From NCBI GenBank assembly GCA_903882875.1, contig CAIRYQ010000104.1, positions 1-44,934 of the forward strand: DNA of 44,934 nt, written 5' to 3'. The position numbers were made by a program, and so were the translations under genes. The notes beneath the pieces were generated by a model, which was not told where the DNA came from, did not search any database, and saw only the letters and a list, made by a program, of their open reading frames with translations. Positions 1 through 44,934 of the stretch are shown here, piece by piece. This DNA is from an uncultured Spartobacteria bacterium. GTDB lineage: Bacteria; Verrucomicrobiota; Verrucomicrobiia; Chthoniobacterales; Chthoniobacteraceae. Position 1 is the first letter of the stretch, and each line of letters begins with the position of its first letter.

Positions 1-63
1 CGGCTCCAAAAGCTTCCATTCGGCATCGGTGAGATCACTGGGATAGGGTTCTTTGGTCGGCAT
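1..63 (-). CDS. IS5-family transposase, N-terminal fragment
   Basis: An ATG at 63 on the minus strand opens a frame of 21 codons that runs off the left edge. The peptide begins MPTKEPYPSDLTDAEW and continues KLLEP. The pattern P-x-D-L-T-D-x-E/Q-W-x-L-L-E-P is the typical start of IS5-group (DUF4096) transposases. Only this N-terminal recognition part is visible; the DDE catalytic domain would lie outside the window. Family assignment rests on this short motif. Confidence 0.7.
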   Translation of the reverse strand, partial: MPTKEPYPSDLTDAEWKLLEP

Positions 64-108
64 CCCAAGCCTTCCACACTACCTCTCCAAAAAGTACAAG
101 GACTAAAA
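1..108 (-). mobile_element. End of an IS5-type insertion sequence (partial, boundary uncertain)
   Basis: The left edge contains the start of a transposase gene reading leftwards out of the window, preceded by about 45 nt that should include the terminal inverted repeat. The boundary cannot be fixed because the other end is outside the window. The stop codon of the DUF4062 gene is at 109-111, so the element abuts that gene directly. Confidence 0.6.
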
Positions 109-1332
109 TCACTGGAATGCAGCATTTTTTAGACAGTCACTGAGGGCCTCGGGCCAGTCGGGATCGAGGCCTTGCAGTTGCTTGTAACTCACGCGTGCGG
201 CGACTGTCTGGCCGGCGCTCGCCTGCAATCCCGCGGCGCTGAGCAGGGGCTGCAGCTCGGTGCGCGTCTGCTGCCGCTCGGTCTCCTTGCGTTTGCGGAT
301 GCGGTCGAGGATGCCGCCCTTCTGCTCGGCGACATAGGAGAGGGCCATCTCCACGCCCTCCTGTTCGAGGATGCGGGTCATCTCCCTGAACACGGCGGTG
401 GCGTCGGCGCGACCCTCCAGCTCGGTGAAGCTCGCGGCGAGTTCATCTATGCGCGAGATGCGCAGCTCGTGGGCCTTGAGCGCCGCCTCGCGGAGCTTCT
501 CCCGCTCGATGGGCTCGGCGCTCCCGGCCTCGGCAAGATCGCGGTCGCGCTTCTTCTCGGAGCCGAGGAGGATTTGTTTGCGGATGCCCGCCGTGGTGAT
601 CTTCGGCCCCTCGATGATGAGCTTCTGGCCCTCGGCGATTTCCTTCTGCCCGGCGATGACCTTGCCGGTGTCCCTCTTCATCCACCACAGCCCGCCGCCG
701 ATGCCCGCGAGGAGGACGATGACGAGGGCGAGCACGCCGAGGATGCTTTTGCGCGCGCCGCGCACTTCCTCGCGCACGGCCGCCTGCTCGCGACGCAGGG
801 CGAGGACTTCCTCCCTCAGCGCGAGGATGGATGCGGCGAGCTGCGCGGTGTCGCGCGGGGTGCGGTAGAGGGCTTCGCCGCCGAGGAGGGCGGCGCGGTG
901 TTCGCGCTGGAGCCGCGCCTTTTCCTCCGGCTCGGGAGCCGCAGGCTGGCCGTCGGAATCCAGCGGGACATCGTAGGGGAAGTCCTCGGGGCAGACGAAC
1001 GCATAGACGCGGAAGCCGTCGTCGCCGCGCTCGGCGTGGAGCCTGCGGCCGATGGCGTGCTCCATCTGCGTGTAGCTGCGGCGCGTGGCGTCGGGCGGGA
1101 GCGAGGCGGGGTCCGGCTCCGCGCCGTAGCGCATCCCGGCGATGTGGATGAGCGCCTGGCAGTCGCCGATTTTCGCCTCCAACATGCCCTCGACGGTACG
1201 CCAGTCGGGGCCGAAGTTCGTCTGCTCGACGGGGTGGCAGCCGATGGTGAGGAGGGCCTCCTTCACGACCTGCCGCACGCCGCGCAGATCGCCGGACGTG
1301 GCGGAGATGAAGACCTTCGGGGCCGCGCTCAT
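109..1332 (-). CDS. DUF4062 domain protein with one transmembrane helix and coiled-coil tail
   Basis: 407 residues. Residues 5-110 match the DUF4062 domain (KVFISATSGDLRGVRQ near the start, then MRYG and ARRSYTQMEHAIG). This Rossmann/TIR-like module is often fused to signalling or defence-type effector domains. A single hydrophobic helix near residue 200 (ILGVLALVIVLLAGIGGG) is preceded by a predicted coiled coil (LALREEVLALRREQAAVREEVR) and followed by a long charged helical region. The protein is therefore probably membrane-anchored with a cytoplasmic DUF4062 head (inference). It lies 90 nt downstream of queG and ends against an insertion sequence. The actual function is unknown. Confidence 0.7.
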   Translation of the reverse strand: MSAAPKVFISATSGDLRGVRQVVKEALLTIGCHPVEQTNFGPDWRTVEGMLEAKIGDCQALIHIAGMRYGAEPDPASLPPDATRRSYTQMEHAIGRRLHAERGDDGFRVYAFVCPEDFPYDVPLDSDGQPAAPEPEEKARLQREHRAALLGGEALYRTPRDTAQLAASILALREEVLALRREQAAVREEVRGARKSILGVLALVIVLLAGIGGGLWWMKRDTGKVIAGQKEIAEGQKLIIEGPKITTAGIRKQILLGSEKKRDRDLAEAGSAEPIEREKLREAALKAHELRISRIDELAASFTELEGRADATAVFREMTRILEQEGVEMALSYVAEQKGGILDRIRKRKETERQQTRTELQPLLSAAGLQASAGQTVAARVSYKQLQGLDPDWPEALSDCLKNAAFQ

Positions 1333-1422
1333 GGTGCGCGGCTGGTAGCGGGGGCCGGGGCGGCTGTCGAGGACGGAAACGGGCCCGGCAAAGCCTGCGG
1401 GGATGCCGGCGCCCCTTCCGGC

Positions 1423-2490
1423 TTACGGGATCGAGACACCGGGATTCTGGCGGCGCGATTCGATCTGCCCCACCGCCCACTGCGCGTGTTCGGCGATGAG
1501 CGGGTCGGGATCGCGGGCGGCGGTGGCGAGCGCGGGGAGGTCGTCGGCGGTGCCGGTGTTGCCGAGGGCGACGCATACGTTGCGGAGGAAGCGCGGGCGC
1601 TTGATGCGCTTGATGGGCGAGCCGCGGAAGAGCGTGCGGAATGCGTCGTCGTCGAGCGCGAGAAAGTCGCGGAGCGGCATGGTGACGAAATCGCGCGCGG
1701 CGAAACGCGACTCGCGGGATTCCTGCGCGAAGCGGTTCCACGGGCAGGCGTCGAGACAGTCGTCGCAGCCGTAGATGCGGTCGCCGAGCAGCGGGCGCAG
1801 CGGCTCGGGGATGGGGCCCTTGTTTTCGATCGTGAGATAGGAAATGCAGAGGCGGGCATCGAGCTGTTGCGGCGCGGTGATCGCGCCGGTGGGGCAGGCG
1901 GTGATGCAGCGGGTGCATTTGCCGCAGTGGTCGTGCGAGGGATCGTCGGACGGGAGGTCGAGCGTCGTGAGAATTGTCGCGAGGAAGAGCCAGGTGCCGA
2001 GCTTCGGATGAATGAGCATCGTGCTTTTTCCCTGCCAGCCCGCGCCGGACTGCGCGGCGAAGTCGCGTTCGAGCACCGGCCCGGTGTCCACGTATTGCCG
2101 CTGCGCGCCGCCGTGTTCTTGCAGCCACGCATCGAGCTGCCACAGGCGCGGCCCGATGATGTCGTGGTAGTCGTCGCCCCATGCGTAGCGCGCGATTCGG
2201 CCGACGTGGGAGTGCGGAGTGCGGAGCGCGGAGTGCGGAGCGGGTTCGTGCTGCCAGTAATTCATCCCGAGCACGATGATGCTGCGCGCGCCGGGGAGGA
2301 CGAGGTTCGGGTCGGTGCGGCGGTCGGCGTTCCGCGCGAGCCATGCCATGTCGCCGTGCTTTTCCTCGCCGAGCCACTTGCGGAATTCCTCGGCGTGCGG
2401 CGGCTTTTCCGCGGCGGCGACGCGGCACACGTCGAAGCCGAGCGTGCGCGCCTCCGCGATGAGCGCGATCCTTATGTCCGCCGCATTCAT
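1423..2490 (-). CDS. queG: Epoxyqueuosine reductase QueG
   Basis: 355 residues, the usual length for QueG, which reduces epoxyqueuosine to queuosine in tRNA using cobalamin and two [4Fe-4S] clusters. Visible features: the catalytic-Asp region VDTGPVLERD (D135), the first ferredoxin-type motif with C189/C192/C195/C199, and the second with C242/C245/C249 (GCDDCLDACPWN). A HEAT-like C-terminal tail follows. It starts 6 nt after the aroK stop, so the two are probably cotranscribed. Residues 84-94 (within PAPHSALRTPHSH) are encoded by a 7-nt-period DNA repeat at 2210-2242. The repeat sits in a variable loop just before GRIARYAWGDDYHD and keeps the frame. Confidence 0.93.
   Translation of the reverse strand: MNAADIRIALIAEARTLGFDVCRVAAAEKPPHAEEFRKWLGEEKHGDMAWLARNADRRTDPNLVLPGARSIIVLGMNYWQHEPAPHSALRTPHSHVGRIARYAWGDDYHDIIGPRLWQLDAWLQEHGGAQRQYVDTGPVLERDFAAQSGAGWQGKSTMLIHPKLGTWLFLATILTTLDLPSDDPSHDHCGKCTRCITACPTGAITAPQQLDARLCISYLTIENKGPIPEPLRPLLGDRIYGCDDCLDACPWNRFAQESRESRFAARDFVTMPLRDFLALDDDAFRTLFRGSPIKRIKRPRFLRNVCVALGNTGTADDLPALATAARDPDPLIAEHAQWAVGQIESRRQNPGVSIP
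2210..2242. repeat. Heptanucleotide repeat tract inside queG
   Basis: On the plus strand this reads GAGTGCG, GAGTGCG, GAGCGCG, GAGTGCG, GAGCG: 33 nt with an exact 7-nt period. The length is a multiple of three, so the queG frame is preserved. It belongs with the tracts near 16.8, 20.35, 20.5, 38.0 and 42.95 kb. Confidence 0.85.
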
Positions 2491-2496
2491 CGTCGC

Positions 2497-3063
2497 TCAG
2501 GCCCGCCCATGCGCAGGCCAGCGGAAAAAGCGGTGCGCCTCGTCCATGATTTTCGCCACCACGTCCTCGTGGCGCAGCCGCGTGCTGTCCACTTGGAAGT
2601 GCGCGGCGCTCTCGTAGAGCGGCTGGCGCACGGCCATCAGATCGAGCACGCGCCTGCGCGGATCCTCGACCTGCAGCAGCGGGCGGCTGGAATTCCGCGA
2701 CACGCGCCGGTAGATCTCGTCGGGGTGCGCCGTGAGCAGCACGACAAAGCCGAGCGCGCGGAGCAGCGGGATGTTTCCCGGCACGGTGACGATGCCGCCC
2801 CCTGTCGAGAGGATGTGCCGCATTTTCCCGCGCAGGAAATCGAGCGCCGAGGTCTCGCGTTCGCGGAAATACGCCTCGCCGTGGCTCTCGAAAATCTCCG
2901 GGATGCTCGCCCGCTCGCGTTCCTCGACGAGCTTGTCCGTGTCGAGAAAGCGGAAGCCGAGCCGCCGCGCGAGCATCCGCCCGACGGTGGACTTCCCGCT
3001 GCCCATGAAGCCGACGAGCACGATGTTCTCGGGGATGTCGTGGTTTTGCGTGGCGTCGCTCAT
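2497..3063 (-). CDS. aroK: Shikimate kinase
   Basis: 188 residues. It phosphorylates shikimate at O3 in chorismate biosynthesis and is cytoplasmic. The Walker A motif is GFMGSGKST (residues 18-26). It is followed by the shikimate-binding D-T-D (FLDTDK), FRERETSAL and the STGGGIV loop, and NSSRPLL in the lid, all typical of the family. ATG 3063 was chosen because it puts the P-loop strand about 14 residues from the start; the longer upstream open frame lies antisense to the cytochrome gene and is spurious. It is the first gene of an aroK-queG pair and is divergent from the cytochrome gene at 3229. Confidence 0.93.
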   Translation of the reverse strand: MSDATQNHDIPENIVLVGFMGSGKSTVGRMLARRLGFRFLDTDKLVEERERASIPEIFESHGEAYFRERETSALDFLRGKMRHILSTGGGIVTVPGNIPLLRALGFVVLLTAHPDEIYRRVSRNSSRPLLQVEDPRRRVLDLMAVRQPLYESAAHFQVDSTRLRHEDVVAKIMDEAHRFFRWPAHGRA

Positions 3064-3189
3064 CCGGGGAAGATTCCGCGCCATGCCGAATGTGACGAGG
3101 GGAAAAGCGGGGCCGGGCAACAAAAGCGACGCGGCTTTTTGCCGGGCGCCGTGAGCGAGGCGATGCCATGTGAATGTTGCGCCGCGCGG

Positions 3190-3218
3190 TTGACGCCTCC
3201 CGCCGCGCTCCCTAGATC
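3190..3218 (+). promoter_or_regulatory. Sigma-70-type promoter for the multihaem cytochrome gene
   Basis: TTGACG and TAGATC are separated by exactly 17 nt. Only 10 nt separate the -10 box from the ATG at 3229, so the mRNA would be leaderless or nearly so. No Shine-Dalgarno sequence is present. Confidence 0.55.
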
Positions 3219-3228
3219 GCGCGGACTC

Positions 3229-5250
3229 ATGCGCCGCTTCCTCATCGCCACACTCTCCGCGATCCTGCTCACGGATTTCGCGGGCGCTGCGCCGGAAAAG
3301 GTGCCGGGCATTTCCGTGACTTTCACCGCCGCCGGAAAATCCGACACGCGCACCGCGCGCCTCTGCGCGCTCTACATTCCGAAGGGCGCGCCCGCGACGC
3401 CGTTCCTGCCCGCCGGGCCGTTCACCGCAAAGCTGGAAGGCGACGTGGATTCGCCGCTGCGTGGCGACTACACGTTCGGCGTCGAAGTGCGCGGTCAGGT
3501 AAAGGTGAGCATGAACGGCCAGCAAATCCTCGACGCCGCGGGAGCCGCCGCCGCGCAGTACGCGGACAAGCAGGTGCAGCTTCAGAAAGGCGCGAATCAT
3601 TTCACCGTCGAGTTTGCCAGCGACGGCGAGGACGACGCGCAGCTCCAGCTCCACTGGGCGTCGAAAGAATTCCCGCGCGAGCCCGTGCCGCCGACCTCGT
3701 GGACGCACACGCCCGCGCCGGACGAAATCGCCGACGCAAAAAAGCGCGAGGGCCGGATGCTTTTTGCCGAGCTGCATTGCACCGCGTGCCACGACGTGGG
3801 CACGCTCGTGCCGAAAGACGGCAGCGGCATGATGGAGGCCACAATGACCGCGCCCGATCTCGCCGACGCAGGTGCGCGTTTCCGCCCCGAGTGGATCGCC
3901 GCGTGGGTGGAAAATCCGCGCGCGATCCGTCCGAGTGCGACGATGCCCGCGCTCCACGCGACGAAGGAACAGTCCGCGGACATCGCGGCATTCCTCGCGA
4001 CGCTCGGCACACCCGCAAAGGTGAGCGTGGAAAAACCGGCGGCGGAAGTCGCGGATGCCGGCGGCGGGCTCTTCGCAAACCTCGGCTGCATCGCGTGCCA
4101 CACGCCGCCGGATTTCGCGGCGAAGGACGAGCACGCGCGCATCCCGCTCGCGCAGGTCGCGGGGAAATTCCAGCCCGCGGCGCTCGGCGAATTCTTGAAG
4201 AACCCGATGGCGCACAACGCGTGGACGCGGATGCCGAACTTCCGACTGAACGACACGGAGGCCGCGCAGCTCACCGCGTATCTGCTCGCGACGGCGAAGA
4301 CGGAATTTCCCGCGGCGACCGGCGACGCGACGCGCGGCAAGGCGCTCGTGGCGAGCCGCGGTTGCGTGAATTGCCACGCCATTCCTGGCATTGAAAAAAG
4401 CACGCTCGCCGCGCCATCGCTCGCGGCAGTGATGACAGCCGGCGCAAAGGGCTGCCTCGCGGAGAGCGAAGGAAAAGCGCCCGGCTTCGCGCTTTCGCCA
4501 CGGCAGCGCGAAGGGCTCGCCGCATTTCTCGCGACGGATCTCGCATCGCTGAAGCAGGACGTGCCCGCGGAATTTGCCGAGCGCCAGATCGCGCGCATGA
4601 ACTGCACCGCGTGCCACCCGCGCGACGGACAGCAGAGCACCTGGCAGAAAGTCGAGGACGAGATGGGCGCATTGCAAAGTGCGGCACAGCGCCCGACCGA
4701 TCCCGTCGAGGGCGCGCCCATCGCGGGCACCGTCGTGCCGCATCTCACATGGTTCGGCGAAAAGCTGCTGCCCGGCTGGATGGGCAGCTTCATCGCCGGA
4801 GCCGCGCCGTACAAGCCGCGCCCGTGGATCGTCGCGCGGATGCCGGGCTTCGGCGGCCCCGCGATGGGCATCGCCGTCGGCCTCGCGCAACAGCACGGCC
4901 TCCCGCTTTCCGACGCACCGGAACCCGCACCGGACAAGGAGAAGGTCGCGCTCGGCGAAAAGCTCACCGGCTCCGACGGCGGCTTCAACTGCACGACGTG
5001 TCACGCGGTGAAGGATCAGGCGGCGACCGCGGTCTTCGAGGCGCCCGGCGTGAATCTCGGCAACACCGCGGAGCGCGTGCGCAAGGCGTGGTTCCACCGC
5101 TGGCTGCTCGCGCCGCTGCGCGTGGACGCGGAGACGAAGATGCCGAAATTCAGCGAGGACGGCGTGACGACGCAGATCACGGACGTGCTCGGCGGAAAGG
5201 CGGCCGACCAGTTCGACGCCATCTGGCAATATCTGCACTCGCTGAACTGA
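3229..5250 (+). CDS. Multihaem c-type cytochrome with PA14-like N-terminal domain
   Basis: 673 residues with a signal peptide (RRFLIATLSAILLTDFAGA), so exported. Residues 25-145 resemble a PA14-like carbohydrate-binding beta-sandwich (RGDYTFGVEVRGQVKVSMNG, then FTVEFASDGEDDAQLQLHW). Five CxxCH haem-binding motifs follow, at residues 184 (CTACH), 287 (CIACH), 379 (CVNCH), 459 (CTACH) and 588 (CTTCH). They are spread over at least three cytochrome-c-like modules with Met-containing loops such as TKMPKF. The stop is 3 nt from the next start, so it is cotranscribed with the PQQ-type propeller. A role in periplasmic electron transfer from a dehydrogenase is inferred; the substrate is unknown. The start follows the signal peptide and the promoter at 3190. 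Confidence 0.85.
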   Translation: MRRFLIATLSAILLTDFAGAAPEKVPGISVTFTAAGKSDTRTARLCALYIPKGAPATPFLPAGPFTAKLEGDVDSPLRGDYTFGVEVRGQVKVSMNGQQILDAAGAAAAQYADKQVQLQKGANHFTVEFASDGEDDAQLQLHWASKEFPREPVPPTSWTHTPAPDEIADAKKREGRMLFAELHCTACHDVGTLVPKDGSGMMEATMTAPDLADAGARFRPEWIAAWVENPRAIRPSATMPALHATKEQSADIAAFLATLGTPAKVSVEKPAAEVADAGGGLFANLGCIACHTPPDFAAKDEHARIPLAQVAGKFQPAALGEFLKNPMAHNAWTRMPNFRLNDTEAAQLTAYLLATAKTEFPAATGDATRGKALVASRGCVNCHAIPGIEKSTLAAPSLAAVMTAGAKGCLAESEGKAPGFALSPRQREGLAAFLATDLASLKQDVPAEFAERQIARMNCTACHPRDGQQSTWQKVEDEMGALQSAAQRPTDPVEGAPIAGTVVPHLTWFGEKLLPGWMGSFIAGAAPYKPRPWIVARMPGFGGPAMGIAVGLAQQHGLPLSDAPEPAPDKEKVALGEKLTGSDGGFNCTTCHAVKDQAATAVFEAPGVNLGNTAERVRKAWFHRWLLAPLRVDAETKMPKFSEDGVTTQITDVLGGKAADQFDAIWQYLHSLN

Positions 5251-5253
5251 ACG

Positions 5254-6807
5254 ATGGGCGCGGCTCAAAACATCCGCTGGCGTCCGGGCATCGTGATCGC
5301 GCTCGCGGGTGCCGCCGCCGTCGCGATCCTCCGCGTGCTCGATGTGTGGCCCTACGAGCAGATGCGCTCCCTGTGGCTGCTCGGCACCATCGCGGGCTCG
5401 GCGTTGCTGCTGCTCGTGTGGTGGTTTTTCCTCGCGCGCGCCCCGCGTGCGGCGCGTGTCGCGACGCTCGCCGCCATCGTCGCATTCTTCGTCGTCTTCA
5501 AATACCGCGGCATGACGGGCGACTTCATCCCGCTGTTCGAGCTGCGCTTCGCCAAACGCACCGCGACCGCCGCACACGGCGGAAAATCCGCGATGAGCAC
5601 GCGCGCGGATTTCCCGCAGGCATTCGGCCCGGATCGCGATGCGCGCCTCGACGGCCCCGCGCTGGACAGCGACTGGGCCGCGCATCCGCCGCAGGTGCTG
5701 TGGCGACAGAAGGTCGGCGCGGCGTGGTCGGGTTTCGCAATCACCGGCGACCGCGCGCTTACGATGGAACAGGACGGCGAGGACGAGGCGGTGACGTGCC
5801 GTGCCATCTCCACCGGCGCAGAACTCTGGCGCAGCACGAGCCCCGGCCACTACGCCACGGAAATCGCCGGCGAAGGCCCGCGCACCACGCCGACCGTGCA
5901 TGGCAGCCACGTCCTCACGCTCGGCGCGACAGGCATGCTGCGCTGCCTCGACCTCGCGACCGGCAAAAAAATCTGGTCGCGCGACATTGCCGCCGATGCC
6001 GGAGTCACGGTGCCGGTGTGGGGCTTCTCGTCGTCGCCGCTATTGCACGACGGAAAAGTGATCGTGAGCGCAGGCTGCAAGACGGACGACGGCAAACCGG
6101 TCGCCGATGCGCCCGCATCATCGCTGCTGGCGTACGACGCCGCGACCGGCGAACCCGTGTGGAAGGCCGGCACACGCCCGATCAATTACAGCTCGCCATT
6201 CGTGCTCGGCCTCGCGGGACGCGAGCAGCTCGTGATGTTCAACAGCGAGGCGATCACCGCGCACGATCCCGCGACCGGCGAGGTGCTGTGGGAGCAGGCA
6301 TGGGGAAAAGGGATGCCGCACGTCGCGCGCCCGATCCCCGTCGGCAGCAACCGTGTCCTTTTCTCCAGCGGCTACGGAGTCGGCAGCGCGCTGTTCGAGA
6401 TCGCGCCGGGCACCGATGGCAGGCTCGCGCCGACCGAGGTGTGGAAGACGATCAAGTTCCAGGCGAAGTTCTCGAACCCCGTCGAGCGCGGCGGATTCGT
6501 GTACGGCGTGAGCGACGGCATGTTCGCATGTCTCGATTTGAAGGACGGCAGAGTGCTCTGGAAAGGCGGACGCTACGGCCACGGCCAGGGCCTGCTCGTC
6601 GGCGAACACTATTTGCAGATGACCGAGATCCCCGGCGATCTCGTGCTCCTTCAACCGACACCCAAAGAGCCCAACGAACTCGCGCGCTTCCGCGTGTTCG
6701 ACGAGAAGACGTGGAATCCCCTCGCGCTCAGCGGCGACCTCCTCCTCGTGCGCAACGACCGCGAGGCCGCGTGCATCCGGCTGCCGCTGGCGAAGCCCGC
6801 GAAGTAG
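5254..6807 (+). CDS. Membrane-anchored PQQ-type beta-propeller protein
   Basis: 517 residues. Three hydrophobic helices occupy about residues 10-90 (GIVIALAGAAAVAILRV; LLGTIAGSALLLLVWWFF; VATLAAIVAFFVVF). A long beta-propeller with repeated PQQ-like blade motifs follows (VLWRQKVGAAWSGF, CLDLATGKKIWS, DAATGEPVWKAG, ARDPATGEVLWEQ-like, LDLKDGRVLWKGG). The family includes PQQ-dependent dehydrogenases and BamB-like scaffolds. I see no clear catalytic Asp/Glu set, so enzyme activity is not established. Because it follows the multihaem cytochrome by 3 nt, it may be the partner that feeds or anchors the cytochrome at the membrane (inference). Confidence 0.8.
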   Translation: MGAAQNIRWRPGIVIALAGAAAVAILRVLDVWPYEQMRSLWLLGTIAGSALLLLVWWFFLARAPRAARVATLAAIVAFFVVFKYRGMTGDFIPLFELRFAKRTATAAHGGKSAMSTRADFPQAFGPDRDARLDGPALDSDWAAHPPQVLWRQKVGAAWSGFAITGDRALTMEQDGEDEAVTCRAISTGAELWRSTSPGHYATEIAGEGPRTTPTVHGSHVLTLGATGMLRCLDLATGKKIWSRDIAADAGVTVPVWGFSSSPLLHDGKVIVSAGCKTDDGKPVADAPASSLLAYDAATGEPVWKAGTRPINYSSPFVLGLAGREQLVMFNSEAITAHDPATGEVLWEQAWGKGMPHVARPIPVGSNRVLFSSGYGVGSALFEIAPGTDGRLAPTEVWKTIKFQAKFSNPVERGGFVYGVSDGMFACLDLKDGRVLWKGGRYGHGQGLLVGEHYLQMTEIPGDLVLLQPTPKEPNELARFRVFDEKTWNPLALSGDLLLVRNDREAACIRLPLAKPAK

Positions 6808-6828
6808 TTTCGACTGTTACCGCCGTGC

Positions 6829-6857
6829 TTGCCGCACGCGCCGCGCTCGGCCAAACT
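6829..6857 (+). promoter_or_regulatory. Possible sigma-70-type promoter for the acetylesterase gene
   Basis: TTGCCG and CAAACT are spaced by 17 nt, 14 nt before the ATG at 6872. The geometry matches the promoter at 3190, but both boxes are weaker. Confidence 0.35.
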
Positions 6858-6871
6858 GCACGCCCTTTCCC

Positions 6872-8449
6872 ATGAAAACACGACTCTCCCCTGCCCTCGC
6901 AGCATTCCTCGGCCTCAGCATCCCCGCGTTCGCGGATGTGAAACTCCCCGCGCTCATCAGCGACAACATGGTCCTGCTCCAGGACTCGAAAGCAAACGTG
7001 TGGGGCACCGCGGACGCCGGCGAAAAAGTGACCGTGAAACTCGGCGACCACTCTGCGGCTGCGACGGCGGATCCCGATGGAAAATGGAGCGTGAAGCTCG
7101 AAGGGCTGAAGCCCGGCGCGGGCCGCGACATGACGGTCGCCGGGAAGAATTCGATCACGATCAAGAACGTGGCCGTCGGCGAAGTGTGGATCGCGAGCGG
7201 GCAGTCGAACATGGAGATGTCCGTGAAAGCCGCGAAGGACTCCGACAAGGAAATCGCTGCGGCGCAGTTTCCCGACATCCGCGTCTTCACCGTCACGAAG
7301 AAGGGCAGCAAGACGCCGCTCGACGACTGCACGGGCAAATGGGAAATCGCGACGCCGGAGAATGCGGGGCACTTCAGCGCGGTCGGATATTTCTTCAGCC
7401 GCGAGCTGCACGCGAAGCTCAAGCAGCCCATCGGCCTCATCCACACCTCGTGGGGCGGCACGCCGGTCGAGACGTGGATTCCGGAGAGCGGCATGAAGTC
7501 GAACGATCGCTTCGGCGAGCACTGGGCGAAGAAAATGGCGGCTTACCCAGCGGCGAAAGCCGAATACGACAAGCAGCTCGCCGCACTCAAGGAAGCGACG
7601 GAAAAGGCGAAGGCCGAGGGCAAGCCCGCACCGCGCCCGCCGCGCGCACCCGAGGGGCCGGACTCGCTGAACGGCGCGCCGAGCGGGCTCTACAATGGCA
7701 TGATCGCGCCCGTCGCACCCTACACGATCCGCGGCGCGCTTTGGTATCAGGGCGAGAGCAACGCCGGGCCGACGAACCGCGGCAACATGGATCTCTACGG
7801 CCAGCTTTTCCCCACGCTGATTCTCTCGTGGCGCTACGAATTCGCAAAGGCGCAGGGCGTCGCGCGCGAGGAGTCGGAGTTCCCGTTCCTCTTCGTGCAG
7901 CTCGCGAATTTCCACCCGCGCAATGAGCAGCCCGTGGACAGCTACTGGGCGCAAATCCGCGAGGCGCAGACCGGCACGCTCGAAGTCCCGCGCACCGGCA
8001 TGGCCGTGGCGATTGACATCGGCGAGGCCGCCGACATCCACCCGAAGAACAAGCAGGAGGTTGGACGCCGCCTCTCGCTGTGCGCGCTCGCGCAGGTCTA
8101 TTTCCAAGAGGTGGAATACAGCGGCCCGCTCTATCGCGAGATGCAGATCGAGGACGGCAAGGTGCGCCTGAACCTCAGCAATGCGCAGGATCTGAAGACG
8201 ACGGACGGCGGGCCGATCAAGGGCTTCGCACTCGCGGGCGAGGACCGGAAATTCCACTGGGCGCAGGCGAAGCTCGACATGGATCACATCGTCGTGTCCT
8301 CGCCCGACGTGCCGAACCCCGTCGCCATCCGCTACGGCTGGTCGGACAATCCCGACGTGAATCTCGTCAACGGCGCGGGCCTGCCCGCGAGCCCGTTCCG
8401 CAGCGACAAATGGAAGCAGGAGCCGCCCGCCGGATCCGCGGGGAACTGA
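6872..8449 (+). CDS. Sialate O-acetylesterase family (SASA/SGNH) protein
   Basis: 525 residues with a signal peptide (KTRLSPALAAFLGLSIPAFA). The SGNH-type catalytic motifs are clear: ASGQSNMEMS with nucleophile Ser112, then SWGGTPVETW and LWYQGESNA, and a C-terminal block containing the conserved DIGEAADIHPKNKQEVGRR, which carries the catalytic Asp-x-x-His. The N-terminal part (DNMVLLQ... TVAGKNSITIKNVAVGEVW) is the beta-sandwich typical of this family. It removes O-acetyl groups from sialic acids or other acylated sugars outside the cytoplasm; the true substrate here is unknown. The next gene starts 3 nt after its stop. Confidence 0.9.
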   Translation: MKTRLSPALAAFLGLSIPAFADVKLPALISDNMVLLQDSKANVWGTADAGEKVTVKLGDHSAAATADPDGKWSVKLEGLKPGAGRDMTVAGKNSITIKNVAVGEVWIASGQSNMEMSVKAAKDSDKEIAAAQFPDIRVFTVTKKGSKTPLDDCTGKWEIATPENAGHFSAVGYFFSRELHAKLKQPIGLIHTSWGGTPVETWIPESGMKSNDRFGEHWAKKMAAYPAAKAEYDKQLAALKEATEKAKAEGKPAPRPPRAPEGPDSLNGAPSGLYNGMIAPVAPYTIRGALWYQGESNAGPTNRGNMDLYGQLFPTLILSWRYEFAKAQGVAREESEFPFLFVQLANFHPRNEQPVDSYWAQIREAQTGTLEVPRTGMAVAIDIGEAADIHPKNKQEVGRRLSLCALAQVYFQEVEYSGPLYREMQIEDGKVRLNLSNAQDLKTTDGGPIKGFALAGEDRKFHWAQAKLDMDHIVVSSPDVPNPVAIRYGWSDNPDVNLVNGAGLPASPFRSDKWKQEPPAGSAGN

Positions 8450-8452
8450 CGC

Positions 8453-9391
8453 ATGGATTTCCCGCCGCTCGACTTCTCGAAGATCCGCACCTACCCGGTC
8501 GCCGACCGCGCAAACAAGGTCGCCGTCGAGGCGTTCGCCAAGCCGCACACCGCGGGCGCGAGCTTCGCGTCGTTCCTCGATGCGCTGCCGGATTTTCTCG
8601 CGGTGCAGGATCTGCGGCATGTCGTTGGCGCGATTGCCGCGGCGGTGCGGAACAAGCGCCCCGTGCTGCTCATGATGGGCGCGCACGCGATCAAGGTCGG
8701 GCTGAATCCGCTCATCGTGGACGCGATGCGGCGCGGCTTTGTGAACGCCGTCGCGTTCAACGGCGCGGGCGCGATCCACGACTTCGAGCTGTGCTACCAG
8801 GGCGAGACGAGCGAGGACGTGCAGCGCGGCTTGAACGACGGCAGCTTCGGCATGGCGGACGAGACCGGCCGCATGATGAACGCCGCGCTCGCCGACGGCA
8901 TCGCACGCGGACTCGGCGCAGGCCGCGCGCTCGGGGAACGCGCGCTCACCTTTCCGAACCGGCACCTCTCCATCATGGCCACCGGCGCGGAAATCGGCGT
9001 GCCCGTCACCGTCCACATCGCCATCGGCACGGACATCATCCACCAGCACCCGACCACGAACGGCGCGCATCTCGGCGAGGCGAGCTACCGCGACTTCCAG
9101 ACCTTCGCCGCCGTGTGCGCGCAGCTTGAGGGCGGTGTCGTGCTGAATGTCGGCAGCGCCGTCATCATGCCGGAAGTTTTCCTGAAGGCGCTCACCATCG
9201 CGCGCAACCTCGGGCACAAGGTGGAGCAGTTCACCACCGCCACGCTCGACATGACGCGCCACTACCGCCCCGCGGAAAACGTCCAGCGCCGCCCCACGGC
9301 GCTGGGCGGACGCGGCGTGTATCTCGTCGGCCACCACGAAATCAACCTGCCGCTGCTCTTCGCCGCCGTCGGTGAAGCACTCGCCCAATGA
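8453..9391 (+). CDS. Conserved protein linked to heptose kinase, remotely deoxyhypusine-synthase-like
   Basis: 312 residues, no signal peptide, cytoplasmic. Glycine-rich motifs (MMGAHAIKVGLNPLI, AFNGAGAIHDFELCYQGETSEDV, AIGTDIIHQHP, GGVVLNVGSAVIMPEVFLKA) suggest a Rossmann-type nucleotide-binding fold. They resemble proteins labelled deoxyhypusine-synthase-like in bacteria, but I cannot assign a reaction. It overlaps the heptose-7-phosphate kinase start by 4 nt (ATGA), which implies translational coupling and a joint role in nucleotide-heptose or surface-sugar metabolism (inference). Confidence 0.75.
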   Translation: MDFPPLDFSKIRTYPVADRANKVAVEAFAKPHTAGASFASFLDALPDFLAVQDLRHVVGAIAAAVRNKRPVLLMMGAHAIKVGLNPLIVDAMRRGFVNAVAFNGAGAIHDFELCYQGETSEDVQRGLNDGSFGMADETGRMMNAALADGIARGLGAGRALGERALTFPNRHLSIMATGAEIGVPVTVHIAIGTDIIHQHPTTNGAHLGEASYRDFQTFAAVCAQLEGGVVLNVGSAVIMPEVFLKALTIARNLGHKVEQFTTATLDMTRHYRPAENVQRRPTALGGRGVYLVGHHEINLPLLFAAVGEALAQ

Positions 9392-10380
9392 CCCGCACCC
9401 GCGTCTCCCAGCTCCTCAACCCCGCAAGCCGCATCCTCGTCGTCGGGGAGATGATGCTCGACGAATTTCTCTGGGGCAAAGTCAGCCGCATCTCGCCCGA
9501 GGCCCCGGTGCCCGTCGTGGATGTCGTGCGCGAGACGTTCAACGCCGGCGGCGCGGCCAACGTCGCCCGCAACCTCCGCGAATTTGCCGACCACGTCCAC
9601 CTCATCAGCCTCGCGGGCACGGGGCACGATGCGGACGTGCTGCGCGCCATCCTCGATGAGCGCGGCGTCGCGCTCGACGGCGTCATCTTCGACGACACCT
9701 ACACCACCATCCGCAAGACGCGCATCGTCGCGCGCAACCAGCAGGTCGTCCGCGTGGACCGCGAGCGGCGGCGCGGCTTCACCGATGCGCAGCGCGCGCA
9801 GGTGCTCGCGAATTTCACCCGCCTCCTCCCTTCGCTCGACGCCATCATCCTGGAGGACTACGACAAGGGCCTGCTCGACCAGCCGCTCACGGACGCGCTC
9901 GTGAAGGCCGCGCGCGCCGCGGGGAAGATCATCACCGTGGACCCGAAGCCCACGAACCCCGTCCGCTGGCACGGCGTGACCTGCGTGACGCCGAACCGCG
10001 CCGAAGCCTTCCGCTTCGCCGGGCGCAAGGAGACCGAGCCCGGCGACACCGTCCTCGAAGACCGCGCCCTGCTCGAAGTCGGCGCGAGCCTGCTGGAGCA
10101 ATGGCGCTGCGATCATCTGCTCATCACGCTCAGCGAGCATGGCATGATCCTCTTCGAGACCGGCCAGCCCCCGCACCACATCCCCACGCGCGCGCAGGAA
10201 GTCATTGATGTCTCCGGCGCGGGCGACACCGCCATCGCCGTCTTCACCGCCGCGCTCGCCGGCGGCGCGACCCCGCGCGAAGCCGCCGAGATCGCGAACC
10301 ACGCCAGCGGCATCGTCGTCGCCAAGACCGGCACCGCCGTCACCTCCCGCGAGGAACTGCTCGCCAGCTTCCCAGCATAG
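9388..10380 (+). CDS. hldA: D-glycero-beta-D-manno-heptose-7-phosphate kinase (RfaE/HldE domain I)
   Basis: 330 residues, a stand-alone PfkB-family kinase corresponding to the first domain of HldE. Motifs: SRILVVGEMMLDEFLWG at the start, NAGGAANVARNL for sugar binding, RKTRIVARNQQVVRVDRE, DPKPTNP, and the catalytic signature DVSGAGDTAIAVF. It would phosphorylate heptose-7-phosphate to the 1,7-bisphosphate in ADP-heptose synthesis. No adenylyltransferase domain is attached, so that step must be encoded elsewhere. The gene overlaps the previous one by ATGA and is followed by a large palindromic repeat. Confidence 0.88.
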   Translation: MTRTRVSQLLNPASRILVVGEMMLDEFLWGKVSRISPEAPVPVVDVVRETFNAGGAANVARNLREFADHVHLISLAGTGHDADVLRAILDERGVALDGVIFDDTYTTIRKTRIVARNQQVVRVDRERRRGFTDAQRAQVLANFTRLLPSLDAIILEDYDKGLLDQPLTDALVKAARAAGKIITVDPKPTNPVRWHGVTCVTPNRAEAFRFAGRKETEPGDTVLEDRALLEVGASLLEQWRCDHLLITLSEHGMILFETGQPPHHIPTRAQEVIDVSGAGDTAIAVFTAALAGGATPREAAEIANHASGIVVAKTGTAVTSREELLASFPA

Positions 10381-10383
10381 GGC

Positions 10384-10700
10384 CTCTTGGGCAAAGTGCA
10401 GCCATCCGAGTGACGGCGCTGCATCGAGGGCCGAAGGCCCCTCACAAGCCAGCCCAGGGCAAGCGAGGAACGAGCGCCGCCCTGGGTCTTGCATGGTAAA
10501 ATGGACAAAGCCCTGAAAGGGCGCGGCAAGGTGTGCCGCCCTTGCGGCAAAGGTGCGCCGCCCTTTTAGGGCTTTGTTGGCTTCCTGCCCCTGTCCCAGG
10601 GCGGCGTCCGCGAAAGACGCGGACTTGCCCTGGGCTGGCTTGCGTCGGGCCTTTGGCCCGCGATGCACCGCCGCCTCTGCCAAAGTGCATGACAGGCCCT
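10384..10700. repeat. Paired inverted palindromic module (element B)
   Basis: Two copies of a module of about 115 nt face each other. The left copy has hairpin GGGCCGAAGGCCC, then AGCCAGCCCAGGGCAAG, GCCGCCCTGGG and AAAGCCCTGAAAGGGC. The right copy shows the same blocks in reverse order and orientation: GCCCTTTTAGGGCTTT, CCCAGGGCGGC, CTTGCCCTGGGCTGGCTT, GGGCCTTTGGCCC. The whole unit is one large imperfect palindrome. It has the same block order as the element at 14488-14725 but a different sequence. No credible gene lies here. Confidence 0.75.
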
Positions 10701-10713
10701 TGCAGAGGCCCGC

Positions 10714-10783
10714 GTGCGCGCACGGAAGCGCGCACGGAGAAGCGCGCACGGGGAAGCGCACACGGGGAAGCGCGCGCGGAGCC
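10714..10783. repeat. 14-nt tandem repeat, about five units
   Basis: Unit GCGCGCACGGAGAA or close variants (GCGCGCACGGGGAA, GCGCACACGGGGAA) at 10728, 10742, 10756 and 10770, with a degenerate first unit at 10714. Confidence 0.8.
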
Positions 10784-10800
10784 ACGCGCTCCACCGCGCT

Positions 10801-10842
10801 GTCGCGCCTTCATCGTCGCGCCTTCATCGTCGCGCCTTCATC
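10801..10842. repeat. 14-nt tandem repeat, three perfect units
   Basis: GTCGCGCCTTCATC is repeated three times without mismatch. The sequence differs from the neighbouring array but the 14-nt period is the same. Confidence 0.9.
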
Positions 10843-10874
10843 CGATGGCGACCGCCCTTTGCCTTGACCGGCCT

Positions 10875-11069
10875 CTAGCAGAGGCCCGCTGGCAGGCCCG
10901 GCACCAGATGCTTCGACGTAAGGGACGCCTTCCTGTGCTGCTCCCGGAGGTCCTTCTGGCGCTCCTTCTCATTCTTCCGCACCGTGATCTGCACTTGCTG
11001 CCCCTCGGGCAGGCTCTCGCCCGCAGGCAGTTTGATGACTCCGTTCTCGACGATGCCGGTTAGCTTCAT
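10875..11069 (-). CDS. Small antitoxin-like protein (DUF104/AbrB-like appearance)
   Basis: 64 residues from ATG 11069; a GTG at 11084 in the same frame is an alternative start. The N-terminus (KLTGIVENGVIKLP, then ESLPEGQQVQITVR) has the strand-turn-strand look of DUF104 and related antitoxins. A charged tail follows (KNEKERQKDLREQHRKAS). No toxin gene lies next to it, and its downstream flank is repeat DNA, so it may be a stray or inactive antitoxin. The family match rests on a short motif only. Confidence 0.45.
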   Translation of the reverse strand: MKLTGIVENGVIKLPAGESLPEGQQVQITVRKNEKERQKDLREQHRKASLTSKHLVPGLPAGLC

Positions 11070-11084
11070 GCGGGGAGGATGCAC

Positions 11085-11357
11085 GCAGTTTGGCGCGCGT
11101 CAAATTACCGCGTCGCACACCCGTAACTTTCCCGACACTTTCCCCTTGACCCCGCCCGCCGCGGGCGCATCGTTTCCGCCGTTACCTCACCCCCAACTCC
11201 GGACAGAGCCCTCTGTCTGCCGGACGTGCCAGTCGGTGGCATTCGGCGCGCGAGCGGCCCGGTTCCGGGAAGCCCTCCACCGCACCGCCATGAACACTCC
11301 CAGCCGCGCCCCGCGCACAGCGCCCTGCGCGCAACCATGCACCGCAGGCACGCGCCC
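11085..11357. other. Intergenic region, no supported gene
   Basis: GC-rich spacer between the divergent antitoxin-like gene and the HU/DUF4469-like gene. A TTGACC at about 11152 could be a -35 box, but no convincing -10 box follows. A 23-codon frame from ATG 11290 overlaps the downstream ATG at 11358 by ATGA; its Pro/Ala/Arg-rich composition looks non-coding. Confidence 0.4.
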
Positions 11358-12275
11358 ATGAGCAAGCCCCTCCTCTATGGCATGACCAATCCCTTCACCG
11401 GGGAGCCCTTCAAATACGGCGACCCGAACATCCGCTACGGCTTCTACCTCGAGCCGGGCGACCCCGGCTTTGTCCCCTACCCGGACCAGCCCCCGCAGCC
11501 CAAGCCGAAGCCGCCCCACAAATCCTTTCATCGCAAACCGAAACCAAGAGACAGCAGCAGCAACACAACAACCAACCCATCCACGAACATGAGCACGTTC
11601 CAATACAACGTCGTCCCCAAATCCGGGGGCGGATTCAGCACGCGTCCCGTCCTCTCCGACGAGTTCGACGACGCCACCATAGACAACGCCGTCGCCGCAC
11701 AAAACGGCCTCACCGCCGCGCAATGCGTCGCCGTCCTCACCTCCTACCTCGACCAGTTCCTCTTGCGCGCCGCCGACTGCGAGTGGAGCCACCTGTTCCA
11801 CGACCTCCTCAGCATCCGCCCCACCAGCGGCGGCAGCTCGCCCACGCCCGACGGATTCCACACCCCTGTGGACATCAATGCGGGCCTCTCCCTCTCCATC
11901 AGCCCCGATCGGCTGGATGACTGGCGCTCGACCCTCAGCATTCAAAGCATGGGACAGACGGGGCTCCAGACGCCCGAGGTGGACAGCATCATCAACCTCG
12001 CCGACGGCACGCAGGATACCTACGTCGCGGGCGAAATCATCCAGCTCGGCGGCGACCACCTCGCCTTCGACAAGACGGACACCGCGCAGGGCGTCTTCTA
12101 CGCCACCGCCGCCGCACCGGGGACGAAGGTCCGCATCGCCAGCTACGGCCCGATCTCGCCCACGCAGATCAACGCCATCATGCCCGCCGGCCTCTCCGGC
12201 CCGCTCACCATCACCGTCGTCGTGCGGATCGCCAACAGCCTCCGCAGCACCACCTACCTGCATCCCATCGGGTAA
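11358..12275 (+). CDS. HU-like DNA-binding protein with DUF4469-type C-terminal domain
   Basis: 305 residues from ATG 11358; an internal ATG at 11589 would give 228 residues, closer to the usual family length. From 11589 the protein has an HU-like part (FQYNVVPKSGGGFSTRPVL, DDATIDNAVAAQNGLTAAQ, then VDINAGLSLSISP) and an Ig-like DUF4469 tail (GGDHLAFDKTDTAQGVFY, ITVVVRIANSLRST). This order is known from HU/DUF4469 proteins of Bacteroidota and relatives. The 77 residues before it are Pro/Lys-rich. The A/C-rich DNA just before 11589 looks like the untranslated leaders elsewhere in this window, which favours the later start. It lies directly upstream of the 22-nt repeat array. Confidence 0.65.
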   Translation: MSKPLLYGMTNPFTGEPFKYGDPNIRYGFYLEPGDPGFVPYPDQPPQPKPKPPHKSFHRKPKPRDSSSNTTTNPSTNMSTFQYNVVPKSGGGFSTRPVLSDEFDDATIDNAVAAQNGLTAAQCVAVLTSYLDQFLLRAADCEWSHLFHDLLSIRPTSGGSSPTPDGFHTPVDINAGLSLSISPDRLDDWRSTLSIQSMGQTGLQTPEVDSIINLADGTQDTYVAGEIIQLGGDHLAFDKTDTAQGVFYATAAAPGTKVRIASYGPISPTQINAIMPAGLSGPLTITVVVRIANSLRSTTYLHPIG

Positions 12276-12285
12276 AATGCGCGCA

Positions 12286-12571
12286 CCCCCAGGGTCGCGA
12301 CCAGTCCCCCCGTGGGTGGGCACCGCTCACCCCCAGGGGGAGCAGCGCCGACCCCCTGGGGGACCGATGCCCACCCCGTGGGGGACCGATGCCCACCCCC
12401 GGGGTCAGCACTGCCCACCCCCAGGGTGGGCGGCGCTCACCCTGCCAGTCAGCGCCGCTCCCCCCGTGGGTCAGCACGACGATCCCCCGGGGTCAGCAGC
12501 GCCCACCCAGGGGAGGAGCGCCGCTCCCCCCGTGGGATGCCGCCGCCCACCCGGCGGGGCAGCGGGAGGCA
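12286..12571. repeat. Array of 13 units of 22 nt (C-run/G-run repeat)
   Basis: 286 nt, which is exactly 13 x 22. Each unit starts with CCCCC, one or two variable bases and a G-run, followed by a linker such as TCAGCACTGCCCA or ACCGATGCCCA. Unit starts are 12286, 12306, 12330, 12352, 12374, 12396, 12418, 12440, 12460, 12484, 12506, 12526 and 12550. The 20-nt units are compensated by 24-nt neighbours, so phase is kept. A partial unit follows at 12572. Each C-run/G-run pair can form a small hairpin. It lies between the HU/DUF4469-like gene and the TPR gene. Confidence 0.85.
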
Positions 12572-12641
12572 CCCCGATTTGCAGACTTGCGGCACCCCGC
12601 ACTCATTTCATAGACTCGACCCAAGCACAGCACCCATCCCC

Positions 12642-14486
12642 ATGAGCACAGAACCCGCACCCGCCTACCGGTGGCTGAAGGCCGAGCATGTGGACCTCGC
12701 CTTCTGGCGCATCCACAGCCCGCTGCCCTGGCCCGCGGAGGACCAGACGAAGATTGACCCGAAGAAGGGCTTCCCCTTTGAAAAGCTGCTGGAGGGCATC
12801 CGGCGGCTGCGCGCGGATCCGAAGCGGTGGAAGGAGGAATGGGGTGCGGTGGAGACATTCCTCCAGCGGGGCGAATCGCTGAACGACACGCTGGAGGAGG
12901 GCGACTTCGCCAGCGGGCTGCGGGTGCTGGACGAGATGGAGCGGCTGCGGCCGGGCACGGCGTATTGCGCCTTCAACCGCGCCTTCGTCCTCCGCACGCA
13001 GGGCGACAAGGTGGGGGCGCTCGCCTCCTCCATCATCGCAAGCGAGCGCGCGCCCAAGCTCGAATACGTGTGGATGCGCCGGGGCGACCTGCACGAGGAT
13101 CTGGAGCAGAAGAAGGATGCCATCTTCTGCTTCCGCAAGGCACTCGCGCTGCTGCCGAACCATCCGCAGGCGCTCGAGGGGCTGGCCCGGCTCGGGGCGA
13201 TGGCGAAGCTCACGCTGCAAATGCCTGACGGCACGCACGAGGTCCGCTACATGACGCACGAGGAGTTCACCCGCAGCACGAGGGAGAACATCGCGCGCTG
13301 CACGCCGGGGGACCCGAGGCTGCGCTCGCTGCTCAGGCAGTTCCGCGAGGCGCGCAACGCGGAGCTGGCGACGGTGGCGATTGGCCGCATCCTCGACGAC
13401 AACCCGCCGGACGCCCTGCTGCTGCGCGCATGGCGGGCGGATGCGCTGCGAATGCAGAAGCGCATCCCCGAGGCGCGCAAGGCGCTGCGGGCCATCTTCG
13501 ACGAGCATTCCAACCATCCCGAGGCCCTCTATACGCTCGCGTGGTGCAACTTTGACGAGGGGCTGAACGATGAGGGCTGGGAGAACATCCACATGGCGCT
13601 GGTCAGCGACCCGAACCACGAGAAGGCCCTCCAGGTGCTCTTCAACATCGGGCCTCAGAACACCGACCCGGAGGTGGTCGCGTCGCTGACCCTGTGGGGC
13701 GTGGAAAACAACTCCTGGCGGGCATTCTGGTGGGCCTGCTTCCACGCCACCAGCCTCGGGGACAAGGCCGGCGCGCTGCGCTGCGCGGAGACAGCCTACC
13801 GCATGGCCCCGGACGAGCGGGAGACCCTTTTCCACTACGCAAACTGCCTCAACAACGCGGACGAGGGCGAGCACCTCGCGGCGCTCGTCCACCCGCGCCT
13901 GCCGGTGTGCAAGGGGGACTACCTGCTCAAGTACATCTTCGCAGGGGCGATGAAGAAGCTGGGGCTCAAGGACGAGGCCATCCGCGTGCTGCGCGAGGCG
14001 CTCACCGAGGAGAGCGACATCACCGTGGAATGGCGCGGCATCCTCCAGCACTTCCTGGATGAACTCACGGGCCTGCTCGCCGAGGGCGAGATCGATCCCG
14101 AGCTGCACCCCGGCACGGACACGCTGCGCCGCGCCATCTGGGTCGGCACCGACGTGGGGCCGAAGACGGAGATCATCCCGCCGGGCGTGGCAGTGCCCGC
14201 CGGGCGCCCGGTGAAGATGCTGCCCGCGCCGGGCTTCACGGGCAGCACGGGCAGCATGGCGGTGTACCAGCACGGCACCAGCACGGCACTGGAGCCGCTG
14301 AGCCTCGGCTGGTTCCGGGCGCACGAGATAGACTTCGCAGCGGCGGAGCAGCCGCTGATGATGATCACCGTCACGGAGCGCAAGAAGCTGGAGGCCGTCG
14401 TCAAGCAGGGCGAGAGGCGCCTGCCCGTGACGTGGACCCTCTACCGCGTGCCGTCCATGGAGACGGAGGGCAAGGGCGGAAGCTGA
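12642..14486 (+). CDS. Tetratricopeptide-repeat protein
   Basis: 614 residues, no signal peptide. Residues 60-480 form repeated helical pairs of TPR type. Examples are GDFASGLRVLDEMERLRPG, YVWMRRGDLHEDLEQKKDAI, AIFCFRKALALLPNHPQALEGL, ARKALRAIFDEHSNHPEALYTLAW and KDEAIRVLREALTEES. The last 110 residues (after AIWVGTDVGPKTEIIPPG) are a separate, unrecognised domain. ATG 12642 was chosen because the upstream frame runs through the 22-nt array and has no start of its own near a leader. It is probably a protein-interaction scaffold. Pairing with the HU/DUF4469-like gene across the array is notable, but the function is unknown. Confidence 0.8.
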   Translation: MSTEPAPAYRWLKAEHVDLAFWRIHSPLPWPAEDQTKIDPKKGFPFEKLLEGIRRLRADPKRWKEEWGAVETFLQRGESLNDTLEEGDFASGLRVLDEMERLRPGTAYCAFNRAFVLRTQGDKVGALASSIIASERAPKLEYVWMRRGDLHEDLEQKKDAIFCFRKALALLPNHPQALEGLARLGAMAKLTLQMPDGTHEVRYMTHEEFTRSTRENIARCTPGDPRLRSLLRQFREARNAELATVAIGRILDDNPPDALLLRAWRADALRMQKRIPEARKALRAIFDEHSNHPEALYTLAWCNFDEGLNDEGWENIHMALVSDPNHEKALQVLFNIGPQNTDPEVVASLTLWGVENNSWRAFWWACFHATSLGDKAGALRCAETAYRMAPDERETLFHYANCLNNADEGEHLAALVHPRLPVCKGDYLLKYIFAGAMKKLGLKDEAIRVLREALTEESDITVEWRGILQHFLDELTGLLAEGEIDPELHPGTDTLRRAIWVGTDVGPKTEIIPPGVAVPAGRPVKMLPAPGFTGSTGSMAVYQHGTSTALEPLSLGWFRAHEIDFAAAEQPLMMITVTERKKLEAVVKQGERRLPVTWTLYRVPSMETEGKGGS

Positions 14487-14487
14487 G

Positions 14488-14725
14488 GGCATGCACCGGA
14501 AGTCCTATGGTGCTTGAGCGCCAAGGGCGCGCTCCATACCAGCCTTGGGCAACGCCCAAGGATCCATCGGGCAATATGGGCAAAAGGGCTGAAAGCCCGC
14601 GCCATTCCGCAGCACCGATTTGCCTATGGATCGGGCTTTCAGCCCTCTGGTTCGTCATCGTCTGATTCCTGGGGCGTTGCCCCAGGCTGGTATGATCGCG
14701 GGCCTTTGGCCCTCCATGCATTCCG
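14488..14725. repeat. Paired inverted palindromic module (element A)
   Basis: Two oppositely oriented copies of a module of about 100 nt. The left copy carries CATACCAGCC, hairpin CCTTGGGCAACGCCCAAGG (14543-14561) and AGGGCTGAAAGCCCG. The right copy carries CGGGCTTTCAGCCCT, hairpin CCTGGGGCGTTGCCCCAGG (14668-14686), GGCTGGTATG and GGGCCTTTGGCCC. Block order is the same as in the element at 10384-10700. Short frames with SLGQRPR-type peptides in it are artefacts of the repeat. Confidence 0.8.
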
Positions 14726-14784
14726 GTACCCACACTGAGCGCACAGTCCCCCGCCACCTGCACACCCATCCCCTGCCCCGCCCC

Positions 14785-14822
14785 GCGAACTGCATCTCCG
14801 CCAGCCGGCGGCAGGTGCCGCC
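14785..14822. repeat. 38-nt copy of the 3' end of the ABC exporter gene
   Basis: 36 of 38 positions match 16061-16098, which encodes the last residues (RRLAEMQFAG) of the ABC exporter. The two copies are in direct orientation and flank the serine hydrolase gene. Confidence 0.85.
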
Positions 14823-14828
14823 CTGCCC

Positions 14829-15923
14829 CTATTTCGCGCCGGGCGGGAGGCGGGGCTTGGGATGGCCGGCTTTCCAGGCGTCGAAGAGGATGTCCGTGGG
14901 GCCGTTGCCGGATTCGGCATTGATGAGGAGGACGGCCTGCACGTCGTCGTGGAAGAGGACGATGGCGCTGTGCCAGGAGCCGGAGCCTTCGTCGTCGCTC
15001 CAGCCCCAGTCGCCGCCCTTGGCGCAGTCGGGCAGGCCGCGATCCAGGCCGAAGCAGCCCTCCTGCATTTCCTTCACGCTGGCCTCGGAGATGACGGTGT
15101 GGTTGCGCAGGCCGAGGAGGAATTTGCCGAGCGCCTGCGCGGAGGCATACCAGCCGGCGGCGCCGGCCCACGGGGTGCAGTCGAGGCCGTAGGGGTTGCC
15201 GTGCGTCTTGGTGCCGGGCTTGTCGTAGCCGTAGGCGGCCTCGCCGGGGGCGGAGCGGGTGGTCATGGGCCCGGCCCCCATGGGCTTGAGCAGGTGTCTC
15301 TGGACGTAGGCGGTGTAGGGCTCGCCGCTGATCTGCTCGATGACGAGGCGGAGCGCGTAGAAGTTGTTGTTGGCGTAATGCGACTCGACGCCGGGCGGGT
15401 GCGCGAGCGGGGTGAGGAGGACCTTCTCGAGCGCGGCGGGGGTGTTCGCGTCGGGGAGCTTGTCGGAAATGCCGCCGGAGTGCGTGAGGAGGTGGCGGAT
15501 GGTGATTTTCTTCGCGTCGGGGGTGACGCGCGGGATGATGCGGCGGACGTGCTGCCAGAACGGGTCGTCCAGCGAGAAGCCCTTCTCATCCCGCAGCTTC
15601 ATCACGGCGGCGGCGGTGATGGTCTTCGAGGCGCTGGCGAGCTGCATGGGCTCGAAGACGGTCCACTTGCGTGGCGGATGCCCCGGCGTGCCGGGCGCGA
15701 TGGCGTAGCCCCATTCGGCGTGCGCGGCGACGCGGCCCCCGTGGAGGAATTCGCACGCGTAGCCCCCGCGGATCTTCCCGTCCAGCCGGGCGTGGACATG
15801 CTCGATCATTTTCCGGAAGTCCGGCGCGGGTGGCGGCTCCTCCGCCGTGAGCGTGCCCGCGCAGGCGGCGATGGCGCAGGCCATGGGAGCGAAACGGAAG
15901 CGGAATACGGAGGGCGGATTCAT
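14829..15923 (-). CDS. Serine hydrolase of the beta-lactamase / class C PBP-like family
   Basis: 364 residues. The first 27 look like a signal peptide (FRFAPMACAIAACAGTLTA). The serine-hydrolase motifs are S97-A-S-K100 (LASASKTITAAAV) and Y183-A-N185 (SHYANNNFYALR), with HLLTHSGGI between them. This places it in the Beta-lactamase (PF00144) family of esterases, D-aminopeptidases and carboxypeptidases; the natural substrate cannot be told. ATG 15923 was chosen because it directly precedes the signal peptide. The gene lies 130 nt downstream of the ABC exporter on the same strand and is flanked by 38-nt direct repeats of that gene's end, so it may have been inserted or duplicated there. Confidence 0.82.
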   Translation of the reverse strand: MNPPSVFRFRFAPMACAIAACAGTLTAEEPPPAPDFRKMIEHVHARLDGKIRGGYACEFLHGGRVAAHAEWGYAIAPGTPGHPPRKWTVFEPMQLASASKTITAAAVMKLRDEKGFSLDDPFWQHVRRIIPRVTPDAKKITIRHLLTHSGGISDKLPDANTPAALEKVLLTPLAHPPGVESHYANNNFYALRLVIEQISGEPYTAYVQRHLLKPMGAGPMTTRSAPGEAAYGYDKPGTKTHGNPYGLDCTPWAGAAGWYASAQALGKFLLGLRNHTVISEASVKEMQEGCFGLDRGLPDCAKGGDWGWSDDEGSGSWHSAIVLFHDDVQAVLLINAESGNGPTDILFDAWKAGHPKPRLPPGAK

Positions 15924-16053
15924 GCCCGGATTGAAGCCGGGCGACGGGGAAAATGCAACCGCAGACACCGGCCAGCCACCCGCACTCCGGCCCGCACTTT
16001 GAAAGCCACCCGGCCTCGTGAAGCCGCGGCGGGCAGCCGCCTTCACCCCGCCA

Positions 16054-17871
16054 CTACCCTGCGAACTGCATCTCGGCCAGCCGGCGGTAGGTGCCGCCTT
16101 CGCGCTGGATGAGTTCGTCGTGGGTGCCGGATTCGGTGACGCGGCCGGATTCGAGGACGCAGATGCGGTCGCACTGGCGCACGGTGGCGAGGCGGTGCGC
16201 GATGATGAATGCGGTGCGGCCCGCGAGGAGCGTCTCCAGCGCGTCCTGGATGAGCCTTTCACTCCCGCTGTCGAGCGAGCTGGTGGCCTCGTCGAGGAGG
16301 AGGATGTCGGGGTTGCGGATGAAGGCGCGGGCGATGGCGACGCGCTGGCGCTGGCCGCCGGAGAGCTTCACGCCACGGTCGCCGACGAGGGTCTCGTAGC
16401 CCTCGGGGAATTGGGCGATGAACTCGGCGCAGTTCGCGCGCTGCGCGGCGTCGCGGACTTCGGCGTCGGTCGCGCCGGGGCGTCCGTAGGCGATGTTCTC
16501 GCGGATGGTGCCGCCGAAGAGGAGCACCTCCTGCGGGACGATGGCCATGCGGGCGCGGAGCGCGGCGGTGTCGAGCGCGGTGGCGTCTGCGCCGCCGATG
16601 AGGATGCGGCCGGAGTCGGGTTCGTAAAAGCGGAGGAGCAGCGAGATGACGGTGCTTTTCCCAGCGCCGCTCGGGCCGACGAGCGCGATGCGTTCGCCGG
16701 GCTTTGCTTCGAGCGTGACTCCGCGCAGGACGGGAAGGTCGGGCCGCGAGGGGTAGCGGAAGTGGACGTCGTCGAAGGCGATTGCGGATTGCGGAAACCG
16801 GATACCGGAAAGGGACGGTTCGGCGACCAGTGTCTTTCCGGTATCCGGTTTCCGGTTTCCGGTATTCGCCTCGATCGGCTCCGCCAGCAGCTCGCGCACG
16901 CGCTGGCTTGCGCCGATACTCTTCTGCACCGCGCCGATCACTTCGGCGACGGACGACACGCCGCCGCCGACGAAGAGCGTGTAGAGCGTGAACTTTGTCA
17001 GCTCGCCGTGGGTGAGTTCGCCCGCCTGCATGAGCCGCGCGCCGTACCACATCACGAGGACGATCGCGCCGAAGATGCCGAGGATGATGAATGCGATGAG
17101 CGCCGCGCGGTTGCGTGCGCCGCGGAGGATCGTGGCGAGGAAGCCGTCCATCGCCGACGCGTAGCGCGCGCGCTCGAAGGCCTCGTTGCCAAACGCCTTC
17201 ACGCTCGCGATGCCCTGCAGCGTCTCCTCGACGACCGTCGCGGCCTCGGCCAGCCGATCCTGCGCTGCGCGGGAGATTTTCCGCACGCTGCGCCCGAAGA
17301 CGACCGCGAGCACGATGAAGACCGGGAACGAAAGCAGCATGAGCCCCGCGAGCCGCGGCGAGGTGAGGAAGATGGCGACGATGCCGCCGATGAGCAGCAT
17401 GCCCTGGCGGATCCCCTGCGCGATGGCGTTGCAGAAGAAGTCCTCCAGCAGCGTCATATCGCTCCCGAGGCGGCTCGCGAGTTCACCCACACGGTGCTCG
17501 CCGTAGAATTTCATCGGCAGCGCGACGAGCCGCCCGTAAAGCCGCTTGCGGAGCGCGACGACCGTGCGCTGCCCGACAGTCTGGAAGGTCGCGGAGTAGA
17601 AGAACGTGAGCGCCGCCTGCGCCGCGAGCGTGCCGAGCAGCACGAGCGCGACGGTGTTGATGTCCGGCTGCCACGCGGTGCCCGGCAGCGCCTTCACGCT
17701 CGGCACGGCGGCGTCAATGAGTTTGCCGATGAGCAGCGGGAACATCAGGCCGAAGCACATCGAGACCATCTGCGCGAAGACGGCGAGGCGGAATGACCAG
17801 CGCCATCCGCGCGCCCACGAGAGCATCTCGCGGATGTCGGCGAAGCGTCCGGCTTTGGTGGTTGAGGGCAT
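16054..17871 (-). CDS. ABC exporter, fused permease and ATPase (MsbA-like)
   Basis: 605 residues. An N-terminal six-helix ABC exporter membrane domain (from about residue 20: WSFRLAVFAQMVSMCFGLMF; VALVLLGTLAAQAALTFFYS; GMLLIGGIVAIFLTS) is followed by an ATPase domain. The ATPase domain has Walker A GPSGAGKST (near residue 400), the signature LSGGQRQRVAIARA, Walker B ILLLDEATSSLD and a switch His (FIIAHRLAT). It probably works as a homodimer exporting a lipid, peptide or drug. The linker between the domains (about residues 335-363, containing NTGNRKPDTGK) is encoded by a palindromic heptad repeat, an in-frame insertion at a tolerant site. ATG 17871 is preferred over the longer frame to 17919. 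Confidence 0.88.
   Translation of the reverse strand: MPSTTKAGRFADIREMLSWARGWRWSFRLAVFAQMVSMCFGLMFPLLIGKLIDAAVPSVKALPGTAWQPDINTVALVLLGTLAAQAALTFFYSATFQTVGQRTVVALRKRLYGRLVALPMKFYGEHRVGELASRLGSDMTLLEDFFCNAIAQGIRQGMLLIGGIVAIFLTSPRLAGLMLLSFPVFIVLAVVFGRSVRKISRAAQDRLAEAATVVEETLQGIASVKAFGNEAFERARYASAMDGFLATILRGARNRAALIAFIILGIFGAIVLVMWYGARLMQAGELTHGELTKFTLYTLFVGGGVSSVAEVIGAVQKSIGASQRVRELLAEPIEANTGNRKPDTGKTLVAEPSLSGIRFPQSAIAFDDVHFRYPSRPDLPVLRGVTLEAKPGERIALVGPSGAGKSTVISLLLRFYEPDSGRILIGGADATALDTAALRARMAIVPQEVLLFGGTIRENIAYGRPGATDAEVRDAAQRANCAEFIAQFPEGYETLVGDRGVKLSGGQRQRVAIARAFIRNPDILLLDEATSSLDSGSERLIQDALETLLAGRTAFIIAHRLATVRQCDRICVLESGRVTESGTHDELIQREGGTYRRLAEMQFAG
16784..16870. repeat. Palindromic heptad repeat inside the ABC exporter gene
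   Basis: Arms GGAAACCGGATACCGGAAAG (16793-16812) and CTTTCCGGTATCCGGTTTCC (16834-16853) are perfect 20-bp inverted repeats with a 21-nt spacer. Each is built of 7-nt units (GGAAACC, GGATACC; GGTATCC, GGTTTCC, GGTTTCC, GGTATTC). The frame of the exporter is preserved. Confidence 0.9.
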
Positions 17872-18444
17872 GGTCTGTCGGCAGGAAAGGACGCGCAGGG
17901 TCGGCGTCCGCGCGGTCATTTTGCAAGCAGCAACGCGACGCCCCGCTCACCGGCACCAAACTCGGCAGTCGCCTGATTTGCCGTTTGGTGTCGGAGAGTG
18001 AGGGGCGGCCTGGAATGGCGCTCACTGATCGGGAATCGTGCAATAGGTCCTTCTCTGGCCACCGGTGCGAAGGCGATTCTTGCGTGGGAGCGTACGCGTT
18101 TGGTGGCCCGGTTTGTCACACTCAGCGCGCTGAATCTGTTTTTCCAAGGACCGTCGCTGCCAAGGCCAGGCAACCGCGGAAAGTAGGCGCCCTCCACGCC
18201 GAAAAGAGGTGTTCCGGAAGAATTTCCTTAAGCTCGGCATGACCGGCGTCGTTCCGGCACTCCGAAGCATGGTTCTCCCCTATTTCCTGAATCTCAACCA
18301 AACCGGCTTACAGGACTTTCCAAAGAAAGCAGAGCAATAACACGCTGGGGAAATGCTGACGAGATCACTTTGCAGAGCATCTGAAAAACCTCCGGACGCA
18401 CCCGGAAAATACCCTGCCATCAGCGTTTCCCTTTGAATTGTGGC
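17872..18444. other. Intergenic region, nothing recognised
   Basis: About 570 nt between the ABC exporter start and the stop of the first porin. Short frames occur on both strands, but none has a recognisable protein pattern or leader. I found no clear terminator for the porin here. Confidence 0.5.
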
Positions 18445-19998
18445 CTAGAAGTGTAAGACCACGTCAACCTGAGCGCTGAACTGGTTTTTGCGCAGGCCGT
18501 TGTCGAACGCGGGGACGCTATACGCGTGGTCGTACCGGATTTCGGGGCGGATGGTCACGATCTTGTTCGGCCACCAAGTGAACCCGAGGGAATGTTCCGA
18601 GTAGATGTTCTTGTAGCCGGTGCGGTTTCCGCTGCAATCGTCAAAGACCTCGTTTCGGAGCGTGAAGAAGGAGCCGGGGCCCGTCCGGTACATGGTGTAG
18701 TTCAGGACTGACCATTCGTGGACTTGTCCGCCCGTCACCGGGAAGGCTCCATTCTGGTATGGCACATTGTATGTCGGGCCCGTGGTCGCGCCAATCTGGT
18801 ACATGTACCAAGTTTCGGTGGAGGTCCACCACTTCTCATTGAAGGTGTGGGTCCAGGTGGCGACGAATTGCTGGATATTGTTATAGCCAAAGTGGGCATT
18901 GTTAAATGAATTGGCCCCGCCGTAGATGGAATCCTTGTTGTTGTTGGAGATCCATTGCATCATCACCGTTCCCGTGAACTGCCGGCCCACGTCCGACTGC
19001 CAGGGGGCGACATCGTTTCCTCCAGAAAGCCCGAGTTGCACAATCCAGTTCTTGTTGAGCTTGGTTGTCGTGAAAATGCCCCACATCGTGTACGGATCAA
19101 ATGCGTACATGAGCGAATGGCTGGACATCAGGTTGTTCGGGGCGAGCTGTGCCTCGATGTCCGCAAGGGAAATCAGGCGACCGATACGGACGTTGGTTCC
19201 CTCGCCAATCCACGGGATGTACCAGTCGAAGTACATCATCGGGAAATCCCAGCCGTAGTACTTGTTGCTCTTGATCAACTGGTCGCTAATGAAACCGCGG
19301 GAGATCATGTAACGATAGTCCAGACCATAGACGGCGGAAAGGCGGAAGCCCCAGTCCATGTGATCGGTCTGGAACTCATCCGGCACTCGCTCCAGATACA
19401 TCACGAACTGGTTTTGCTCAATTCGGTTGGAGCGGGAGTCGTAGGCCTCCGGGAAGTTGTTGCTCTGTCCGCGGGAGGTGTTGTGCGAGGTGCTCGCGTT
19501 GCCAGAAATATCCTCCCAACCGTAGAACTGAATCCGGCTGTTCTTGATGGCCTCCCCGTGCGGACCGTCATAAAGCGCCTGCATGAGCGGTCCCGGCGCG
19601 GTAATGCCTGCATCGCCAATGATGGGACTGCCGCCAAGCTGCCATTCCGCAGTCGGATACGGAGGCCCGTCATACGGTGCTGGAAACCCGCGACGGCCGG
19701 GCGTGGCCACCACAGCCTTTGCGCCGGCAGCAGGCGGTTCCGGCGCGACATAGCAGGGGGCACCCATTTGCTCGCGGAAGTCCACATCCAGACGTTCCCA
19801 AAAGGACATGTGCAACTTCTTTGCAGCCGATTCACTGGCCGCCGCCGCCTCCGCTTCCTTGGCCCTGGCAGCCGCGTTTGCGGCTTCCCTGGCCTTCTTC
19901 TTGGCTTCAGCCGTTTCGGCGAATGCGGTCGTGGCGATCCCGGCGAATGCGGCAACGAGGAGTGTGAGTGTGACGTGTTTGGATCCGTGCTTCATCAT
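18445..19998 (-). CDS. Outer-membrane beta-barrel porin, OmpL-like (paralog 1)
   Basis: 517 residues. A signal peptide (KHVTLTLLVAAFAGIATTAFA) is followed by an Ala/Lys/Glu-rich periplasmic helix and the cluster motif SFWERLDVDFREQMG. A barrel of about 400 residues with alternating aromatic strands follows (IQFYGWEDISGNAS, WGFRLSAVYGLDYRYM, FPMMYFDWYIPW, VRIGRLIS, IVTIRPEIRYDHAYS), ending ...VVLHF. The terminal Phe is typical for BamA-dependent barrels. It belongs to the putative beta-barrel porin-2 (OmpL-like) family and is one of three paralogs here. Transcription is likely from the sigma-54 promoter at 20092-20108 through a C/A-rich leader of about 85 nt. The solute is unknown. Confidence 0.85.
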   Translation of the reverse strand: MMKHGSKHVTLTLLVAAFAGIATTAFAETAEAKKKAREAANAAARAKEAEAAAASESAAKKLHMSFWERLDVDFREQMGAPCYVAPEPPAAGAKAVVATPGRRGFPAPYDGPPYPTAEWQLGGSPIIGDAGITAPGPLMQALYDGPHGEAIKNSRIQFYGWEDISGNASTSHNTSRGQSNNFPEAYDSRSNRIEQNQFVMYLERVPDEFQTDHMDWGFRLSAVYGLDYRYMISRGFISDQLIKSNKYYGWDFPMMYFDWYIPWIGEGTNVRIGRLISLADIEAQLAPNNLMSSHSLMYAFDPYTMWGIFTTTKLNKNWIVQLGLSGGNDVAPWQSDVGRQFTGTVMMQWISNNNKDSIYGGANSFNNAHFGYNNIQQFVATWTHTFNEKWWTSTETWYMYQIGATTGPTYNVPYQNGAFPVTGGQVHEWSVLNYTMYRTGPGSFFTLRNEVFDDCSGNRTGYKNIYSEHSLGFTWWPNKIVTIRPEIRYDHAYSVPAFDNGLRKNQFSAQVDVVLHF

Positions 19999-20091
19999 CT
20001 ACTTTGGTGCAGAAAACTCTGCGTTTGGTTGGGTGGCAGTGTGGTTGGGTTCCGAGCATGGAATGGAGTTCCGTGCAGGATGCGCGCCCTC

Positions 20092-20108
20092 TAGCAAAGG
20101 ATATGCCA
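20092..20108 (-). promoter_or_regulatory. Sigma-54 promoter for porin paralog 1
   Basis: TGGCATATCCTTTGCTA on the minus strand. The -24 GG and -12 GC are 12 nt apart, as required for RpoN. An upstream element at 20176-20208 is shared with the promoter at 24928. Confidence 0.75.
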
Positions 20109-20175
20109 CCTAGGGCAAAGGCTCGGTTCCCTCTGAAAATGAGTGCCCGCGGACGAATCTCCGGTCCGTACCGCT

Positions 20176-20208
20176 GGCGATAGGCAAACAGGCTGCTCGA
20201 AATCGCGC
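20176..20208. promoter_or_regulatory. Candidate sigma-54 activator site upstream of porin 1
   Basis: GGCGA, 5 nt, AAACAGGCT, 5 nt, AAATCGCGC. The same blocks with the same spacing occur at 25015-25047. In both cases the centre is 85-87 nt upstream of the -24 element, the usual place for an enhancer-binding protein. Confidence 0.5.
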
Positions 20209-20339
20209 AGGCGGATGACATTTGGATGATAGAATGAAATGGGAAAGTGCCACCAAAGCGTTTTCGGAAAAAGTGCGGCCACTTTCAAAGTTCCAAGGTC
20301 TGAGTTCCCGTGCTTATCCGGTTGCCTGACAAAAAGACA

Positions 20340-20410
20340 AATTAGGAAGGCAGGAAGGTAGGAAAGGAGAATTTCCGTCCTTCTTTTCCTGCCTTCCTGC
20401 CTTCCTAATT
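20340..20410. repeat. Inverted repeat built of 8-nt units
   Basis: Arms at 20340-20365 and 20385-20410 match at 25 of 26 positions. Each consists of AGGAAGGC/AGGAAGGT/AGGAAAGG-type 8-mers, with a 19-nt spacer. Confidence 0.85.
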
Positions 20411-20450
20411 CGATTCTTCCTCCGATTGGCAACAAACCGGATTAGCATGT

Positions 20451-20564
20451 GAGTTCCGAGTCCAAGTTCCGCCCGCCGCAGGCACGGTAGCTTGGGACTG
20501 CGTTGTGATGCCGTGGTGCCGTTGCGCGGGGCCGAACTCAGAACTCAGAACTTGGAACTCAGAA
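20451..20564. repeat. Heptad repeat with imperfect inverted arm
   Basis: The right arm 20534-20564 reads GAACTCA, GAACTCA, GAACTTG, GAACTCA, GAA. The left arm 20451-20469 (GAGTTCCGAGTCCAAGTTC) is its imperfect inverse complement. Confidence 0.75.
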
Positions 20565-20647
20565 AAAAAACCGCACTTTGAACGGCTGTGTGACCCATGC
20601 AGAATGCAACTCCAGAAATGCCGAAATCGTGCAAAGTGCGGCATCTC

Positions 20648-20730
20648 AAAAAACGCCGGAGCATTCCTCCCTCACGTCCGAATCCCGCGCAAGACCCACG
20701 CAAGAGGCCCCGATGCCACCGGCGTTTTTT
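20648..20730 (-). terminator. Terminator-like inverted repeat with large apical region
   Basis: AAAAAACGCCGG (20648-20659) and CCGGCGTTTTTT (20719-20730) are perfect 12-bp inverse complements separated by 59 nt. On the minus strand the second arm ends in a T-run. It begins at the stop codon of the aspartic protease gene, so it probably ends that transcript. The 59-nt loop is unusually large. Confidence 0.5.
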
Positions 20731-21568
20731 ATTTCTGCGAGAGCAGAAGCCGCATCCTTGCGGCGTCGAAAGTCACAGTGAATCGCGAAAGCAGGCCGTT
20801 GCCCAGCAGTCCCGCTTCGCCATCGAAGATTGGGGTCTCGTGCAGGCCGGTCGGTACGGCGGCGAGGTGCAGGCTGCCAAGCTGCACCGCAGTGAGCACG
20901 CTGTGGTGCGAGCCCGCAACGGCGGCAATGGATGTGCCAGCCTTGGTTTTCCTGCCGTGCGCGACCTTCAGCCATTCGAGGGAGGAGTCGCAACCGGTAT
21001 CCACGCGCACCCAGCCGGGCGGCTGGGCATTCACGGAAAGCCGCACGCAGTAGGCATCACCGCGCAGGGACAAAGGCAGCACCTCACAGGCACCGGAAGG
21101 CACTTCGCCACGGGAGAGGAGCCGGATTTTCTCCGCGCGGAAATCCACCTGCACGATGTGCCTGCGGAAAAAGTCTGCGCCGAGCAACCCGTCAATCCGA
21201 CGCCCGCATCCCGCGCTCACTGCGCTGAGGTCCACGGCTAGGCGCGGGGGCGGGAGTGCAACGCCGGGCAGATTCAATTCGATTCCTGCGACCTGGTAGG
21301 CCGTGCTGCTGCCGCCGATGCCGAGCACGGTCTGCGGCGTGTCCAGCTTCTGGCCAAGCGCCCGCGCGGCACGCAAATCAATCACGCCCACGCCGGCACC
21401 GGAATCGAGCAGGAAGCGCAGCGGCTTGGCGTGGCCGGTGGCGGAGACGTTCAGCCAGATAAGCCCGTCGCGGTGCTCAAAGGGAATCTCGGTCGCCGCA
21501 TTTGCCCGGCTCAAAAGCGGCAAAATGAAGCAGGCGAAGAGTGAAAATATCAGGCGGTATTGATGCAC
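20729..21568 (-). CDS. Periplasmic retropepsin/pepsin-like aspartic protease
   Basis: 279 residues from GTG 21568. A signal peptide (YRLIFSLFACFILPLLSRANA) precedes two aspartic-protease-type half domains. The first active-site motif is LLDSGAG (D55) and the second is RVDTGCDSS (D190). Flap-like and glycine-rich segments (LGIGGSST; RRIDGLLGADFFRRH) are conserved in form. Two D-T/S-G motifs in one chain suggest a pseudo-symmetric pepsin-like enzyme rather than a retropepsin homodimer. GTG 21568 was chosen because it directly precedes the signal peptide. The sigma-54 promoter at 21580-21596 would start transcription only about 2 nt before it, so the message is probably leaderless. Confidence 0.75.
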   Translation of the reverse strand: MHQYRLIFSLFACFILPLLSRANAATEIPFEHRDGLIWLNVSATGHAKPLRFLLDSGAGVGVIDLRAARALGQKLDTPQTVLGIGGSSTAYQVAGIELNLPGVALPPPRLAVDLSAVSAGCGRRIDGLLGADFFRRHIVQVDFRAEKIRLLSRGEVPSGACEVLPLSLRGDAYCVRLSVNAQPPGWVRVDTGCDSSLEWLKVAHGRKTKAGTSIAAVAGSHHSVLTAVQLGSLHLAAVPTGLHETPIFDGEAGLLGNGLLSRFTVTFDAARMRLLLSQK

Positions 21569-21579
21569 GCCGCGCCTGT

Positions 21580-21596
21580 TAGCAACCGACGTGCCA
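21580..21596 (-). promoter_or_regulatory. Sigma-54 promoter for the aspartic protease gene
   Basis: TGGCACGTCGGTTGCTA matches the RpoN consensus at every fixed position. It lies only 12 nt upstream of the GTG start. Confidence 0.8.
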
Positions 21597-21708
21597 CGCC
21601 CATCGGATTCAGATTTGAACCTGATAAGCGGAACCGGCGAAATCCCGGTCCGCAAGGCAATGCACAAAACGAATCAGGCAAGCCCCCATTTATTGCTCAT
21701 TGCGTAAA

Positions 21709-21760
21709 AAAAACAACATCCCGCAGCCTCGCATTGTGAAGCCGCAGGATGTTGTTGGTT
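21709..21760 (-). terminator. Rho-independent terminator of the small secreted protein gene
   Basis: The inverted repeat AACAACATCC/GGATGTTGTT has an inner GC-rich pairing and is followed on the minus strand by a run of eight T. It lies about 90 nt downstream of the stop at 21851. Confidence 0.8.
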
Positions 21761-21850
21761 TCGAGGGGATTGGGGGAACGATGCGCCGGTTTTACCCCAC
21801 GGCGCGTCTTTCGTGACGCTTCGCGGGATGGGAACAGGCGGTCGGTCAAT

Positions 21851-22093
21851 TCAGCGCCAGCGATGCGAGGAACTGACGGGAGTCGGCGTAGGGGCTGCCT
21901 TGCCGGTCGGGGTCTGCGTGCCAAGGCCTTTGCCATGGGAGAAAACTCCGATGGTGGGGCTCTTGGCGGTTTTGCCCTTGGCGGGCTCGGTCAGTGCGGC
22001 ATTGCGCGGCTGGACCGTGAATGGGAAGGCCATTGCCGAAGCCGTGAATGCCGTGGCGATGCCGATCAGACTGAGTTTGGTGATGATTTTCAT
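21851..22093 (-). CDS. Small secreted Pro/Thr-rich protein
   Basis: 80 residues with a clear signal peptide (KIITKLSLIGIATAFTASAMA). The mature part is about 58 residues, rich in Pro, Thr, Lys and Gly (AALTEPAKGKTAKSPTIG, GTQTPTGKAAPTPTPVSSS). I recognise no family. The gene is credible because it has its own sigma-54 promoter (22184-22200), a leader of about 80 nt and a strong terminator (21709-21760). It lies between the aspartic protease and the porins under the same kind of promoter, so it may be a cell-envelope component of the same regulon. Confidence 0.7.
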   Translation of the reverse strand: MKIITKLSLIGIATAFTASAMAFPFTVQPRNAALTEPAKGKTAKSPTIGVFSHGKGLGTQTPTGKAAPTPTPVSSSHRWR

Positions 22094-22183
22094 AGGTCAC
22101 TTTGTTTTGGGTTTTACATAATGGATGCGATGGATTCCCGCCCGAATGGTGATGGGGTTGGGGGGTTCCAAACACCTCCAAAT

Positions 22184-22200
22184 TAGCAAACCCTGCGCCA
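22184..22200 (-). promoter_or_regulatory. Sigma-54 promoter for the small secreted protein gene
   Basis: TGGCGCAGGGTTTGCTA on the minus strand. A sigma-70-like pair, TTGACA with TAATTT at 16 nt, overlaps it, so either sigma factor is possible. Confidence 0.65.
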
Positions 22201-22558
22201 CTGTCAAGTAGGCGGGGCGAAGGTAGTGGCTCAGTTTGGAAATTTCCGGTGCTCCGCATCCACGAAAAACACACAGTCTCGCGCGCGTACGCGTAGGCGC
22301 ACGCGCGCACGCGCTCCTGTTTTTGGGTCCGTGTCTGGGCGGGAAAGGAAAAGACAGCGGCACCGGTGCCGCACGCGCGCCGGCCGCCCCACTCAGGACC
22401 GCCGGTGGTTTTCAAACTGAGCCGTTACCGGGGACGAAACCACACGCAAGTCTTCAATTTTTTCGAGGTGAAAATGTGGCCACCGCACCATGCGCGGCAC
22501 GTAAGAACGGAAGAAACGCTGGCGTCAGCTCACTTGCATTTCGCCGGGCCAGACGCTC
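22201..22558. other. Intergenic region, no gene recognised
   Basis: About 360 nt between the sigma-54 promoter and the terminator of porin 2. It contains an alternating CG-rich stretch (about 22280-22315, GCGCGCGTACGCG type) and no credible frame. Confidence 0.5.
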
Positions 22559-22607
22559 AAAAAAGAAAATCCCGCCTGACAGGCGTGAGCCCATCAGGCG
22601 GGAGAAT
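22559..22607 (-). terminator. Terminator of porin paralog 2
   Basis: Stem TCCCGCCTGA (22570-22579) with TCAGGCGGGA (22594-22603), followed on the minus strand by TTTTCTTTTTT. The 41-nt core 22567-22607 is identical to 25140-25180. Confidence 0.88.
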
Positions 22608-22671
22608 CTTCCAACTTGGTTTGTTCCCGGAGGAACACTCACCAAGCCGGACGCAATTCCATCACTTTTGG

Positions 22672-24330
22672 CTAGAAGTGGAATGTTGCGTCAATGACGA
22701 ACGACAACTGGTTTTGACGCGTCCCGTTGTCATAGGCACCGCTCACAGTTTCAGGAAGTCCCGTGGCATTATACGCGGCGGTGGAGCTTGCCAGACTGTT
22801 CCGTTTCAGGGAGCGGTCAAAGCGAATCTCAGGGCGGATGACGAGCAGCTTGTTCGGCGACCAGTTGAGACCGATGGAACTCTCGAAATAAGACGAGGAA
22901 TAAGCCGAACGGTAGCCGTACGGATCATCCCACCACTCATTGCGGAAGGTCAGGATCGTATTGGGTGCGAGCCGGAACATCGTGTAGTTGAGAATGCCAG
23001 CCGTCCAGACAGTGCCCGCCTTTGTGGGATAGAAGCCGTCCTGAAACGGAACCGTTACCATGCCCGCGTTGTTGGTCGTAGCCGCGGCCGTCACCTGGGC
23101 GTGGTGGGTGTACATGTACTGGGCCTCGAAGGTGGTCCACACCTTGTCGTTGAACTTATGGCTGTAGCTCTCAATGCATTCATTGAGGTTGTTGAAGCCA
23201 AAGTTGCCGCTGTTGATCGAGTTCATGCCGATGTAGAAGGAGTCCTTTCCTCCCGGCGCGATGTACTGAAGGTTGAACGACCCGGTGGGAACGCAGCCCT
23301 TCTCGTGGAGAGTCCTTCCCGCCCAAGGAGCCGTGTCAACACCGGTGGAGATACCCGCCTGAAGCGTCCATCGGCTGTTCAGTTTCGTGATCGCCCACAG
23401 ACCCCACATTGTATAGTTGTCAAAGCTATACACGAGGGAGTGCGTGGCCATGATGTTGTTCGGCGCAAGCTGCTGCTCGATGTCGGGCATCGAAATGATG
23501 CGTCCGATGAGGAGTTCCATGCCCTGAAGGACGTGCGGGAAGTACACGTTGAAATACATCATCGGCATGTCGAAGCCGCTGAACTTATTCGACCTGAACA
23601 GGTTTGTATCGTTGAGGAAACCGCGTGAACCCATGAAGCGGTAATCCAGACCGTAGAGGAGTGCGATGCGGAAGCCCCAGTCCATGTGGTCTGTCTGGTT
23701 CATGTCGGCCATGCGCTCAATGTAGAGCACATCCTGCTCGTTCTCCACGCGGTTCCCGCGCTCGCTGTACACCATCGGGAAGTTGTTCAACTGGCTCAAC
23801 GAGGTATTGTGGGAGCTGCTGACGTTGCCGCTCACCGTGACCCAGCCGTAGAGCTGGATGCGGTTGTCATACCACCATTTCCCATTGGGGCCGTCATAGA
23901 TGGCCTGCATGAGCGGATAGGGCGAGTCCCGAAGGGCTCCCGGATCACCGATCACCTGGGGACCGCCGCCGATCTGCCAGTCACCGGTCGGGAACGGCGG
24001 ACTGTCGAACGGCGGATCACCAATGCGGCGCGAAGGCGCGGCAACGGCCTTGTCACCCGGCTTGGGCGGGGCGGGCGGGGTAAAGCATTGCATTGCGCTC
24101 TGCTCGGCAAATGCCTCATTCAGACGCTTGAACCAGCTCTCATTGGCTTTCTTGCCGTAATGCACCGTGTCTGGCGCAACCACTGCCTTGGCTTCCTCCT
24201 TCTTCTTCTTTTTCTTCGGCTTCGCGTCCGCGTCAGCGGCGAATGCGACCGTTGTGATTCCGGCCAATGCCGTAATCAGGAACGTGAGCGGGGCGCGCTT
24301 CGTTCCGAATTGTTTGAACATGTGTTTCAT
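22672..24330 (-). CDS. Outer-membrane beta-barrel porin, OmpL-like (paralog 2)
   Basis: 552 residues from ATG 24330. Signal peptide (APLTFLITALAGITTVAFA), Lys-rich stretch (PKKKKKKEEAK), then the motif ESWFKRLNEAFAEQSAMQCF. A barrel closely related to paralog 3 follows (DWQIGGGPQVIGDPGALRDS, WYDNRIQLYGWVTVSGNVSS, RIALLYGLDYRFMGSRGFL, LLVIRPEIRFDRS), ending ...DATFHF. Start 24330 is preferred because upstream codons fall in the C/A-rich leader. It has its own sigma-54 promoter (24444-24460) and terminator. A passive channel role in the outer membrane is inferred from the family. Confidence 0.87.
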   Translation of the reverse strand: MKHMFKQFGTKRAPLTFLITALAGITTVAFAADADAKPKKKKKKEEAKAVVAPDTVHYGKKANESWFKRLNEAFAEQSAMQCFTPPAPPKPGDKAVAAPSRRIGDPPFDSPPFPTGDWQIGGGPQVIGDPGALRDSPYPLMQAIYDGPNGKWWYDNRIQLYGWVTVSGNVSSSHNTSLSQLNNFPMVYSERGNRVENEQDVLYIERMADMNQTDHMDWGFRIALLYGLDYRFMGSRGFLNDTNLFRSNKFSGFDMPMMYFNVYFPHVLQGMELLIGRIISMPDIEQQLAPNNIMATHSLVYSFDNYTMWGLWAITKLNSRWTLQAGISTGVDTAPWAGRTLHEKGCVPTGSFNLQYIAPGGKDSFYIGMNSINSGNFGFNNLNECIESYSHKFNDKVWTTFEAQYMYTHHAQVTAAATTNNAGMVTVPFQDGFYPTKAGTVWTAGILNYTMFRLAPNTILTFRNEWWDDPYGYRSAYSSSYFESSIGLNWSPNKLLVIRPEIRFDRSLKRNSLASSTAAYNATGLPETVSGAYDNGTRQNQLSFVIDATFHF

Positions 24331-24443
24331 CGTGTTACTCGTGTTGTGTGGTGGTGCAGGGTGTCCTGCGGTTGGTTTGGTGGATTTGCGGTTCTGCGCG
24401 CAAAACTGGTTTTTTAGGGAAACCAATTTCGCTCCCGCACCGT

Positions 24444-24460
24444 TAGCAAAGGGCGGGCCA
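24444..24460 (-). promoter_or_regulatory. Sigma-54 promoter for porin paralog 2
   Basis: TGGCCCGCCCTTTGCTA with correct GG/GC spacing. The predicted transcript has a leader of about 104 nt. Confidence 0.75.
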
Positions 24461-24927
24461 CGAAGTAAAGTTCTGTGGCAGAATTTTTATTTTTCGTCGT
24501 AAGTCTTTGAAAAACAGAATAAATCGCGTTTCAAATTGTTTCTGAAAAATCGCCGGAGCCGTCCTGAAACGCATCACCATGCATGAAACATTTGGCGGAA
24601 AAAAACCAGCCTGCCCAAATTTGCCCACTAGTCTTTGCGGGATGAATGCCGGGGCCAAAACACTGTGCAGAAGGCCCATGCCGACCTCCATTTGGAGACT
24701 GTGAAGAAAACTCCGCCAGCGACTGGAACACGGTCGTGCCGGCTGTGAGTGGCGGCGGGCCTCCGGCCAGCCGGTTCCCGAGGCAACAGGCTGGAAGCCT
24801 TTTTGCCCTGACAGGCGAGGACGCCTGTCTTCGCCACGACTTCTTCACATTCCTTTGCCTTCACACCGCTCTTGCGGCCTTCTTTGCTTTCTTGCTTAAA
24901 AAAAGTCCCGTGCGCGGGTGCGGACCT
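24461..24927. other. Region behind an orphan sigma-54 promoter, no intact gene
   Basis: The promoter at 24928 points into this region, but no frame here resembles a porin or any other protein family. It contains small palindromes (GACAGGCGAGGACGCCTGTC at about 24808; CAGGCTGGAAGCCTTTTTG at about 24789). It may be the remains of a deleted gene. Confidence 0.5.
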
Positions 24928-24944
24928 TAGCGAAGGGTATGCCA
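24928..24944 (-). promoter_or_regulatory. Orphan sigma-54 promoter
   Basis: TGGCATACCCTTCGCTA on the minus strand, one change from the -12 consensus (TCGC for TTGC). No intact gene follows. An upstream site like that of porin 1 is present at 25015-25047. Confidence 0.6.
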
Positions 24945-25014
24945 TCACGTCCAACGACCCCTGTTTCTTCTCACAAACTGGGGCTTTCAGAAATCACTTG
25001 AGGCACCGCACATT

Positions 25015-25047
25015 GGCGAACGCGAAACAGGCTCGTCAAAATCGCGC
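25015..25047. promoter_or_regulatory. Candidate sigma-54 activator site upstream of the orphan promoter
   Basis: GGCGA, 5 nt, AAACAGGCT, 5 nt, AAATCGCGC, identical in blocks and spacing to 20176-20208 and at the same distance from its promoter. Confidence 0.5.
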
Positions 25048-25132
25048 GGCCGGTTCGCGATTGAAACAACGGAAGGAATACCGCCGCGAAGTCTCTTGAA
25101 CATCACTAATCCAGACGTTCCAAAGCCCCCAT

Positions 25133-25180
25133 TCAAAGGAAATCCCGCCTGACAGGCGTGAGCCCATCAGGCGGGAGAAT
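25133..25180 (-). terminator. Terminator of porin paralog 3
   Basis: Same 41-nt stem-loop as for porin 2 (TCCCGCCTGA at 25143 and TCAGGCGGGA at 25167), followed on the minus strand by a short T-rich tail. Confidence 0.85.
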
Positions 25181-25250
25181 TCCCCTTGGCCGGAAGCCTG
25201 CCCCTATGTCTTAAAGGAACACTTCCAAGCCGGGTGCGATGCCACTTGGC

Positions 25251-26912
25251 TTAGAAGCGGAATGTCGCATCGATATTAAAGGACAATTGGCTTTGCCGGG
25301 TGCCGCTGTCGAACGGGCCGGCGAAGGTCGCGGGCGCGCCGGTCGTGTTGTACTGCGCCGTGGAACTGGCCAGACCATTGTGTTTGTAGGCATGGTCGAA
25401 GCGAATCTCCGGACGGATCATGAGGAGCCTATTGGGAAACCAGGTAATGCCGATGGAGTGTTCGCTGTAAAGCGATGCGTAACCCGACCGATAGCCGCGA
25501 GGATCGTCCCATACCTCGTTGCGGAGCGTGAGGAACGCGTTGCCCGCAAACCGGTAGAAGGTGTAATTGAGAAGGCCGGTCCCAAAGGCGCGGCCGGCCT
25601 TGACGGGGTAGAACCCGTCCTCGATCGGTACCTTCGCCGTCGGCCCCGTCGTAGCGCCATTCGTGAACATGTATTGGAACTCGAACGTGGTCCACCACTC
25701 TTCGTTGAACTTATGGGCGTAACTTTCGATGCACTCCTGGAGATTGTTGAAGCCGAAGTGACCGTTGTTAAACGAGTTCATCCCGACGTAGAACGAGTCC
25801 TTCTGGTTGTTGCTGATAAACTGGAGATGGGACGAGCCCGTCGGTTGGTTGCCGGGGTCGTGCAGATTGTGCCCCGCCAGAAAACTGGTGTCCACGCCGT
25901 CCGACATTCCTATCTGCCAAGTCCAATTCTTGTTGAGCTTGATTGTGGCCCAGATGCCCCAATCGGTGTAATCATCGAAGGCATATACGAGCGAATGGCT
26001 GGCCATTGGGTTTTGCGGCGCAAGCTGCTGCTCGATGTCCGGCATGGAAATAATGCGGCCGATGATGACGTTCATGCCCTGCGCAACCTGGGGAAAGTAC
26101 ACATTGAAGTACATCATCGGGATGTCGAAGCCTTGTTGTTTGTTCTTCACGAACAGGTTTTGGTCGTTGAGAAAGCCTTTCGAGGCCATGAACCGGTAGT
26201 CGTGGCCAAAAAGAAAGGTAAAGCGAAAGCCCCAATCAATGTGGTTTTGCTGGTCCATGTCGGCGAGGCGTTCGAGATAGAGCACTTCCTGGTCATTGAT
26301 GATTCGGTTTGCCTGGTCGCCATAGACTGAAGGGAACGCATTATTAGGAACGGTGTTGTTATGCGATGAGCTTATGTTCCCGCCCACGGTCACCCAACCG
26401 TAGAGCTGGATCCGGTTGTCATACCACCATTTCCCGTTGGGGCCGTCATAGAGGGCCTGCATCAGCGGATAGGGCGAGTCACGCAGCGCACCGGGGTCGC
26501 CGATGATGTTTGGACCGCCCCCAATCTGCCATTCCCCGTTGAAATACGGCGGCGAATCGAATGGTGCAGGACCTGCACGACGACCCGCAGGTGCGGGTGG
26601 AACAACGGCCTTGGCGTCCTTGGACACGGGAGCTGACTGCGCTGGCCACGGCGGGGTGTAACCGGGCTGTCCGCTTTGCTCGAAAAATGACTCATTCAGA
26701 CGCTTAAACCAGCTCTCATTGGCCTTCTTGCCGTAATGCACCACTTCTGGTGCCTGGACTGTCTTGGCCTCCTCGGCCTTCTTGTTCTTTTTCTTCGGCT
26801 TTGCAGCCGCATCGTCGGCGGCAAATGCGACCGTCGAGAATCCGGCTAGGGCCGTAATCAGGAACGTGAGAGGGGCGTGCTTGGTCCCGTATTTCATTGT
26901 CGTGTTTTTCAT
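25251..26912 (-). CDS. Outer-membrane beta-barrel porin, OmpL-like (paralog 3)
   Basis: 553 residues from ATG 26912 (ATG 26897 also possible). Signal peptide (APLTFLITALAGFSTVAFA), Lys-rich stretch, cluster motif ESWFKRLNESFFEQSGQPGY. The barrel is very similar to paralog 2 (EWQIGGGPNIIGDPGALRDS, DNRIQLYGWVTVGGNISSSH, LLMIRPEIRFDHAYKHNG), ending ...DATFRF. The signal and terminator sequences are nearly identical to those of paralog 2, which points to recent duplication. The sigma-54 promoter is at 27009-27025. The barrels differ mostly in the extracellular-loop-like stretches, suggesting divergence of solute or phage exposure (inference). Confidence 0.87.
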   Translation of the reverse strand: MKNTTMKYGTKHAPLTFLITALAGFSTVAFAADDAAAKPKKKNKKAEEAKTVQAPEVVHYGKKANESWFKRLNESFFEQSGQPGYTPPWPAQSAPVSKDAKAVVPPAPAGRRAGPAPFDSPPYFNGEWQIGGGPNIIGDPGALRDSPYPLMQALYDGPNGKWWYDNRIQLYGWVTVGGNISSSHNNTVPNNAFPSVYGDQANRIINDQEVLYLERLADMDQQNHIDWGFRFTFLFGHDYRFMASKGFLNDQNLFVKNKQQGFDIPMMYFNVYFPQVAQGMNVIIGRIISMPDIEQQLAPQNPMASHSLVYAFDDYTDWGIWATIKLNKNWTWQIGMSDGVDTSFLAGHNLHDPGNQPTGSSHLQFISNNQKDSFYVGMNSFNNGHFGFNNLQECIESYAHKFNEEWWTTFEFQYMFTNGATTGPTAKVPIEDGFYPVKAGRAFGTGLLNYTFYRFAGNAFLTLRNEVWDDPRGYRSGYASLYSEHSIGITWFPNRLLMIRPEIRFDHAYKHNGLASSTAQYNTTGAPATFAGPFDSGTRQSQLSFNIDATFRF

Positions 26913-27008
26913 CGTGTTTGGTGGTGTGGGTTGTGTTGTGTTTGGTGTGGTGTTTGTTTCGTGTGCAAAACTTGTTTTTTATGCAAAACTTGCTCTGGCA
27001 CAGATTCT

Positions 27009-27025
27009 TAGCAAAGTTTGAGCCA
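27009..27025 (-). promoter_or_regulatory. Sigma-54 promoter for porin paralog 3
   Basis: TGGCTCAAACTTTGCTA with correct GG/GC spacing and a leader of about 87 nt. The leader contains a direct repeat of CAAGTTTTGCA-type sequence. Confidence 0.75.
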
Positions 27026-27274
27026 TCATGTTTCGCGCCCCGTTTTCAGCTTGTGAGCAGTGCGTCATAAGTCGTCCAAAATCAGGCGGAAAGTGCGTGT
27101 CCAAATTTCTGAAAGTAATTTTCAATGTCAGTGCGGGGTGTGCGGAAAAGTGCCTTTCGCGTGTCGGAAAAATGTCAGTCTGTCCAAAATCACCCACCAT
27201 TTGCGATCCAACCGGGGCAACGGCCACCTCCATTCCGCGCGAGATACTTCTTTTCCAGTGAAGCACGGGGCCTT

Positions 27275-27697
27275 TCAACTGTGCGGCGGGTTCTCCCGTT
27301 CATACGCCGCAAACACTTCGGAGGGCCGCAATCCCAACCCTTCCGCGAGTCTGAGGATGTTGTGCAATTTGATGTTTGGCTCATCCTGCGTTTCTATCCG
27401 TGAAAGCGACGGCTTGCTGCAACCGCTCAGACGCGCGAGTTGAGTCAGGCTCAAATTCCTGCTTTCCCTCAAACGCTGAATCGTCCCACCGAATCCGCTT
27501 CGAGGTTCCCGCACCCGCCCGGTCCTTCGCAAGCACGCCAACTGAGCCTCCAACCTCGCGACTTTCTGCTGGAGTTCTTCCGCCGAGCCGGATGAAGGCA
27601 AATCGTCTTTACGTCTTTGCTCCAACGGAAATCGCAGTGTCTGCGGTTGCATGATTGCCGTTGCAATTCTTGTTTGGGAACTGTCGTATGTATTCAT
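27275..27697 (-). CDS. XRE-family helix-turn-helix regulator with N-terminal coiled coil
   Basis: 140 residues from ATG 27697. A short coiled coil (AEELQQKVARLEAQLACL, about residues 40-57) is followed by a Cro/CI-type HTH at about residues 75-130 (IQRLRESRNLSLTQLARLSG, CSKPSLSRIETQDE, ILRLAEGLGLRPSEVFAAYE). This is a DNA-binding regulator, probably dimeric through the coiled coil. It has its own sigma-54-like promoter (27803-27819) and lies at the upstream end of the porin cluster, so it is a good candidate to modulate that regulon. It is not an AAA+ sigma-54 activator, which must be encoded elsewhere. Confidence 0.8.
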   Translation of the reverse strand: MNTYDSSQTRIATAIMQPQTLRFPLEQRRKDDLPSSGSAEELQQKVARLEAQLACLRRTGRVREPRSGFGGTIQRLRESRNLSLTQLARLSGCSKPSLSRIETQDEPNIKLHNILRLAEGLGLRPSEVFAAYERENPPHS

Positions 27698-27802
27698 GGT
27701 CAGCGGTGTGAGTGTTCTTGTTTGGCGTCCTGTTGGTTTCATGCGGAAAAACCGACCGCATGAGGCTTTCCATATAGGATTTGGTATGATGCGCGCCGTC
27801 CC

Positions 27803-27819
27803 TAGCAGCGAATGTGCCA
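27803..27819 (-). promoter_or_regulatory. Sigma-54 promoter for the XRE regulator gene
   Basis: TGGCACATTCGCTGCTA: perfect -24 box, -12 box CTGC instead of TTGC, correct spacing. Confidence 0.6.
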
Positions 27820-28089
27820 GAATAAAAAACCGAATCGCTAACTACACGGCTAGAGATATTTACGAACTTCGCGATGAAATCGCTCCTTTACCGAGTCGTG
27901 CATTGTGCATGATTTGCGACTTTCGCAAGTTGCATTTTGCCTGACGGTTCATGCGGCCTCGCGTGTGAGGCAGAGCACGCTTGGAATGGTGCTGGAAACA
28001 GCTGATTCCCAGGCCGTCCGATGTATCACGAGATGCACGGGACACTGGTCGTCCGTGTTTATTTCCGTTTCACGCGTGCGACCGCCCGA

Positions 28090-28545
28090 TCAATGCTGCA
28101 CGGTCGGCTCGGGATGGCATCCGCAGCCGGTGCCGCATCCGTCGGCACTTTCAGGAGCGGATTCGCCGACTACGCGGACGGCGAATTTCATATCCTGAAG
28201 GGCGATGTGTTCGCGGACGGCGGCGATGAAATGCTCGGCCATCGAGTCAGGCGGCACAGCGCAGTCGAGTTGGAGGCGGACGGGCTTGCCGACGAGGTGC
28301 GGGAAGGCATCCGTCATCTCGCCGTCGAGCGCGAAGCTGAGGTAGGCGTTCACTTTTTCCTGAAGCTGGAAGATGCGCTGCTCGGAGCCGTCCCACGGGC
28401 GCGGCTCCACCATGATGAGGACGGTCTCACCCGTCTCGCCGTCGAATGCGAGGGCGTCGAGACTGCGCGGATTTTCGACACCGAAGGCGTTCGCATTTTC
28501 GGAATCGGGCTCGGGCGCTTGGTGCTGGCAGCAGGAATCGCTCAC
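28090..28545 (-). CDS. DUF6572 family protein with cysteine-rich ends
   Basis: 151 residues, no signal peptide. The core (LDALAFDGETGETVLIMVEP, EQRIFQLQEKVNAYLSFALD, AEHFIAAVREHIALQDM) has the pattern of DUF6572 proteins, whose function is unknown. Unlike the minimal family it begins SDSCCQHQ and ends DGCGTGCGCHPEPTVQH; these Cys/His-rich ends could bind metal (inference). It is divergent from the quinone oxidoreductase gene, with 48 nt between the starts. Confidence 0.7.
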   Translation of the reverse strand: MSDSCCQHQAPEPDSENANAFGVENPRSLDALAFDGETGETVLIMVEPRPWDGSEQRIFQLQEKVNAYLSFALDGEMTDAFPHLVGKPVRLQLDCAVPPDSMAEHFIAAVREHIALQDMKFAVRVVGESAPESADGCGTGCGCHPEPTVQH

Positions 28546-28593
28546 AATGCAAAGGGATGGACGAGCAGCGGCGATCTGTCAAAGACTGCGTTG

Positions 28594-29571
28594 ATGAAAG
28601 CGATCCTTGTGCGGGCCTTCGGCGGCCCCGAAGTCCTCGAACTGTGCGAAACGCCCGACCTCCAGCCGGGGCCGGGCCAGGTGCTCGTGCGGCTGATGGC
28701 CGCGGGGGTGAATCCGGTGGAGGCCTACATCCGCTCCGGCGCGTATGCGAAGCTGCCGGAGCTGCCGTTCACGCCGGGTTCCGATGGCGCGGGCGTGGTG
28801 GTGAGTGTGGGTGCCGATGTGGATTCGCGGCTCCGGCCAGGGCAGCGCGTCTGGGTGACAGGCCGCGGAAGCGGGACCTACGCGGAGGCGGCGCTGTGCG
28901 AAACGGGAGGGGTGTTCGCATTGCCGGACGACGTGACTTTTGAACAAGGTGCCGCGCTGGGCATCCCGTATGCCACCGCATACCGGGCGCTCTTCCAACG
29001 CGGTGGCGCGAAGGCGGGCGAGACAGTGCTGGTGCATGGCGCAACGGGCGGGGTCGGCGTGGCAGCGGTGCAGTTTGCAAAAGCGGCCGGGCTGCGCGTG
29101 CTGGCGACCGGCGGGAGCGAAGACGGGCGCAGATTGCTCGCCGCACTCGGAGCCGACGCGGTCTTTGACCACAATGCGGCGAATTTTGCGGATGCGATCC
29201 GTTCTGAGACAGGCGGCAAGGGTGTGGACGTGATACTTGAAATGCTGGCGAATGTGAACCTCGCACGCGATCTCGCGCTGCTCGGACGCAACGGGCGGGT
29301 GCTCGTGATCGGCAACCGCGGAAGCATCGAAATCAATCCGCGCGACCTGATGCTGCGCGACGCAGACATTCGCGGCGTGATGCTCGCGAACACTCCTGCC
29401 GCCGAACTTGCGGAATGTCACGCGGCGATCAACTCGGCACTCGCCGTTGGAAAAATCAGCCCGGTCATCGGCAAAACCCTGCCCCTCGCGCAAGCGGCGG
29501 AAGCTCACCGGATCATCCTCGGACACGGACACCGCGGGAAGGTCATTTTGCAAACCGGTTCGCCGAAGTAA
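28594..29571 (+). CDS. NADPH:quinone oxidoreductase (zeta-crystallin type, MDR family)
   Basis: 325 residues. It starts MKAILVRAFGGPEVLE, typical for zinc-free medium-chain dehydrogenases of the QOR/zeta-crystallin group. A GroES-like N-terminal domain (AAGVNPVEAYIRSG, PGSDGAGVV) is followed by a Rossmann domain with the NADPH-binding motif VHGATGGVGVAAVQFAKAAG and the C-terminal block HRIILGHGHRGKVIL. No zinc-binding Cys pattern is seen. It probably reduces quinones or reactive carbonyls in the cytoplasm. ATG 28594 aligns with the family start. Confidence 0.88.
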   Translation: MKAILVRAFGGPEVLELCETPDLQPGPGQVLVRLMAAGVNPVEAYIRSGAYAKLPELPFTPGSDGAGVVVSVGADVDSRLRPGQRVWVTGRGSGTYAEAALCETGGVFALPDDVTFEQGAALGIPYATAYRALFQRGGAKAGETVLVHGATGGVGVAAVQFAKAAGLRVLATGGSEDGRRLLAALGADAVFDHNAANFADAIRSETGGKGVDVILEMLANVNLARDLALLGRNGRVLVIGNRGSIEINPRDLMLRDADIRGVMLANTPAAELAECHAAINSALAVGKISPVIGKTLPLAQAAEAHRIILGHGHRGKVILQTGSPK

Positions 29572-29691
29572 TCAAGCAGAGAAACATCTCATCTGCGACA
29601 AATAATTCCGGGGTCTGCTTGTTCACTTGAAAACCACGGATCTCACGAGGGTGAAGCACATTAATAATAATTCACCGTTCCAAAAAAGATG

Positions 29692-29708
29692 TTGCACTGA
29701 TTTTGCCT
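29692..29708 (+). promoter_or_regulatory. Possible sigma-54 promoter for the plus-strand barrel gene
   Basis: TTGCACTGATTTTGCCT has the right spacing but T for the first G of the -24 GG pair. About 60 nt of C/A-rich leader would follow. Confidence 0.35.
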
Positions 29709-29778
29709 CCCTGCTAAAAACCGGACTGTGCCGAAAGGCTCACAGTAGACAACCACAACACACCACCACTAAAACACC

Positions 29779-30714
29779 ATGAACAAACACACCACCACGT
29801 TCGCAGCATTCGCTGCGGCTTGCCTCGCAGGTTCCACCGCCTACGCCGGCCCTGCACCCGCACAAACCAAGAAGGTAATCGAACCCGCGTCGGAATCCTG
29901 CATCACTGGCGACATCGGATTCGATGTCCTCAGCGAGTACATCCATCAGGGCATCGTGAAGCAGAATCAGGGCTTCATCATTCAGCCTTATGCCGACCTG
30001 CACTTCCGCATCTACAAAGGTGCGGGCGCACTCACGTCCGTCACGGTGGATCTCGGCGTCTGGGATTCGTTCCAGTCCAACCATCCTGTCGGAGGACCGT
30101 TCGGTGCACGCGGAGCCACAACCAAAAACTGGTTTGAAAGCGACTTCCAGAGCGGCCTGACGTTCAACTTCGACAAGTTGAGCATCGGCGGCTACTTCAA
30201 AGTATATGAGAGCCCCGCGTCAGCGTTCCCGAACGTCTACACCGGCGGCATCAATCTCGCCTATGACGACAGCGCCGCACTCGGTGCGTTCGCGCTGCAT
30301 CCGTACGCGCGGGTCGAACTTCAGTTCCAAGGCACCACCGGCAACGACTTCAACTTTGCCAATCCCGCCTTCCATGGCCGCGGCCAGTACTATGAAGTCG
30401 GCATCGCCCCCGGACACACTTGGGGTGCGTTCACACTGTCGCTGCCGATCACTGGCGGCTTCGGCTCCGGCGGCTACTACCTCGGAAACCGCGGCTTCGG
30501 ATTCATCTCCGTGGGAGCCCGTGCTGAATACGCGCTGCACTTTGTGCCCGCCTGCCTCGGCAAGTGGACGATTGGCGCCGGTGCCACCTACTACCGTCTC
30601 GGTGGTAACAATACGCTGCCCAACCTCAGCGGTGCGGCTGGCCGCAGCCCCGCTCAGGCCGTCACGGACAAGAACCAGCTCGTGTTCCAAGGCGGCCTCA
30701 AGGTCGCGTTCTAA
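29779..30714 (+). CDS. Predicted outer-membrane beta-barrel protein
   Basis: 311 residues. Signal peptide (TTTFAAFAAACLAGSTAYA), then alternating beta-strands (GDIGFDVLSEYIHQGIVKQ, QPYADLHFRIYKG, SVTVDLGVWDSF, FHGRGQYYEVGIAPGHTWG, FISVGARAEYALHF), ending LVFQGGLKVAF with terminal Phe. The N-terminal part resembles Gcw_chp/TorF-type barrels, but this is tentative. It is preceded by a C/A-rich leader without Shine-Dalgarno site and followed by a strong terminator. It is probably part of the envelope gene set to its left, though on the other strand. Confidence 0.75.
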   Translation: MNKHTTTFAAFAAACLAGSTAYAGPAPAQTKKVIEPASESCITGDIGFDVLSEYIHQGIVKQNQGFIIQPYADLHFRIYKGAGALTSVTVDLGVWDSFQSNHPVGGPFGARGATTKNWFESDFQSGLTFNFDKLSIGGYFKVYESPASAFPNVYTGGINLAYDDSAALGAFALHPYARVELQFQGTTGNDFNFANPAFHGRGQYYEVGIAPGHTWGAFTLSLPITGGFGSGGYYLGNRGFGFISVGARAEYALHFVPACLGKWTIGAGATYYRLGGNNTLPNLSGAAGRSPAQAVTDKNQLVFQGGLKVAF

Positions 30715-30986
30715 GGACACAGGGCAAATCTTGTCCTGAAATTCAACTCCCTCGGGTCGGCAACGGCCCGGGGGAGTTTTCTTTTGTCCGAAAGTCGCCA
30801 CGGTTCTGACAGTCGGCCTCGCTCCACGATGGTACGGCACGTGGCAATGCAGGCGAGTTTTGAAACCTCGGCGAAGTGGGCGCGGGCCGCACGATGAAGG
30901 GGGTTAGAATGCTCGTGTGCCAGCGCCCATAGCGCCGCATCGCCCTGCCGCAATCGCCCGCGCGCGATTGCAAAATTCGCCCACAT
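30711..30986 (-). CDS. Possible small hypothetical protein
   Basis: 91 residues from ATG 30986. The first 60 (ANFAIARGRLRQGDAALWAL, HRAARAHFAEVSKLACIATC) look protein-like, with amphipathic helices. The last 30 run through the terminator of the opposite gene and are not credible. It could be a remnant or a chance frame just downstream of GT39. I recognise no family. Confidence 0.25.
   Translation of the reverse strand: MWANFAIARGRLRQGDAALWALAHEHSNPLHRAARAHFAEVSKLACIATCRTIVERGRLSEPWRLSDKRKLPRAVADPRELNFRTRFALCP
30745..30790 (+). terminator. Rho-independent terminator of the barrel gene
   Basis: Stem CTCCCTCGGG with CCCGGGGGAG, followed by TTTTCTTTT. Confidence 0.85.
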
Positions 30987-30998
30987 CCGTACCCCAGC

Positions 30999-32753
30999 CT
31001 ACTTCGGCGACTTGTCCACAAGCCGGACAATCACATTGTCGCCCGACCACTCGATCGGCGTCGCATCGTCCGCAAAGCCGAATTTTTCCCAATACAGCGT
31101 CCAGTCCCGCCGCCGCATCGTGCAAATCGCGGAGCCGTGCTGCTTCAGGAAGACCGTCATGTTGTTGTCCCGCTTCGCACCGGGCGGCTTCTTGCTGTCG
31201 TCCGCATCCGCGATCACCGGCAGATCGTGCTGAGTCCATTTGAACGGCTTTTCGTCGAGCCCCACGACCGTCATTTTCTGCTGCGTGCGCTCGTGCGTGT
31301 AGTAGTGGACGCCGCGCACGAGGAAAATCCCGGCGACAAGCGGCTCGTTGCCCCGGCGCATCTGCATCATCTTCTCCGCCGCGGGCCGCGCCGAGCTGTA
31401 TGCCTCGACATGCGACGCGGAAAAAGTGAGCGCACCGACGACGAGCGCGACCGTCGCAGCGGCATTTGAAAAAACCCATCCGGCGATGCGCCCGCGCCAC
31501 ACGAAGACCAGCCCCACGGCAAGACAGCCCGAGAAAAGCAGCGCCGGCGTCGCAAACGGCTTTGCAGTCTTGATGAACGGCGCGGCAACACCGAGCACGA
31601 CCTGCACCGCGCTCACCACCGACACAACCACGCGCTCCTTCGCATCGCGAAATCCCTTCGACCAAAGTTCATCCAGCGCAACCCCGACGATTTGCGCCAG
31701 AGGCACGAACATGAAGAAGCCGTACGACGGCAGCTTTGACTGCGCGACCGTGAGCAGCACCAGGCTCGTGAGCAGCCAGCACCAGAGAAACGCCAGCCGC
31801 GCATCGTGCCGGATGCCGTCGCGGATCGCGCGCGAGCACGCCGTGAGCACCGCGGGGATCCACGGAATCGATCCGCCGAGGAGCACCGCGAGATAGTACC
31901 AGAAATGGTTGTTCGCCAGATGCTCCGCGCGGAAAAAACGCATGATGTTTTCATGCACGACAAACGCATCGAAATACGCCCAGCCGAACTTCCAAAACAT
32001 CACGGCGTACCACGGCGCGGCGATGGCCAGGTACAGCGCGATGCCCACCCATAGTGCGCGCCCGCGGTACGGGTGCGGGCGCTTCATCACGAGTGAAAAC
32101 GTCATCGTCGCGAGCAGCGACGCGATCGTGCCGACCGGCCCTTTGATCAGCATCGCGAGGCCGCCGAACGCAAAATGCAGCAGCACCCAGCGCGTTCGCC
32201 GCTCCGGATCCTCGACTGCAAGCCAGTAGCAAAACATCCCGCCCGCGATGAACAGGGCGAGCGCGATGTCCGTGAGCATGAGCCGCGACATGATCGCGTA
32301 TTCGAGCCCCGACGCGAGCACGACGCCCGCGAGCAGTCCCGCACGGCGGTTCCACACGCGCGCCGTGAACGCGTACACGAGGAAGACCAGCAGCGTCCCC
32401 GGCAGCGCCGACGGCAGCCGCCCCGCCCACTCGTTCACGCCGAACATTTTGAACGACCCCGCAACCATCCAGTAGTACAGGATCGGCTTTTCAAACTGCG
32501 GCTCATGGAAAATTTTCGGCGTCACCCAGTCGCCGCTCTCCAGCATCTCCTGCGCAGTGACCGCGTAAAACGGCTCATCCGGATCGATCAGCCCGATGCG
32601 CCCGAGCCTCACCCAGAAAACCAACACGCAAAGCACGAGCAGAATGAGTAGATCGCGAAGTTTCAATTTCCGGAAAAAATGGCGGTGTATCTTGGATGTT
32701 CCGCATCCCGTCTCGGCCGGACGCGGGCGCGAGAAGTCCCGACAAACGGGCAT
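30999..32753 (-). CDS. GT39-type membrane glycosyltransferase (ArnT/PMT-like)
   Basis: 584 residues, with about a dozen hydrophobic helices. Near the start, after the first helix, the motif RIGLIDPDEPFYAVTAQEM with FEKPILYYW is the catalytic loop with acidic residues typical of GT39/ArnT proteins. These transfer a sugar from a polyprenyl-phosphate carrier to lipid A, protein or another acceptor on the periplasmic side. The C-terminal part is a soluble periplasmic domain (RMPVCR start excluded; EWSGDNVIVRLVDKSPK end). ATG 32753 gives a basic N-terminus before helix 1. It starts 26 nt after the ggt stop, so cotranscription is likely. Confidence 0.85.
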   Translation of the reverse strand: MPVCRDFSRPRPAETGCGTSKIHRHFFRKLKLRDLLILLVLCVLVFWVRLGRIGLIDPDEPFYAVTAQEMLESGDWVTPKIFHEPQFEKPILYYWMVAGSFKMFGVNEWAGRLPSALPGTLLVFLVYAFTARVWNRRAGLLAGVVLASGLEYAIMSRLMLTDIALALFIAGGMFCYWLAVEDPERRTRWVLLHFAFGGLAMLIKGPVGTIASLLATMTFSLVMKRPHPYRGRALWVGIALYLAIAAPWYAVMFWKFGWAYFDAFVVHENIMRFFRAEHLANNHFWYYLAVLLGGSIPWIPAVLTACSRAIRDGIRHDARLAFLWCWLLTSLVLLTVAQSKLPSYGFFMFVPLAQIVGVALDELWSKGFRDAKERVVVSVVSAVQVVLGVAAPFIKTAKPFATPALLFSGCLAVGLVFVWRGRIAGWVFSNAAATVALVVGALTFSASHVEAYSSARPAAEKMMQMRRGNEPLVAGIFLVRGVHYYTHERTQQKMTVVGLDEKPFKWTQHDLPVIADADDSKKPPGAKRDNNMTVFLKQHGSAICTMRRRDWTLYWEKFGFADDATPIEWSGDNVIVRLVDKSPK

Positions 32754-32779
32754 CGCGTCAACCCGGAAAACCCGCCGCG

Positions 32780-34465
32780 CTACAAGCCCTCCGCCAGACC
32801 CGGCACGCGCGGATCGCTCGCGCCCACGAAACCCTTTCCATCCGCGGCACGACCGACCGCATTGCACGCACCGAATGCACCACCCGCGGAAATTTTTTGT
32901 CCGCGCGATTTCAGTTCGGCAAGCACGGGCGCTCCGATGCGCTCCTCGATTTTCAGTTCATCCGGGCTCCACTGATGATGGAAGCGCGGCGCACCGATTG
33001 CCGCAGGCAGTTCCATTCCGAAATCGAGCATGTTCACGATCGCGAGAAGCGTCTGCGAGATGATCGTCGGTCCGCCCGCAGCGCCGATTGCGAGCACGGG
33101 CTCGTCACCGCGCAGCACGATCGTCGGGCTCATGCACGAAAGCGGGCGCTTGCCGGGCCCGACTGAGTTCGCCTCCGCACCGACGAGTCCGAAATGATTT
33201 GCGACGCCCGGCTGCGCGGAAAAATCGTCCATTTCATTGTTCAAGACGATGCCAGTGCCGGGCACCACGGCCTTGCAGCCGAAGCCCGTGTTGATCGTCG
33301 CCGTGCATGCGACCCAGTTTCCCTCGGCGTCCGCGGTGGAAAAGTGCGTCGTGTGCTTGCCGAAAATCTCATCATACGCGCGATCCGGCACGCCATGTCC
33401 CTCGACGACCGATGCGCGCTCCATGCTGATTTTTCCCGAGAGCGACTTCGCGTAATCCGCGCCCACGAGTCCGCGCGGCACTTTCGCAAACGCCGGATCG
33501 CCGAGCCAGAAAGCACGATCCGCGAACGCGAGCTTCATCGCCTCCGTCGTGAAATGCACGAAGTCCGCGCTGCCGACACCCATCGCCTTCACCTCGCGCG
33601 TCGCGAGAATGTTCAGCAGTTGCGCGACATGCACGCCGCCGGAACTCGGCGGCGGAAAACTCGCGATGCGGTGCCCGCGATACTCCGTGAAAATCGGCTC
33701 GCGCAGTTCGATGCGGTAGTCGCGGAAATCCTGTTCCGTCAAAATCCCGCCGTTCGCCCTCATCCAAGCGTCCGCGGACTTTGCAAATCCCCCCTCGTAA
33801 AACCAGCGCGTCCCCTGTTCAGCGATCGCACGGTAGCTGCGCGCGAGGTCGGGCTGTTTCAGCGTCTCGCCTTCACGCAGCGGCGATCCGTCCATCTTCA
33901 GGAACACCGCGCGCGACGCCGGGAACTTCGCGAGATTTTCCGCCGCGCCCTTCAGCTTGCGTGCATACACCGCGTCAATCACGAAGCCCTTCTCCGCCAC
34001 ATCCGCAGCGGCCCGCAGATGCTCCGCAAGCGGACGCTTTCCAAAATTCCGGACCGCGTGTTCGTACGCTGCAAGCGCACCCGGCGTCGCCGCTGCGAGT
34101 GCGCCCGTTTGGCTGAGTGCCGAGTCGGCCTTTCCATCGCGGAGGAACATGTCGTACGTAGCCGCACGCGGCGCGGTCTCGCGCCCGTCAATCGCGATGA
34201 TGCGCCCGTCCGCCAAGCGGATCAGCATGAAGCATCCGCCGCCGATTCCCGAATTGTGCCCGTCCACCACGCCGAGCGTGAGCGCCGCTGCGACCGCCGC
34301 ATCAATCGCATTCCCGCCGCGCCGCATCGTCTCGACACCGGCGCGCGTCGCGAGCGGCTGCACCGTCGCGACCATCCCGTGCTCCGCGGTGGCTGCATGC
34401 AGCGGGCTCATCGCGGCAAGCATCACGGGAAGAATGGCGAAAGTGGAACGGCGTTTCGTTTGCAC
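32780..34465 (-). CDS. ggt: Gamma-glutamyltranspeptidase / glutathione hydrolase
   Basis: 561 residues from GTG 34465. Signal peptide (RSTFAILPVMLAAMSPLHA), then the large-subunit motifs (ATRAGVETMRRGGNAIDAAV, NSGIGGGCFMLI, DGRETAP). The autocatalytic cleavage site comes before the nucleophile Thr in HTTHFSTADAEGNW, with downstream small-subunit motifs (ATINTGFG, NNEMDDFS, PLSCMSPTIV, GAAGGPTIISQ). It hydrolyses or transfers the gamma-glutamyl group of glutathione in the periplasm. A TTG at 34513 would extend the frame, but GTG 34465 gives the canonical signal peptide. Confidence 0.93.
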   Translation of the reverse strand: MQTKRRSTFAILPVMLAAMSPLHAATAEHGMVATVQPLATRAGVETMRRGGNAIDAAVAAALTLGVVDGHNSGIGGGCFMLIRLADGRIIAIDGRETAPRAATYDMFLRDGKADSALSQTGALAAATPGALAAYEHAVRNFGKRPLAEHLRAAADVAEKGFVIDAVYARKLKGAAENLAKFPASRAVFLKMDGSPLREGETLKQPDLARSYRAIAEQGTRWFYEGGFAKSADAWMRANGGILTEQDFRDYRIELREPIFTEYRGHRIASFPPPSSGGVHVAQLLNILATREVKAMGVGSADFVHFTTEAMKLAFADRAFWLGDPAFAKVPRGLVGADYAKSLSGKISMERASVVEGHGVPDRAYDEIFGKHTTHFSTADAEGNWVACTATINTGFGCKAVVPGTGIVLNNEMDDFSAQPGVANHFGLVGAEANSVGPGKRPLSCMSPTIVLRGDEPVLAIGAAGGPTIISQTLLAIVNMLDFGMELPAAIGAPRFHHQWSPDELKIEERIGAPVLAELKSRGQKISAGGAFGACNAVGRAADGKGFVGASDPRVPGLAEGL

Positions 34466-34535
34466 GGCGGAAGTGCGGCATCCGAACACCGCCCAACGTT
34501 CACTCCAATCCAAATCGCGACATCCTTCCCTCGGT

Positions 34536-35066
34536 TCAATGACCGCCGGCGGGAGTCTGCAACGCGCCTTCTGCGGCGGCCGCGCGTTCGGCGCGCGTGC
34601 GCTTGCGGTGCGTCTTCACGAGCACCAGGGCGAGATAGACGACCAGCGCCAAGTTCAACACGAGGAGCGTGATTTTTCCGAACGTCGCACCGAGCACGAT
34701 CCAGTAGATCTCAAACGGCAGATACAGCGCAGCGCCGATGAGCGTGAGCCATTCCGCCCAGCGCCGCGCGAGCCACAGGCCGTAGGCCTCGACGAAACGC
34801 AGCGCCGTGTAGCCGATCGCCAGCAGGAGGCAGAAGAAGAGGGGAAATTCCTCCGGATGCGCGAGCACCTCGATGACACGCCGCGGCGCGACCGCGGCAT
34901 CGGCAAAATGAAGGTGCTCCACCAACCATCGCACCCCAGGATACACATGATGTTGCATCAGCCCGTACAGCCCGAGCGCAAACGCGACGCCCACGAGCCC
35001 CTTCGCAGCTTCGAAGATCGCGATGGCGCGAAGTCCTTTGGTGGGTTTGCCGGGTTCTATGACCAT
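34536..35066 (-). CDS. DUF2127 family membrane protein
   Basis: 176 residues with four hydrophobic helices (KGLVGVAFALGLYGLMQHHV; FPLFFCLLLAIGYTALRFVE; WLTLIGAALYLPFEIYWIV; ITLLVLNLALVVYLALVLVK). The start GLRAIAIFEAAKG and the block RFVEAYGLWLARRWAEWL are characteristic of DUF2127. It is an inner-membrane protein of unknown function, with a charged Arg/Ala-rich C-terminal tail. It lies between ggt and rnhC on the same strand. Confidence 0.85.
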   Translation of the reverse strand: MVIEPGKPTKGLRAIAIFEAAKGLVGVAFALGLYGLMQHHVYPGVRWLVEHLHFADAAVAPRRVIEVLAHPEEFPLFFCLLLAIGYTALRFVEAYGLWLARRWAEWLTLIGAALYLPFEIYWIVLGATFGKITLLVLNLALVVYLALVLVKTHRKRTRAERAAAAEGALQTPAGGH

Positions 35067-35169
35067 GATGACACGCTTCTCACGTTCTGTGGGAATTCAC
35101 AAGCTCCGCGCACCGCCAATCTTGGCAGAATTCGCACGAAAGATACCGGCTTCAGGCAGCGGCCACGCA

Positions 35170-36174
35170 TCACTCCGCCTTTTTCGGACGCCGGAAAAAC
35201 GGTTTCGCCACATGCGCGTAGTGGTCCGGCGCGATCTCGTGCGCCGTCTTGAAATGCACTTTCCCCACACGGCGCAGCACGTCCGGCCCGAGCTTCGCAA
35301 CGAGTTCCCTGCCGACGATTTTCACGCGCGGGTCCGATGATCCGCGCGGCAGATCCACGCCCATCTCGCGGCTCGTGTCGCGCATCCAGTTGATGAACCG
35401 TTCGCGCGCGATGATGGATGCCGCGGCCACCGCCACGTCGCTCTCCGCCTTCGTCCGCGCGTCGAGCTGGATGTGCTTCGCCTTCTCGGAAAACGCCCGC
35501 TTGATCAGCGACGCGCTCGCGAACTTGTCGCTCAGCGCGCGCGGGCAGTCGGGCCGCAAGTCGAGCAGATTCTGGATCACCTTCGCGTGGCCCCAGCCGA
35601 GCAGCTTGTTGAGGTTGCCAAATTTTTTGTAGAGTTCGTTGTACTTCTCCGGCCCGAGCGTGATGCTCGTCACGAAGACACCGTCCGTCTCGCGGATTTT
35701 TTTTCCAAGCTCACGGATGCGCACATCGCTGCCGATGCGCTTGCTGTCCGTCACACCCGCCTCCATCAGCGTGCGCGTATTCGTCTCGTCGGTGTAGGCG
35801 CCCGCGATCACGAGCGGTCCGAAAAAATCGCCCTTCCCGCTCTCATCCACGCCGAAGTGCGGTGTGAACATCTCCGGATTGTGAACCTCCTCGTAGCCGA
35901 GCTTCGCCTCGCCGAGAATCTCCGGCTCCAGCGTGAACTGCACGAACTCCTGCGTGCCACGCCCCTGCACCACGCACTTCGGCCCCTTCTCGTACACCGC
36001 GACCGTCAGCCGATCCTTCTGCGCGAAATAGATCGTGTAAGGCCGCTCCTCAAATTTCCACCCGCGCTCCGCGAGCAGCGCACGCAACTTCACCGCCTGC
36101 GCACCCGTGAGCGCGCAGGTGTGCAGCGTAATCGGCTTCGGCCCCTCGGGTTCGTCGGTCGTTTTTTTCGGCAT
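35170..36174 (-). CDS. rnhC: Ribonuclease HIII
   Basis: 334 residues. An N-terminal TBP-like substrate-binding domain (LTGAQAVKLRALLAERGWKF to about residue 95) is followed by the RNase H2/HIII catalytic domain. Acidic motifs are VDESGKGDFFGP, GVTDSKRI, QLDARTKAESDVAVAAASII and the downstream DPRVKIV. The Gly-Lys-Gly after D-E-S separates HIII from HII. It removes RNA from RNA-DNA hybrids in the cytoplasm. The AG-rich N-terminus (PKKTTDEPEGPKP) is disordered. Confidence 0.92.
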   Translation of the reverse strand: MPKKTTDEPEGPKPITLHTCALTGAQAVKLRALLAERGWKFEERPYTIYFAQKDRLTVAVYEKGPKCVVQGRGTQEFVQFTLEPEILGEAKLGYEEVHNPEMFTPHFGVDESGKGDFFGPLVIAGAYTDETNTRTLMEAGVTDSKRIGSDVRIRELGKKIRETDGVFVTSITLGPEKYNELYKKFGNLNKLLGWGHAKVIQNLLDLRPDCPRALSDKFASASLIKRAFSEKAKHIQLDARTKAESDVAVAAASIIARERFINWMRDTSREMGVDLPRGSSDPRVKIVGRELVAKLGPDVLRRVGKVHFKTAHEIAPDHYAHVAKPFFRRPKKAE

Positions 36175-36234
36175 GAAAGTGCCCTCACACTGCGCGACCG
36201 CGGACCGGTGTGGAAACCGAAAAGCGCCGTCTGC

Positions 36235-36849
36235 CTATTCGCCGATCTCCAGCGCAGCGCCACCGCCGCCCTCTTTGTATACCGTGTCAATCGCGAGCCC
36301 GGCCGCGAGCAGCAGCGTCGCCGCCGCAGAGCCGGGATGATGCACCACAACAACATAGTTGTCCGCCGAGGTGAAAAGCTCCTTCGCGATGCCCGCCCAT
36401 TTTTTCGAGACGACACCGAGTGCGTCGCCGCCCGACGTGACGAAACGAAAATTCCATCCCGTCCAATTGCCCTGCACCACCGCGACCTCGTTGTCCGACG
36501 CATCGTACACGCCGAACTTCCCACCGAGCGTCATCAGCCGTGACTTGAACGTGCCGATGAGCGCCCCGTCGCCTGTGATCACTTTCACCGTCGGGCGGAA
36601 AAATGAAAACCCGCGCGTGATCGAAAACACGATCGGCCCGGTGATGTCCCTGCCCTCGTGGACATCCACGCGAGTCGGGAGATTTCGCTTCGCGATGAAA
36701 AGCCCTGCGATCGCATTCAGCGTCCCCTCTTTTTCCTTTGCCACCGCGAGCTGCTCGCCCGTCGCACCATCGAAAATGTCATACGTCGCCGTCAGCTTGA
36801 ACACACCCGCGTGTTCGCGGATGAGATACGCGGGAAGGGCTGGAAGCAT
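36235..36849 (-). CDS. Phospholipid-scramblase/LURP1-like (Tubby-type fold) protein
   Basis: 204 residues from ATG 36849. The pattern PALPAYLIREHAGVFKLTAT, FSITRGFSFFRPTVKVITGD, GTFKSRLMTLGGKFGVYDAS and GNWTGWNFRFVT fits the scramblase-related LOR superfamily: repeated beta strands around a central C-terminal helix (AATLLLAAGLAIDTVY). Bacterial members have no established role; membrane-associated lipid binding is inferred. It is divergent from mutY, with 52 nt between the starts. Confidence 0.75.
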   Translation of the reverse strand: MLPALPAYLIREHAGVFKLTATYDIFDGATGEQLAVAKEKEGTLNAIAGLFIAKRNLPTRVDVHEGRDITGPIVFSITRGFSFFRPTVKVITGDGALIGTFKSRLMTLGGKFGVYDASDNEVAVVQGNWTGWNFRFVTSGGDALGVVSKKWAGIAKELFTSADNYVVVVHHPGSAAATLLLAAGLAIDTVYKEGGGGAALEIGE

Positions 36850-36901
36850 GTTGGGGTTGCTGTGCGGCGCTGAAGTAGAAACCTTCTGCCAAGCCACAAC
36901 C

Positions 36902-37966
36902 GTGCCAAAAATTCACCCGCAATCCCCGACCCGCGAACGCACGCCTCACGGGACAGCCGCAGCCTGCCCGTCACCGCGGTTCCCCGCCACGACACGTTTG
37001 CAGCGCACCCTCTCCGCGTGGTTTGGAAAAAATGCGCGCGATCTGCCGTGGCGTCGCACGCGCGACCCATACGCGATCCTCGTCTCGGAAATCATGCTTC
37101 AGCAGACGCAGGTCGCAACGGTGATCCCGTTTTACAAACGCTGGCTAGCGCGCTTCCCGGACTTCGCATCGCTCGCCGCCACGGAGGAAAGTGACGTGCT
37201 CTCGTTGTGGCAGGGCCTCGGCTACTACTCACGCGCACGCAACCTGCACCGCACCGCGATGACCGTCGTCACCGCCCACGGCGGAGAAATGCCGCGTGAC
37301 CCCGCGCTGATCCGCGCACTGCCGGGCATTGGGCGCTACACCGCGGGCGCGGTCGCGAGCTTCGCATTCGATCTTCCCGAGCCGCTCGTGGATGCGAACG
37401 TCGCCCGAGTCCTCGCCCGCCTGCTCAATCTGCACGAGCCGATCGACTCCACAGCCGGACAGCGCGCGCTGTGGGCAGCCGCCATCGCGCTCGTACCGGA
37501 AAATGGCGCGCGCATTTTCAACGGCGCGATCATGGAACTCGGCGCGCTCATCTGCACCCCGCGCACGCCGCGCTGCAACGCCTGCCCGATCCGCAAAAGC
37601 TGCACCGCGTTTGCAAACGGCACCGCCGAATCGCTCCCTCACAAAAAGCCGCGCCGCAGCCGCACCGAACTCGCCGAGCACTGCGCATGGACCGTCCACC
37701 ACGGCCGCATCCTCCTCGAACAGCAGACCGGGAAACGCTGGCGCGGCCTGTGGAAACTCCCCGCGCTCCCCTCAGCGCCGCCCGCAGTGCCGCTGCTTAC
37801 GCTCGAATACCCCTTCACGCACCACCGCGTGATGCTCTCCGTCTTCGCGCAGCCCGCACCGTCACCGCTCCACGAAAATCTCGCATGGCACGCGATCTCC
37901 GCACTCACCGATCTCCCGCTCACCGCCCCGCACCGACGCGCGATCGAACAAATTCGTAGCCGCTGA
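36902..37966 (+). CDS. mutY: A/G-specific adenine glycosylase MutY
   Basis: 354 residues from GTG 36902. It removes adenine mispaired with 8-oxoguanine. Visible: the catalytic Glu63 in SEIMLQQTQV, the helix-hairpin-helix LPGIGRYTAGAV, the catalytic Asp164 in VDANVARVLARL, and the [4Fe-4S] loop C-x6-C-x2-C-x5-C (CTPRTPRCNACPIRKSC). A NUDIX-like C-terminal 8-oxoG recognition domain follows (HHGRILLEQQTGKRWRGLW). No ATG is available before the conserved part; GTG 36902 leaves about 35 poorly conserved residues, so the exact start is uncertain. Confidence 0.9.
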   Translation: MPKIHPQSPTRERTPHGTAAACPSPRFPATTRLQRTLSAWFGKNARDLPWRRTRDPYAILVSEIMLQQTQVATVIPFYKRWLARFPDFASLAATEESDVLSLWQGLGYYSRARNLHRTAMTVVTAHGGEMPRDPALIRALPGIGRYTAGAVASFAFDLPEPLVDANVARVLARLLNLHEPIDSTAGQRALWAAAIALVPENGARIFNGAIMELGALICTPRTPRCNACPIRKSCTAFANGTAESLPHKKPRRSRTELAEHCAWTVHHGRILLEQQTGKRWRGLWKLPALPSAPPAVPLLTLEYPFTHHRVMLSVFAQPAPSPLHENLAWHAISALTDLPLTAPHRRAIEQIRSR

Positions 37967-37984
37967 CGGAAGGAAGCGGGCTGC

Positions 37985-38026
37985 TTTCCACTCCGCGTTC
38001 CGCGATCCACATTCCGCATTTCAAAG
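37985..38026. repeat. Heptanucleotide repeat tract downstream of mutY
   Basis: CCACTCC, GCGTTCC, GCGATCC, ACATTCC, GCATTTC: five 7-nt units between the convergent mutY and hydrolase genes. On the minus strand each unit is of GGANNNN type. Confidence 0.8.
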
Positions 38027-38049
38027 AGCCCGCCTCCTGCCGACGGCGG

Positions 38050-40266
38050 CTACTTCGGCTCCGGCCACCGCAGCCACTTGTGCAAAAACTTGAAAGTCCC
38101 CACGCCGTGGATCGTATGCGGCCCATCGAACCACTCGATCTCCGTGCGCTCGCCAATGCCAAGCTTGTCGTAGCCGCGCCGCACTTTCGCGAATTCGTGG
38201 CCCACGTCCTCGTCGAGCCCCACGCCGTCGTCGTGCCCGCGCTCGACCATGAACGGGCGCGGTGCGATGAGCAGCGCCATCTCTGCATAGTTGAAGGTGT
38301 GCGCGAGATCCCACTCCCAGATTTCCCACTCGCCCGTGAAAATGTAGCCGCCCGGATGCGTGTTCGACGCGCACTTCATCACCCACTCGTTGAAATCGCC
38401 TGAGCAGATCGAAAGGCAGTATCGTTCCAGCACCGAGGGCACGCGCATCGCAGTTTTCCCGCCGTAGCTCAGGCCGTAAAATGCGATGCGCTCCGCGTCC
38501 ACGAACGGCAGCGACGCGAGCCACTGCGTCGTCACATCGTGCTGCGCTATGATGAATGAAAATAGCGACAGCCCGAGCGGATTCGCCTCGCGCTGGATTC
38601 GCCGGAAGTTGTCGCCGCCGCGATACGGATTGTGCGGCGCATACACGATGAACCCGCGCTCGCACAGCCGCGCCGCGAAGCCCTTGTAGTATTTCCACGC
38701 CGGCGCGGATTCGTCCTGCGTGATCGTGTCCTCCGGCAATCCCTCCAGCCCGTGCTGGCACACGACCACCGGCCTGCGCTCGCCCGGCTTGAGATCCTTC
38801 GGCACGAGCAGCGTGCCCCACGCAAAAATGTCCGGCTGAACATCGAGCATCACCTCGTAGCCGCGCCACTTTTCCTTGTCGTGAATCAGCCGCGTGCGCG
38901 GATTCGGCGGCAGATAATCCGTCGGCAGCTTGCCGATCACCTTCTCCCAAAAATCCGCCCGCGCCTGCTTCTGCACCGCATCCCACTCCGCACCCGGCTT
39001 GAGCTTCGCCCAAATCGGCAGCGCCTTCCGCACGCGCTCGCTCTCGCGCAAGATGCGCTGAGTATGCGCTTCGAGTTCGCGGACGAAGCGTGGTTCACTC
39101 GGACACATCCCATGAGGATTCCAAAGCAGGATACTTTCGGGGATATTCGCGTCCAGCTTCACACCAAGGCCAAGCAAGAAGGCCTCAACCGCCTTGTTCG
39201 TCCAAAATCCGGGCGGCTCCGGCACGATCACCACGGGCGGCTTTTTGCGCAACGTTCCTGCGCGCGCTGCTTCAGCGCGGACTGCCTCCACCGTCGGCGT
39301 GCTCTCTGAATGTGGCGCGGCCGCGCGCCCGGAAGGTGCCAACTTCGGGGCATCACACGCCTCGATGACATATGCTTTTGCAGCGGACATCGCGGCCAGT
39401 TCGGCGTCGCCGAAATCCCGCAGCAGCCCGAAGACATTCCGGTAGATCGGCTCCCGCCACAACGATTCACGCGGCCCGAAATGCCCGCTCAGCAGCACCG
39501 ACTGAAACCGCGGCTCAAGCGCGGCGACATATTTCGCCACCAATGCACCCTCGCCATAGCCGATGATGCCCACCTGCTTTTGATCCCTGGCAAAATGATC
39601 CAGTGATGCGAGCACACTCTGCGCTTCGTAGCCGATGAGTGTCCGCCCGACTTCAAACGCCTGCCGGTAAATCCACTCCCGATGCGTCTGCTCCGTCTTG
39701 CGGCCCAAAAACACGCTGCCGGACATCTCCTTCCCAAGTCCGACCATTTTCGGAACAAGCACCAGGCAGCCATGCTCAGCAAGCAAGCTGGGAAAATCTC
39801 TATCCCTGCGTGGTGGTCGCGCGTTCTCGTCTGATTCGTCGTCTAGCAACACCACGAAAGCCACAGCGCCCTTCGGTTCGTAGAGCAAATTCGGTTCGTA
39901 GAGCAATCCCTGCCCCATCACGTCATCGAACACTGGCCACCGCACAGTTCGCACGTCAAAGCGTTCCGATGGGCCGACCGTTTCCATCCTCTCCAACTGC
40001 CCCGTGTGCAGCGCATCCACCATCCCCAACCGCTGCCGCAGCAGTGCGCGCGCTGTTGTCAGCGCTTCCGGCGTGCTGACATCGAGGTGCCGCGCCTTTG
40101 ACACACGTTCCGTCTCGCGCATGAGCCACCGATCAATCCCCTCGACCATTTGCACCGAGAGATCGCCCTCCGCGGTGAACGGCTGTGTGCCGGGGAGCGG
40201 TTCGCCTGCGAGGGAAAATGATGCGGCGAAAATCGGCAGGACGAACAGTGCGCAGAGGGAAGACAT
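38050..40266 (-). CDS. Secreted double alpha/beta-hydrolase (acetyl xylan esterase-like)
   Basis: 738 residues. Signal peptide (SSLCALFVLPIFAASFSLAG) and two alpha/beta-hydrolase-type halves. In the second, the nucleophile elbow FYGLSYGGKTAM places Ser600, the oxyanion region is VVVCQHGLEGLP, and the catalytic His is probably in FDGPHTIHGVG near the end. In the first half the elbow reads IGYGEGALV with Gly238 where Ser is expected, so that half is probably inactive. The family includes secreted esterases and prolyl-oligopeptidase-like enzymes acting on plant polymers. Substrate unknown. It follows the M16 peptidase gene by 62 nt. Confidence 0.78.
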   Translation of the reverse strand: MSSLCALFVLPIFAASFSLAGEPLPGTQPFTAEGDLSVQMVEGIDRWLMRETERVSKARHLDVSTPEALTTARALLRQRLGMVDALHTGQLERMETVGPSERFDVRTVRWPVFDDVMGQGLLYEPNLLYEPKGAVAFVVLLDDESDENARPPRRDRDFPSLLAEHGCLVLVPKMVGLGKEMSGSVFLGRKTEQTHREWIYRQAFEVGRTLIGYEAQSVLASLDHFARDQKQVGIIGYGEGALVAKYVAALEPRFQSVLLSGHFGPRESLWREPIYRNVFGLLRDFGDAELAAMSAAKAYVIEACDAPKLAPSGRAAAPHSESTPTVEAVRAEAARAGTLRKKPPVVIVPEPPGFWTNKAVEAFLLGLGVKLDANIPESILLWNPHGMCPSEPRFVRELEAHTQRILRESERVRKALPIWAKLKPGAEWDAVQKQARADFWEKVIGKLPTDYLPPNPRTRLIHDKEKWRGYEVMLDVQPDIFAWGTLLVPKDLKPGERRPVVVCQHGLEGLPEDTITQDESAPAWKYYKGFAARLCERGFIVYAPHNPYRGGDNFRRIQREANPLGLSLFSFIIAQHDVTTQWLASLPFVDAERIAFYGLSYGGKTAMRVPSVLERYCLSICSGDFNEWVMKCASNTHPGGYIFTGEWEIWEWDLAHTFNYAEMALLIAPRPFMVERGHDDGVGLDEDVGHEFAKVRRGYDKLGIGERTEIEWFDGPHTIHGVGTFKFLHKWLRWPEPK

Positions 40267-40328
40267 GACTGAGGATCAACCCGCCGCACCGTCACTTCTC
40301 AAGCGCGCTGTTTGGAGCGCCGCTCCGT

Positions 40329-41597
40329 TCAGCGCAGCCAGCCTTCGATTTTCCCCGCGTCCTTCAGCGGGCCGACGACGGCGATGCCGAGCCGTCCGAG
40401 CTTCAGGCATTCGCCGGCTACGGCCTGCACTTCCGCGCGCGTCACGGCGAGGATGCGCTGCTCGATTTCCACGGGGCACAGCACGCGGCCGTAGCCGAGC
40501 AGGCTCTCGCCCATCCACATGATCTGGTTGGTCGTGCTTTCGAGGCCCATGAGCGTCTGGCCGATCGTGTAGTCCTGTGCCATTTTCAGCTCCGCGCGCG
40601 TGGGGCCGCCCTTCGCGATGGCGGCGATCTCGCGCAGAATCATCCGCAGCGCCGGTTCGAGCTTCGCAGGATCGAGCCCGGCGCTGATGTGCAGCGCGCC
40701 GGTGTCCGCGAGCGTGACCATACCACTCGACACTGAGTAGCAGAACGCGTGGCGTTCGCGCAGTTTTTGGAAAAGGCGCGAGCTCATGTTTTCGCCGAGG
40801 ATCACGCTGAGGATTTTCAGTGCGAAACGCCGCTCGTCGCGACGCCCCCACGTGTGGAAGCCCATCGCGAGATGCGTCTGCTCCGTCTCATGCGTGTGCA
40901 AATTTACCGAAGGACGGCCGGGATGAATCGGCGAATGCTGGAACCGCGCACGCTTCCCCGCGGGCAGCCGCCCGAGCGCGGGGCCGAGCACTTTCACGAC
41001 CTCCGCGTGCGGCACGCGCCCCGCGACGGTCACGACCGTGCTCGCGCCGTTGTAGTTGTTCCGGTGAAAATCCGTGATTTCCTTCCGCCCGAGCCTCGAC
41101 ACCGTCTCGACCGTGCCGGTGAGCGGGCGCCCGAGCGGATGCTTCGGCCAGAGCGTCGAGGTGAGCAGTTCCTGCGCGTGCTGTGCAGGCTGGTCGCGAT
41201 ACATCAGGATTTCCTCGCGGATGACCTCGCGCTCGCGATCGATCTCCGCCTTCGCAAAGACGGAATCCATGTACATGTCCGTGAGAACATCGCACACGCG
41301 CTCGAAATGCGGCGCACCCGCCTTCGCGTAGTAGCATGTGTGGTCCTCGGTCGTGAACGCGTTCAGGTACCCGCCCACGCCCTCGACGGCTGCGGTGATC
41401 TGGCGTGGGTTGCGCCGCTTCGTGCCCTTGAAAAGCAGGTGCTCGATGAAATGCGAGATGCCTCCCTCGCGCACGCGCTCGTGCCGCCCGCCCACGCCGG
41501 CCCACACGCCCACGGTCGCGCTGCGCATGTGTGGCATCTCGACCGAGGCGATGCGCGCGCCATTCGGCAGCCGCGTGACATTGTAGGTGTGACTCAT
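40329..41597 (-). CDS. M16 family zinc peptidase (processing-protease type)
   Basis: 422 residues. The inverted zinc motif H49-F-I-E52-H53 (GISHFIEHLLFKGTKRR) is intact, with the downstream Glu in the region EDHTCYYAK to FEREVIREEI-like sequence (DREREVIREEILMY). The second half carries the conserved R/Y pair region (FQKLRERHAFCYSVSS). It is a bacterial PqqL/YmxG/mitochondrial-processing-peptidase-like enzyme, which usually cleaves small peptides. No signal peptide is seen. It is upstream of the double hydrolase and downstream of ispD on the same strand. Confidence 0.9.
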   Translation of the reverse strand: MSHTYNVTRLPNGARIASVEMPHMRSATVGVWAGVGGRHERVREGGISHFIEHLLFKGTKRRNPRQITAAVEGVGGYLNAFTTEDHTCYYAKAGAPHFERVCDVLTDMYMDSVFAKAEIDREREVIREEILMYRDQPAQHAQELLTSTLWPKHPLGRPLTGTVETVSRLGRKEITDFHRNNYNGASTVVTVAGRVPHAEVVKVLGPALGRLPAGKRARFQHSPIHPGRPSVNLHTHETEQTHLAMGFHTWGRRDERRFALKILSVILGENMSSRLFQKLRERHAFCYSVSSGMVTLADTGALHISAGLDPAKLEPALRMILREIAAIAKGGPTRAELKMAQDYTIGQTLMGLESTTNQIMWMGESLLGYGRVLCPVEIEQRILAVTRAEVQAVAGECLKLGRLGIAVVGPLKDAGKIEGWLR

Positions 41598-41708
41598 CAG
41601 GTTCGTGTTGCGCGGGCGATTCCGAGGGCGGTCAACATGCGCACTTTCAACAACAGCGCAAGCGACCGCATCTTAACCCAAAAAAATCCCGCCGTCCTTC
41701 CCTATCCG

Positions 41709-42407
41709 TCAGGGCTTCCGTGCCTCTCCCTTGCGGATGTCAATGACCTGCTCCGCAAGCGGCAGGTCGCGGGGGAAGGTGATTTTGAAATTGTAGTCGT
41801 CGTTCTCCAGAAGTGCCACGCGCTTGCCGATTTTTTGAATCGCCGAGACCTCGTCGGTCACAAGTTCGTTGCGCGCCATCACGGACGCATACGCCTGCAT
41901 GATCAGCGCGCTGCTGAAAATCTGCGGCGTCTGCATCGCCCACAGGTTCTGCCGCTCCACGTCCTCGGTCACGAGCTTCTCATGCGAGGCTCGCTTCACC
42001 GTGTCGGGAATAGGCGAGGCGACGCACGCCGCGCCGTTCTTCTTCGCCAGCGCGATGCACGCGCTGATGAGCTTCGGCGTGATGAGCGGCCGCGCCGCAT
42101 CGTGGATCGCCACAAACAGGCTGCCCTCCGCCTGGATCGCCCGCAGCCCGTTCCACACCGAGAGATGCCGCTCCGCCCCGCCCTCGACGACTGAGGACAC
42201 CTTCGTGAACTTCTCCACGGCGACGAGCTTCTTCACCTCATCCAATTTTTCCGCACGCGTGACGACGACGATCTCGTCAATGTCGGCACATTCCTGAAAC
42301 CCCAGGATGGACCAGTGGAGGACCGGCTTTCCGTGCAGCATGGCGAAAATTTTGTCGAATCCCATGCGCCTGCTCGCACCCGCTGCGACGATGATTGCTG
42401 AGTTCAT
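41709..42407 (-). CDS. ispD: 2-C-methyl-D-erythritol 4-phosphate cytidylyltransferase
   Basis: 232 residues from ATG 42407. It makes CDP-methylerythritol in the MEP isoprenoid pathway. The CTP-binding loop (AIIVAAGASRRMGFDK), GGAERHLSVWNGLRA, the HDAARPLI motif, VASPIPDTVKR and WAMQTPQIF are all present. The longer frame upstream overlaps the yqeY stop region and lacks family similarity. It starts 25 nt after the yqeY stop, so the two are probably cotranscribed. Confidence 0.94.
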   Translation of the reverse strand: MNSAIIVAAGASRRMGFDKIFAMLHGKPVLHWSILGFQECADIDEIVVVTRAEKLDEVKKLVAVEKFTKVSSVVEGGAERHLSVWNGLRAIQAEGSLFVAIHDAARPLITPKLISACIALAKKNGAACVASPIPDTVKRASHEKLVTEDVERQNLWAMQTPQIFSSALIMQAYASVMARNELVTDEVSAIQKIGKRVALLENDDYNFKITFPRDLPLAEQVIDIRKGEARKP

Positions 42408-42432
42408 CCTTCGTGTGAAAAATGTGGCGTCG

Positions 42433-42885
42433 CTACGGCAGCAGCCTGCCCACGGTGGCGCTGAGCGCACGCCCGTCCGCACGGCCCGCGGCGCGCTCCG
42501 TCGCGAGCTTCATCACGGCGCCCATCTGCGCCTTCGAAGTCGCGCCCGCCTCGGCGATCACCGCCTTCACGAGCGCCTCGGTCTCCTCGGCGGTGAGCGG
42601 CTGCGGCAGGTAGCCCGCGAGGATCGCCGCCTCGGATTTTTCCTTCTCCGCGAGATCCGTCCGCCCGCCCTTTTCAAAGCTCTCGATGGAGTCCTGCCGC
42701 TTTTTCATTTCCTTGCGGATGACGGCGAGCGCCATCGCATCATCGAGCGCCTCGTCGGCGATCCCCTTCTCCATCGCGGTCGCCTTCAGCGTGCTCTTGA
42801 GCATCCGCAGCACGCCGAGGCGTTCAGTCGCGCGCGCGCGCATGGCGTCCTTGATTTCGGAATCAATCTGGCTGAACAAACTCAT
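42433..42885 (-). CDS. GatB/YqeY domain protein
   Basis: 150 residues from ATG 42885. It has the typical YqeY pattern: DSEIKDAMRARATERLGVLR, MLKSTLKA, AVIRKEMKKRQDSIESFEKG, KEKSEAAILAGYLPQPLTAE and a GADGRA-like end (GRADGRALSATVGRLL). YqeY proteins resemble the tRNA-binding tail of GatB, but their role is not settled. It is the first gene of a yqeY-ispD unit. Confidence 0.9.
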   Translation of the reverse strand: MSLFSQIDSEIKDAMRARATERLGVLRMLKSTLKATAMEKGIADEALDDAMALAVIRKEMKKRQDSIESFEKGGRTDLAEKEKSEAAILAGYLPQPLTAEETEALVKAVIAEAGATSKAQMGAVMKLATERAAGRADGRALSATVGRLLP

Positions 42886-43203
42886 GCGCGCGAGGCTAGC
42901 GGCACTCGTGAAGGCGGCAAACGAATTCACGACGGCGTGCGATCCCATTATTGGACGTTGGACTTTGAACCCTGCGCAGCAGCCCCGACGTGGCGCGGCT
43001 CGCCCCATCCGAAATTGCACCCGAGGCCGTAGGCGACTTCCGCCTCGTGGACAGCGCAAGCGTTGCGCCGCCGGGCTTGCCGACAACCTTGCCGTCGCAA
43101 ACGGGCGTTCCCCGTACCGTGTGAGGCCGCACACTCATCATGCTTTGCGATCAGACCCACACTTGCATGACTTTTGGTCGTCAAATCGCAACCGAAGCTC
43201 CTC
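42886..43203. other. Intergenic region with heptad repeat, no supported gene
   Basis: Plus-strand 42949-42970 reads TTGGACG, TTGGACT, TTGAACC, a 7-nt-period tract of the same class as the others. A minus-strand frame of 81 codons (42896-43141) crosses the region, but I recognise nothing in it. Confidence 0.5.
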
Positions 43204-43941
43204 TCAATCCGCCCGGAGTTTCCCTCCATTTGGCGGCACACCGCCATGGAAGCGCCGGAGGAGCAACTCGTACAGCCGCGGGCTCACCGAGGTCTCGCGC
43301 AGTTTCCTGTCGCCGTGAATGTGTGTGCGCCAGCTCGGGCGCGACTTCGGATTGAAATGAGAGACGAGGATCGGCTTCGTGCTCCGACCATGCCGGACTG
43401 CGTAGGACGAGCAGCCGACGTTGAACGTGCTGTCGAGCACGGTCACGCGGTATCGGAACGCATCAGAACGCAGGACTGCATCAATCGCAGGCTCCTCGCG
43501 GTGTGCCTTCGATGCCATGATGCCGCCGATAATCGCAGCCACCATGTCCCGCGCCCCAGGCCGCAGAAGCACGCTGCCGCCGTTGAACTTCGGCCTGCTG
43601 TATTCCGCCAGCCCGATGTCGAGCAATTCCGGCGGATCGAACCAATGGTTCTGCCACGCATCCAGATCGTGCGCCCACCACACCTCGTCCCCACGGATAA
43701 GACCGAGGCCGAACAGGTGATGCAGCGCGAACATCTTCGATCCCGTCAGGCAGGTTTCATTCAGCGGCGCCGGAACGACGGTCGCGGAAACATCGATCGC
43801 CATGTTCGTGACGATCACAATGTCCCGCGCGGCCCAGCCAAGCGACACGCTGTTTTCGATCTGCGCATCAATCAGTTCGCGCAACTCGGATTCCGACAGC
43901 TTGCCCTTTGGACGGAAATTGACCGCCAGCATGTTCTTCAT
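43204..43941 (-). CDS. Putative GT-A-fold glycosyltransferase-like protein
   Basis: 245 residues, no signal peptide. I do not recognise the family firmly. The segment RGDEVWWAHDLDAWQNHWF contains a possible D-x-D metal-binding motif. It is followed by the PKFNGGSVLLRPGARDMVAA block that often closes the active site in nucleotide-sugar transferases. Its ATG overlaps the stop of the GT2 gene (ATGA), so the two are translationally coupled. It probably acts in the same surface-glycan pathway (inference). Confidence 0.55.
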   Translation of the reverse strand: MKNMLAVNFRPKGKLSESELRELIDAQIENSVSLGWAARDIVIVTNMAIDVSATVVPAPLNETCLTGSKMFALHHLFGLGLIRGDEVWWAHDLDAWQNHWFDPPELLDIGLAEYSRPKFNGGSVLLRPGARDMVAAIIGGIMASKAHREEPAIDAVLRSDAFRYRVTVLDSTFNVGCSSYAVRHGRSTKPILVSHFNPKSRPSWRTHIHGDRKLRETSVSPRLYELLLRRFHGGVPPNGGKLRAD

Positions 43942-44732
43942 AGCTCCATTTCCTCCGTGAAATTCTTAGTCACCCTGGCGCTCCCACATTTCCGGCCCGC
44001 ATTGCTCTTGAATCTTCCGCTCTCAATGTTCCGCGCACTAATCAACTTGTTTCCCCGTTCCGTGACACGCCAGTTCTTTACCCGCATATTTTCCACTTTC
44101 ATGGCCTTCTCCGTACGAATCCGCGTCACAAACTGCCCGCCGAAACGCATCAGGCGGAACCCCTGCAAGACTGCGCGGTCGGCGATGTCCACGTCTTCAT
44201 GGCCGTAACCTTCCATGTCCTCATCATAACCGCCCAACAGATGCTCCCATTCCGACTTGTAAAACCCTATCCGTCCGCGGAGGAGCTGGCGCCCCTTGGC
44301 AAAGAGGGCCCTCTCCGGACACTCATTGGCAAGGCGGTTCAGATAGGTTGCAAAGCCGGGGCTGGTCCAGTTGTCCGCATCCACGTTGCAGACTATTTCC
44401 CCGGAATCCAGCTTGAATGCGACGTTGCGCGAATGCGCCATGTGAAACCATGCCGGCTCCGTCGTCCGCGCATAGACCAGCTTCCCGCTCTCGATATGTT
44501 CCATCATGTTCGCGGCCACCCACTCCCCCAGCCCGTCCCGGCTGTTATAGTCCAACAGGACAAACTCGACAGAGGGATAGTCGGCATTGTCAGCGATGTT
44601 CTTAGCCAGCGTCTGGATAAGGTCGTGCGCCCGGCCCATGCAGGCCGTACAAAGTGAGACTGTGTGCTGCCGGCTCACTGGACGGGTGAACTTCCCATCC
44701 CAAATGTCAATGCTGCGTCCGTGTCCGATCAT
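43938..44732 (-). CDS. Family 2 glycosyltransferase
   Basis: 264 residues from ATG 44732. It has a GT-A fold: SLCTACMGRAHDLIQTLAKN, EFVLLDYNSRDGLGEW, AHSRNVAFKLDSGEIVCNVD with the D-x-D motif DAD in VDADNW, and the acceptor region GYDEDMEGYGHEDVDIADRA. This ED-type end is common in GT2 and galactosyltransferase-like enzymes. The start ATGA overlaps the stop of an upstream glycosyltransferase fragment, which supports 44732 over the longer open frame. The last 60 residues are basic. Confidence 0.82.
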   Translation of the reverse strand: MIGHGRSIDIWDGKFTRPVSRQHTVSLCTACMGRAHDLIQTLAKNIADNADYPSVEFVLLDYNSRDGLGEWVAANMMEHIESGKLVYARTTEPAWFHMAHSRNVAFKLDSGEIVCNVDADNWTSPGFATYLNRLANECPERALFAKGRQLLRGRIGFYKSEWEHLLGGYDEDMEGYGHEDVDIADRAVLQGFRLMRFGGQFVTRIRTEKAMKVENMRVKNWRVTERGNKLISARNIESGRFKSNAGRKCGSARVTKNFTEEMEL

Positions 44733-44820
44733 TGGATGAAGTCCAGAAATCGCTGTGCCACTACATTCGCCCTGAAATGCTGCGCGCTGCGCATGGCGTT
44801 CTGCCGCATCAGACCCACTA
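44729..44820 (-). pseudogene. C-terminal remnant of a GT4-type glycosyltransferase cut by an IS
   Basis: In the frame that ends with TGA at 44731-44729, the minus strand encodes VGLMRQNAMRSAQHFRANVV followed by AQRFLDFIQ. That is the usual C-terminal pattern of GT4 glycosyltransferases. Upstream of 44820 the similarity stops at a TA and IS630-type sequence begins. The gene was therefore interrupted by the insertion, leaving about 30 codons here. It overlapped the GT2 start by ATGA, so it belonged to the same operon. The rest would lie beyond the IS, outside the window. Confidence 0.6.
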
Positions 44821-44934
44821 GTGCAACGTAACATTGACTTCGGCCACACATGAGATAAGATTGGCGAATGGCCATTCAACCATTGATTCTTACTGATACC
44901 GAACGCATGGAACTTCAACGACGGGTGAGATCGC
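44819..44934 (+). mobile_element. IS630-type insertion sequence, left end (partial)
   Basis: It begins at the TA where the glycosyltransferase frame breaks; IS630/Tc1-type elements insert at TA. About 48 nt of terminal sequence precede the transposase start. It runs off the right edge. Confidence 0.6.
44868..44934 (+). CDS. IS630-family transposase, N-terminal fragment
   Basis: ATG 44868 opens a frame of 22 codons to the window edge, encoding MAIQPLILTDTERMELQRRV and RS. L-T-D/E-x-E-R-x-x-L-x-x-x-V/A-R-S is the usual start of IS630-family transposases (helix-turn-helix part). The catalytic domain is outside the window. Confidence 0.6.
   Translation, partial: MAIQPLILTDTERMELQRRVRS

Follow-up and report, generated by a model that had tools for sequence, protein, structure and literature searches.

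Why would a row of outer-membrane porin genes each be preceded by what looks like a sigma-54 (RpoN) promoter, and which activator might open these promoters? The question is raised by a 44,934-nt stretch of DNA from an uncultured Spartobacteria bacterium (the window; its genome is G000 below), in which a first-pass annotation had noted seven minus-strand sites sharing TGGC and GCTA at fixed spacing. A pattern scan of the window recovered all seven as exact, minus-strand TGGC-N9-GCTA matches, against an expectation of 0.04 on one strand of the 7.7-kb span, as derived from the genome-wide rate (67 exact matches in 5.78 Mb). Of the gene types proposed at the time, Pfam recognised three porins (PF07642), an aspartyl protease (PF13650) and an XRE-type regulator (HTH_31/HTH_3). 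In window coordinates, the block reads as follows:

27899..27941 (-), candidate tandem upstream site (UAS): TGCANNNTGCA cores at 27931-27941 and 27899-27909, spaced by 32 nt and located -122 and -90 relative to the first base of site 27803
27803..27819 (-), -24/-12 site TGGCACATTCGCTGCTA ahead of the XRE gene
27275..27742 (-), XRE/HTH regulator, 155 aa (Pfam HTH_31, HTH_3), absent from the output of the codon-based gene caller
27009..27025 (-), -24/-12 site TGGCTCAAACTTTGCTA ahead of porin 3
25251..26912 (-), porin 3, BBP2 family, 553 aa (PF07642, E 7.3e-26)
25143..25176 (-), intrinsic-terminator-like hairpin after porin 3
24928..24944 (-), -24/-12 site TGGCATACCCTTCGCTA, no adjacent gene
24444..24460 (-), -24/-12 site TGGCCCGCCCTTTGCTA ahead of porin 2
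22672..24330 (-), porin 2, BBP2 family, 552 aa (PF07642), start from gene caller
22570..22603 (-), intrinsic-terminator-like hairpin after porin 2
22184..22200 (-), -24/-12 site TGGCGCAGGGTTTGCTA ahead of the small protein
21851..22093 (-), small protein, 80 aa, N-terminus signal-peptide-like by eye, no match in Pfam or NCBIfam
21712..21756 (-), intrinsic-terminator-like hairpin after the small protein
21580..21596 (-), -24/-12 site TGGCACGTCGGTTGCTA at the protease 5' end
20729..21568 (-), retropepsin-like aspartyl protease, 279 aa with GTG start (PF13650, E 2.3e-11 on the longer frame)
20598..20640 (-), another UAS-like tandem pair (32-nt spacing), with starts 532 and 500 nt upstream of site 20092
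20569..20587 (-), weak terminator-like hairpin of 6 pairs downstream of the protease
20092..20108 (-), -24/-12 site TGGCATATCCTTTGCTA ahead of porin 1
18445..19998 (-), porin 1, BBP2 family, 517 aa (PF07642, E 1.7e-27)
18389..18408 (-), weak terminator-like hairpin of 8 pairs (4 of them G-C) downstream of porin 1

First-order Markov shuffles of the block (n = 3000) contained 0.08 exact sites on average and never more than 2. Between 18200 and 28100, the TGGC...GCTA pair occurs seven times at a spacing of 9 and not once at spacings of 4-8 or 10-15, both strands considered; N7 and N8 versions of the pattern gave nothing above chance, the correct spacing being N9. The sole further exact match in the window (37208, plus strand) is intragenic, and allowing one mismatch yields 20 window matches versus a shuffle mean of 30.7, i.e. 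no enrichment. The signal in the window is the exact form together with its clustering. All seven sites share the same orientation, mostly have TT before the GC, and are intergenic in a block whose non-coding share is ~35% by our own gene calls; GG and GC lie 12 nt apart, as in -24/-12 promoters. An additional high-scoring site outside the block, missed earlier, lies at 36891 (minus strand, TGGCACGGTTGTGGCTT) and precedes a scramblase-family gene by 44 nt. A weaker plus-strand site, by which the gene at 29779 had been counted among the set, did not survive scrutiny: the best match there is without the GG, and no such site exists at the matching place ahead of the G004 ortholog. The upstream DNA of both genes looks more like a sigma-70 promoter.

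Does the element behave as a promoter elsewhere? The first-pass annotation had named, as an outcome that would speak against its reading, a pattern as common inside genes as upstream of them. Outside the window there are 59 exact sites, of which 35 fall between genes and 19 no more than 150 nt from a start; the corresponding figures are 13 and 2 among 30 examined (of 61) control matches with one extra base of spacing. Raw genome-wide totals are not in excess (67 N9 versus 61 N10 matches); what distinguishes the two sets is where the matches fall and the AC that follows TGGC in 16/67 N9 and 2/61 N10 matches. TGGCAC-type sites are intergenic in 13 of 14 cases in this genome, as are 25 of 26 TGGCAC-N7-GCTA sites in the fetched loci of genus mates, and the looser TGGCN7TTGCW shows a slight excess only (76 versus 62 for the backwards control). 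In G000, the element also precedes genes for an NMT1-like binding protein and an MFS transporter; in genus mates it stands ahead of glutamine synthetase, a response regulator and others, with the family names of the glutamine synthetase, FadL and prepilin genes confirmed by Pfam. Besides, it precedes rpoN itself at -139 to -166 in 32 of the 77 named rpoN loci whose upstream DNA is long enough, where the pattern with one extra base occurs in none (0/77). Because the same element recurs ahead of starts across genome and genus, including those of glutamine synthetase and rpoN, the seven block sites fit genuine -24/-12 (RpoN) elements, a promoter class assigned by conservation.

Within the block, the proposal of one RpoN-type promoter per gene is supported by the placement of the sites and by terminator-like hairpins after five genes (porin 3, porin 2, the small protein, the protease and porin 1). 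The underlying scan found 23 hairpins versus 12.9 in shuffles, with those after the protease and porin 1 being weak stems, and listed none after the XRE gene; the hairpin after porin 3 is a 46-nt repeat, 98% identical to its counterpart after porin 2. Six sites had been placed ahead of credible genes. The remaining site, 24928, is not immediately followed by a gene; since that strand carries no terminator-like hairpin between 24928 and 24444, it may serve as a distal promoter of porin 2, whose start is more likely the ATG at 24330, downstream of site 24444. Site 21580 ends ~12 nt ahead of the likely GTG start of the protease (21568), so that its transcript would be almost leaderless. Rfam returned sub-threshold matches only (sixteen miRNA models on a hairpin at 20.3-20.4 kb and one tfoR), and a tRNA search found none.

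The three porins score 91.6-97 bits against PF07642 (gathering score 26.2), in a match that starts at residue 166-190 behind a long Lys/Pro-rich N-terminal part; their frames are open, without stops. In the porin tree, porins 2 and 3 are sisters (100/100) and porin 1 is unplaced. A recent transfer of the porins was considered and not supported, the window porins sitting on long branches. An AlphaFold2 model of porin 3 from a three-sequence input was too poor to use (pLDDT 33.6), with mostly strands after residue 226, and a PDB profile search with four porins returned no more than two hits, both weak and unrelated (E 0.018 and 0.11). A first contig scan with the porin found no relative; a separate genome search returned some.

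It is in these relatives that the porin has telling neighbours. Some of them have the gene order EBP (activator) - [sigma-54 site] - kinase - regulator - porin - kdpABCD, and in all five EBP-linked porin loci (L329, L330, L331, L344, L345) a -24/-12 site scoring 12.7-20.2 lies between the EBP and the kinase, of which L344 retains a remnant. Pfam confirmed kdpA, kdpC and the KdpD sensor domain in L331. In other relatives, the porin adjoins a KimA-like permease, and 15 of the 17 loci have a Kdp or KimA-like gene no more than ~3 kb from the porin. Among solved structures, KimA (PDB 6s3k, E 2.8e-6) is the best relative of the L329 permease; the L336 permease, ~41% identical to it, had no PDB match of its own at 0.01, and a Usp domain occurs in permeases adjoining EBP-less porin orthologs. 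Twelve of the 17 porin orthologs are in loci with neither an EBP nor a strong site ahead of the porin (those scanned with the site matrix include L334, L335 and L337). An earlier reading that sigma-54 control is not conserved, based on hand-weighted consensus scoring of the 900 nt ahead of each of the 17 orthologs, was misleading, as the EBP-linked loci have their site farther upstream, ahead of the kinase. Candidate sites were also seen near distant BBP2 genes in L046, L047, L048 and L348.

In the window, the porins are not linked to such partners: it holds no EBP gene, and no kinase or kdpABCD among the window genes scanned. The earlier remark that no AAA+ activator is encoded here was thus correct, and the candidate sits elsewhere in the genome, on the 4.3-kb contig C20, where no kinase or kdp gene was seen. 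This protein (EBP_C20), one of six EBPs in the genome with GAFTGA/GSFTGA loops, carries the GAFTGA motif and is 86, 85, 67, 58 and 79% identical to the porin-linked EBPs of L329, L330, L331, L344 and L345, respectively; by sequence it is an ortholog of the EBP linked to the BBP2 porin in relatives. Nine genus mates gave 40 EBP hits in all, none of them an ortholog of it, and the BBP2 porin was not found in these nine either. We also considered that C20 might be a contaminant from the L329-L332 family and rejected this, its tetranucleotide signature fitting G000 loci and not those of that family. EBP_C20 is put forward as a specific candidate activator of the block promoters.

A shared upstream architecture points the same way. 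Tandem TGCANNNTGCA cores 31-32 nt apart occur as one pair in each of the five EBP loci and are absent from 15 EBP-less BBP2 loci (218 kb) and from other G000, genus-mate and rpoN loci (~1 Mb, partly overlapping), a statistic that is partly post hoc, as motif and spacing were fixed after viewing the five relatives and the window. The cores lie at -122/-90 in L329, L330 and L345 and ahead of window site 27803, and at -122/-91 ahead of the porin in L331. Within the block, the pair is clear for 27803, the only window site with the -122/-90 arrangement; that of site 20092 is ~500 nt upstream. The other five promoters have no core with up to one mismatch within 600 nt, and a k-mer search for a UAS common to the seven upstream regions found nothing better than 7-mers present in 4/7. 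The tandem pair is likely a binding site of EBP_C20.

Sequence comparison supports the promoter class, the tandem-site architecture, the orthology of the activator and the gene linkage in relatives, and suggests that porin, promoter switch and activator originate from a potassium-uptake operon. The block would then consist of separately transcribed sigma-54 genes for outer-membrane porins and companions. In an ancestral Chthoniobacterales locus, an NtrC-family EBP occupying a tandem -122/-90 site would have activated kinase, response regulator, porin and kdpABCD; in the lineage of the window, the porin gene would have separated from this operon and expanded to three copies, every one under a -24/-12 promoter of its own and followed by its own terminator, and the activator ortholog would have ended up on another contig. 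Once phosphorylated, probably under limitation of K+ or another monovalent cation, the EBP would open the block promoters and raise outer-membrane permeability to match high-affinity uptake. Several parts of this scheme are inferences: that the C20 protein binds these sites and also acts at the five promoters with no pair, which arrangement came first in evolution, that K+ is the signal, and the ion selectivity of the porin. We consider it probable, with considerable room for doubt, that the block is a branch of a sigma-54/K+ regulon whose porin became detached from an EBP-porin-kdp locus and was amplified. The original description as coordinated envelope remodelling, not an operon, stands as regards separate promoters and terminators, but its wording was too vague, since relatives tie porin and activator to K+ uptake.

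A different activator, of the nitrogen, pilus or envelope type, might instead serve most of these sigma-54-dependent promoters, with EBP_C20 reaching the XRE gene and porin 1 at most and potassium not being the common signal. The genome does encode five further EBPs with GAFTGA/GSFTGA loops, tandem cores are missing at five of the seven promoters, the element also precedes the glutamine synthetase, NMT1-like and MFS genes, and the EBP of L329 and L331 has amtB nearby. Yet C20 alone among the six EBPs has no genus-mate ortholog, matching the porins, and its type is the one linked to the BBP2 porin in relatives; we regard this alternative as unlikely, though worth serious attention. A single bound EBP array at 27.9 kb, perhaps with another at 20.6 kb, could also serve all seven promoters by DNA looping, making the block a co-activated cluster without being an operon. 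The pairs occur only at the upstream end and near porin 1, and all promoters share one direction, as such looping would have it; sigma-54 activation across several kb is unusual, however, and we give this variant a small chance.

Two further readings would deny the sites a promoter function today. They might be relics in a lineage that lost rpoN, with the porins silent or expressed otherwise: rpoN was not found in this metagenome-assembled genome, either by Pfam model or by the protein of a congener, a negative that also counts against the reading we favour. But the assembly is in 129 contigs (96% complete), the six EBPs keep their GAFTGA/GSFTGA loops, sites precede starts elsewhere in the genome, and the porin frames are open. 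As rpoN is present in 9/9 genus mates, we assume an assembly gap and hold the relic reading to be very improbable. Still harder to credit is that the 17-nt motif is an operator of the block's own XRE regulator. The TGGC/GCTA half-sites are indeed arranged as an imperfect dyad, and one of the sites belongs to the XRE gene, but the identical orientation in 7/7 cases, the TT mostly found before GC, and the presence of the motif in genus mates ahead of unrelated genes and of rpoN speak against it.

Returning to a detached branch of a potassium regulon, how does it compare with known systems? In Escherichia coli, KdpDE controls kdpFABC. The L331 locus resembles this in kdpA, kdpC and the KdpD sensor domain, but EBP-linked loci differ by their sigma-54 site and EBP; L332, L333 and L338 have kinase and regulator homologs beside kdp. 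The three window porins match the BBP2/OmpL-like family, whose Pfam name is itself "putative". The KimA importer (APC permease plus Usp) shows weak similarity to the L329 permease and is absent from the window. Among the closest known systems is Desulfovibrio vulgaris DVU3334, a sigma-54-dependent response regulator with GAFTGA that controls the kdpFABC K+ uptake operon; K+ sensing there, too, resides in a domain found together with a Usp domain and apart from the kinase (PMC3333781, PMC4641369). That regulator acts on its own operon, however, and the accessible portions of these reports describe no detached, multiplied porin branch; the word "porin" is absent from the available text of PMC4641369. 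That sigma-54 serves the cell exterior is a general theme already in print, with RpoN genes acting on envelope and transport (PMC3162934), but the available main text makes this as a comparative statement, touches on kdp only via PTS-Ntr and mentions neither "porin" nor "Verrucomicrobia". Our literature search, covering few subscription journals, gave no sigma-54 porin-kdp locus in Verrucomicrobiota among the matches listed. Judged by gene order, what is new here is the porin-EBP-kdp linkage and the porin-KimA-like adjacency in relatives.

Potassium uptake has mostly been studied at the inner membrane, and to our knowledge little is known of how the outer membrane adjusts to K+ limitation. Gene order connects the porin family examined here with two unrelated K+ importers, and a repeated promoter-plus-enhancer architecture connects it with a specific sigma-54 activator. 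This gives an uncharacterised porin family a testable function and a phylum with few regulatory data a candidate activator-operator pair. Tentatively, and with somewhat less confidence than the contrary would deserve, BBP2 porins might form a dedicated outer-membrane arm of high-affinity K+ uptake that partners Kdp or KimA-like importers, being co-controlled with them by a dedicated sigma-54 activator in one branch and amplified to a stand-alone multi-porin regulon in the lineage of the window. More generally, the block suggests a route by which a regulon may arise, through gene detachment and amplification with the ancestral switch retained.

The first-pass annotation had placed seven -24/-12 (sigma-54/RpoN) elements on the minus strand of the porin block, and exact TGGC-N9-GCTA matches were indeed found at all seven places, 20092, 21580, 22184, 24444, 24928, 27009 and 27803, each intergenic by our gene calls. 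Chance would place 0.04 such matches on a single strand of the 7.7 kb that they span, and the two halves occur in the block at a spacing of 9 only, with none at the other spacings from 4 to 15. The window holds one more exact match, within a gene at 37208 (plus strand), and the query genome (5.78 Mb in 129 contigs, 96.2% complete, 1.9% contaminated) holds 67 in total. The window is contig C104 of this assembly, whose genus belongs to the Chthoniobacteraceae/Spartobacteria within the Verrucomicrobiota. The additional plus-strand site claimed ahead of the barrel gene at 29779 was absent on inspection. When the upstream regions of the three BBP2-family porins were aligned, TGGC and CTTTGCTA were kept while their surroundings had drifted. 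Each of the three porin genes, and likewise those for the small protein and the protease, is followed by a terminator-like hairpin. The stems behind the protease and porin 1 genes are weak, while porins 2 and 3 share theirs as a 46-nt repeat, its two copies 98% identical; the scan returned 23 hairpins versus 12.9 in shuffled sequence. Given their own upstream sites and these hairpins, the block genes are likely separate transcription units. Between the protease and porin 1 (20340-20410) we also observed a AGGAAGGC-rich hairpin with 29-nt arms, 93% complementary, possibly a small repeat element.

The first-pass annotation had further proposed asking whether the element is as frequent inside genes as upstream of them. 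Outside the window there are 59 exact sites, 35 of them intergenic and 19 at most 150 nt ahead of a start; for a control with the spacing extended by one base, the corresponding counts were 13 and 2 among 30 examined of 61. Sites beginning TGGCAC are intergenic in 13 of 14 cases in the query genome. TGGCAC-N7-GCTA is present in all ten genomes of the genus, and of 26 such sites in loci fetched from genus mates, 25 are intergenic and 18 are ≤150 nt from a start, the associated genes including two for glutamine synthetase (Pfam). A matrix built from 49 sites of rpoN and genus mates, none from the query genome, scored the window's seven sites at 12.8-19.9; elsewhere in the window only 36891 fell within that range (18.1), the next best place (9.3) being inside a gene. 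This eighth high-scoring site, missed by the earlier annotation (36891-36907, minus strand, TGGCACGGTTGTGGCTT), is outside the block, 44 nt upstream of a scramblase-family gene (36235-36849).

Sigma-54-like sites also stand before other genes of the query genome. Prepilin-like paralogs with an N_methyl motif (C6:90180-90878 and C12:529-1304; loci L011 and L079) carry them before their starts, and those on contig C12 stand in tandem, a layout resembling the porin block. A FadL/TodX-type outer-membrane protein (C59:82657, L038) has one ∼22 nt before its start. On contig C111 (L134, 2821-3738 and 5327-6685), another NtrC-family activator (EBP) is accompanied by a kinase, and a divergent secreted protein there has a site ∼17 nt before its start; by eye, similar-looking genes with a site occur in two genus-mate loci (L182, L183).

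The rpoN gene gives the recognition element support that does not depend on the window. Its upstream region contains the element in 5/5 genus loci examined (L193-L195, L197, L201) and in L246, whereas L247 lacks the exact form. Among 77 rpoN loci of named genomes with enough upstream DNA (L249-L323 among them; L249, L253 and L254 repeat genus mates), TGGC-N8-TGCT stands at -139 to -166 in 32 and is absent from the other 45, while a one-base-longer control pattern gave 0/77; among the closest matches to the search sequence whose upstream DNA was long enough, 26/27 have the element. Because rpoN in this clade often has its own -24/-12 site, positive autoregulation of sigma-54 is suggested. In the query assembly itself, Sigma54_DBD (PF04552) was not found, although 9/9 genus mates have it, and a search with the RpoN of a congener returned nothing (best E 0.84). 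Since six EBPs of this genome retain the GAFTGA/GSFTGA loop and sites stand before gene starts, we assume an assembly gap.

A porin match at E ≤ 1e-20 was obtained in 18 of 213 genomes of the order, that is, in 17 besides the query. Of these 17 loci (L329-L345), 15 have a Kdp or KimA-like gene no more than ∼3 kb from the porin; L342 and the short L344 do not. Three loci (L329-L331) share the order EBP, kinase, regulator(s), porin, kdpA, kdpB, kdpC, kdpD, and amtB adjoins the EBP in L329 and L331; L345 has the same order with a distantly related BBP2 protein. L344 (genome G035), a contig of 6 kb, carries an EBP, a regulator and a porin whose frame is broken in two (4201-5773), preceded by a kinase that is apparently a fused remnant. 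Three loci (L332, L333, L338) combine kdp and porin without an EBP, and in seven (L334-L337, L339-L341) the porin is followed by an APC-type permease that carries a Usp domain. As the gap is ≤7 nt in 6/7 of the latter, the sequences suggest translational coupling of porin and KimA-like permease as an outer- and inner-membrane K+ pair. Among solved structures, a related permease in L329 matches the potassium importer KimA best (E 2.8e-6); the permease of L336 had no match at 0.01.

All five EBP-linked loci have a -24/-12 site between EBP and kinase (scores 12.7-20.2), and L331 has another upstream of amtB. None of the 12 EBP-less loci has a strong site immediately ahead of the porin, L342 having a weak one (9.3). 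On the opposite strand of L342 (10768-14196), a strong site (14.8) precedes an APC permease and then a second BBP2 gene, a possible second sigma-54 permease-porin pair.

The candidate activator in the query genome, EBP_C20 (contig C20), aligns over 439 residues with the EBPs of L329 (86% identity) and L330 (85%); its identity to those of L345, L331 and L344 is 79%, 67% and 58%. The nine genus mates yielded no ortholog (maximum 49% over 252 residues among all 40 EBP matches compared). With neither having a genus-mate counterpart, porin and EBP_C20 apparently share presence in the query genome and absence from its genus. That C20 is a contaminant from the family of L329-L332 was considered and rejected, its composition fitting the query genome and not that family.

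Upstream of the -24/-12 sites in EBP-linked loci we observed a dyad, ATCGTGC-N4-TGCACGA, whose best match in the 45-kb window lies 94 nt before site 27803, the XRE regulator's promoter, with one mismatch in 14. Cores TGCANNNTGCA (≤1 mismatch) form tandem pairs 31-32 nt apart, one per EBP locus (5/5). No pair was found in partly overlapping comparison sets: 15 EBP-less BBP2 loci (218 kb), 62 other (240 kb) and 30 control loci (86 kb) of the query genome, 46 genus-mate loci (210 kb) and 80 rpoN loci (464 kb). The window has three pairs versus a mean of 0.08 in shuffled windows (spacings 29-36), a statistic weakened by core and spacing having been set after sight of the five EBP loci and the window.

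Tandem core pairs in the window
27899, spacing 32, intergenic
20598, spacing 32, intergenic
29033, spacing 36, inside a gene, probably chance

Core positions are nearly fixed across loci: -122/-90 in L329, L330, L345 and before window site 27803, and -132/-101 in L344. In L331 they are at -122/-91 before a porin-proximal AGGC-type site, with weaker cores at -122/-90 of the kinase promoter. At five of the window's promoters, no core of this kind occurs within 600 nt.

With regard to origin, the block porins are the only BBP2 matches above cut-off in the query genome and have no match in any of nine genus mates. Judged by the neighbouring PMT protein, the two nearest relatives are G003 and G004. 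In G004 the right side is colinear (PMT, the 29779 barrel, quinone oxidoreductase, DUF6572) before other genes follow, in G003 colinearity stops after PMT, and in G001 none was seen on this side. G+C is 56.5% in the block versus 61.6% in sampled loci of the genome, and the XRE regulator, protease and small protein have no relatives at E ≤ 1e-3 in the other fetched loci. The porins' absence from genus mates, the flank colinearity, the lower G+C and the relativeless companions fit a gain of the block in this genome; alternatively, it may have been lost from the genus mates.

Sigma-54 serving the cell exterior is a published theme (PMC3162934). As a precedent for sigma-54 control of kdp, DVU3334 of Desulfovibrio vulgaris, which has GAFTGA, targets its own kdp operon according to two papers (PMC3333781, PMC4641369). 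Among the open-access literature matches listed, none described a porin in a sigma-54/kdp locus or a detached porin block. In the mechanism we propose, the kinase would phosphorylate EBP_C20, which would bind the tandem site and loop to sigma-54 polymerase at -24/-12, opening the promoter. As the signal, K+ limitation would suit the targets; ammonium, with amtB nearby, might be an alternative. The joint output in relatives would be kinase, regulator, porin and Kdp; in the query genome it would be the XRE regulator, and its porins, protease and small protein may be reached if the second array contributes or the loops are longer.
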